Source of the DNA: Lachnospiraceae bacterium Zagget2
GTDB taxonomy: Bacteria; Bacillota; Clostridia; Lachnospirales; Lachnospiraceae
Direction: 5' to 3'
Length of the DNA stretch: 34,633 bases
NCBI GenBank assembly: GCA_001941045.1
Contig: MSHD01000024.1
Coordinates: 1-34,633, forward strand
This document shows positions 1-34,633 of this stretch, one piece after another (the first letter of the stretch is position 1; each line of letters starts with the position of its first letter). The notes under the pieces are model-generated. The model worked only from the letters and a program-made list of their open reading frames with translations. It ran no database searches and had not been told where the DNA came from. Made by a program: the position numbers and the translations under genes.

Positions 1-411
1 GTAATCAATGATGAGCGCGCCGTTCACCGCATCGGAATAGTTATCTGCTGTCACATCGACTGTTCCGTCGCCGCTGGTGTCAATGCCGCTCACGTAAGCG
101 CCGGGCACGCAGACCGAAACGCCCTCCTCGTCCTCAATCTCCGGATAGGCGACCGCGGAGACAATGGACATGGTCCAGGCGTCGGAATCGGCGCTGTAGC
201 TCCAGGTATAGTCGGTATTGTTGGCAAGATTCAGGGTCTCTTCGATATATTCCTTGTCAGAGATCAGTGCGGAGCCGGAGCTTGTGCCCGCATCGGTGTT
301 TCCCGCCTCTTCGGCAGTCGCTCCGTTCTCGCCGCTTTCTGTGCTGCTGCCGCAGGCCGTCAGGCTGAAGACCATTGCGGAGGTGCACAGCAGCGCAATC
401 CATTTTTTCAT
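1..411 (-). CDS. Secreted lipoprotein, possible tannase/feruloyl-type esterase (3' end outside window)
   Basis: The reading frame starts at an ATG at 409-411 on the minus strand, 7 bases after a strong GGAGGAG ribosome binding site, and runs off the left edge, so only the first 137 codons are present. The N-terminus is a gram-positive lipoprotein signal: two lysines, a hydrophobic stretch and a lipobox LTAC with cysteine about residue 20, followed by a low-complexity Ser/Glu/Gly linker. The mature part (TDYTWSYSADSDAWTMSIVS, then PEIEDEEG and VSVCVPGAYV) resembles the N-terminus of clostridial alpha/beta-hydrolase lipoproteins of the tannase-like type. The catalytic serine region would lie beyond the edge, so the enzymatic call is recollection of family style rather than proof. 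It is divergent from the PfkB kinase, so it could be a surface enzyme that releases sugars for the locus, which is inference. Confidence 0.6.
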   Translation of the reverse strand, partial: MKKWIALLCTSAMVFSLTACGSSTESGENGATAEEAGNTDAGTSSGSALISDKEYIEETLNLANNTDYTWSYSADSDAWTMSIVSAVAYPEIEDEEGVSVCVPGAYVSGIDTSGDGTVDVTADNYSDAVNGALIIDY

Positions 412-443
412 TAGAAAACTCCTCCTTATCATTATCTTTGCCC

Positions 444-449
444 ATTATA
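444..449 (-). promoter_or_regulatory. -10 element for the leading lipoprotein
   Basis: On the minus strand a consensus TATAAT lies 33 bases upstream of the lipoprotein start codon. The sequence upstream of it is very A/T-rich, and no convincing -35 hexamer at 16-18 bases is present. Confidence 0.4.
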
Positions 450-528
450 CTATAAATATCTTTAAATTAACTTAAAAGATTCCGGCTATTGTGCGGTATT
501 TTTTGGAGAATAAATCTGTTTTGCCAGG

Positions 529-558
529 TTGCGCGGATAGTCTGTCGTGTGATACACT
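529..558 (+). promoter_or_regulatory. Weak candidate promoter for the PfkB kinase
   Basis: TTGCGC (529-534) and TACACT (553-558) are 18 bases apart, and the -10 is about 37 bases before the kinase start. Both hexamers are poor matches, so this is only a candidate. The rest of 412-594 is an A/T-rich divergent spacer with nothing else recognisable. Confidence 0.3.
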
Positions 559-594
559 GGAACATGCAGTAAAGATCATAGAGAGGGCATTCAT

Positions 595-1575
595 ATGATT
601 TACACAGTAACATTAAATCCCGCGCTGGACAAGACCGTTGAGATCCCGTCGCTGACGCCGGGCAGCGTGAACCGCATCGTCAGCATGCGGACAGACCCGG
701 GCGGCAAAGGCATCAACGTCTCGAAGGTGATTGCACAGCTGGGTGGCAAGAGCATCGCTGTCGGCATCCTGGGCGGAGCGGTTGGTCGCTCTATCAAGAA
801 CGCGCTGGAAAACATGAGCATTGAGAGCGATTTCCTGTTTGTGGAGGGTGAGACGCGCACGAATCTGAAGATTATCGATCCGGTAAACCATACGAACACT
901 GACATCAATGAGCCGGGGGTTGCGGTGTCAGAGGAAATTCTGCAGGAGCTTCTGGAAAGACTAATCGCGCGGATTGTCCCTGGCGACCTGGTTGTCCTCT
1001 CGGGGAGCCTGCCGCTGGGCGCGCCCGCGGATATTTATCGAAGCTGGGTGAAGGCCTGCCGCCTGAAGGGCGCGAAGGTTTTTCTCGATGTGGATGGAGC
1101 GCTTCTGGGCGTCGGTGTGCAGGCCTCGCCGTATCTTATCAAGCCCAACGAACATGAACTGCGGGCCATGCTTGGACAGAGGCTGGAGACCGTAGAAGAA
1201 CTGGCCGAAGCCGCGCATGGACTTTGTAAGCAGTATGGGATTTCGAAGATTGTCGTTTCCCTCGGGGCAGATGGAGCCCTATATGTGACGGAGGAGGAGA
1301 CAATCCGTGCGCGGGGGCTGAAGGTGCCGGTCGGGAGTACGGTCGGCGCGGGCGACAGCGTGGTGGCGGCCATGGCGGTGGCGGAAGAGCGCGGCATGAG
1401 TCTCGTGGATGCGGTCAGGCTGTCCACGGCTACAGGCGCGGCCAATGTGATGTGCAGCGGCTCGCAGGCCGCGGAGTATGCGCAGATTGAAGAGCTTATG
1501 CCGAAGGTTGTGATCAGATATTCTCCCGGATTCGGATCGTGTGCTCCACATAATTCAGTTCCCGCTCCGGCGTAA
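595..1575 (+). CDS. fruK: PfkB-family kinase, 1-phosphofructokinase / tagatose-6-phosphate kinase type
   Basis: This is a 326-residue ribokinase-fold kinase. The N-terminus MIYTVTLNPALDKTV and the GGKGINVSKV sugar-binding motif (about 36-45) are typical of the FruK/LacC subgroup. The ATP/anion-hole motif GAGDS is at 251-255, with Asp254 as the expected catalytic base. Family members phosphorylate ketohexose 1- or 6-phosphates to bisphosphates that aldolase can split. The family is usually about 305-312 residues. Here the recognisable core ends near residue 308, and the last 20 residues read through DNA antisense to the 3' end of the LacI gene. GAGAGGG lies upstream of the ATG. No PTS gene is adjacent, so a role in the xylulokinase/isomerase pathway next door is plausible. 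The gene symbol marks the family, not a proven substrate. Confidence 0.85.
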   Translation: MIYTVTLNPALDKTVEIPSLTPGSVNRIVSMRTDPGGKGINVSKVIAQLGGKSIAVGILGGAVGRSIKNALENMSIESDFLFVEGETRTNLKIIDPVNHTNTDINEPGVAVSEEILQELLERLIARIVPGDLVVLSGSLPLGAPADIYRSWVKACRLKGAKVFLDVDGALLGVGVQASPYLIKPNEHELRAMLGQRLETVEELAEAAHGLCKQYGISKIVVSLGADGALYVTEEETIRARGLKVPVGSTVGAGDSVVAAMAVAEERGMSLVDAVRLSTATGAANVMCSGSQAAEYAQIEELMPKVVIRYSPGFGSCAPHNSVPAPA

Positions 1576-2527
1576 GTCCGGTGGTCAGAAAGTCAAACAG
1601 AATGTCCAGCGAAAGCGAGCCCTGCCTTGCGGTCTGCTGGCTGATCGTGGCGGAGATCACGCCGTCCTTCAGCATGTCGAGCGTTGTGGGCACGTCGTCG
1701 AAGGTGACAATCTTCGGGTGCAGCCCGGACTCCTGCACGGCGCGGCAGCCGCCATAGACGCCGGCCGCGGCGAAGAAAAGTGCGCCGATGTCGGGATGCT
1801 GCGCGAGCAGTTCCCGGGTGGCGTTATAGCTCTCGATGTCGTCGTCGTGATTTTCGACGATACCGGCGATGCGAATGCGCGGATAGGAGGCTGCAAGTGT
1901 TTCCTCAAGGCCGCGAATGCGCTCGCTGTGGCAGAGTACCCCGGCAGAACCGGTGACGACTCCGAGCCCCACGTCTCCTGCGGTCATCAGAGCGAAAAGC
2001 CCTGCGGCCATACACCCGCCCTGCACGTAATCGCTGCCGACATAGGCTACGCGCCTGGAACCGTCGATGTCAGTATTCACGGTGACGACCGGGATGTGTG
2101 CGTCCGTCAGTTCATTGATCTTATCCCGGACGGAACTGTCATTGTAAGGGGCGAGTATCAATCCATGAATGCCTTCCTGCAGGAGTTCCTCGATTGCAGA
2201 GAGCTGCTCTGCCGCGTCGAATTCCACGCGGCGCTTCACGATTGTGATACCGTAGCTTCTCAGCTCCTCAAATTTTTGCTCCACGCCTTCCATCACTTCG
2301 TCAAAAAAAGGGTTGTTTTCACTGAAAAGCACAACACCGATCTTATATTTCTTCTTCTGCGCGGCGAGCGCCAGGCCGGCCTTGTTTGGACGGTAGTTCA
2401 GCGCCTGCGCGATTTCCTGTACTTTTGCCGCGGTCTTCGGATTGACGTCGCCGCGATGATTGAGGACCCGGTCCACGGTCCCGCGGGAGATGCCGGCCAG
2501 ATCCGCGATGTCCTTGATAGTTGTCAT
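1514..2527 (-). CDS. LacI-family transcriptional regulator with sugar-binding domain
   Basis: This is a 337-residue LacI-type regulator. A helix-turn-helix at about residues 3-24 (IKDIADLAGISRGTVDRVLN) is followed by the hinge region around NYRPNKAGLALA. A periplasmic-binding-protein-type domain fills about 60-335 (IGVVLFSENNPFF, VTVNTDIDGS, IVTFDDVPTTLDML). It is divergent from the xylulokinase gene, and a perfect palindrome lies just downstream of that gene's probable transcription start, so repression of xylB and the isomerase is the natural inference. The effector is unknown; the binding domain is closest in style to ribose/xylose-type binding proteins. Its 3' end overlaps the 3' end of the convergent kinase by 62 bases, with no terminator visible between them. 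Confidence 0.9.
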   Translation of the reverse strand: MTTIKDIADLAGISRGTVDRVLNHRGDVNPKTAAKVQEIAQALNYRPNKAGLALAAQKKKYKIGVVLFSENNPFFDEVMEGVEQKFEELRSYGITIVKRRVEFDAAEQLSAIEELLQEGIHGLILAPYNDSSVRDKINELTDAHIPVVTVNTDIDGSRRVAYVGSDYVQGGCMAAGLFALMTAGDVGLGVVTGSAGVLCHSERIRGLEETLAASYPRIRIAGIVENHDDDIESYNATRELLAQHPDIGALFFAAAGVYGGCRAVQESGLHPKIVTFDDVPTTLDMLKDGVISATISQQTARQGSLSLDILFDFLTTGLTPERELNYVEHTIRIRENI

Positions 2528-2574
2528 ATACGTTTTCCCTGTGTTTTTTTGCCCTGAAAAGTACTTGTATCATC

Positions 2575-2603
2575 ACCATACAGGAAAACGGGAAAAAAGT
2601 CAA
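2575..2603 (-). promoter_or_regulatory. Promoter of the LacI-type regulator
   Basis: On the minus strand TTGACT (2598-2603) and TATGGT (2575-2580) are separated by exactly 17 bases, about 48 bases before the regulator's start codon. This is a strong sigma-A-type match. Confidence 0.65.
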
Positions 2604-2613
2604 TCGGACGAAC

Positions 2614-2621
2614 CGTGCACG
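2614..2621. promoter_or_regulatory. Candidate secondary LacI operator
   Basis: An 8-bp palindrome CGTGCACG lies 10 bases upstream of the regulator's -35. The same core occurs twice inside the larger palindrome at 2791-2806, which suggests the same protein binds both places. Together with the two promoters this accounts for most of the 304-bp intergenic region 2528-2831; the rest is A/T-rich with nothing further recognised. Confidence 0.4.
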
Positions 2622-2750
2622 AACACTTTTAAAAAATGAATTTGCCTTTGATTATCCGTGAAAATGGACAAAAACAAAGGTCTGATTCGCGTAAAACAGT
2701 GCTGATTATTATGCATGATTCACGAAAATAAGAAAAATTCAGGTGGTATA

Positions 2751-2779
2751 TTGAAAAAAATTACGGGCTGGTGTATGAT
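2751..2779 (+). promoter_or_regulatory. Promoter of the xylB-isomerase operon
   Basis: TTGAAA (2751-2756) and TATGAT (2774-2779) are 17 bases apart. Transcription would begin near 2786, about 46 bases before the chosen xylB start. This also argues against the longer upstream reading frame (ATG at 2715), whose start would precede the promoter. Confidence 0.7.
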
Positions 2780-2790
2780 GAACATAAAGA

Positions 2791-2806
2791 CCGTGCACGT
2801 GCACGG
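2791..2806. promoter_or_regulatory. Operator palindrome just downstream of the xylB transcription start
   Basis: CCGTGCACGTGCACGG is a perfect 16-bp inverted repeat. It starts about 5 bases after the predicted transcription start and ends before the ribosome binding site, the usual place for a LacI-family operator. The divergent LacI-type gene is the obvious candidate to bind it. Confidence 0.7.
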
Positions 2807-2831
2807 AAAAGGAAGCGAGGAGGGCTTGACT

Positions 2832-4301
2832 ATGTACTACATCGGAGTCGATCTGGGCACCTCAGCAGTGAAGCTGCTGCTGATGGACGGCGCGGGTCAG
2901 ATTTTGAAGATTGTCTCCCGGGAATATCCGATTTATTTCCCGCATCCGGGCTGGTCGGAGCAGAATCCGGAGGACTGGTATGCGCAGACGATGGCGGGTT
3001 TAAAAGAGCTGCTGAACGGCTTTGACGGCGGGCAGCTTGCCGGGATCAGCTTCGGCGGACAGATGCACGGCCTGGTGATTCTGGACAGCGAGGACCGCGT
3101 GATCCGCCCGGCGCTGCTCTGGAATGACGGGCGTACGTACGAAGAGTGCGATTATCTCAACAACGTCATCGGAAAAGAGAAGCTCTCGGAGTACACCGCG
3201 AATATTTCCTTTACCGGCTTCACCGCACCGAAGGTGCTCTGGGTGAAGAATAAGGAGCCGGAGAATTTCGCCCGCATCGCGAAGATCATGCTCCCGAAGG
3301 ACTACATCGCCTATCGCCTGACCGGTGTGCACTGCACGGACGTCTCGGACGCCTCGGGCATGCTGCTCTTTGATGTGAAGAACCGCTGCTGGTCACAGAA
3401 AATGCTGAAGATCTGCGGCATCCGCGAGGAGCAGATGGCGAAGGTCTATGAGTCCTACGAGACGGTCGGGACGCTGCTGCCGGAGGTAGCGGCGGAGCTC
3501 GGCGTGCCTGCGGGCGTGAAGGTGGCGGCGGGCGCCGGGGACAATGCGGCTGCTGCGGTCGGCACCGGCACGGTCGGCGAGGGCATGTGTAATATTTCTC
3601 TCGGCACGAGCGGCACGATCTTCATCTCCTCGGAGAAGTTCGGCGTGGACAGGAATAATGCGCTGCACGCTTTCGCTCATGCGGACGGACACTATCACCT
3701 GATGGGCTGCATGCTGAGCGCGGCCTCCTGCAATAAGTGGTGGCTCGGTGATATCATCGGGACAGAGGACTACGCGGCGGAGCAGGCGCAGATCACGAAG
3801 CTGGGCGAGAACCATGTTTACTTCCTGCCCTATCTCATGGGTGAGCGCTCCCCGCATAATAATCCGAACGCGCGGGGAACCTTTATTGGGATGACGATGG
3901 ATACGACACGCGCGGACATGACGCAGGCGGTGCTCGAAGGTGTGGCCTTCGCTCTTCGGGATTCCTTCGAAGTGGCGAAATCTCTGGGGATAAAGATCGA
4001 GCGCACGAAGATCTGCGGCGGCGGTGCGAAGAGCGCGCTCTGGAAGAAGATGATCGCGAACATCATGAATATCAAAGTGGACGTGGTCGAGAATGAGGAA
4101 GGTCCGGCGCTCGGCGGCGCGATGCTCGCGGCGGTGGCCTGCGGCGAGTACGCGAGCGTGGAGGAAGCGGCGGCGAAGCTGGTGCGGGTGATCGACACGG
4201 TGGAACCCGAGCCGGAGCTGGCAGCGAAGTATGAGGAGCGGTATCAGCAGTTCAGGCAGATTTACCCCGCCTGCAAACCGCTGTTTGAGATCATAAAGTA
4301 G
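2832..4301 (+). CDS. xylB: Xylulokinase-like FGGY carbohydrate kinase
   Basis: This is a 489-residue FGGY kinase, about the length of E. coli XylB (484). It starts MYYIGVDLGTSAVKLLLMD with the N-terminal phosphate-1 motif of the actin-like ATPase fold. GERSPHNNPNARG carries the FGGY signature area, and KICGGGAKSALWKKM near the C-terminus is the adenosine/hinge motif. The start at 2832 follows GAGGAGGG with a 7-base gap; the frame is open 39 codons further upstream, but that would begin before the predicted promoter. XylB phosphorylates D-xylulose at C5, but related FGGY kinases act on L-fuculose, L-rhamnulose or D-ribulose. Its partner here is a FucI/AraA-type isomerase rather than XylA, so the substrate is not certain. 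The isomerase follows after 12 bases in the same operon. Confidence 0.9.
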   Translation: MYYIGVDLGTSAVKLLLMDGAGQILKIVSREYPIYFPHPGWSEQNPEDWYAQTMAGLKELLNGFDGGQLAGISFGGQMHGLVILDSEDRVIRPALLWNDGRTYEECDYLNNVIGKEKLSEYTANISFTGFTAPKVLWVKNKEPENFARIAKIMLPKDYIAYRLTGVHCTDVSDASGMLLFDVKNRCWSQKMLKICGIREEQMAKVYESYETVGTLLPEVAAELGVPAGVKVAAGAGDNAAAAVGTGTVGEGMCNISLGTSGTIFISSEKFGVDRNNALHAFAHADGHYHLMGCMLSAASCNKWWLGDIIGTEDYAAEQAQITKLGENHVYFLPYLMGERSPHNNPNARGTFIGMTMDTTRADMTQAVLEGVAFALRDSFEVAKSLGIKIERTKICGGGAKSALWKKMIANIMNIKVDVVENEEGPALGGAMLAAVACGEYASVEEAAAKLVRVIDTVEPEPELAAKYEERYQQFRQIYPACKPLFEIIK

Positions 4302-4313
4302 GAGGATAACATC

Positions 4314-5798
4314 ATGAACAACATTCCCAAGGTAAAAGTCGGTATCGTGGCGGTCAGCCGCGACTGCTTCCCGGAGTCGCTCTCCGTGAACAGAAGAAAA
4401 GCGCTGGTGGACGCCTACGCGGTGAAGTACGACGCGGCGGACATCTATGAATGTCCGGTCTGCATTGTGGAGAGCGAGATCCACATGGTGCAGGCGCTGG
4501 AGGATATCAAGGCTGCAGGCTGCAACGCGCTGGCCGTCTATCTGGGCAACTTCGGACCGGAAATTTCCGAGACGCTGCTCGCGAAACACTTCGACGGTCC
4601 GAAGATTTTTGTCGCCGCCGCGGAGGAGAGCGGAAAGGATCTGGTCGGCGGACGCGGAGACGCGTACTGCGGCATGCTGAACGCGAGCTATAACCTGGCG
4701 CTGCGCAATATCAGGGCTTACATACCCGAGTACCCGGTCGGCACCGCCGATGAGTGCGCGGACATGATCCACGAGTTCCTGCCGATCGCGCGGGCGATCA
4801 TCGGTCTTTCCGAGCTGAAGATCATCAGCTTCGGTCCGCGTCCCTTAAATTTCCTTGCCTGCAACGCGCCTGTGAAGCAGCTCTACAACCTGGGCGTCGA
4901 GATCGAGGAAAACTCCGAGCTCGACCTCTTCGAGGCCTATCATAAGCATGACGGCGATCCGAGGATTCCGGAGGTCGCGGCTGACATGGCGGCGGAGCTC
5001 GGCGCGGGAAATAAGAAGCCGGAAGTGCTCGAAAAGCTTGCGAAGTATGAGTTGACGCTGCTTGACTGGATCGAGGAGCATCGCGGCTACCGCAAATATG
5101 TGGCGATCGCCGGCAAGTGCTGGCCGGCCTTCCAGACGCAGTTTGGCTTCGTGCCCTGCTATGTGAACAGCCGCCTGACCGGACGCGGCATTCCGGTATC
5201 CTGCGAGGTGGACATCTACGGAGCACTCAGCGAGTTCATCGGCACCTGTGTGAGCGACGATATCGTGACGCTGCTCGATATCAACAACACCGTGCCTTAC
5301 GACCTCTACAATGAGGACATCAAGGGAAAATTCGATTACTCCGCAACGGATGTCTTCATGGGCTTCCACTGCGGCAACACCTGCTCGAAGAAGCTATCCT
5401 CCTGTGAGATGAAGTACCAGTTCATCATGGCCAGAAGCCTTCCGGAGGAAGTGACGCAGGGCACGCTCGAGGGCGATATCGCACCGGGCGACATCACCTT
5501 CTATCGTCTGCAGAGCACGGCGGACAGCCAGCTGCGCGCCTACATTGCGAACGGCGAGGTGCTGCCCGTGGCGACGCGTTCCTTCGGCAGCATCGGAATC
5601 TTCGCGATTCCGGAGATGAAGCGCTTCTACCGTCATGTGCTGATCGAGGGCAATTTCCCGCATCACGGCGCGGTCGCCTTCGGTCACCATGGAAAGGCGC
5701 TGTACGAGGTCTTTAAGTACATTGGCGTGGATGTGAAGTACATTGGCTACAACCAGCCGGCGGGCGTGCGTTATCCGACGGAGAATCCCTTCGCCTGA
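4314..5798 (+). CDS. L-fucose/L-arabinose isomerase family protein
   Basis: This 494-residue protein belongs to the FucI/AraA aldose-ketose isomerase superfamily. The early residues (VGIVAVSRDCFPESLS) and the middle (ISFGPRPLNFLACN) fit the nucleotide-like folds of FucI. The probable metal site is visible: Glu298 in SCEVDIYGA, Asp322 in LLDINN and His450/His451 in NFPHHG. The Glu-Asp spacing of 24 residues equals that between Glu337 and Asp361 of E. coli FucI. It is shorter than FucI (591) and near AraA (500) in length. AGGAGG precedes the ATG. Such enzymes convert an aldose to a ketose with Mn2+, and the product would feed the adjacent FGGY kinase. Whether the substrate is L-fucose, L-arabinose, D-arabinose, D-xylose or a hexose cannot be told from sequence. 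Confidence 0.85.
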   Translation: MNNIPKVKVGIVAVSRDCFPESLSVNRRKALVDAYAVKYDAADIYECPVCIVESEIHMVQALEDIKAAGCNALAVYLGNFGPEISETLLAKHFDGPKIFVAAAEESGKDLVGGRGDAYCGMLNASYNLALRNIRAYIPEYPVGTADECADMIHEFLPIARAIIGLSELKIISFGPRPLNFLACNAPVKQLYNLGVEIEENSELDLFEAYHKHDGDPRIPEVAADMAAELGAGNKKPEVLEKLAKYELTLLDWIEEHRGYRKYVAIAGKCWPAFQTQFGFVPCYVNSRLTGRGIPVSCEVDIYGALSEFIGTCVSDDIVTLLDINNTVPYDLYNEDIKGKFDYSATDVFMGFHCGNTCSKKLSSCEMKYQFIMARSLPEEVTQGTLEGDIAPGDITFYRLQSTADSQLRAYIANGEVLPVATRSFGSIGIFAIPEMKRFYRHVLIEGNFPHHGAVAFGHHGKALYEVFKYIGVDVKYIGYNQPAGVRYPTENPFA

Positions 5799-5818
5799 AA
5801 GTAAGAGATAGAAGAATG

Positions 5819-5846
5819 TACCGCGCGGCCTTATGGCCGTGCGGTA
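5819..5846 (+). terminator. Strong intergenic hairpin after the isomerase gene
   Basis: Two 12-base arms (5819-5830 and 5835-5846) pair around a TTAT loop with one G-U wobble. No U-run follows, so it is more likely a partial terminator or an mRNA processing/stability structure than a full stop. It separates the metabolic pair from the sensor genes. Confidence 0.5.
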
Positions 5847-5868
5847 TTCGGCATTAAGATGGGAGATT

Positions 5869-6873
5869 ATGAAAAAGAGATGGATTAGTCTTTTCGCGCT
5901 CTTCACCCTGCTGGTGCTGAGCGGCTGCGGCTTTGCGTGGACGATATTTCATTCCGGAATCGGGGAGAGCGAGACCTGGGAGACCTATGAACGGCATTAC
6001 GCGCTGATTACGGACGGCACGGACAGCGAGCTTTGGGACCGAATTTACGAGAGCGCCCTTCTGGAGGGGAAGGAGCGGGGAATCTATGTGGAGCGTTTCG
6101 GCGAGAGCCTTGCAGTGTCCTACACGAGAAACCAGATTCTCGATCTGGCAATCCGGGCCTCCGTCGACGGCATCATCACGACCGGGGATGAGGATGAGGA
6201 GACGATCGCGCTGATCGACGAGGCGGTGGACGCCGGGATTCCGGTGGTGACCGTACTGCAGGACAGCACGGGGAGCCGCAGGCAGTGCTTCGTCGGCTGC
6301 AGCAACTACAGCATCGGGCAGGAATATGCCCGTCAGATACTGGATATGATCGAAGAGTCGGAAGATTCCGATATCCGGGATGTGATGGTGCTGCTGGACG
6401 CGGACGCCCAGGACGCCTCGCAGAATCTGATTCTTCTTGCCATCCGCGAGACGCTGGAGGAGAGCCTGGGCGCGGACGCTGCGGTCGTGGTAGAGAGCAC
6501 GGCGATTGACAACAGCAGGGATTTCAGCCCGGAGGAGTCGATCCGGGATATTTTCCTTAGTACGGAGGAACTGCCGGACATCCTGGTCTGTCTGAACGAG
6601 GTTTATACCCGCTGCGCCTATCAGGCGGCGGTAGATTATAATAAGGTCGGAGAGGTCGAAATTCTCGGCTATTACGATTCGGACGTGATACTGGAAGCGG
6701 TGTCGAAGGAAATCGTCGCCTCGACGATCACCTTTGACGCCGAGCAGATGGGCGCGCTGTGCGTGCAGGCGCTGGACGAGTACGACGAGACCGGCTATAC
6801 CAACAATTATCTGGCGGTCGACATCCGGCTGATTGGCTCCGCCCAGGCGGAGATGCTGCTGAGTGAGGAGTGA
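5869..6873 (+). CDS. Sugar-binding lipoprotein of the periplasmic-binding-protein type 1 fold, probable sensor partner of the histidine kinase
   Basis: This 334-residue protein has a short charged start (MKKRW), a hydrophobic segment and a lipobox LSGC with Cys20. The rest is a type 1 periplasmic-binding domain as in ribose/galactose/xylose-binding proteins: a sugar-facing motif region DGIITTGDEDEETIALIDEA, IPVVTVLQD, and FVGCSNYSIGQEYARQIL. The ATG at 5869 follows GGGAG closely and gives a proper signal peptide; the frame opens 12 codons earlier inside the hairpin. The gene ends 5 bases before the chosen histidine-kinase start. In clostridial XylFII-LytS systems a lipoprotein of this fold binds sugar outside the cell and activates LytS, which is the likely role here. 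It lacks the XylF-specific ERWQKDRD-like motif seen in the second lipoprotein at 9964, so it may recognise a different sugar. Confidence 0.8.
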   Translation: MKKRWISLFALFTLLVLSGCGFAWTIFHSGIGESETWETYERHYALITDGTDSELWDRIYESALLEGKERGIYVERFGESLAVSYTRNQILDLAIRASVDGIITTGDEDEETIALIDEAVDAGIPVVTVLQDSTGSRRQCFVGCSNYSIGQEYARQILDMIEESEDSDIRDVMVLLDADAQDASQNLILLAIRETLEESLGADAAVVVESTAIDNSRDFSPEESIRDIFLSTEELPDILVCLNEVYTRCAYQAAVDYNKVGEVEILGYYDSDVILEAVSKEIVASTITFDAEQMGALCVQALDEYDETGYTNNYLAVDIRLIGSAQAEMLLSEE

Positions 6874-6878
6874 GGACC

Positions 6879-8378
6879 GTGAAGACAGTGAGCCGAAAAC
6901 TGAACAATCTCACACTGCAGCAGAAGCTGACGCTGCTCTTTGCGCTGACGACGGCGATCGTGCTGCTGGTCAATCTGTGCATCTATGTGGTAATCAACTA
7001 CATGACCGGGCGGGTCGAGCAGGTCTATGTCAGCAATGTGAGCCTCAATGATCTGGGCGACGCGCTGGACGACGTGCAGGAGAGCATGGAGGATTACCTG
7101 AATACGAAGAGCACGGAAGCGCTGGAGTCCTATTACCGCAGCGACCAGGCTTATCGGGATCTGCTTGCGGAGCTGAACACGCAGGCCACGGACAATCCGA
7201 TTCTGCTGGCGCAGAAGAATATCCGCAATCTTTCTTTCAGCTATCTGGATACGGCCTCGGAGGTCGTTCAGGCAAAGCGGAACCGGAATGCGGAGCTCTA
7301 CGGTACGCTCTATGAGGAGGCCGCCGCGCTCTGCGACGAGATCCACACCTACGTCTACAGTCTGAACAACGAGCAGTTCAAGGCAAATGCGGACACCTAC
7401 CAGACCCTCCGCCGTTCCCTGCAGGGGATGGAGCTTTTCAGTCTGGTCGTGCTGATTGTCGTGATTCTCGGAAGTACCGTTGTGATTCTGGTAACGACGC
7501 GATCGGCGATCGCCCCGCTGCACCAGCTCGCGAAGTCCGCGAACGAGGTGGCGAAGGGAAATTTTGACATTCAGAAGGTAGAGGTACACAGTGCGGACGA
7601 GGTCGGCATCGTGGCGGGCGCCTTCAACCAGATGGTTGTGAGTATCCGCGACTACATTGAGCAGCTGCGGGAAACGATGGAGCATGAGACGGAGATGATG
7701 GAGCGCGAGCTGATGATGCAAAGCCATCTGAAGGACGCACAGCTCAAGTACTATCAGGCGCAGATCAACCCGCATTTCCTTTTTAACACGCTCAACGCGG
7801 GGGTGCAGCTCGCGATGATGGAGGGAGCTGAAAGGACCGAGTGTTTTCTGGAAAATACAGCGGAATTTTTCCGCTATAATGTCCGCATGAACGGAAAGGA
7901 CGCGGCCCTCGCGGACGAGATCCGGCTGGTTGATAACTATGTCTACATCCTGAATGTTCGTTTTTCCGGGGAAATTCTGTTCCAGAAGGAGATCGACGAG
8001 AGTCTTCTCGACGTGCGTGTGCCGAGCATGATCCTGCAGCCAATCGTCGAGAATTCCGTCAACTACGGAATCCGCGGGCTGGACCGCGAGGGGCGTATCG
8101 AGCTGGACGTCTATCAGGAGGGAAATTCGATCTGCGTCAGCATCTGGGACAATGGAAACGGCATGGAGGAAGCGCGCATCCGCGAGGTGCTCGAAGGGGA
8201 TATTCAGAGCGACCCGGCCACATCCGGATCGAACGGCGTGGGACTGCGGAACGTGATGGAGCGGCTGCAGCTCTATTATAAAGAAGGCGCGAAGCTGGAG
8301 ATTTTAAGCGAAGGCAAGGATAAAGGGACGGAGATCCTGATCACCATACCGAAGGAGGGAAGCGCATGTACCGTGTGA
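6879..8378 (+). CDS. LytS/YesM-type sensor histidine kinase
   Basis: This 499-residue membrane kinase has TM1 at about 18-42, an extracytoplasmic alpha-helical region of about 140 residues, and TM2 at about 186-207. A HAMP domain (about 208-262) and a His_kinase domain with QAQINPHFLFNTLNAG (phosphoacceptor His299) follow. A HATPase_c domain shows the N box (IVENSVNYGI), DNGNGM and GVGLRNVMERL. I chose the GTG at 6879, which has GAGGAG 8 bases upstream; an earlier GTG at 6870 overlaps the preceding stop but sits directly on that ribosome binding site. The tight spacing suggests translational coupling with the lipoprotein gene. Kinases of this class pair with YesN regulators and often sense sugars through an external binding protein. 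Confidence 0.92.
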   Translation: MKTVSRKLNNLTLQQKLTLLFALTTAIVLLVNLCIYVVINYMTGRVEQVYVSNVSLNDLGDALDDVQESMEDYLNTKSTEALESYYRSDQAYRDLLAELNTQATDNPILLAQKNIRNLSFSYLDTASEVVQAKRNRNAELYGTLYEEAAALCDEIHTYVYSLNNEQFKANADTYQTLRRSLQGMELFSLVVLIVVILGSTVVILVTTRSAIAPLHQLAKSANEVAKGNFDIQKVEVHSADEVGIVAGAFNQMVVSIRDYIEQLRETMEHETEMMERELMMQSHLKDAQLKYYQAQINPHFLFNTLNAGVQLAMMEGAERTECFLENTAEFFRYNVRMNGKDAALADEIRLVDNYVYILNVRFSGEILFQKEIDESLLDVRVPSMILQPIVENSVNYGIRGLDREGRIELDVYQEGNSICVSIWDNGNGMEEARIREVLEGDIQSDPATSGSNGVGLRNVMERLQLYYKEGAKLEILSEGKDKGTEILITIPKEGSACTV

Positions 8379-9967
8379 TATTAGCGGACGACGAGGGGAT
8401 TGTACTTGATTCCCTGAAAATGATCATAGAGAAGAACTTTCCGGGGCAGTGTCAGATCGAGACGGCCCGGACCGGACGCGCGGTGATCGAGCTCTCGGAG
8501 CGTCTTGTGCCGGACATCATTTTCATGGATATTCAGATGCCCGGTATCAACGGCATGGAAGCGATCCGGGAGATCCGGAAGAACAATCCGGCGGTGGAAT
8601 GCATCATCCTGTCGGCCTACGACAAGTTTGACTACGCGAAGGAGGCCATCAACCTGGGCGTGCTCGAGTACATGAACAAGCCCTTTAGCTCCGCCGTCAT
8701 CGTCGAGGTGATGGAGCGGGCGATGCGCAGCGTCGATTCCAGGCGCCAGAAGCGCAGCGAAAACCTGCTGATCAAGGAGAAGATGGAGACGGTCGCTCCC
8801 ATTATCGAAAATGGTTTTATCTACGCGATGCTGTTTCAGGAATATTCCGCGGAGGACACGGAGAACTACAAGCTTCTGCTGAACCTGAAGGCGGAATACG
8901 GCTGCATGCTGGTGTTTGTCATGGGGGACGACCAGAAGGGCAGCCGTATGACGAACGCGGTCGGCGCCGGCGTGCGGACGCAGATGAACTACCCGCGGGT
9001 GCGCGAACTCATCAAGGAGACCTTCCCGGGCAGCGTCGTCGGATCGGTGCTCTCGAACCGGATACCGGTCTTCCTCCCGATGGAGAAGACCCGCATCGGA
9101 TATGAGGAGCGCATCGCCATGATCGACACCTGCCGGGAGCTGGCGCGCAGGTTGAAGCGCAGCATGGATATCGCCTTTCGCATCGGCATCGGCCAGATCC
9201 GGAGCCTGGGCGAGAGCATGGAGTCCTACGAGGAGGCGCTCAAGGCGCTCGCGAGCTCGACCGGCAGCGTCGCCCATGTGGATGATCTGCCCATTCAGTG
9301 CCGTTACGACGAGGAATATCCAATAGAGCTCGAGCGCAGGCTCTTCGAGAAGCTGAAAAAGGGAGCGGTCGAGGACTGTGAGCGCAGCGCCGGGGAATAC
9401 TTTGACTGGATGCTGGCAAATTACGATGAGCAGGACGAGAACGTGCGCCTGAAGATTCTGGAGTTCGTGCTCTGGGCGGAGCATGAGGCTTACATGAACG
9501 CGGGACTCGACTATCACTTCAGTGATAGAGGAAGTTATCTCGAGCTGGTGACCGGAGCGGAGAAAAACAGCGACCTGCGCGGCTGGTTTGTCGGAAAATT
9601 CGCGGATGCGAGCCGGAATATGTCCGCGAAGAACACCGTGCGGGAAAATCAGCTCGTGGCCAGGGCGAAGAACTATATTCAGGAGAATTTTCAGAAGGAT
9701 CTCTCACTCGACGAGATGTCGAAGGAGCTCGATATCAGCCCTTATTATTTCAGCAAGCTGTTCAAGGAGGAGACCGGAAGTAATTTTGTGGAGTATGTGA
9801 CCGGTCTTCGCATCGAGCGGGCAAAGCAACTCCTGGCGGACGAGACGCTGAGCATGAAGGAAATCTGCGCGCAGATTGGTTACAGCGATCCGAATTATTT
9901 CAGCCGTATTTTCAAAAAACACACGGGCGTGACGCCGACGGAATTCCGGGGAGGGGAGAAGCGATGA
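8366..9967 (+). CDS. YesN-type response regulator with AraC DNA-binding domain
   Basis: This is a 533-residue regulator. The receiver domain (1-120) has Asp8/Asp9 in the acidic pocket, phosphoacceptor Asp55 in FMDIQMPG, and a conserved Lys in MNKPFSS. A long middle region of about 300 residues, usual in YesN proteins, links to two AraC helix-turn-helix motifs at about 430-530 (LSLDEMSKELDISPYYFSKL and LSMKEICAQIGYSDPNYFSR). The start overlaps the kinase gene by 13 bases, with GGAGGGAAG just upstream, so the two are made together. A likely target is the importer promoter near 11122-11150, where repeated TCCTGT elements are found; that link is inference from position. Confidence 0.93.
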   Translation: MYRVILADDEGIVLDSLKMIIEKNFPGQCQIETARTGRAVIELSERLVPDIIFMDIQMPGINGMEAIREIRKNNPAVECIILSAYDKFDYAKEAINLGVLEYMNKPFSSAVIVEVMERAMRSVDSRRQKRSENLLIKEKMETVAPIIENGFIYAMLFQEYSAEDTENYKLLLNLKAEYGCMLVFVMGDDQKGSRMTNAVGAGVRTQMNYPRVRELIKETFPGSVVGSVLSNRIPVFLPMEKTRIGYEERIAMIDTCRELARRLKRSMDIAFRIGIGQIRSLGESMESYEEALKALASSTGSVAHVDDLPIQCRYDEEYPIELERRLFEKLKKGAVEDCERSAGEYFDWMLANYDEQDENVRLKILEFVLWAEHEAYMNAGLDYHFSDRGSYLELVTGAEKNSDLRGWFVGKFADASRNMSAKNTVRENQLVARAKNYIQENFQKDLSLDEMSKELDISPYYFSKLFKEETGSNFVEYVTGLRIERAKQLLADETLSMKEICAQIGYSDPNYFSRIFKKHTGVTPTEFRGGEKR

Positions 9968-11013
9968 GAAAGGTCTATATGCTGGCCGCGCTGGTCGGGG
10001 CGCTGGCCGTACTCACGGCCTCCTGCGCGCAGGAGAACCGGCAGAGCACGCAGGAGGAGCAGGATTCTTCGGTGCAGATCGGGATTACCTTCGACTCCTT
10101 CGTCAACGACCGCTGGCTGCGTGACCGCGACGTTTTCGTGTCGGCGGCGCAGGAGCTGGGCGCAGAGGTCAATGTGCAGAGTGCGAACGGGGATTTGAGC
10201 GAGCAGGTCGCGCAGGTGGACTATTTCATACAGAAGAAGATGGACGTGATCGTGATTGTCCAGGTGGCGAGCGGCGAAGAGGTCGATGACCTGGTGGATG
10301 CCGTGACGCGCGCCAAAAAGGCGGGAATTCCAGTCATCTGCTATGATCGTCTGATTCTGAATGCGGACGCGGACCTCTACATTTCCTTTGATAATGTGGA
10401 GGTCGGGCGTCTGATGGCCGAGCACATGGTAGAGCATCTTAATGGGGAGGGCTCCATTATCCAGATCTGCGGGCCGCTTGTAGACTACAACGTGCCGCAG
10501 GTTATGAGCGGCTTTGAGGAGGTGCTCGGAGAAAGCGATATCGAGATCGAGCTGGTGGAGCACGCGGATGAGTGGAAACCGGAGGTTGGTTTTTCCGTGA
10601 CGGAAAGTTATCTGGACAACATGGGGGTTGGAGAAAGCCTTGCGGGAATCATGTGCGGAAATGACGGCCTGGCCGGGCAGGCGATTCGCGCCCTCTCGGA
10701 ACGTCGACTCGCGGGAAGTGTTTGTGTCGTCGGGCAGGATGCCGATCTGGAGGCCTGTCAGCGGATCGTGGAGGGAACGCAGTGTATGACGGTCTATAAG
10801 CCGGTCGAGCAGCTTGCCAGACGCGCGGAGGAACTGGCGATGGAACTCGCGCAGGACGGAAGCATCGAGACAGAGGAGACGATCAGCGACGGAAGCTACG
10901 ATATTCCTTATGAGAAGCTCGAACCGGTCGCCGTGACGAAGGAAAATATGGACGAGGTCATCACGGGAAAGTATCACGAGGAGAGCGATATCTACCGGAA
11001 TGTCCGGAATTAG
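9964..11013 (+). CDS. XylF-like D-xylose-type binding lipoprotein, second candidate sensor
   Basis: This 349-residue lipoprotein has a signal peptide ending TASC (Cys21) and a type 1 periplasmic-binding domain. Several stretches closely follow E. coli XylF: NDRWLRDRDVFVSAAQELGA, VQSANGDLSEQVAQVDYFI, VICYDRLI, and LYISFDNVEVGRLMAEHM. The RW..DRD motif and the YDRLI aspartate contact xylose in XylF. It overlaps the regulator gene by 4 bases (ATGA), so it is cotranslated with the sensor system rather than with the importer, which has its own binding protein. This fits the XylFII concept: a XylF paralogue devoted to signalling. It may alternatively deliver sugar to the importer. A terminator follows 21 bases after the stop. 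Confidence 0.85.
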   Translation: MRKVYMLAALVGALAVLTASCAQENRQSTQEEQDSSVQIGITFDSFVNDRWLRDRDVFVSAAQELGAEVNVQSANGDLSEQVAQVDYFIQKKMDVIVIVQVASGEEVDDLVDAVTRAKKAGIPVICYDRLILNADADLYISFDNVEVGRLMAEHMVEHLNGEGSIIQICGPLVDYNVPQVMSGFEEVLGESDIEIELVEHADEWKPEVGFSVTESYLDNMGVGESLAGIMCGNDGLAGQAIRALSERRLAGSVCVVGQDADLEACQRIVEGTQCMTVYKPVEQLARRAEELAMELAQDGSIETEETISDGSYDIPYEKLEPVAVTKENMDEVITGKYHEESDIYRNVRN

Positions 11014-11034
11014 AGAAGAACAGGATTTTTTTGC

Positions 11035-11076
11035 ACAGGACAGATTTACGGAGCGTAAATTTGTCCTGTTTTTTTT
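11035..11076 (+). terminator. Rho-independent terminator of the sensor operon
   Basis: Arms 11035-11049 and 11055-11069 pair over 15 bp with one wobble around a 5-base loop, and eight T follow (11069-11076). It ends the isomerase-sensor transcription unit ahead of the importer genes. Its right arm is itself one copy of the 17-bp repeat described next. Confidence 0.85.
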
Positions 11077-11135
11077 AAAAAAAGAAGGTGCAGTCCTGTG
11101 CAAAATGTACAGAAAAGCGCAAATTTGTCCTGTTT
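11055..11135. repeat. Direct repeats with TCCTGT core upstream of the importer
   Basis: The 17-mer GTAAATTTGTCCTGTTT (11055-11071) recurs with one change at 11119-11135. A further TCCTGT is at 11094-11099, and inverted copies (ACAGGA) are at 11020 and 11035. The forward cores start at 11064, 11094 and 11128, spaced about three helical turns apart. This is typical of sites for AraC-type regulators, which bind direct repeats. Confidence 0.55.
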
Positions 11136-11150
11136 CTTTCGTGATATAGT
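11122..11150 (+). promoter_or_regulatory. Activator-type promoter of the sugar importer operon
   Basis: A good -10 TATAGT (11145-11150) lacks a matching -35 at 17 bases (AATTTG). The -35 position is occupied by the second TCCTGT repeat. A promoter with a weak -35 covered by a repeat is what an AraC-type activator would need. Confidence 0.55.
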
Positions 11151-11181
11151 GAAGCTATCAAAAAAAGGAGGAACCTTAAAG

Positions 11182-12378
11182 ATGAAAAGAAAATTACTTA
11201 GTGTAATGCTCATTGCTGCAATGACAGCAGCGCTGACAGCCTGCGGCAGCAGCTCTTCTTCGAACTCCAGCTCGACCGAGGAGGCTTCGAGCGAGGCGGC
11301 TGAGGAGAGCACAGACGAGGGCGGGGAGACTTCCACGGAAGCGACCAGCCAGAAGATCGGTATCTCGATGCCGACGCAGTCTCTGGAGCGCTGGAACCGT
11401 GACGGCGCCTATCTGGATGAGCAGTTCCAGAATGCCGGTTATGAGACCATCCTGACCTACTCCGACAATGATTCCGGACAGCAGGTCAACGACATCCAGA
11501 ACATGCTGGCTGACAATGTAGACCTTCTGATCGTGGCGGCCATCGACGGAGAGGCTCTGAACACTGCCATGGACGAGGCGGCCGAGGCCGGCGTACCGGT
11601 TATCGCTTATGACCGTCTGATCATGAACGATGCGGTTTCCTACTATGTATCTTTCGATAACTACACGGTTGGAAAGCTGCAGGGCGAGTTCATTGTGGAA
11701 ACGCTTGATCTTGAAAACGCGGGCGACGCGACCTACAACATGGAGATCACCGCTGGTGATCCGGCGGACAACAACGCGGGCTATTTCTACAATGGCGCTA
11801 TGGATGTGCTGAATCCGTACATTGAGGCCGGCACGCTGGTCGTCGTATCCGGACAGACTGACTTTGACACGGTTGCGACCGATCAGTGGAGCACCGATAC
11901 CGCTCTTGAGAGAGCGCAGAACGTGCTTTCTTCCTACTATGCGGACGGCACGCAGCTTGATGTGTGGCTCTGCTCGAATGACTCCACTGCTCTTGGCGTA
12001 GCGCAGGCAGTTACCTCCGACTATGCGGGCAGCAACAGCGTGCTGATCACCGGTCAGGACGGCGACGAGGCAAACCTTGCGAACATTGTGGACGGCGTGC
12101 AGACCATGACTGTGTACAAGAACGTCAGCAACGAGTCCATCGTTACGCTTTCTCTGGCTCAGGCGATCCTGAACGGCGAGACCATCGACGAGTCCCTGAT
12201 CGATTCCTTCGGCATCGACTGCGCGTATGATACGGAGTCCTATGAGACCTCTGATGGCAATAAGTGCCCGTCCTTCCTGCTTGTACCGTCCGTTATCACT
12301 GCGGACAATCTCCAGGAGCTTGTCGACACCGGTCTCTATGAGATGGGCGATGACGGATATCTGAAGGCAGTTCAGTAA
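11182..12378 (+). CDS. chvE: ChvE-type multiple-monosaccharide-binding lipoprotein
   Basis: This 398-residue lipoprotein has signal peptide MKRKLLSVMLIAAMTAALTA and Cys21. A Ser/Glu-rich tether of about 35 residues follows, then a type 1 binding domain: IGISMPTQSLERWNRDGAYL, PVIAYDRLIMN, SYYVSFDNYTVGKLQGEFIV and WLCSNDSTALGVAQAV. The SLERWNRDG and long insertion pattern is that of Agrobacterium ChvE, which binds several aldoses. AAAGGAGG precedes the ATG at 11182; the frame is open earlier, but through the promoter repeats. It is the first gene of the importer operon and is separated from the ATPase gene by a strong hairpin, as expected for a binding protein made in excess. Confidence 0.9.
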   Translation: MKRKLLSVMLIAAMTAALTACGSSSSSNSSSTEEASSEAAEESTDEGGETSTEATSQKIGISMPTQSLERWNRDGAYLDEQFQNAGYETILTYSDNDSGQQVNDIQNMLADNVDLLIVAAIDGEALNTAMDEAAEAGVPVIAYDRLIMNDAVSYYVSFDNYTVGKLQGEFIVETLDLENAGDATYNMEITAGDPADNNAGYFYNGAMDVLNPYIEAGTLVVVSGQTDFDTVATDQWSTDTALERAQNVLSSYYADGTQLDVWLCSNDSTALGVAQAVTSDYAGSNSVLITGQDGDEANLANIVDGVQTMTVYKNVSNESIVTLSLAQAILNGETIDESLIDSFGIDCAYDTESYETSDGNKCPSFLLVPSVITADNLQELVDTGLYEMGDDGYLKAVQ

Positions 12379-12395
12379 AAAAAGTTAACCTGAAA

Positions 12396-12424
12396 AAAGG
12401 GCGGGGCTTCTGTCCCGCCCCTTT
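12396..12424 (+). terminator. GC-rich hairpin between binding protein and ATPase genes
   Basis: Arms 12396-12405 and 12414-12424 pair (7 G/C pairs, one bulged C, then 3 A/T pairs) around an 8-base loop. No real U-run follows, so it is probably an attenuator or 3'-end stabiliser that lowers expression of the downstream ATPase and permease relative to the lipoprotein. Confidence 0.6.
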
Positions 12425-12455
12425 CCAGTGAGAAGGTAAGAAAGGAGGAAAATTT

Positions 12456-13991
12456 TTGGCTGATATTATTCTGGAGATGAAATCCATCACCAAAGAGTTT
12501 CCGGGTGTAAAAGCGCTGGACGACGTCAATCTGGTCGTAGAGCGCGGCGAGATCCACGCGCTGATCGGTGAGAACGGCGCGGGAAAATCCACGCTGATGA
12601 ATGTCCTGTCCGGCATCTATCCGGTCGGCAGCTATACGGGGGAGATTTACTACAACGGAAAGCTCTGCGAGTTCAAGACGCTCAAAGACAGCGAGGCAGA
12701 GGGCATCGTGATCATTCACCAGGAGCTGGCGCTGATCCCGCTTCTGACGATCGGCGAGAACATGTTCCTGGGAAATGAAAAGAAAAATAAATACGGCAAT
12801 ATCGACTGGGACCAGACCTACAACGAGGCCGAAAAGCATATGGCGCAGGTGGGGCTTCATGAGTCGGCCCAGACGCTGATCAAGGATATCGGTACCGGAA
12901 AGCAGCAGCTGGTTGAGATTGCGAAGGCCTTCTCGAAGAACGTGAAGCTGCTGATTCTGGATGAGCCGACTTCTTCCCTGAACGACGAGGATGCGAAGAT
13001 GCTCCTCGATCTTCTGATGGAATTTAAGAAAGACGGTCTGACCTCGATCATTATCACGCATAAGCTGAATGAGATTATCTACTGCGCGGACAAGGCGACG
13101 ATCATCCGTGACGGTTCGACGATCGAGACGCTGGTCAAAGGCGTGGACGAGTTCAGTGAGGACCGCATCATCAAGGGAATGGTCGGACGCCCGATGGACG
13201 ACCGCTATCCGGCGCGTGAGCACAATGTGAGTCTGGAAGTGAGTCTGGAGGTGAAGAACTGGACGGTTCATCATCCGCTCTATCATGAGAAGGTTGTCGA
13301 CGACAATATTTCCTTCAATGTACATAAGGGCGAGGTCGTAGGCTTCTCCGGACTGCAGGGGGCAGGCCGCACGGAGCTTGCGATGTCGATCTTCGGAAAG
13401 AGCTACGGGACGGATATCACGGGCGAACTGTATCTGAACGGAGAGAAGGTAGACCTGAAGACGCCGGAACAGGCGATTCACCACAAGATCGCTTACGTGA
13501 CGGAGGATCGAAAGACGAACGGTCTGATCCTCGGAGAGTCGATCCGCTTTAACACAACGCTGGCACGGCTTGACAAGGTCTGCTCGAACGGCGTGATCGA
13601 TACCGCGGCGGAGATGAAGGCCGCGGACGATATGACGGCGGAGATGGGAACAAAGACGCCGTCCATCGAGCAGAAGGTCGGCAACCTCTCCGGCGGCAAC
13701 CAGCAGAAAGCGCTGCTCGGCAAGTGGATGTTCGCGGAGCCGGACATTCTGATTCTGGATGAACCGACGCGTGGTATCGACGTCGGCGCGAAGTATGATA
13801 TTTGCTGCCTGATCAATCAGATGGTCGCAAACGGGAAATCTGTGATCATGATTTCCTCAGAGATGCCGGAGCTGATCGGCATGTGCGACCGCATCTACGT
13901 CATGAACGAGGGAGAGCTCCGCGGCGAGCTGGACGCGAAGGAAGCAACGCAGGAGAAGATCATGAGCTATATCATCAGCGCTGACAATTAG
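12456..13991 (+). CDS. gguA: Sugar ABC importer ATPase with two nucleotide-binding domains
   Basis: This 511-residue protein is a tandem ABC ATPase of the monosaccharide (MmsA/GguA/XylG) type. Domain 1 has Walker A GENGAGKST (38-46), a signature-region variant GTGKQQLVEIAK and Walker B LLILDEPTSSLN. Domain 2 has the degenerate Walker A GLQGAGRTE (no lysine, usual in this family), LSGGNQQK and LILDEPTRGIDVG. The start is a TTG at 12456, chosen because AAAGGAGGAA lies 7 bases before it; the first ATG is 7 codons later and has no such site. It powers uptake of the sugar delivered by the upstream lipoprotein. Confidence 0.93.
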   Translation: MADIILEMKSITKEFPGVKALDDVNLVVERGEIHALIGENGAGKSTLMNVLSGIYPVGSYTGEIYYNGKLCEFKTLKDSEAEGIVIIHQELALIPLLTIGENMFLGNEKKNKYGNIDWDQTYNEAEKHMAQVGLHESAQTLIKDIGTGKQQLVEIAKAFSKNVKLLILDEPTSSLNDEDAKMLLDLLMEFKKDGLTSIIITHKLNEIIYCADKATIIRDGSTIETLVKGVDEFSEDRIIKGMVGRPMDDRYPAREHNVSLEVSLEVKNWTVHHPLYHEKVVDDNISFNVHKGEVVGFSGLQGAGRTELAMSIFGKSYGTDITGELYLNGEKVDLKTPEQAIHHKIAYVTEDRKTNGLILGESIRFNTTLARLDKVCSNGVIDTAAEMKAADDMTAEMGTKTPSIEQKVGNLSGGNQQKALLGKWMFAEPDILILDEPTRGIDVGAKYDICCLINQMVANGKSVIMISSEMPELIGMCDRIYVMNEGELRGELDAKEATQEKIMSYIISADN

Positions 13992-14010
13992 AGGAAAGGG
14001 GTATAAAGTT

Positions 14011-15207
14011 ATGTCGACGAAAAAAGAAACTCAGGACGGCGCCCAGTTAAACCTGGGGGCGTTTTTGACCAGATACAGCATGGTCATCGCTCTTGTCGTT
14101 GTATTTATTCTGTTTTATTTCCTGACCGGCGGGCGTCTTCTGTACGCGCAGAACATGTCCAATCTGCTGCTGCAGAACGGCTACGTGCTGGTCATGGCCT
14201 GTGGTATGCTGCTCTGCATCCTGACCGGAGGCAACATCGATCTGTCGGTCGGTTCCGTGATCTGCCTGGTCGGCGGCGTCGCGGCGGTGCTGATCTCGAA
14301 TCAGGGATTTAATGTATATCTGACGATCATCATCTGTCTGCTGCTCGGTCTCGCGGCCGGCGTCTGGCAGGGTTACTGGATCGGCTATGTCCGCATTCCG
14401 CCGTTCATCACGACGCTGGGCGGCATGTTCATGTTCCGCGGCTTTGGCCGACTCGTGCTGAACAGCAAGACCGTGTCGGTGCAGAATGCGGCTTTCCTGA
14501 ACATTTTTACCGCATACATCAAGATTCCGGGTCTTGACAATGATTCACGGATTCTTTCCCCGCTGGTGATCGGAGTGATCGTCGTTCTGTTTCTGTTCTA
14601 CAGTACGATTTCCTCGCGTGCGAAGAAGGCGAAGAAGGGCTACCGCCAGAACAGTGCGCTTGCGGATTTCGGCCGTACGATCCTGATCTCGGCCGTGCTT
14701 CTGTTCTACTGCTATCAGCTGACACAGTACAAGGGAGTCTCTGTCATGCTTATCTGGGTTGTGGCGATCTGCCTGATTTACAATTTCATCACCTCCAAGA
14801 CCGCTTTTGGACGTTATTTCTACGCGGTCGGCGGCAATGAGAAGGCAACGCAGCTCTCCGGTATCAATACGAACAAGGTTTACTTTATCGCCTACGCGAA
14901 CATGGGTCTTCTGGCAGGCTTATGCGGCCTCCTGTGCCTGGCGCGTGTCGGTTCTGTGAACGGTTCGACCGGTACCTCCTTTGAGATGGACGCCATCGGC
15001 TCCTGCTTCATCGGCGGCGCATCCGCCTACGGCGGCAGTGGTACGATTCCCGGCGTCATCATCGGCGCGCTCCTGCTCGGCGTCATCAACATGGGCATGT
15101 CGATCATGGGTATCGGCGATTCCTGGCAGTATGTCGTCAAGGGCGGCGTGCTTCTGATCGCCGTTATCTTCGACGTGGTATCCAGCCGCAAGAGCGGAAC
15201 GCGCTAA
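14011..15207 (+). CDS. gguB: Sugar ABC importer permease, GguB/XylH type
   Basis: This 398-residue polytopic membrane protein has about ten hydrophobic segments. Family hallmarks include LLCILTGGNIDLSVGSVICL, IGYVRIPPFITTLGGMFMFRG and FYAVGGNEKATQLSGINTNK, plus the C-terminal run ASAYGGSGTIPGVIIGALLLG. Its length matches the GguB/XylH subgroup (about 390-400), which is longer than RbsC (about 320). It forms the channel for the two-domain ATPase encoded 19 bases upstream. GAAAGGGG lies before the ATG. Confidence 0.92.
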   Translation: MSTKKETQDGAQLNLGAFLTRYSMVIALVVVFILFYFLTGGRLLYAQNMSNLLLQNGYVLVMACGMLLCILTGGNIDLSVGSVICLVGGVAAVLISNQGFNVYLTIIICLLLGLAAGVWQGYWIGYVRIPPFITTLGGMFMFRGFGRLVLNSKTVSVQNAAFLNIFTAYIKIPGLDNDSRILSPLVIGVIVVLFLFYSTISSRAKKAKKGYRQNSALADFGRTILISAVLLFYCYQLTQYKGVSVMLIWVVAICLIYNFITSKTAFGRYFYAVGGNEKATQLSGINTNKVYFIAYANMGLLAGLCGLLCLARVGSVNGSTGTSFEMDAIGSCFIGGASAYGGSGTIPGVIIGALLLGVINMGMSIMGIGDSWQYVVKGGVLLIAVIFDVVSSRKSGTR

Positions 15208-15217
15208 GGTGAATGAT

Positions 15218-15838
15218 ATGGAAATTAAAAAAGTGACAGACTCCGCCTTCCGGAAATATGGGCGGATCGTGCAGAATATTGATTTCTCCGGGCTGGTGGA
15301 GGCGCTGAAGGAGACGCCGCTGCCGGACGACGTGGTCTACGAGCCTTCCGTGGAGGAGCTCGAGAAACTGCCGGTATTCGGAGAAATGCAGACGAAATGC
15401 TACGGCGAGCTGCCGATCCAGATCGGCTACTGCAACGGAAAGAATTACCTCCTGAACGCGCTGGAGTATCACCGTTCCTCTGAGATCAACGTGATGGGGA
15501 CGGACGCGATCCTTCTCGTGGGCTCGCAGCAGGATGTGACGGACGATTTCACCTACGACACCTCTCTGGTTGAGGCTTTCCTCGTGCCGAAGGGGACGGC
15601 AGTCGAGCTCTACGCGACAACGCTTCACTACGCGCCGTGCAGCGCTCAGAAAAGCGGTTTCCAGGTGGCGGTCGTGCTGCCGAAAGATACGAACCTGCCG
15701 CTCGAGGCATCCCACGAGGGCTGGGAGGACCGGCTGCTTACCGCAAAGAATAAGTGGCTCATTGGACACCCGGAGGGCGGCCTGCCCGAGGGCTCGCCGC
15801 TGGGACTTGTTGGAGAGAACCTTTCAGTGAAAGCGTAA
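15218..15838 (+). CDS. DUF4867 family protein, cupin-like, function unknown
   Basis: This 206-residue protein is one I recognise as the DUF4867 type. The start at 15218 is preferred over a GTG at 15209 because AAGGTGA lies 5 bases before it, just after the permease stop. The middle reads like a one-domain cupin/ureidoglycolate-lyase-type barrel: LEYHRSSEINV (His85, Glu89), then VEAFLVPKGTAVELYATTLHYAPC (Glu119, His137). Such spaced His/Glu residues could form a metal site as in cupin sugar isomerases. No function is established to my knowledge. As last gene of the importer operon it probably acts on the imported sugar or its ketose form, which is inference. Confidence 0.8.
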   Translation: MEIKKVTDSAFRKYGRIVQNIDFSGLVEALKETPLPDDVVYEPSVEELEKLPVFGEMQTKCYGELPIQIGYCNGKNYLLNALEYHRSSEINVMGTDAILLVGSQQDVTDDFTYDTSLVEAFLVPKGTAVELYATTLHYAPCSAQKSGFQVAVVLPKDTNLPLEASHEGWEDRLLTAKNKWLIGHPEGGLPEGSPLGLVGENLSVKA

Positions 15839-15860
15839 ATGAAATAAAAACAGTATGAAG

Positions 15861-15906
15861 AACAGGGAGTCTTTGCCGGATGAGTTCGGCAGAGGCTTCC
15901 TGTTTT
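15861..15906 (+). terminator. Rho-independent terminator of the importer operon
   Basis: Arms 15861-15878 and 15887-15904 form an 18-bp stem with three wobbles around an 8-base loop, followed by TTTT. It closes the sugar locus. Confidence 0.8.
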
Positions 15907-15922
15907 GATGCGTTTGTTTCCC

Positions 15923-15951
15923 TTGACATAATACTTCTACAGAAGTATTAT
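15923..15951 (+). promoter_or_regulatory. Promoter of the DUF3990/XRE toxin-antitoxin pair
   Basis: TTGACA (15923-15928) and TATTAT (15946-15951) are 17 bases apart, a near-consensus promoter 37 bases before the toxin gene. Confidence 0.8.
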
Positions 15952-15973
15952 TAAGATAACTCCAGAGAAGTAT
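15928..15973. promoter_or_regulatory. Inverted-repeat operator overlapping the toxin-antitoxin promoter
   Basis: Two perfect 11-bp arms, ATAATACTTCT (15928-15938) and its complement (15941-15951), flank AC. They fill the spacer and the -10 box. A third half-site AGAAGTAT lies at 15966-15973, 25 bases after the same motif in the right arm. This is a textbook layout for autorepression by an XRE-type antitoxin. Confidence 0.7.
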
Positions 15974-15987
15974 ATAGAGGTGTGGAA

Positions 15988-16665
15988 ATGAGTAATATGA
16001 TTTTATATCACGGCTCACCTGTGATTGTTGAGCGACCTGAGTTTGGCAAAGGGAAAAGCTACAATGATTATGGGAGAGGTTTTTACTGCACGGAGCATGT
16101 GGAACTGGCAAAAGAATGGTCCTGCGGCGAAGATACGGATGGATATGCCTGTCGTTACACATTAAATACGGATGATCTTTGCATTCTGAACCTCTCTGAC
16201 GATAAATTTACGATTCTGAACTGGCTTGCGATCCTCGTTCAGAACAGAAAAGCACGTCTTTCCACACCCATTGCCAAACGGGGCAGAGACTGGCTGATTC
16301 AGAACTTTATGCCGGATTACAGCTCTTATGATCTGATTATCGGATATCGGGCAGACGATTCTTATTTTTCGTTTGCACGATCCTTCCTGTCCAATGAGAT
16401 TTCCCTGTCCCAGCTTGAGCATGCCATGCGGCTCGGAAAACTCGGAGAACAGTATGTTCTGAAAAGCGCAAAGGCTTTTGATGCGATTCATTTCTGCAGC
16501 TATGAGCCAGCGGACAATCGAATTTATTATGAGAAGCGCAGGAAAAGAGATGAGGAAGCCCGCACAGCTTACTACCGGGTTCTGGAGACCGACGATATAA
16601 ACGGTATTTTTATGCGGGATATTCTCAGAGAGGAGATGAAGGTCAATGATCCCCGCTTACTCTGA
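15988..16665 (+). CDS. DUF3990 protein, probable ADP-ribosyltransferase-fold toxin
   Basis: This is a 225-residue protein. The opening ILYHGSPVIVERPEF, then SYNDYGRGFYCTEHVELAKE, is the DUF3990 pattern, which resembles the His...Tyr motifs of ADP-ribosyltransferase folds (HGS for NAD, G.GFY.T for the second strand). A later KSAKAFDAIHFCSYEP may supply the third conserved element. The start at 15988 has AGAGG 7 bases upstream; a GTG two codons earlier is possible. It overlaps the next gene by 20 bases, so the two are coupled, with the presumed toxin first. Base use is visibly more A/T-rich than the sugar locus, suggesting acquisition. The target is unknown. Confidence 0.8.
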   Translation: MSNMILYHGSPVIVERPEFGKGKSYNDYGRGFYCTEHVELAKEWSCGEDTDGYACRYTLNTDDLCILNLSDDKFTILNWLAILVQNRKARLSTPIAKRGRDWLIQNFMPDYSSYDLIIGYRADDSYFSFARSFLSNEISLSQLEHAMRLGKLGEQYVLKSAKAFDAIHFCSYEPADNRIYYEKRRKRDEEARTAYYRVLETDDINGIFMRDILREEMKVNDPRLL

Positions 16666-17299
16666 ACAATATCTGCATGACGCGATGCGCAATCTTGGCG
16701 AAGCTTTTGACTATGCGGCAAATGCCTGTATGATGGATATGGATGATTTCATGCATTTGTTTCTGGCAAGTGGCTATGGAGACGGATTCGGCAAGGGCAG
16801 CCCCGGAGTTATTGTCGGTATGTCCGGCACAGAACTGGCAATGGCCGTTATTTCCAGATCCGGAAAGAAAATGGCGTTTCCCGATGCACAGACAGAATAC
16901 GAGTGTTCTGCCGAATACTGGTGCGGCTGGATTCTGGCATTTTACCAGTGGGAAACCGGTCTGTCATTCAGAGACATCAACGATTATATTTCCATGAAGG
17001 ATATCTATAAACTATATCCCACACTGCATGAAGCAGCGGAGGAAAAGTTTACGGACACTGTGAATGCCCTCCTTGCTAAAAGAACTGCCTCTACAAGACT
17101 GCAATCCAGACGGAAAATTGTGGGCATGACGCAGGCAGAGCTTTCCAGGAGATCAGGGGTCAATCTGAGAACTCTGCAGCAATATGAATCAGGAGCAAAG
17201 AGCATTAACAAGGCCTCCGTACAGAATGTATCCGCCCTTGCAGGGGCGCTTGGATGTGGAATAGACGATATTCTGGAGTTTTCTCTGATGATGTCCTGA
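16646..17299 (+). CDS. XRE-type helix-turn-helix protein with N-terminal partner domain, probable antitoxin
   Basis: This is a 217-residue protein. The C-terminal 70 residues are a classic XRE/Cro-type DNA-binding domain (GMTQAELSRRSGVNLRTLQQ then YESGAKSINKAS). The N-terminal 140 residues (MRNLGEAFDYAANACMMDMD, and a Trp/Tyr-rich YWCGWILAFYQWETGLSFRD) form a separate domain that I take to contact the toxin, though this is inference. AGGAG lies 10 bases before the ATG, inside the toxin gene. The inverted repeat over the promoter at 15928-15951 is its likely binding site. Confidence 0.8.
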   Translation: MIPAYSEQYLHDAMRNLGEAFDYAANACMMDMDDFMHLFLASGYGDGFGKGSPGVIVGMSGTELAMAVISRSGKKMAFPDAQTEYECSAEYWCGWILAFYQWETGLSFRDINDYISMKDIYKLYPTLHEAAEEKFTDTVNALLAKRTASTRLQSRRKIVGMTQAELSRRSGVNLRTLQQYESGAKSINKASVQNVSALAGALGCGIDDILEFSLMMS

Positions 17300-17390
17300 C
17301 AGGACAAGCTGGTCGGTCTGGATGAGGATTAAAAAGGTGATTGATGCCATAAACGCCAACGCGATAACAGGAGAAAAGGAGACTGAAGAC

Positions 17391-18869
17391 ATGAATTACA
17401 TAGACTTTGCCAAAGATGTTGAAGCCGCGCGGCGGGGAGACGCCGCAGCATTTGAGGAACTGTACAATAATTCGGTTCAGCTTTTCCGGGCGGCGGTTTA
17501 CCCGATGCTGAAGAATGAGTATGATATCGAGGACGTACTGCAGGAGGCCTATGTTCAGATCTTCAAGAATCTGGATAATCTTGAGGAACCGGGAGCTTTC
17601 ATTGGCTGGGGCAGGACCATTTGCAAAAATACCGCGCTTCACCATATCCGAACCGCGCAGCGCCACTGGGGACAGGACGATTTTCGCCCTTCTGTTTCGG
17701 ACGATGAGTATGAAGGAATGGATACGCTCTCTGTAGCGGATGAACGCGGAGACTATGCAGATCCGCAGGAACAGATGGACGCGGCGGAGACGAAGCGTCT
17801 GCTCGATGAGATGATCGGCGATCTGCCGGAAATGCAGAGGCTGTGCATTGTATTGTGGCAGGAGGGCCTTACGACGGCGGAAATTGCGGAGAGGTTGGCG
17901 ATCCCGAAAGGAACGGTGAACAGCAACGTCAACTACGCCAAAAAGAAGATAAAAGATAAGGTGCTGCTGCTCGAGAAGCAGGGGACGAAGCTCTATGGTC
18001 TTGCGCCGATTCCGTTCTTCCTGTGGCTTATGCGTCAGTTCGAGGGTCAGGGCGTGGCGGCTGTCTCAGCCGCCGGGAATGCCGCTTCATTTTCCAACAT
18101 TATGCGGAAGGCTGGTTCCGGGAAGGTTGTGACCGGAAAAGCGGCGGTCGGCGGCGCGGCAAAGATGAGCGCTGTGAAAATTGCCGTGATTGCGGTCGCC
18201 TCGACCGCGGTGATCGGCGGCGCAAGCTTCGCGGTCGCTACCGGCCTGAGCACACCCTCTGAGGAGACCGAAAGCGCGGCGGAGGCAGATGCCATTCCGG
18301 AAGAGGAAGTCCTTGTGGAAGAATCCACGGAAGAGGAAGCGGTCGAAGAAGAGAGCCTTGAGGAAGAAGTCGCAGAGGCGGAGACTGTGGAAGAGGAGGC
18401 GTCCTCCGAGGAAGATGACGCTGTCTGGATACAAGGAATTTACGATGCGCTTATGACGAGTGATTTTGAGGCGGTGAAGATATTTATACTGGAAGAAGAT
18501 TTTCTTGAGCGTTGTGAATCCTATTTGCTGGAAAACTGGAGATGGAATGATTATGCGACCGCTTATCGTCTGCCCTTGGAGGATGAAAGCTGCGTTCTTG
18601 GAGTCGTTGTCTACATGGATGAGGAGAATGCCAGCATCCTGTCGAGTGTGGAAGTGTTTACTGGAGAGGGAGATGGGCAGGACGAATTCCAAAATGGCTT
18701 GGGATATGGAGACAGGGAATTCGCGCTTGGATTTGACGAAGAGGGAACTGTAACTTCTGAATTCTGCTGCGATGGGATACAATGCTGGTTTGTCAACGGC
18801 GATTCCGTAAATGAGGTGCTGTCCGAGCATGAAGGGCGGACCGTGTACTATGAGGTCTGGGATCTTTAG
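17391..18869 (+). CDS. ECF-type sigma factor fused to a transmembrane segment and an extracytoplasmic domain
   Basis: This is a 492-residue protein. Sigma region 2 is at about 20-92 (NEYDIEDVLQEAYVQIFKNL; GWGRTICKNTALHHIR), and region 4 at about 135-190 (LPEMQRLCIVLWQEGLTTAE; KGTVNSNVNYAKKKI). A basic/Ala-Gly linker leads to one hydrophobic segment at about 262-285, then an acidic Glu/Val-rich stretch (about 290-345) and a C-terminal domain of about 145 residues that I do not recognise. The ATG at 17391 follows AAAGGAG by 9 bases; an upstream open extension of 23 codons lacks a ribosome site. The layout places the sigma domains inside and the C-terminus outside the membrane, so its activity may be controlled by membrane tethering or cleavage. 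No separate anti-sigma gene is adjacent. Confidence 0.85.
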   Translation: MNYIDFAKDVEAARRGDAAAFEELYNNSVQLFRAAVYPMLKNEYDIEDVLQEAYVQIFKNLDNLEEPGAFIGWGRTICKNTALHHIRTAQRHWGQDDFRPSVSDDEYEGMDTLSVADERGDYADPQEQMDAAETKRLLDEMIGDLPEMQRLCIVLWQEGLTTAEIAERLAIPKGTVNSNVNYAKKKIKDKVLLLEKQGTKLYGLAPIPFFLWLMRQFEGQGVAAVSAAGNAASFSNIMRKAGSGKVVTGKAAVGGAAKMSAVKIAVIAVASTAVIGGASFAVATGLSTPSEETESAAEADAIPEEEVLVEESTEEEAVEEESLEEEVAEAETVEEEASSEEDDAVWIQGIYDALMTSDFEAVKIFILEEDFLERCESYLLENWRWNDYATAYRLPLEDESCVLGVVVYMDEENASILSSVEVFTGEGDGQDEFQNGLGYGDREFALGFDEEGTVTSEFCCDGIQCWFVNGDSVNEVLSEHEGRTVYYEVWDL

Positions 18870-18915
18870 AAGTCACCTGGAAGCATTTCGCTGTACCCTT
18901 GGCGTTCCGTTTCTG

Positions 18916-18944
18916 TTGAAATAACGCCCGAAATGCGCTAAGAT
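18916..18944 (+). promoter_or_regulatory. Promoter of moaA
   Basis: TTGAAA (18916-18921) and TAAGAT (18939-18944) are 17 bases apart, 32 bases before the moaA start. The leader is too short for a molybdenum-cofactor riboswitch. Confidence 0.65.
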
Positions 18945-18976
18945 AGGAAGAACAACGAACACGAAGGGGACTGAAC

Positions 18977-19942
18977 ATGCGGGATTCCTATGGCAGAGAG
19001 ATTGATTATATGCGCATATCCGTCACGGACCGCTGCAATCTGCGCTGCCGTTATTGCATGCCGGATGGTGTCGAGTGGATTCCGATGGAGGAGATCCTGA
19101 CATTCGAGGAAATCGCGCGGCTGTGCCGCGTGGCGGTGACGCTCGGGATCACGAAGTACAAGATCACGGGCGGCGAACCGCTGGTGCGGCGCGGCTGTCC
19201 AGCGCTGGTGCGGATGCTCCGGGAAATTCCGGGCGTGGAGCAGGTGACGATGACGAGCAACGGGATTCTGCTGGAGCGGTATCTGGGCGAGCTGCTGGAT
19301 GCGGGGCTTACCGATATCAATGTAAGTCTTGATACGACAGATCGCGGGAAATATCAGGAAATCACGGGTTTCGACGAGCTGCCGCAGGTGCTTCGTTCGA
19401 TCCGGGCCGCCACGGAGGCGAGACTGCGCATCAAGATCAATGCAGTACTGCAGACGGGGCTGAATGAGGATGCCTGGGACGGTCTATTGTCTTTTGCGCG
19501 AGAGGGATTGGCAGATGTCCGTTTCATTGAGCTGATGCCGATTGGTCGCGGAGCAGATGGACATATGGTGTCGAATGAGATACTGTTTCATAAGATAGAG
19601 GAGCACTATGGACCTCTCACGGCAGACGGTGTTGCCCATGGAAATGGACCGGCTGTCTATTACCGCATCGCAGACTGGCCGCGGAGCGTCGGCTTCATCA
19701 GTGCGATTCATGGAAAATTCTGCGGGCAGTGCAACCGGCTGCGGCTGGGATCAACCGGGCGGTTGAAGCCCTGCCTCTGCTATGAGGACAGTCTGGACGT
19801 GCGCGGCGCTCTGCGGGACGGCAGTGATGCAGAAGTTTGTGAGATTCTGAAAAAGGCGATTCTGGGAAAGCCGCGGATGCACTGTTTTGAGAATGCAGGA
19901 GCGGTCACGGAGCGTCAGGAGATGGCGAAGATCGGAGGATGA
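18977..19942 (+). CDS. moaA: GTP 3',8-cyclase, molybdenum cofactor biosynthesis
   Basis: This is a 321-residue radical SAM enzyme. Cys20, Cys24 and Cys27 (RCNLRCRYCMPDG) bind the SAM-cleaving 4Fe-4S cluster; TGGEPLVRRGC is the SAM-binding GGE motif. The C-terminal cluster cysteines lie in CGQCNRLRL and ...LKPCLCYE, and the protein ends in the functionally important Gly-Gly (KIGG). It turns GTP into 3',8-cyclo-dihydroGTP, the first step of molybdopterin synthesis. AGGGGA precedes the ATG. The MOSC-MoaB gene follows directly. MoaC, MoaD/E and MoeA are not in the window. Confidence 0.95.
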   Translation: MRDSYGREIDYMRISVTDRCNLRCRYCMPDGVEWIPMEEILTFEEIARLCRVAVTLGITKYKITGGEPLVRRGCPALVRMLREIPGVEQVTMTSNGILLERYLGELLDAGLTDINVSLDTTDRGKYQEITGFDELPQVLRSIRAATEARLRIKINAVLQTGLNEDAWDGLLSFAREGLADVRFIELMPIGRGADGHMVSNEILFHKIEEHYGPLTADGVAHGNGPAVYYRIADWPRSVGFISAIHGKFCGQCNRLRLGSTGRLKPCLCYEDSLDVRGALRDGSDAEVCEILKKAILGKPRMHCFENAGAVTERQEMAKIGG

Positions 19943-19947
19943 GACAG

Positions 19948-20886
19948 ATGGGACGGATTATCGGGATCTGTATCAGCGAGAAGCGGGGAACAGCGAAGCA
20001 CGAGGTTGAGGCCTGCGAGATTGTCGAGGGATGGGGCCTGAAAGGCGATGCTCATGGCGGAGACTGGCATCGGCAGATCAGCCTGCTTTCTTATGAAAAA
20101 ATAGAGGAGTTCCGCGCGCGTGGAGCGGAGGTTGACCTGGGAGCTTTCGGGGAAAATCTGATTGTAGAGGGATTTGATCTGCGCACGATGCCGGTCGGGA
20201 CGCGCTTCCGTATCGGGGAGGCGGAGCTTGTACTGACTCAGATTGGGAAGGAGTGCCACAGCCATTGCGCGATTTATAAGAAGATGGGCGACTGTATCAT
20301 GCCGCGCGAAGGTGTCTTTACACGCGTGCTTCATGGCGGCAGGATTCAGAAGGGAGACACGGTGGAGATGATTCTGCCCGAAAAGGACAGACCTTTCACT
20401 GCGGCGGTCATCACGCTGAGCGACAAGGGCGCGGCGGGTGAACGTGAGGATAAGAGCGGCCCGGAGGTGGAGCGCCTGCTTACAGAAGCGGGTTATGAGG
20501 TCGTAGAAACGCTGCTGCTCGCGGACGAGCAGGCAGCCCTGGAGAGGCAGCTGATCCGTCTCGCCGACCAGCGCCAGGTGAGCGTCATCATGACGACCGG
20601 CGGCACGGGATTTTCCGTGCGCGATGTGACGCCGGAGGCCACGATCGCGGTCTGCGACCGCATGGCAAATGGGATTGCGGAGGCGATACGTGCTTACTCG
20701 ATGACGATCACGCCGCGCGCGATGCTCAGTCGCGCGGTCTCCGGTATCCGCGGACGAACGCTGATCGTGAACCTGCCGGGCAGCCCGAAGGCCGTGCAGG
20801 AGGCGCTGGAATTCCTGTTGCCGAATCTCGGACACGGACTGGGGATCCTGCGGGGCACGGAAGGGGAGTGCGCGAGGACTTCATGA
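19948..20886 (+). CDS. MOSC domain fused to MoaB/Mog molybdopterin adenylyltransferase
   Basis: This is a 312-residue two-domain protein. The N-terminal half (about 1-140) is a MOSC domain, with GLKGDAHGGDWHRQISLLSY, GAFGENLIVEGFDL and GKECHSHC containing conserved cysteines. The C-terminal half (about 148-310) is a MoaB/Mog domain: AAVITLSDKGAAGEREDKSG, MTTGGTGFSVRDVTPEAT, and LIVNLPGSPKAVQEAL. The second half adenylylates molybdopterin before molybdenum insertion; MOSC domains bind sulfurated Mo cofactor or carry sulfur. I chose the ATG at 19948 because GGAGG lies 9 bases before it; the ATG at 19939 overlaps the moaA stop but has no room for a ribosome site. Its 3' end overlaps the convergent ATPase gene by 6 bases. 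Confidence 0.9.
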   Translation: MGRIIGICISEKRGTAKHEVEACEIVEGWGLKGDAHGGDWHRQISLLSYEKIEEFRARGAEVDLGAFGENLIVEGFDLRTMPVGTRFRIGEAELVLTQIGKECHSHCAIYKKMGDCIMPREGVFTRVLHGGRIQKGDTVEMILPEKDRPFTAAVITLSDKGAAGEREDKSGPEVERLLTEAGYEVVETLLLADEQAALERQLIRLADQRQVSVIMTTGGTGFSVRDVTPEATIAVCDRMANGIAEAIRAYSMTITPRAMLSRAVSGIRGRTLIVNLPGSPKAVQEALEFLLPNLGHGLGILRGTEGECARTS

Positions 20887-22188
20887 TTCTGCTGCGGATG
20901 CGATTGTATCCACTGCATACAGCGGCAGATTTACCAGCCCATCTTCCTTTTTGAAATCAGCCATCGAAGTGCGGACAGATACCGCAGGAGAGAACTTTTC
21001 CCGATAGGTTTTCAGACTCTTGGCTTTTAGATTTACCTCCGCTTTTACCTCAAGCGGAATAATCTGTTCGCCTGTATCAATAACAAAATCAACTTCGCAG
21101 GCCCCTCTGTCGTTGGTGTAATAATAGATGCCCAGATCCGCTATCGTTTTAAGCTGCTGACAGACATATTGTTCGGTAAGGGAGCCCTTGAATTCGATGA
21201 AGAGATTATTGCCGTCGAGTAGCGTGCGCTGGCGCAGTCCCGCCATACAGCCGAGCAGGCCGACATCCACCAGAAATAATTTAAATGCTTTCAGATCTTC
21301 ATAGGCCTTTAGCGGAATCCTGGCCGTATTAACCCGGCTGACCTTATGAATCAGGCCGCAGTCAGAGAGCCACATGATCGCTGTCTCATATTCTTTGGCA
21401 CGTGCGCCTTCGCGGACAAGACCATAAATGAATTTTTTGTTTTCTTTCGCAAGCTGAGAAGGGATACTGTTCCATATCATACGGATTTTCGGAACGATTT
21501 CATTGGGCGCATGTTTAGAAAAATCCTGCTCATAGGCCGCCAGAATTCGTTTTTGAATTTCCCGTACTTCATTAAAATCCTGATTTTCGGAAAAGCTCTG
21601 CACTGCTTCCGGCATGCCGCCAACAAAATAATAGTATTTCAGGGCGTCGATATATGTCTGCCTGAAATTTGTGATCATTTCAAAATCCAGTTGCTCAAAG
21701 AGCTCTGCAAAACGTTCTTTGTCGATCGCCATTAAAAATTCCCTGAAAGACAGCGGATAGAGCTTCAGAAAATCAACCTTGCCAACAGGAAAGGAAGTAC
21801 CCTCGTGCAGAGCAATTCCGAGCAGGGAACCGGCACAGACAATGTGATACTGCGGGGCATTTTCATAAAAATATTTGAGTGACGTCAATGCCCTTGGGAC
21901 TTCCTGCACTTCATCAAAGATCAGCAGCGTACTGTCGGGGACAATTTTACGCCCTGCATACAGTTCCAGTCCCATAATCAGCCGGTCAGTGTCCAGATCG
22001 GACGCAAACAGCTCCGCCATCCGGGAATTAGAATCAAAGTTAATATAAACCGTATCCGCATAGGCCTGTCTGCCAAATTCTTTCATCAGCCAGGTTTTGC
22101 CAACCTGTCGTGCGCCTTCGATGATCAGGGGCTTGCGGCGTTTACTTTCCTTCCATTTTAACAGCTTTTCCATTGCGATTCGATACAT
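20881..22188 (-). CDS. AAA ATPase with DUF4143 C-terminal domain
   Basis: This is a 435-residue protein of the AAA_14/DUF4143 family. It has Walker A IIEGARQVGKTWL, Walker B STLLIFDEVQEVPRAL, and the sensor region VCAGSLLG. A C-terminal DUF4143 part ends in a PD-(D/E)XK-like motif (ACEVDFVIDTGEQIIPLEVK). The start at 22188 follows GGAGGTG; a 30-codon upstream extension would be Cys-rich and lacks a site. Family members are common in anaerobes and of unknown function, sometimes thought to be mobile or defence-related. The gene is richer in A/T than moaA next to it, stands alone, and overlaps the convergent MOSC-MoaB stop. Confidence 0.88.
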   Translation of the reverse strand: MYRIAMEKLLKWKESKRRKPLIIEGARQVGKTWLMKEFGRQAYADTVYINFDSNSRMAELFASDLDTDRLIMGLELYAGRKIVPDSTLLIFDEVQEVPRALTSLKYFYENAPQYHIVCAGSLLGIALHEGTSFPVGKVDFLKLYPLSFREFLMAIDKERFAELFEQLDFEMITNFRQTYIDALKYYYFVGGMPEAVQSFSENQDFNEVREIQKRILAAYEQDFSKHAPNEIVPKIRMIWNSIPSQLAKENKKFIYGLVREGARAKEYETAIMWLSDCGLIHKVSRVNTARIPLKAYEDLKAFKLFLVDVGLLGCMAGLRQRTLLDGNNLFIEFKGSLTEQYVCQQLKTIADLGIYYYTNDRGACEVDFVIDTGEQIIPLEVKAEVNLKAKSLKTYREKFSPAVSVRTSMADFKKEDGLVNLPLYAVDTIASAAES

Positions 22189-22217
22189 GGACACACCTCC
22201 GGAATCAGGATAAGAAT

Positions 22218-22246
22218 AGTATAGCCTGTTATTACAAAAATTACAA
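22218..22246 (-). promoter_or_regulatory. Promoter of the DUF4143 ATPase gene
   Basis: On the minus strand TTGTAA (22241-22246) and TATACT (22218-22223) are 17 bases apart, about 30 bases before the start codon. Confidence 0.65.
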
Positions 22247-22295
22247 CGAAATTCTGATGATTGATAACATTTTTTCACGGAATTATAGGAAATAA

Positions 22296-23027
22296 CTACA
22301 GGTTTTTCTTTTTATATACGAAGTACAGTCCCAGCGCGGTGAAGACCACGAGGTAAGCCAGCAGGACAAAAATCCCGTACAGATTCGGCGTTTCGCCGTA
22401 GGCGATGCTGCGCACGATCCGACTGGTCTGGGAGAGCGGCAGCGCCGCAATGAATTCGCGTGCGCCGTGCGGGATCGTATCTGTGGAAAAGAAAGTATTA
22501 CACAGATAGGACATCGGCATGATGATATAGTTTGAGAAGCGCGGCACGTCGGCGTGATTCTTCGCGATGAAGGATACGACGATGCCGATCGAGGCGAAGA
22601 CCGCGCCGTTCAGGAACAGGATCAGGATCGAGAGCCAGTTGAAGATGAGACCGGTTTTGATCGGCCAGACGAGCAGCAGGATGATGCCGCCCGCGTAGAG
22701 ACCGCGCAGGGCTCCGGCGATGATCTGTCCCGCGACGAACTGCCACAGCGGAGTCGGCGAGATGATGACCTGATCGAAGGCCTTCTCATAGAGCCGCTGT
22801 ACGTTCAGATTCTGCGCAATCGCATTGAAGCTGCCGTTCATTGTGCTCAAGGATACGACGCCCGGAATCAGATAATAGAGATAAGGCTGGCCGTTCATTG
22901 TCGTACGGATGCCCCAGCCGAATACGATCAGGTACATGAGAGGCGAGACCATCGCCGCCAGTGTGATTTTGGAGAAGTCACGCAGGAATTCTCTCCATTT
23001 TTCCCATAAAATTGTCACGATTCCCAT
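22296..23027 (-). CDS. ABC-2 type transporter permease
   Basis: This is a 243-residue membrane protein with six hydrophobic segments and the ABC-2 pattern: an amphipathic start (WEKWREFLRDFSKITLAAMV), IVFGWGIRTT, and a central motif YEKAFDQVIISPTPLWQFVAG corresponding to the E-rich coupling helix. The start at 23027 is preceded by AAGGGGAAT and gives a normal N-terminus; the upstream 41-codon extension overlaps the ATPase gene and does not look like protein of this family. It pairs with the ATPase gene 13 bases upstream to form an exporter of the drug/polysaccharide/lipid type. The substrate is unknown. Confidence 0.88.
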   Translation of the reverse strand: MGIVTILWEKWREFLRDFSKITLAAMVSPLMYLIVFGWGIRTTMNGQPYLYYLIPGVVSLSTMNGSFNAIAQNLNVQRLYEKAFDQVIISPTPLWQFVAGQIIAGALRGLYAGGIILLLVWPIKTGLIFNWLSILILFLNGAVFASIGIVVSFIAKNHADVPRFSNYIIMPMSYLCNTFFSTDTIPHGAREFIAALPLSQTSRIVRSIAYGETPNLYGIFVLLAYLVVFTALGLYFVYKKKNL

Positions 23028-23040
23028 TAGAATTCCCCTT

Positions 23041-23874
23041 TTATAAACTTCTGCCCACCCGCTCGATAAACACGTCTTCGAGGGTTGTATCGCGCATCGC
23101 GCATTGTCCGTCGAGTTCGGAAAGACAGGCGATGGCTTCCTTCCGATCATGAAAATAGCGGCTGCAGAGTCTGTCCGGGAGCTGCTGGTCGACCGCCCAG
23201 GCTCCGAGATCTTCGATAAATCCTGCGGGCGTATTGACTTCGGTCAGTTTTCCCCCGTTCATCAGTGCTACTCGGCCGCACAGCGACTGCGCCTCTTCGA
23301 TGTAGTGCGTGGTCAGAAGGATGGTCAGTCCCTGTTCGTTCAGCTGGCGCAGCAGGTTCCACATCTGTCTGCGCGAAATCGCGTCCATGCCGGCGGTCGG
23401 CTCGTCCAGCAGCAGAATCTGCGGGTCGGTCAGCAGCGCGCGGCAGACCATCAGCTTGCGTTTCATGCCGCCGGAGAGCTGGCGGATCGTCTTTCGCCGG
23501 TGGCTTGTGAGATCGGCAAACTCGAAAAGTTCCTCGGTCTTCGCGCGGATCTGGCGAACCGGCATATAGTAGAGCCGCCCCTGATATTCCATGATCTCAT
23601 CCATGTCCATGTCCTGGCGCATGGAGTATTCCTGCGTGATGACGCTGACCTTTCGCTTCAGATCCTGGCGCTGTCGGGTGAGGCGCTCGCCGTCGATGAG
23701 AATCTGTCCGCTGCTCGGCAGGAGCAGGGTGGACAGCATGCCGATCGTCGTCGTCTTTCCGGCGCCGTTCGGCCCGAGCAGGCCAAAAAATTCACCGCTC
23801 TCGATTCGGAGATTTAAAGAATCGACCGCGGTGAAATTCTCAAATTTTTTTGTCAGGTTCTGAAGTTCGATCAT
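23041..23874 (-). CDS. ABC-2 type transporter ATP-binding protein
   Basis: This is a 277-residue single ABC ATPase: Walker A GPNGAGKTTT (about 34-43), Q-loop SVITQEYSMRQ, signature LSGGMKRKL, Walker B ILLLDEPTAGMD and H-loop TTHY. It is of the DrrA/CcmA type that energises ABC-2 exporters. Expression is from its own promoter just upstream, so it is a separate unit from the sulfate operon that ends 88 bases before. Confidence 0.92.
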   Translation of the reverse strand: MIELQNLTKKFENFTAVDSLNLRIESGEFFGLLGPNGAGKTTTIGMLSTLLLPSSGQILIDGERLTRQRQDLKRKVSVITQEYSMRQDMDMDEIMEYQGRLYYMPVRQIRAKTEELFEFADLTSHRRKTIRQLSGGMKRKLMVCRALLTDPQILLLDEPTAGMDAISRRQMWNLLRQLNEQGLTILLTTHYIEEAQSLCGRVALMNGGKLTEVNTPAGFIEDLGAWAVDQQLPDRLCSRYFHDRKEAIACLSELDGQCAMRDTTLEDVFIERVGRSL

Positions 23875-23909
23875 ATGGTATCACGGGCTCCTTCTGATGT
23901 ATAGGGACT

Positions 23910-23938
23910 ATTATAAAGCCCATGATAAAAATTTTCAA
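23910..23938 (-). promoter_or_regulatory. Promoter of the ABC-2 exporter operon
   Basis: On the minus strand TTGAAA (23933-23938) and consensus TATAAT (23910-23915) are 17 bases apart, about 36 bases before the ATPase start. Confidence 0.75.
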
Positions 23939-23961
23939 CAAGAAAGTCCCCGGACAGCGGC

Positions 23962-25029
23962 TTACAGTGATTCGACGTCCACACCTTCCAGCCGCCTGTT
24001 CTCATAGATACGCGTATTCTCCCCGTCCAGAATGTAGGCGCGGTAGATGAGAACGCACATCGGATTGCCAACGTGCACCGGGCGGCGTTCGAGCGAGCGG
24101 TTGGTCGTGAGCTGTATGCCGTTCACGTCGAGCGTCAGCTCGAGGTAGCTGCCACGGAAGGCGATGTTGGTAATCACACCGGATTCCGTATCCGCGATCA
24201 GGCTCTTAAATTTCTCATTGTCGCTCTTGAAGGCCTCGACGAACTCGGGGCGAACGACGGCCTGGCGGCCGGCCGGGACATCCTCAAAGCCCTTCAGTCC
24301 TCTGAAGTCGGAGAGCACCGCGGAACTGCCGATGAACTGCGCGACGAAGGAGGTCTTCGGGTTCTTGTAGATGTCGATCGGGGCACCGGCCTGCTCGAGA
24401 CGTCCCTCATTGATAACGAGGATCTCGTCGGCGACCTCCACGGCCTCGTCCTGATCGTGCGTCACAAAGATGCTCGTGATGCCGACCTGGGAAATCATAT
24501 TTTTAAGCCAGAGACGCAGCTCCTTGCGCACTTTTGCGTCGATGGCCGCGAAGGGCTCGTCGAGCAGCAGCAGGCTGGGCTCCGGTGCGAGCGCACGCGC
24601 GAAGGCCACCCTCTGACGCTGTCCGCCGGAGAGCTGGTTCGGATAGCGCCTCTCGAGGCCGTCGAGTCCGACCAGGTGGACGAGCTCCATGACGCGCGCG
24701 TCGATCTCCTCTTTCTTTCGCTTCTGTACGCGCAGCCCGAAGGCAATATTTTCATAGACTGTCATGTAGCGGAACAGCGCGTAGTTCTGGAAGACAAAGC
24801 CGATGCCGCGCTCCCCGGCGGGGACATCGTTGACGACTTTTCCATCTATCAGCACGTCGCCGGAGTCCTGCTGTTCAAGCCCGGCGATGATGCGCAGCAG
24901 CGTCGTTTTGCCGCTGCCGCTCGGTCCTAAGAGCGCCGCCATGCGGCCTTCCTCGACGCCGAGGCTCACGTCCTTCGCCGCCTCGTAATCCTCGAATTTT
25001 TTTGTGATATGGTTTAACTGTACGTACAT
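23962..25029 (-). CDS. cysA: Sulfate ABC importer ATP-binding protein
   Basis: This is a 355-residue ATPase: Walker A GPSGSGKTT, Q-loop VFQNYALFRYMTVYENIAFG, LSGGQRQRVAFARALA, LLLLDEPFAAID, H-loop VTHDQDEA. A C-terminal TOBE-like regulatory part (about 235-355) follows, with AVVRPEFVEAF and ITNIAFRGSYLELTLDVNG. The start at 25029 overlaps the permease stop by one base (TAATG), which implies coupling. It is the last gene of the sulfate operon. Confidence 0.93.
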   Translation of the reverse strand: MYVQLNHITKKFEDYEAAKDVSLGVEEGRMAALLGPSGSGKTTLLRIIAGLEQQDSGDVLIDGKVVNDVPAGERGIGFVFQNYALFRYMTVYENIAFGLRVQKRKKEEIDARVMELVHLVGLDGLERRYPNQLSGGQRQRVAFARALAPEPSLLLLDEPFAAIDAKVRKELRLWLKNMISQVGITSIFVTHDQDEAVEVADEILVINEGRLEQAGAPIDIYKNPKTSFVAQFIGSSAVLSDFRGLKGFEDVPAGRQAVVRPEFVEAFKSDNEKFKSLIADTESGVITNIAFRGSYLELTLDVNGIQLTTNRSLERRPVHVGNPMCVLIYRAYILDGENTRIYENRRLEGVDVESL

Positions 25030-25874
25030 TATGCTTCCTCCGTCCGTTTCGCACGGTATTCTACGACCTGTTTTATCAGTAAGATGGCGACGGCGATGAT
25101 CACGAGCAGCGACGACACGGCGAAGGCCTGTGTGATCGAGTCCGCGCCTCCCGCCATGTAGAGCGCGTCGACCTCGAGCGTCAGCGTGAAGGTCTGTCCG
25201 CGCGTCTTGGAAACGGCATAGACCGCGCCAAATTCCCCGATGGCCCGTGCGGCGCAGAGAATGATTCCGTAGAGCAGCGTCCACCTAATATGAGGGAAGG
25301 TGACTTTGCGGAAGATTGTGAATCCCTTCGCTCCCATCATCGCGGCGGCCTCCTCCTCGGCGTTTCCCTGCGCCTGCATGACCGGGATCAGTTCGCGCGA
25401 TATAAAGGGAAAGGTGACAAAAATTGTCGCCAGCACGACGCCGGGTACTGAGAAGACAAGCGCAATGTCCGTGCCGAAGGTACTGTTGATCCAGTCAATG
25501 AAGGGCGTCGCCCAGCCCATCCGTCCGAAGGTCATGATGAAGGCCAGACCCGCGATAACCGGGGAGATCGAGAAGGGAATATCGATCAGGGTCGAGAGCA
25601 CCTGCCGCCCGCGAAATTCAAATTTTGTGATCAGCCAGGCCGCGCAGAGGCCAAAAAACGTGTTGACGAGAACCGCGATCGAGGCGGCGATCAGCGTCAC
25701 GCGCAGGGCGGACAGGGTATTGGGGGCGGTGATTGCTTTGACGTAGAGCGCAAGGCCGTCCTTCAGCGAGCGGTAGAGCACGATGACGAGCGGCAGCACC
25801 AGCATGACGACGAAGAAGACGACGCTGATCCCGATCAGCAGAGTGGGAACAATGGATTTTTTCTGATTTTTCAT
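25029..25874 (-). CDS. cysW: Sulfate ABC importer permease CysW
   Basis: This is a 281-residue membrane protein with six segments. The EAA loop that docks to the ATPase is EEEAAAMMGAKGFTIFRKVT. Features of CysW include LIDIPFSISPVIAGLAFIM and CAARAIGEFGAVYAVS. AGGAGGAC lies before the ATG at 25872-25874. It forms a heterodimer with the permease encoded 16 bases upstream. Confidence 0.9.
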   Translation of the reverse strand: MKNQKKSIVPTLLIGISVVFFVVMLVLPLVIVLYRSLKDGLALYVKAITAPNTLSALRVTLIAASIAVLVNTFFGLCAAWLITKFEFRGRQVLSTLIDIPFSISPVIAGLAFIMTFGRMGWATPFIDWINSTFGTDIALVFSVPGVVLATIFVTFPFISRELIPVMQAQGNAEEEAAAMMGAKGFTIFRKVTFPHIRWTLLYGIILCAARAIGEFGAVYAVSKTRGQTFTLTLEVDALYMAGGADSITQAFAVSSLLVIIAVAILLIKQVVEYRAKRTEEA

Positions 25875-25890
25875 AAGCGTCCTCCTTATC

Positions 25891-26739
25891 TTAAGATGCC
25901 CTGCGGCCAGCGGCCAGCTGCACCATATTGATGAAGAAGAGCAGCAGGAACGAGATGATCAGCAGGACGAGCGCGATTGCCGCCGCGCCCTCGTAGTCTG
26001 CGCTGCCGGAATTCAGTTTCTGCATGATGACGTAGGAGACGACCTGCGTCCCGTTTTTCTCGCTGTTGCCGGAGATATAGATCACACTGCCGTATTCGCC
26101 GATGCCGCGTGCGAGCGCCAGACCGAAGCCGGTCAGCAGCGCGGGCGTCAGCTCCGGCAGGATCACGCGCCGGAAGGTATAGGAGCGGCTTGCGCCCAGC
26201 ATCGCGGAGGATTCCTCCAGAGAGGGAGGCAGCTTCTCAATCACGGGCTGCAGCGCGCGCACGACGAAGGGAATGCCGATGAAGACGAGCGCGATCGTGA
26301 GGCCGATCTTCGTGTAGGAGATCGAGATGTCGTATTTCGCGAAGAACTGTCCGATCAGACCCTTGTCGGAATACATTTTTGAGAGCGTAATGCCGGCGAC
26401 AGCGGTCGGCAGCGCGAAGGGAAGCTCGATCATCGCGTCCATCAGCCGTTCCCCGGGGAAATCGTAGCGCACGAGTACCCAGGCCAGGATGAGCCCGAAG
26501 ACACTGTTGATGAGCGCGGCGATGAGTGCGCAGGAAATGCTGGTGCGGAACGCGCGCACGACGTTCTGCCGGGTGATCAGCTCTATAAACTCGCTGAAGC
26601 TCAGGCGAAACGAGTAGGTCAGGATCGAGGCCAGCGGAATCAGGATGAGGAGCGAGAGCATCGTGATGGTGACGCCCATGGTGAGCCCCCGCCCCGGGAT
26701 GACGCTTCTCTGCTTTCTCTTAGTATGCGTAGATTTCAT
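25891..26739 (-). CDS. cysT: Sulfate ABC importer permease CysT
   Basis: This is a 282-residue membrane permease. The EAA loop is LEESSAMLGASRSYTFRRVI; MIELPFALPTAVAGITLSK and LARGIGEYGSVIYISGN are typical of CysT/CysU. I chose the ATG at 26739, which has GGAG 9 bases upstream and overlaps the end of the binding-protein gene by 20 bases. The longer open frame upstream is Arg/Ser-rich and antisense-like, so it is not protein of this family. Confidence 0.9.
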   Translation of the reverse strand: MKSTHTKRKQRSVIPGRGLTMGVTITMLSLLILIPLASILTYSFRLSFSEFIELITRQNVVRAFRTSISCALIAALINSVFGLILAWVLVRYDFPGERLMDAMIELPFALPTAVAGITLSKMYSDKGLIGQFFAKYDISISYTKIGLTIALVFIGIPFVVRALQPVIEKLPPSLEESSAMLGASRSYTFRRVILPELTPALLTGFGLALARGIGEYGSVIYISGNSEKNGTQVVSYVIMQKLNSGSADYEGAAAIALVLLIISFLLLFFINMVQLAAGRRAS

Positions 26740-27748
26740 CGAAAATCGCTCCGTCCTGGAAATAGTCTTCGTATGCCTGGTCCCATCCGCCGAAATCGTC
26801 GATTGTGCAGAGCTCAACGGAGAGATCAAAGGTGTCGGAGAAGGTGCTGAGAATCTCCTCATTGCCCGGGCGGTAGAAATTTTCGCCCGCCAGCCGCTGC
26901 GCCTCGTCGCTGTAGAGATAAGCAAGATAGGCCTCCGCGATCTCATGCGTGCCGTTCTCTTCGACATTCTCATCGACGATGGCGACGGAAGGCTCCGCCT
27001 TGATGCTGATGCTCGGCGTAATCATCTCGAATTCGCCCGGGTACTCCTCGAGTGCGAGCAGCGCCTCATTCTCCCAGGCGATCAGCACGTCGCCCTGCCC
27101 GTTCTCGACGAAGGTCGTGGTCGCGCCGCGCGCGCCGGAATCCATGACGAGCACATTGTTGTAGAGCGCCGAGACGAAAGCCTTGATCTCATCGACGTCG
27201 CCGTCATAGGTGAGATCGGCGTAGTACCAGGCCGCGAGGAAGTTCCAGCAGGCGCCGCCCGAGGACTTCGGGTCGGGCGTGATCACGTCAACGCCCTCCT
27301 TGATAAGATCGTCCCAGTCCTGAATGTCCTTCTCATTTCCGGCGCGAACCAGGAAGGTGATCGTGGAGGTGTAGGGGGAGCTGTTGCCGTCGAACTCATC
27401 GATCCAGCCCTCGTCGATCAGCCCTTCCTCCTCGATCAGCGTGATATCATGTGCGAGCGCAAGCGTCACAACATCCGCGTCGCTGCCCTCGATGACGGAG
27501 CGCGCCTGCGAGCCGGAGCCGCCATGCGACTGCACGACCTCAACGTCCACGCCAGTTTCTTCCTTATAGTATTCCACGAAAAGCTCATTGTACGCCTCGT
27601 AGAATTCTCGCGTGGGGTCGTAGGATACGTTGGTGATTGTGATCACATCGGAGCTCTCGTCCTCCGAGGCAGAAGAGCTGCCGCCGCAGGCGGCGAGGGA
27701 AGCAGTAAGAAGCATCACGGTGATCGCGAGTACAGATTTCTTTTTCAT
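26720..27748 (-). CDS. sbp: Sulfate-binding lipoprotein
   Basis: This is a 342-residue lipoprotein (signal peptide, LAAC lipobox with Cys21, Ser/Glu linker). The mature part follows the Sbp/CysP pattern: ITNVSYDPTREFYEAYNELF, VVQSHGGSGSQARSVIEGSD (sulfate-contacting loop), VVTLALAHDI and SGGACWNFLAAW. In the last motif a Cys stands where enteric Sbp has Arg (SGGARWNYLAAW). It captures sulfate or thiosulfate at the cell surface. GGAGG lies 9 bases before the ATG. It is the first gene of the operon and is divergent from a LacI-type regulator. Confidence 0.92.
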   Translation of the reverse strand: MKKKSVLAITVMLLTASLAACGGSSSASEDESSDVITITNVSYDPTREFYEAYNELFVEYYKEETGVDVEVVQSHGGSGSQARSVIEGSDADVVTLALAHDITLIEEEGLIDEGWIDEFDGNSSPYTSTITFLVRAGNEKDIQDWDDLIKEGVDVITPDPKSSGGACWNFLAAWYYADLTYDGDVDEIKAFVSALYNNVLVMDSGARGATTTFVENGQGDVLIAWENEALLALEEYPGEFEMITPSISIKAEPSVAIVDENVEENGTHEIAEAYLAYLYSDEAQRLAGENFYRPGNEEILSTFSDTFDLSVELCTIDDFGGWDQAYEDYFQDGAIFDEIYAY

Positions 27749-27764
27749 GGTAAAAACCTCCGTT

Positions 27765-27780
27765 AAGCAAACGTTTGCTT
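27765..27780. promoter_or_regulatory. LacI/PurR/CcpA-like palindrome in the sulfate operon leader
   Basis: AAGCAAACGTTTGCTT is a perfect 16-bp palindrome with the central CG typical of LacI-family sites. It lies only 16 bases upstream of the sbp start, between its promoter region and ribosome site, and 6 bases before the -35 of the divergent regulator. It also matches a catabolite-response element with one mismatch, so CcpA is an alternative binder. Confidence 0.7.
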
Positions 27781-27786
27781 TAAAAA

Positions 27787-27815
27787 TTGACTGTAAACCA
27801 GATATATGATATGCT
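27787..27815 (+). promoter_or_regulatory. Promoter of the LacI-type regulator at 27892
   Basis: TTGACT (27787-27792) and TATGCT (27810-27815) are 17 bases apart. For the sulfate operon on the other strand, TTGTAT near 27842 followed after 16 bases by TAAAAT is the best but weaker candidate. Confidence 0.65.
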
Positions 27816-27852
27816 ATTTTATAGATAATATCGAAAAATACAAGGGGTATTT

Positions 27853-27868
27853 ACACAAACGTTTTCTT
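27853..27868. promoter_or_regulatory. Second LacI-type operator before the regulator gene
   Basis: ACACAAACGTTTTCTT shares the AAACGTTT core of the palindrome at 27765-27780 but is imperfect. It lies about 30 bases downstream of the regulator's transcription start. The two centres are 88 bases apart, so looping or independent autorepression is possible. Confidence 0.55.
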
Positions 27869-27891
27869 TTTGCGCTTAAAGGGGTAGAACT

Positions 27892-28905
27892 ATGTCACTG
27901 AAAAAAATTGCGGAGATGGCGGGGGTATCCGCCTCCACGGTATCAAGGGTCCTGAACAATGCCTCGCCGGCCTGCGCGTCGCGCGAGACGCAGGATCGGA
28001 TCTGGGAAGCGGCGCGTTCGATCGGTTATGTGCCGAACGAGACGGCCCGGAAACTGAAAAAGGCGTCGGAAGCGCCGGCTGAGACGCGATCCGTTACGAT
28101 CGTCATGGCGCGTGTCGCCTCTCTGGAGGCGGATCCATTTTTTTATGAGCTGTTTCGCAGCCTCGAGGTTGAGCTGATGAAGCAGAGCATGGTGATCCGG
28201 CAGACACTTTATGCGGAAGAGTCGCTGGCGGAGAATCCGATGGAATCCGATGGATTTATTATTCTGGGGCGCTGTTCCAGACGGCTCCTTGCACATATCA
28301 GCGCGTGCAGCCGTAATATTGTCGGCATCTGGCGCAACCCGATGGATTTCCATGTTGACGAGGTTGTCTGTGATGGAGAGAAAGCCGCGGAACTCGCGAT
28401 GAACCATCTGCTTTCGCTCGGCCACCGGCGGATCGCCTATATCGGCGACTGTTCCTACGAGAGCCGTTACGTCGGCTACTGTAATACGCTGTTTCGCAAT
28501 CATATCTCGATGGATTACAGTCTGATCCGGCCGACGGATCAGACGCGGGAGCAGGCGGAACCCGCGTTTCGGGAGCTCCTTGAACAGAAGGTTTCGGGAA
28601 AGGCTGATTTCTCAGCAGTGTTTTGCGCGAATGATGCGACGGCAGTGCGGGTGCTGGAAATTCTTGCGCAGCAGAAGAAAAAGCTGCGCGAGGCAATTTC
28701 CGTCATTTCGATCGATGACATTGAAGAGGCGCAGAACACAAAACCTTATCTCACCACGATCCACATTCCACGCGATGAGATGGCACATATGGCGGTGAAT
28801 CTTCTGCTCGACCGTACCTCGCGGGGGCATAAAGAGCCGGTGCGGATCGAATTTCCCTGCAGAATTGTGCAGCGGGAGAGCTGCTATCGCTGCGTGACGA
28901 CTTGA
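27892..28905 (+). CDS. LacI-family transcriptional regulator divergent from the sulfate operon
   Basis: This is a 337-residue regulator. The N-terminal helix-turn-helix is MSLKKIAEMAGVSASTVSRV, with hinge IGYVPNETARKLKK. The effector domain (about 70-335) carries GHRRIAYIGDCSYESRYVGY, FCANDATAVRVLEIL and VISIDDIEEAQNTKPYLTTI, close to the GalR/EbgR-like subgroup. Its own promoter region holds two CG-centred palindromes, so autoregulation is likely. Gene order suggests it may also act on the sulfate operon or on the amidohydrolase gene downstream. The effector is unknown, probably a sugar or nucleobase by family. Confidence 0.9.
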   Translation: MSLKKIAEMAGVSASTVSRVLNNASPACASRETQDRIWEAARSIGYVPNETARKLKKASEAPAETRSVTIVMARVASLEADPFFYELFRSLEVELMKQSMVIRQTLYAEESLAENPMESDGFIILGRCSRRLLAHISACSRNIVGIWRNPMDFHVDEVVCDGEKAAELAMNHLLSLGHRRIAYIGDCSYESRYVGYCNTLFRNHISMDYSLIRPTDQTREQAEPAFRELLEQKVSGKADFSAVFCANDATAVRVLEILAQQKKKLREAISVISIDDIEEAQNTKPYLTTIHIPRDEMAHMAVNLLLDRTSRGHKEPVRIEFPCRIVQRESCYRCVTT

Positions 28906-28930
28906 TTTTCTGCATTGCGGGGGCTAAGAT
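28902..28930 (+). promoter_or_regulatory. Promoter of the amidohydrolase gene
   Basis: TTGATT (28902-28907) overlaps the stop codon of the LacI-type gene, and TAAGAT (28925-28930) follows after 17 bases. The hydrolase therefore has its own promoter. Confidence 0.6.
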
Positions 28931-28954
28931 AGGATGCGGGTGGAGGAGAAGTTT

Positions 28955-29809
28955 ATGTTCGGAGAATGCCATGCCCATATCATTATGGACGGAGTCAATT
29001 ATAAAGCGGCGGTTGCCCTGCATGAAACGAAGGTCTGTGAGGAAGCGGTTCGCCGTAATCTGGAAGCGTACCGGGCCGCGGGCATTACCTTTGTCCGCGA
29101 CGGCGGCGATGCGAGGAATGTATCGAAGCTTGCCAGAGAGCTGGCGCCGGAATATGGGATCGATTACCGGACGCCGTTTTTTGCGATTCATAAAAGACAT
29201 CATTACGGCGGCATCGTGGGGCTGCCCTTCGATGACTGGACGGAGTATGAAGCACTGGTGAAGCGCGCGAAGGCGGAGGGCGCGGATTTTATCAAGATCA
29301 TGGTCAGCGGCATCCTGGATTTTTCCCGTGCGGGAGTCCTGACGGAAGAAGGCCTCGACAGAGAATCAATCCGGAGGATGATAGACGCGGCACATGACGC
29401 GGGAATGGCTGTCATGGCACACTGCAACGGCGACCGAACCTGCTATGATACATTGGAGGCGGGCGTGGACAGCCTGGAACATGGATTTTTCATGAGGGAT
29501 GAGACGCTCGCACTGCTCTCGGAGAAGAGGACGGCCTGGCTGCCGACCTTCGCACCGGTGACCGGCCTTCTCGGACATGATCGCTTTCCGGAGGCGGAAG
29601 TGCGGAAAAATATTGCCATGCAGACGGAACGGGTGGCGAAGGCGGCTGCGTTGGGCGCGCGCATCGGCCTTGGCAGCGATGCCGGAGCATGGATGGTGCC
29701 GCACGGGCAGGGAACTGTGGATGAATATCACGCATTGCAGAAGGCAGGTGTCTCCGACCGACTCATCCGGGATACGGAGGAACAGATCCGGAAAACCTTC
29801 CGCCGGTAA
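28955..29809 (+). CDS. Metal-dependent amidohydrolase family protein
   Basis: This 284-residue protein belongs to the imidazolonepropionase-like amidohydrolase superfamily. The metal ligands are visible in order: His6 and His8 (ECHAH), Lys114 (FIKIMVSG, possibly carboxylated), His156 (AHCNG), His176 (LEHGFF) and Asp242 (GSDAG). It lacks the N-terminal beta-sandwich of many members, starting directly at the HxH strand. GGAGGAG lies 6 bases before the ATG at 28955; an ATG 7 codons earlier has no site. The substrate cannot be assigned: cyclic amide, dipeptide or ester hydrolysis are all possible. Confidence 0.88.
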   Translation: MFGECHAHIIMDGVNYKAAVALHETKVCEEAVRRNLEAYRAAGITFVRDGGDARNVSKLARELAPEYGIDYRTPFFAIHKRHHYGGIVGLPFDDWTEYEALVKRAKAEGADFIKIMVSGILDFSRAGVLTEEGLDRESIRRMIDAAHDAGMAVMAHCNGDRTCYDTLEAGVDSLEHGFFMRDETLALLSEKRTAWLPTFAPVTGLLGHDRFPEAEVRKNIAMQTERVAKAAALGARIGLGSDAGAWMVPHGQGTVDEYHALQKAGVSDRLIRDTEEQIRKTFRR

Positions 29810-29813
29810 ACGA

Positions 29814-30449
29814 TCAGCGATCGGAAAACAGCGGGATCAGATCGGCAAATGTATCAATAATATAGTCCGCACGCTGCGCTTCCCCATATCCATAGGAAGC
29901 AAAACAGAATGCGGCGCCGGCCTCTTCTGCTGCGCTGCGATCCGCGTCGATATCGCCGACATAGACCGGCTTTTCCAGCTGGTAGCGTTCTATAATCTGG
30001 CGGATATTCGGCCCTTTGACAAGTCCGGTGTCCGCCGGACAAAGGTGATCCTTTATGAAGGGCGTAAGCCTGGATTTTTTCAGAAATGTTTCAATATACC
30101 CGGCCTGGCAGTTGCTGACGATGAACAGCGGAATCTGTCCTGCAAGCATCGGAATGGTATCGGCCACGCCGGGATAGAGCATGTCGAGCTGCGTTTCCTG
30201 CAGGCGTTTTCCCTGATACTTCATACACTCTTCAATCAACGCATAGCGATCATCCGGCACGAGATCCGGGAAAACCGCGTCGGCAATCGCCGGTATGGGC
30301 CGCCCGAACAGACCGCGCAGCTGCCCGGCAGTAACGTGCGGCGAGGTCATTCCCCGGGCCGCGATCGCGTCATTATACCCATCGGCCGCCGCGGGCGTCG
30401 CGTCCCAGAGCGTACCGTCCACGTCCAGAATAATGCCGTCAGTCTTCAT
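29814..30449 (-). CDS. HAD-family hydrolase, phosphoglycolate-phosphatase-like
   Basis: This is a 211-residue HAD phosphatase. Motif I DVDGTLWD (Asp9, Asp11) is at the N-terminus; motif II is in LFIVSNCQAG, the conserved Lys in GLVKGPN, and motif IV is VYVGDIDADRSAAEEAG. A helical cap of the Gph/PgmB type occupies about 15-85. Likely substrates are small phosphates such as phosphoglycolate or sugar phosphates, not settled by sequence. It is convergent with the amidohydrolase gene, separated by 4 bases. Confidence 0.9.
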   Translation of the reverse strand: MKTDGIILDVDGTLWDATPAAADGYNDAIAARGMTSPHVTAGQLRGLFGRPIPAIADAVFPDLVPDDRYALIEECMKYQGKRLQETQLDMLYPGVADTIPMLAGQIPLFIVSNCQAGYIETFLKKSRLTPFIKDHLCPADTGLVKGPNIRQIIERYQLEKPVYVGDIDADRSAAEEAGAAFCFASYGYGEAQRADYIIDTFADLIPLFSDR

Positions 30450-30480
30450 AACCGTACTCCCTTCTGTCTATGTGTTAATC

Positions 30481-30509
30481 ATTCTACAAAAAACGTTGAG
30501 GAAAATCAA
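30481..30509 (-). promoter_or_regulatory. Promoter of the HAD hydrolase gene
   Basis: On the minus strand TTGATT (30504-30509) and TAGAAT (30481-30486) are 17 bases apart, about 31 bases before the start codon. Confidence 0.6.
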
Positions 30510-30525
30510 GTAGCTGTGGTATACT
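30496..30525 (+). promoter_or_regulatory. Promoter of the mutY-glf-glycosyltransferase operon
   Basis: TTGAGG (30496-30501) and TATACT (30520-30525) are 18 bases apart. It overlaps the opposite promoter of the HAD gene, so the two cannot be occupied together. Confidence 0.6.
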
Positions 30526-30550
30526 GAACTCTGGAGCAGGAGATGGACGA

Positions 30551-31639
30551 ATGTTGGAACAGATTGTAAGGCCACTGCTTTCGTGGTACGATGAGCATGC
30601 GCGCACGCTCCCCTGGCGGGAGGAACCGGCGCCCTATCGTGTGTGGGTGTCGGAAATTATGCTGCAGCAGACCCGCGTGGAGGCGGTCCGGCCTTATTTT
30701 GAACGCTTCGTAAGAGCGTTTCCGGATGTGAAGACCCTGGCGTCCTGTCCGGAGGATGAGCTTCTGAAGCTGTGGGAGGGCCTCGGCTACTACAACCGCG
30801 CGCGGAATCTGAAGCGGACCGCGCAGATCATCGTGGAGGAGTATGACGGGCAGTTTCCCGCGGACTATGAGGCGCTTCTTGCGCTTCCGGGTATCGGCAG
30901 CTACACGGCTGGGGCCATCGCCTCGATCGCGTTCGGGATTCCGGTCCCGGCTGTCGACGGGAATGTGCTGCGTGTGCTCTCGCGTCTTACGGCGAGCTGC
31001 GACGATATTCTGAAGCAGTCCGTGAAACGCGCGTTTGAGCGGCAGATACAGGAGATCATACCGGCAGACCGGGCAGGAGATTTCACACAGGCTCTGATCG
31101 AGATCGGGGCGCTTGTCTGCGTACCGAATGGAAAAGCAAAATGTGATTCCTGTCCGCTTGCCTCGCTTTGCAGGGCGCGCGCGCTGGGCATGGTGGATGA
31201 GCTTCCGAAGAAAAAGCAGCCGAAGGAACGCCGGATCGAGGAGCGGACGGTACTGGTTCTGCGGGAAGGCAGCCGTGTGGCGATCTGCAGGCGTCCGCAG
31301 AAAGGCCTGCTGGCCGGACTCTATGAGCTGCCGAATCTTGAGGGGCATCTGTCAGAGCGCGAGGTTCTGGAGGCGCTCCGGGAGTGGGGGCTGTCCCCCT
31401 TGCGCATTCTGCCGCTCGCCGATGCGAAGCATGTTTTCAGCCATGTAGAGTGGCGCATGAGCGGCTATGCGGTGAGCCTGGAGGAGACGGACGATATGGA
31501 GAAGAGCGGCCTGCTTTTTATCGAGGCGAAGGAGACGCAGGAACGCTATCCGATTCCGGCGGCTTTTGCAGCTTATGCGGGATATATGAATATTGTACTG
31601 GGACAGGAGAAATACGAGGAGGAGAAAGAGCATGTTTGA
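30551..31639 (+). CDS. mutY: A/G-specific adenine DNA glycosylase
   Basis: This 362-residue enzyme removes adenine mispaired with 8-oxoguanine. Catalytic Glu35 is in VSEIMLQQTRV; the helix-hairpin-helix is LPGIGSYTAGAI, with Asp136 in VDGNVLRVLSRL. A 4Fe-4S cluster is bound by Cys190, Cys198, Cys201 and Cys207 (C-x7-C-x2-C-x5-C, one residue longer in the first gap than E. coli MutY). The C-terminal third is the NUDIX-like 8-oxoguanine recognition domain (ERTVLVLREGSRVAICRRP; HVFSHVEWRMSGY). AGGAG lies 8 bases before the ATG. The gene overlaps glf by 8 bases. Confidence 0.95.
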   Translation: MLEQIVRPLLSWYDEHARTLPWREEPAPYRVWVSEIMLQQTRVEAVRPYFERFVRAFPDVKTLASCPEDELLKLWEGLGYYNRARNLKRTAQIIVEEYDGQFPADYEALLALPGIGSYTAGAIASIAFGIPVPAVDGNVLRVLSRLTASCDDILKQSVKRAFERQIQEIIPADRAGDFTQALIEIGALVCVPNGKAKCDSCPLASLCRARALGMVDELPKKKQPKERRIEERTVLVLREGSRVAICRRPQKGLLAGLYELPNLEGHLSEREVLEALREWGLSPLRILPLADAKHVFSHVEWRMSGYAVSLEETDDMEKSGLLFIEAKETQERYPIPAAFAAYAGYMNIVLGQEKYEEEKEHV

Positions 31640-32786
31640 CAGCGTTATTATCGGGGCCGGCGTGGCCGGCTGCGTAGCGGCAAGGGAGCTGGCGGAGTCA
31701 GGACGCAGCGTGCTCGTGCTCGAGCAGCGCGGCCATATTGGCGGCAACTGCTATGATGAGCCGGATGAGCACGGGATACTGGTCCACCGCTACGGCCCCC
31801 ATATTTTCCATACGAAGGAGCAGCGGGCCTATGACTATCTGTCCCGCTTTACGGAGTGGTATGCCTTTGGGCATGAGGTTGTGGCGAATGTGCACGGGAA
31901 GCTGATTCCGGTGCCCTTCAATCTGAACACGCTGCATATGGTCTACGATGAGGCGAAGGCAGACGAACTCGAGAAGAAGCTGATCGAAGCCTTCGGAGAG
32001 GGCAGCCGCGTGCCGGTGCTGAAGCTGCGCGAACACGAGGACCCGCAGATCCGCGAGATCGCGGAGTTTGTCTACGAGAATATTTTCCTTCATTATACGA
32101 TGAAGCAGTGGGGACAGACGCCGGAGGAGATCGACCCGGCGGTGACCGGGCGCGTACCGGTGCTGATCTCGCATGACAACCGCTACTTTCAGGAGCCTTA
32201 CCAGGGCATGCCGCTGCACGGCTATACGGCGATGTTTGAGGCGATGCTCGATCACCCGAAGATCACGGTGCAGACGGGCGTGGACGCGCGCACGCGCATT
32301 TCCATCCGGGAACATGAGGTATTGCTGGACGGCGCGCCTTTTGCGGGGGAGGTCATTTACACAGGCCCGCTGGATGAGCTCTTTGACTGCCGTTTTGGCC
32401 GCCTGCCCTATCGTTCGCTGCGCTTTGATTTTGAATATTTCGACCGGGAGGATTTTCAGGGGCACAGTGTGGTAAACTACACGGTGAGCGAAGATTTCAC
32501 GAGAATTACAGAATTTAAGTATCTGACCGGACAGAAGGCGCCGGGAACGACGATTGTGCGGGAGTATCCCTTCGCCTATACAGGCGCGGCGGGTGAGATC
32601 CCTTATTATTCGATTGCAAATGATGCGAATCAGGCACTGTACGAGCGCTACCATGCGCTGCTTGACGGAGTTCCGCAGGTCCATCTGCTCGGCCGTCTGG
32701 CGGAGTATAAATATTATAATATCGACGCGATGGTGCTGAAGGCGCTGGAGCTGGCAGAAAAGATCAAGAGTACGAGAGAGGTGTGA
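31632..32786 (+). CDS. glf: UDP-galactopyranose mutase
   Basis: This 384-residue FAD enzyme converts UDP-galactopyranose to UDP-galactofuranose for surface polysaccharides. The FAD-binding GAGVAGCVAARELAESG is at the N-terminus, followed by GGNCYDE and HRYGPHIFHT. MKQWGQTPEEIDPAVTGRVP and the C-terminal GRLAEYKYYNIDAMV are characteristic. The start at 31632 lies inside the end of mutY and follows GGAGAAAGAG. A glycosyltransferase gene follows directly, suggesting a small cell-wall or capsule sugar module. Confidence 0.95.
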   Translation: MFDSVIIGAGVAGCVAARELAESGRSVLVLEQRGHIGGNCYDEPDEHGILVHRYGPHIFHTKEQRAYDYLSRFTEWYAFGHEVVANVHGKLIPVPFNLNTLHMVYDEAKADELEKKLIEAFGEGSRVPVLKLREHEDPQIREIAEFVYENIFLHYTMKQWGQTPEEIDPAVTGRVPVLISHDNRYFQEPYQGMPLHGYTAMFEAMLDHPKITVQTGVDARTRISIREHEVLLDGAPFAGEVIYTGPLDELFDCRFGRLPYRSLRFDFEYFDREDFQGHSVVNYTVSEDFTRITEFKYLTGQKAPGTTIVREYPFAYTGAAGEIPYYSIANDANQALYERYHALLDGVPQVHLLGRLAEYKYYNIDAMVLKALELAEKIKSTREV

Positions 32787-32788
32787 GA

Positions 32789-33811
32789 ATGAAACTGTTA
32801 TCCATAGCGGTACCCTGCTATAATTCAGAAGGCTATATGCGAAACTGCATCGAATCCCTGCTTCCCGGCGGGGAGGACGTGGAGATCATCATTGTGGACG
32901 ATGGATCCACGAAGGACCGGACGCCCGAGATCGCAGATGAGTACGCCGCGAAGTACCCGAACATTGTCAGGGTGGTTCATCAGGAAAACGGCGGGCACGG
33001 TGAGGCGGTCAATACCGGCCTGAAGCACGCGACCGGCGTCTATTTCAAGGTCGTGGACAGCGACGACTGGCTCGACAAGGAGAATTATCCGAAGGTGCTG
33101 GAGCGGCTCTCGGAGCTGGTGCGCAGCGGGCAGACCGCGGACATGGTGCTCTGCAATTACATCTACGACAAACAGGGAGTAAAACATAAACGAACGGTCC
33201 GTTATACTTCGGCGCTGCCGCAGGATACGCTGTTTACCTGGAAGGACGTGAAGCATTTCCATCTGGGGCAGTATATTCTGATGCATTCGGTCATTTACCG
33301 CACGCGGATGCTGCAGGAGAGCGGGATGGAGCTGCCGAAGCACACCTTCTATGTGGACAATATTTTCGTTTACTATCCGCTGCCCCATGTGAAGACACTC
33401 TATTATATGGATGTGGCTCTCTATCATTATTTCATCGGGCGCGCGGATCAGTCGGTCAATGAGCAGGTGATGATCAGCCGCGTTGACCAGCAGATCAAAG
33501 TCAACAAGATTATGATCGACCAGTATGATATTGGAAAAATCCGGAATAAAAAGCTGCGGAACTATATGGTCAGTTATCTGAGCATTATGATGACTGTATC
33601 CTCGATTATGCTGATCCGCTCCGGCACGCAGGAGAGCCTCGTGAAGAAAAAAGACCTCTGGCAGTACCTGAAGAAAAAGGATCGCCGCCTCTATTACCGC
33701 CTGTATTATTTCAGCATTTTCGGACGGTCGATGAACCTTCCCGGGAAGGGCGGGCGCAAGGTGTCCGTCGCGCTGTATAAGATGGCAAACCGGGTGATGG
33801 GTTTCAATTAG
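32789..33811 (+). CDS. Family 2 glycosyltransferase
   Basis: This is a 340-residue GT2 enzyme with a GT-A fold: LLSIAVPCYNSEGYMRNCIE, the nucleotide-binding VDDGSTKDRT and the DxD-type metal motif VVDSDDWLD. The C-terminal half is helical and basic with no clear membrane segments. I chose the ATG at 32789 with GAGAGG 8 bases before it; a GTG two codons earlier overlaps the glf stop. Next to glf it may transfer a galactofuranosyl or other hexose residue to a surface glycan, which is inference. Confidence 0.88.
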   Translation: MKLLSIAVPCYNSEGYMRNCIESLLPGGEDVEIIIVDDGSTKDRTPEIADEYAAKYPNIVRVVHQENGGHGEAVNTGLKHATGVYFKVVDSDDWLDKENYPKVLERLSELVRSGQTADMVLCNYIYDKQGVKHKRTVRYTSALPQDTLFTWKDVKHFHLGQYILMHSVIYRTRMLQESGMELPKHTFYVDNIFVYYPLPHVKTLYYMDVALYHYFIGRADQSVNEQVMISRVDQQIKVNKIMIDQYDIGKIRNKKLRNYMVSYLSIMMTVSSIMLIRSGTQESLVKKKDLWQYLKKKDRRLYYRLYYFSIFGRSMNLPGKGGRKVSVALYKMANRVMGFN

Positions 33812-33854
33812 AAAAATATTCTTAAAAATCGAAAAAAATGACCAGGGGATTAGC

Positions 33855-33883
33855 TGGACATGTGGTATGTAATGAGTTAAAAT
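33855..33883 (+). promoter_or_regulatory. Promoter of the zinc-type dehydrogenase gene
   Basis: TGGACA (33855-33860) and TAAAAT (33878-33883) are 17 bases apart, 45 bases before the start codon. Confidence 0.6.
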
Positions 33884-33928
33884 ATAAAGATAGTAATCAA
33901 CCATCTAAATATCAGGAGGAATGACAGT

Positions 33929-34633
33929 ATGAAGACAAAGGCAGTCAGGATACACGGGAAGATGGATCTGAGACTTGAGGAGATCGAACTCCCCGAGATT
34001 GATACCGATGGCGTACAGGTGAAGATCATATCGGATTCGATTTGTATGAGCACCTGGAAGGCGGCCGTAGAGGGCGGCGAGCACAAGCGTGTTCCGGACA
34101 ATGTCGAGGAAAATCCGACGATCGTTGGCCACGAGTTCTGCGGACAGATCGTGAAGGTCGGCGAGAACTGGAAGGATAAGTATCAGGTGGGCGACGGCTT
34201 CTCGATTCAGCCGGCTCATTTCTATAAGGGTTCTCTGATGGCGCCGGGCTATTCTTATCCCTATTGCGGAGGCGCTTCTCAGTATGCGAATATTCCGATC
34301 GAGACCCTGAAGATGGACTGCCTGCTTCCTTATGATTCGGATGTCTATTTTTATGGATCCCTTTCCGAGCCGATGAGCTGCATCATTGGTACCTATCACG
34401 CGATGTACCACACGAAGGCCGGCAGCTATGAGCATCAGATGGGCATTGTGGAAGGCGGCAAGATGGCGCTGCTCGCGAGTGTTGGACCGATGGGCCTGGG
34501 CGCGATCGACTATGCGCTGCACTGCGATCGCCGTCCGTCCCTGCTGGTTGTGACCGATATCGACGATGCACGCCTTGCGAGAGCGGAGAGTATCTACACG
34601 GTGGAGGATGCGGCGAAGAACGGCGTGGAGCTG
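33929..34633 (+). CDS. Zinc-dependent MDR dehydrogenase, L-sorbose-1-phosphate-reductase-like (3' end outside window)
   Basis: The first 235 codons of a medium-chain dehydrogenase are present. It starts MKTKAVRIHGKMDLRLEEIE; Cys39 (SICMSTWKA) is the likely catalytic zinc ligand, with His68/Glu69 in the GHEFCG motif. The Rossmann part begins near VEGGKMALLASVGPMGLGAI. The SDSICMSTWKAA pattern and the insertion after GDGFSIQPAH recall clostridial dehydrogenases annotated as L-sorbose-1-phosphate reductases. AGGAGGA lies 8 bases before the ATG. The frame is open to the window edge, where cofactor and substrate-specific parts are lost. Confidence 0.85.
   Translation, partial: MKTKAVRIHGKMDLRLEEIELPEIDTDGVQVKIISDSICMSTWKAAVEGGEHKRVPDNVEENPTIVGHEFCGQIVKVGENWKDKYQVGDGFSIQPAHFYKGSLMAPGYSYPYCGGASQYANIPIETLKMDCLLPYDSDVYFYGSLSEPMSCIIGTYHAMYHTKAGSYEHQMGIVEGGKMALLASVGPMGLGAIDYALHCDRRPSLLVVTDIDDARLARAESIYTVEDAAKNGVEL

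What the first reader, a model, noticed from the sequence alone, without database searches (positions are those of the whole stretch)
5869..15838. Sugar sensing system with two binding lipoproteins around one LytS/YesN pair
The order lipoprotein, histidine kinase, AraC-type regulator, XylF-like lipoprotein, then a separate ChvE-type importer, is seen directly, with overlaps or very short gaps among the four sensor genes. Clostridial XylFII-LytS-YesN systems use one extracellular XylF paralogue to switch LytS. Here two different binding-fold lipoproteins are coupled to the same kinase, and only the second (9964) carries the XylF-type RW..DRD and YDRLI motifs. They may sense two sugars, act as positive and negative sensors, or form a heteromeric complex with the kinase ectodomain. 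I am not aware of a described dual-sensor version.
Basis: partly seen in the sequence, partly recalled or inferred. Interest (0 to 1): 0.75.

Follow-up and report, generated by a model that had tools for sequence, protein, structure and literature searches.

The report
Sugar sensor with two binding proteins
Many gut and plant-degrading bacteria carry a four-gene sugar sensor in which the binding protein next to the kinase has lost its sugar-binding residues and a second binding protein, which keeps them, probably reads the sugar instead.

Summary
Four coupled genes (5869-11013, +) encode SBP1, a LytS-type kinase, a YesN-type regulator and SBP2; a ChvE/GguAB-type importer follows. This is a recurrent cassette. 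In 120 genomes of the same family, 31 carry SBP1 and all 31 also carry SBP2. Checked copies lie in nine families of the phylum, and in a tenth with the kinase frame in two pieces.

SBP1, not SBP2, is the counterpart of XylFII. In the cassettes SBP1 has lost the sugar pocket: of four canonical residues, 108 of 118 keep none, while 27 of 29 single-sensor relatives keep all four. SBP2 keeps ten of eleven XylF pocket positions in 116 of 116 sequences, the eleventh in 111. SBP2 belongs with the kinase: it overlaps the regulator gene, is set apart from the importer by a gap and often a terminator, forms its own clade, and co-varies with SBP1 and the kinase more than with the importer.

Best reading: a four-component sensor in which SBP1 is a non-sugar-binding adaptor and SBP2 the sugar reader. 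Physical contact is inferred, not shown. No description was found in the open-access library. New variant of a known kind.

The parts
5869..6873 (+). SBP1: XylFII/GanP/AraP-type binding-fold protein that has lost the canonical sugar-pocket residues (L130, I188, Y269, F289 at those columns); proposed kinase-bound adaptor
6870..8378 (+). LytS-type histidine kinase; extracytoplasmic stretch about 43-190 with residues typical of dual-SBP systems (K136 R137 and others)
8366..9967 (+). YesN-type response regulator (receiver, GGDEF_2, AraC HTH)
9964..11013 (+). SBP2: XylF-type lipoprotein with intact pocket; proposed sugar-reading subunit of the sensor
11035..11069 (+). Terminator-like hairpin with T-run that ends the sensor operon
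11102..11150 (+). Candidate activator site AAAATGTACAGAAAA...CAAATTTGTCCTG and -10-like TATAGT (11145-11150) before the importer, conserved in close relatives
11182..12378 (+). ChvE-type importer binding lipoprotein (a third SBP)
12456..13991 (+). GguA-type importer ATPase
14011..15207 (+). GguB-type importer permease
15209..15838 (+). DUF4867 protein, also seen beside XylB and the isomerase in other loci
2715..4301 (+). XylB-type xylulokinase (TIGR01312 above cut-off), probable metabolic partner
4314..5798 (+). Aldose isomerase with Fucose_iso_C domain, 70 nt upstream of SBP1

Best explanation
The four genes form one sugar sensor with a division of labour. SBP1 is a descendant of the XylFII/GanP/AraP-type sensing protein. 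It stays with the LytS-type kinase at the membrane but no longer binds sugar in the usual way. SBP2 is a XylF-derived lipoprotein recruited from an importer; it keeps the sugar pocket, most likely for D-xylose or a similar aldopyranose. Sugar-loaded SBP2 docks on the SBP1-kinase complex (a mixed pair replacing the sugar-bound SBP pair of XylFII-LytS), the kinase phosphorylates the YesN-type regulator, and the regulator turns on the separately transcribed importer. Shown by computation: the conserved cassette, pocket loss in SBP1 and retention in SBP2, grouping of SBP2 with the sensor in operon, tree and co-variation, and residues typical of this architecture in all three proteins. Inferred: physical contact, sugar identity, sign of the signal, the target promoter.
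For: Cassette: SBP2 accompanies SBP1 in 31 of 31 genomes with SBP1 among 120 of the family. The run SBP1-HK-RR-SBP2 is complete in 117 of 129 loci examined; of these L234 is a single-sensor locus and L236/L253 are look-alikes, so 114. SBP1: of four canonical residues 108 of 118 dual sequences keep 0, 8 keep 1, 2 keep 3 (the look-alikes); 27 of 29 single-sensor sequences keep 4. One residue is XylFII D103, mutated to Ala in PDB 5xsd. SBP2: ten of eleven XylF pocket positions 116 of 116, the eleventh 111 of 116 (look-alikes included). Operon: RR-SBP2 gap at most 20 nt in 103 of 117 (median -4); SBP2-importer gap at least 60 nt in 93 of 95; terminator-like hairpin in 51 of 95 against 7 of 95 in a coding control and 1 of 95 shuffled. 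Tree: 36 of 38 cassette SBP2 in one clade, 100/100. Co-variation (89 cassettes): SBP2-SBP1 0.87, SBP2-importer SBP 0.64, importer SBP-GguA 0.96; partial SBP1-SBP2 0.38, reached in 0 of 2000 permutations. Signature residues in HK, SBP1 and SBP2 rare in single systems.
Against: No complex could be modelled and no binding measured. SBP1 could bind some other ligand in its changed cleft. The partial SBP2-kinase-ectodomain correlation (0.17) is weaker than SBP1-SBP2 or SBP1-ectodomain, and the SBP2-importer SBP partial correlation is 0.20 until GguA is also controlled. Loss of D103 is not strictly tied to a second sensor: L235 and L241, counted as single systems, have lost it too, and L222 and L224 keep it although dual. 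Nearly all losses trace to one clade, so the 118 sequences are not independent. The pocket positions of SBP2 are also conserved in ChvE-type importer proteins, so they do not fix the sugar. Signature positions were picked and counted on the same sequences. A terminator-like hairpin was not found in 44 of 95.
Confidence: 0.58

Rival explanations
1. Two independent sensors: SBP1 and SBP2 each bind a different ligand and act on the same kinase, one perhaps negatively. SBP1's changed cleft binds a new, possibly non-sugar ligand.
For: SBP1 is not decaying: it has residues near-invariant in dual systems and rare in single ones (E222, E223, T247, N258, V260), and a confident model with the two-lobe fold.
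Against: The D103 column is filled by many residues across cassettes (L 48, M 13, Y 13, E 8, S 6, R 6 and others of 118), unlike a pocket selected for one new ligand; the D215-type column is more uniform (Y 87 of 118), which leaves this rival open.
Confidence: 0.2
2. SBP2 is only a second importer protein feeding the GguAB permease, with high affinity or other specificity, and is not part of the sensor.
For: SBP2 is XylF-type, and XylF normally feeds a GguAB-like pair; in nine single-sensor loci XylF stands right before GguA.
Against: The importer has its own SBP in 92 of the 93 runs in which GguA follows within four genes (the other is the single system L234). SBP2 stays when importer genes lie upstream (L094, L151, L155, L159, L179) or none of GguA/GguB type is seen downstream in the stretch held (L135, L157, L158, L229). 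Operon gap, terminator, tree and co-variation separate it from the importer.
Confidence: 0.15
3. SBP2 is a decoy or buffer that competes with the importer SBP for sugar, or a remnant of an older xylFGH-type operon without present function.
For: Tree position next to XylF importers of single-sensor loci.
Against: SBP2 is more conserved than SBP1 (52% against 37% mean column identity), its pocket is nearly invariant, and it has its own signature residues.
Confidence: 0.05

Closest known systems
XylFII-LytS-YesN of Clostridium beijerinckii (PDB 5xsd, 5xsj, 5xss)
   Same: SBP with a LytS-type kinase and YesN-type regulator, controlling sugar import; SBP1's nearest relative in the PDB by profile (9e-45)
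   Different: One sensing SBP with D103 in its pocket (D103A is the mutant of 5xsd); here SBP1 has Leu at that position and a second, XylF-type SBP is coupled to the sensor operon. The C. beijerinckii locus itself was not seen here
GanP and AraP of Geobacillus stearothermophilus (PDB 6gq0, 6sw4)
   Different: GanP and AraP bind sugar themselves; single sensing SBP (role partly from PMC10384115, partly recalled)
CuaDSR of Ruminiclostridium cellulolyticum (PMC10384115, passages read)
   Same: Three-component sensing; two SBPs in the system
   Different: One SBP senses and the other transports; here the transporter has a third SBP of its own
Arabinose locus of Parageobacillus thermoglucosidasius (PMC13068155, passages read)
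   Same: A TCS between a non-lipoprotein Peripla_BP_4 protein and a ChvE-like SBP with its importer
   Different: No XylF-type protein between the TCS and the importer SBP is mentioned in the passages
XylF/ChvE importer binding proteins
   Same: SBP2 has their pocket
   Different: SBP2 is encoded, inherited and probably transcribed with the kinase, not with an ATPase and permease

Membership tests
XylFII/GanP/AraP-LytS-YesN three-component sensors | SBP gene directly before a LytS-type kinase and a YesN-type regulator | tested here: met
XylFII/GanP/AraP-LytS-YesN three-component sensors | Upstream SBP closest to XylFII, GanP, AraP | tested here: met
XylFII/GanP/AraP-LytS-YesN three-component sensors | Upstream SBP keeps the sugar-binding residues including D103 | tested here: not met
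   window has L130, I188, Y269, F289; 108 of 118 dual sequences keep none of four
XylFII/GanP/AraP-LytS-YesN three-component sensors | A single sensing SBP, the other SBP belonging to the importer | tested here: not met
   by gene order, gaps and tree, not by function:
XylFII/GanP/AraP-LytS-YesN three-component sensors | SBP binds the kinase ectodomain | not testable with these tools
   no complex prediction available
XylF importer binding proteins (SBP2) | XylF-type sequence and pocket | tested here: met
   below the NCBIfam equivalog cut-off (246 of 390 bits)
XylF importer binding proteins (SBP2) | Encoded as the binding protein of an adjacent ATPase and permease | tested here: not met
   importer has its own SBP
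ChvE/GguA/GguB importer (11182-15207) | NCBIfam equivalog models | tested here: inconclusive
   best hits but all three under cut-off: 333/460, 790/810, 433/450

The most novel reading that the evidence does not exclude
A four-component sensory class widespread in Bacillota, in which a pseudo-receptor (SBP1, a binding-fold protein that lost its ligand pocket) is the kinase-bound adaptor and presents a freely moving lipoprotein sugar reader (SBP2), so that signalling arises from a mixed SBP1-SBP2 pair on the kinase.
Probability: 0.5. Interest if true: 0.72.

Novelty: new variant of a known kind. Interest (0 to 1): 0.6.

Why it matters
About a quarter of sampled genomes of the family (31 of 120), whose named relatives are mostly Lachnospiraceae, many of gut or rumen origin, carry this cassette, so it is a common way to decide which sugar importer to make. 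If right, annotation that assigns ligands to the SBP next to the kinase names the wrong protein, and a binding-fold protein has become a pure signalling adaptor, much as pseudokinases did. It makes a clear prediction: SBP1 does not bind sugar, SBP2 does, and both are needed.

Tried and rejected
Rejected: that SBP2 is the XylFII counterpart; that the finding is a local accident; that SBP2 is a plain importer protein. A second origin of the dual order (L236, L253) looked like independent support, but both lack the signature residues of kinase, SBP1 and SBP2, keep 3 of 4 SBP1 pocket residues and group with L235, counted as single, so I treat them as look-alikes. They stay inside the raw counts: both and in the 117; L253 has its importer upstream and so is not in the 95.

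Led nowhere: finding the C. beijerinckii locus itself (searches gave at most 42% identity to XylFII); the PNAS paper on XylFII-LytS is not held; the crystallised LytS ectodomain is not among the 60 of 67 PDB rows shown for the kinase profile at E 0.01; a TGT-repeat operator was not general (6 of 95).
Full report
What is there. The window (contig C24 of its genome; SBP2 90-91% identical in two Lachnospiraceae MAGs) carries SBP1 5869-6873, a LytS-type kinase 6870-8378, a YesN-type regulator 8366-9967 and SBP2 9964-11013, each overlapping the next. A terminator-like hairpin lies at 11035-11069, then a promoter-like stretch conserved in close relatives, then a ChvE/GguA/GguB-type importer (11182-15207) and DUF4867. 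Upstream are a xylulokinase and a Fucose_iso_C isomerase.

Conservation. Of 120 genomes of the family, 31 hold SBP1 at E <= 1e-15 and 34 hold SBP2 at E <= 1e-30. All 31 with SBP1 have SBP2: 29 about 4 kb downstream on the same contig, one cut by a contig end (L067, first 92 residues seen) and one split over two contigs (L086/L087). The four SBP2 genomes without SBP1 are weaker XylF-like matches (1e-31 to 1e-48). Named hosts include Robinsoniella, Butyrivibrio, Agathobacter, Anaerosporobacter, Porcincola, and MAGs labelled Christensenella and Saccharofermentans. In 348 genomes of the phylum, loci fetched and checked show the intact order in nine letter-coded families (f1, f12, f29, f45, f60, f72, f95, f96, f101), in f90 with the kinase in two ORFs (L246), broken in a second f96 genome (L230), and as look-alikes in f31 and f93. 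In all, 129 loci were put through one script: 117 have SBP1-HK-RR-SBP2 in a row (one of them, L234, the single-sensor type), 12 do not: nine are cut by contig ends, L130 is a lone SBP2, L230 is broken, L235 has another ORF and a 940-nt gap before its XylF.

Pocket test. Four columns were followed in 118 cassette SBP1, 29 SBP1 of systems with one sensing SBP, and 11 importer SBPs: XylFII D103, a conserved Arg, and the positions that correspond, from memory, to D215 and Q235 of ribose-binding protein. D103 is the residue changed to Ala in 5xsd (letters, title). Kept, of four: cassette 0 in 108, 1 in 8, 3 in 2; single 4 in 27, 2 in one (L235), 0 in one (L241); importer 4 in 9, 2 in 2. The two with 3 are the look-alikes L236 and L253; L222 and L224 are dual and keep D103 alone. 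In the window the residues are L130, I188, Y269, F289. In SBP2, positions that correspond to E. coli XylF R16, W17, D90, R91, D135, N137, W169, D197, D222 and K242 (roles recalled) are the same in 116 of 116, and N196 in 111. The same positions are conserved in nine ChvE-type importer proteins of that call, so they mark an intact pocket, not a particular sugar. Twenty of the 29 single systems come from one family (f31), chosen from the best XylFII matches.

SBP2 belongs with the sensor. The RR-SBP2 gap is at most 20 nt in 103 of 117 (median -4); the SBP2-importer gap is at least 60 nt in 93 of 95 (median 178, by longest ORF); a hairpin with T-run of -10 kcal/mol or better follows SBP2 in 51 of 95, against 7 of 95 after the regulator stop and 1 of 95 shuffled. 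In nine single-sensor loci where XylF is the importer protein, the RR-XylF gap is 158-940 nt in seven and -7 and 15 in two. SBP2 of the cassettes form one clade (36 of 38, 100/100; the other two are the look-alikes) apart from XylF importers. The importer varies: 10 of 28 importer SBPs in the family set score under 170 bits to the window's ChvE, the rest 261-501. Distance correlations in 89 full cassettes (look-alike L236 may be among them): SBP2 with SBP1 0.87, with RR 0.85, with kinase ectodomain 0.82, with importer SBP 0.64; importer SBP with GguA 0.96. With RR and kinase core held constant: SBP1-SBP2 0.38, SBP1-ectodomain 0.30, SBP2-ectodomain 0.17, SBP2-importer SBP 0.20; the last falls to 0.00 when GguA is also held, the others stay. 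Permutations ignore relatedness, so these are indications.

A shared signature. Residues near-invariant in dual systems and rare or absent in single ones occur in the kinase ectodomain (10 positions; K136 and R137 in 0 of 27 single kinases), in SBP2 (8 positions, against 9 XylF importers) and in SBP1 (12 positions, at most 17% in singles). They were picked on the same sequences, so their number is not a test; that they recur in families far from the window's, and that L236 and L253 lack all three sets, is informative. SBP1 is therefore under selection, not decaying. The window itself departs at kinase 138 (N) and SBP2 106 (E).

Mechanism. In XylFII-LytS the SBP contacts helices H3/H4 of the kinase's four-helix ectodomain (PMC9769921, passages), and ligand can assemble two SBP-kinase pairs into a tetramer (PMC10384115, passages). 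The same passages say that in the C. beijerinckii and G. stearothermophilus systems one SBP senses and the other takes up the substrate. Here the transport SBP is a third protein. The simplest model is that SBP1 keeps the kinase contact and SBP2 supplies the sugar-dependent partner. That contact, the sugar and the direction of the signal are inference.

Known or new. Searches for XylFII, LytS/YesN in Lachnospiraceae, two solute-binding proteins with a kinase, four-component systems, and XylF with LytS found no such system in the listings; passages of three papers were read. The library is open-access only, so this is weak evidence of absence.

Noticed in passing
window 2715-5798 and 15209-15838: XylB, Fucose_iso_C isomerase and DUF4867 flank the sensor; the same three genes recur near cassettes L065, L066, L076, L083: an aldose module of unknown sugar.
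   Followed up: partly
window 11102-11150: Conserved AAAATGTACAGAAAA / CAAATTTGTCCTG / TATAGT before the importer in close relatives; a partly similar stretch at 2661-2674 before xylB (two mismatches to the first half).
   Followed up: partly
L241 (G394:C35): SBP1-HK-RR followed by ORFs of 419, 309 and 291 aa, with the SBP1 pocket lost (HQGN): maybe a parallel case with another importer type.
   Followed up: no
L246 (G420:C1:104500-124400): Two HK-RR-SBP2 sets around one XylF-GguA-GguB importer on the other strand; one kinase reads in two ORFs.
   Followed up: no
L130 (JAQVCT010000003.1): A lone SBP2-like gene with no kinase or importer recognised in the 15 kb held.
   Followed up: no
L230 (G460:C1): A cassette with broken regulator, ATPase and permease frames.
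   Followed up: no
L096 (G099:C1): A second, diverged dual cassette in a genome that already has one.
   Followed up: no
window 15982-18869: DUF3990 protein, HTH_3 protein and a sigma-70-like protein with a long C-terminal extension in a row.
   Followed up: no
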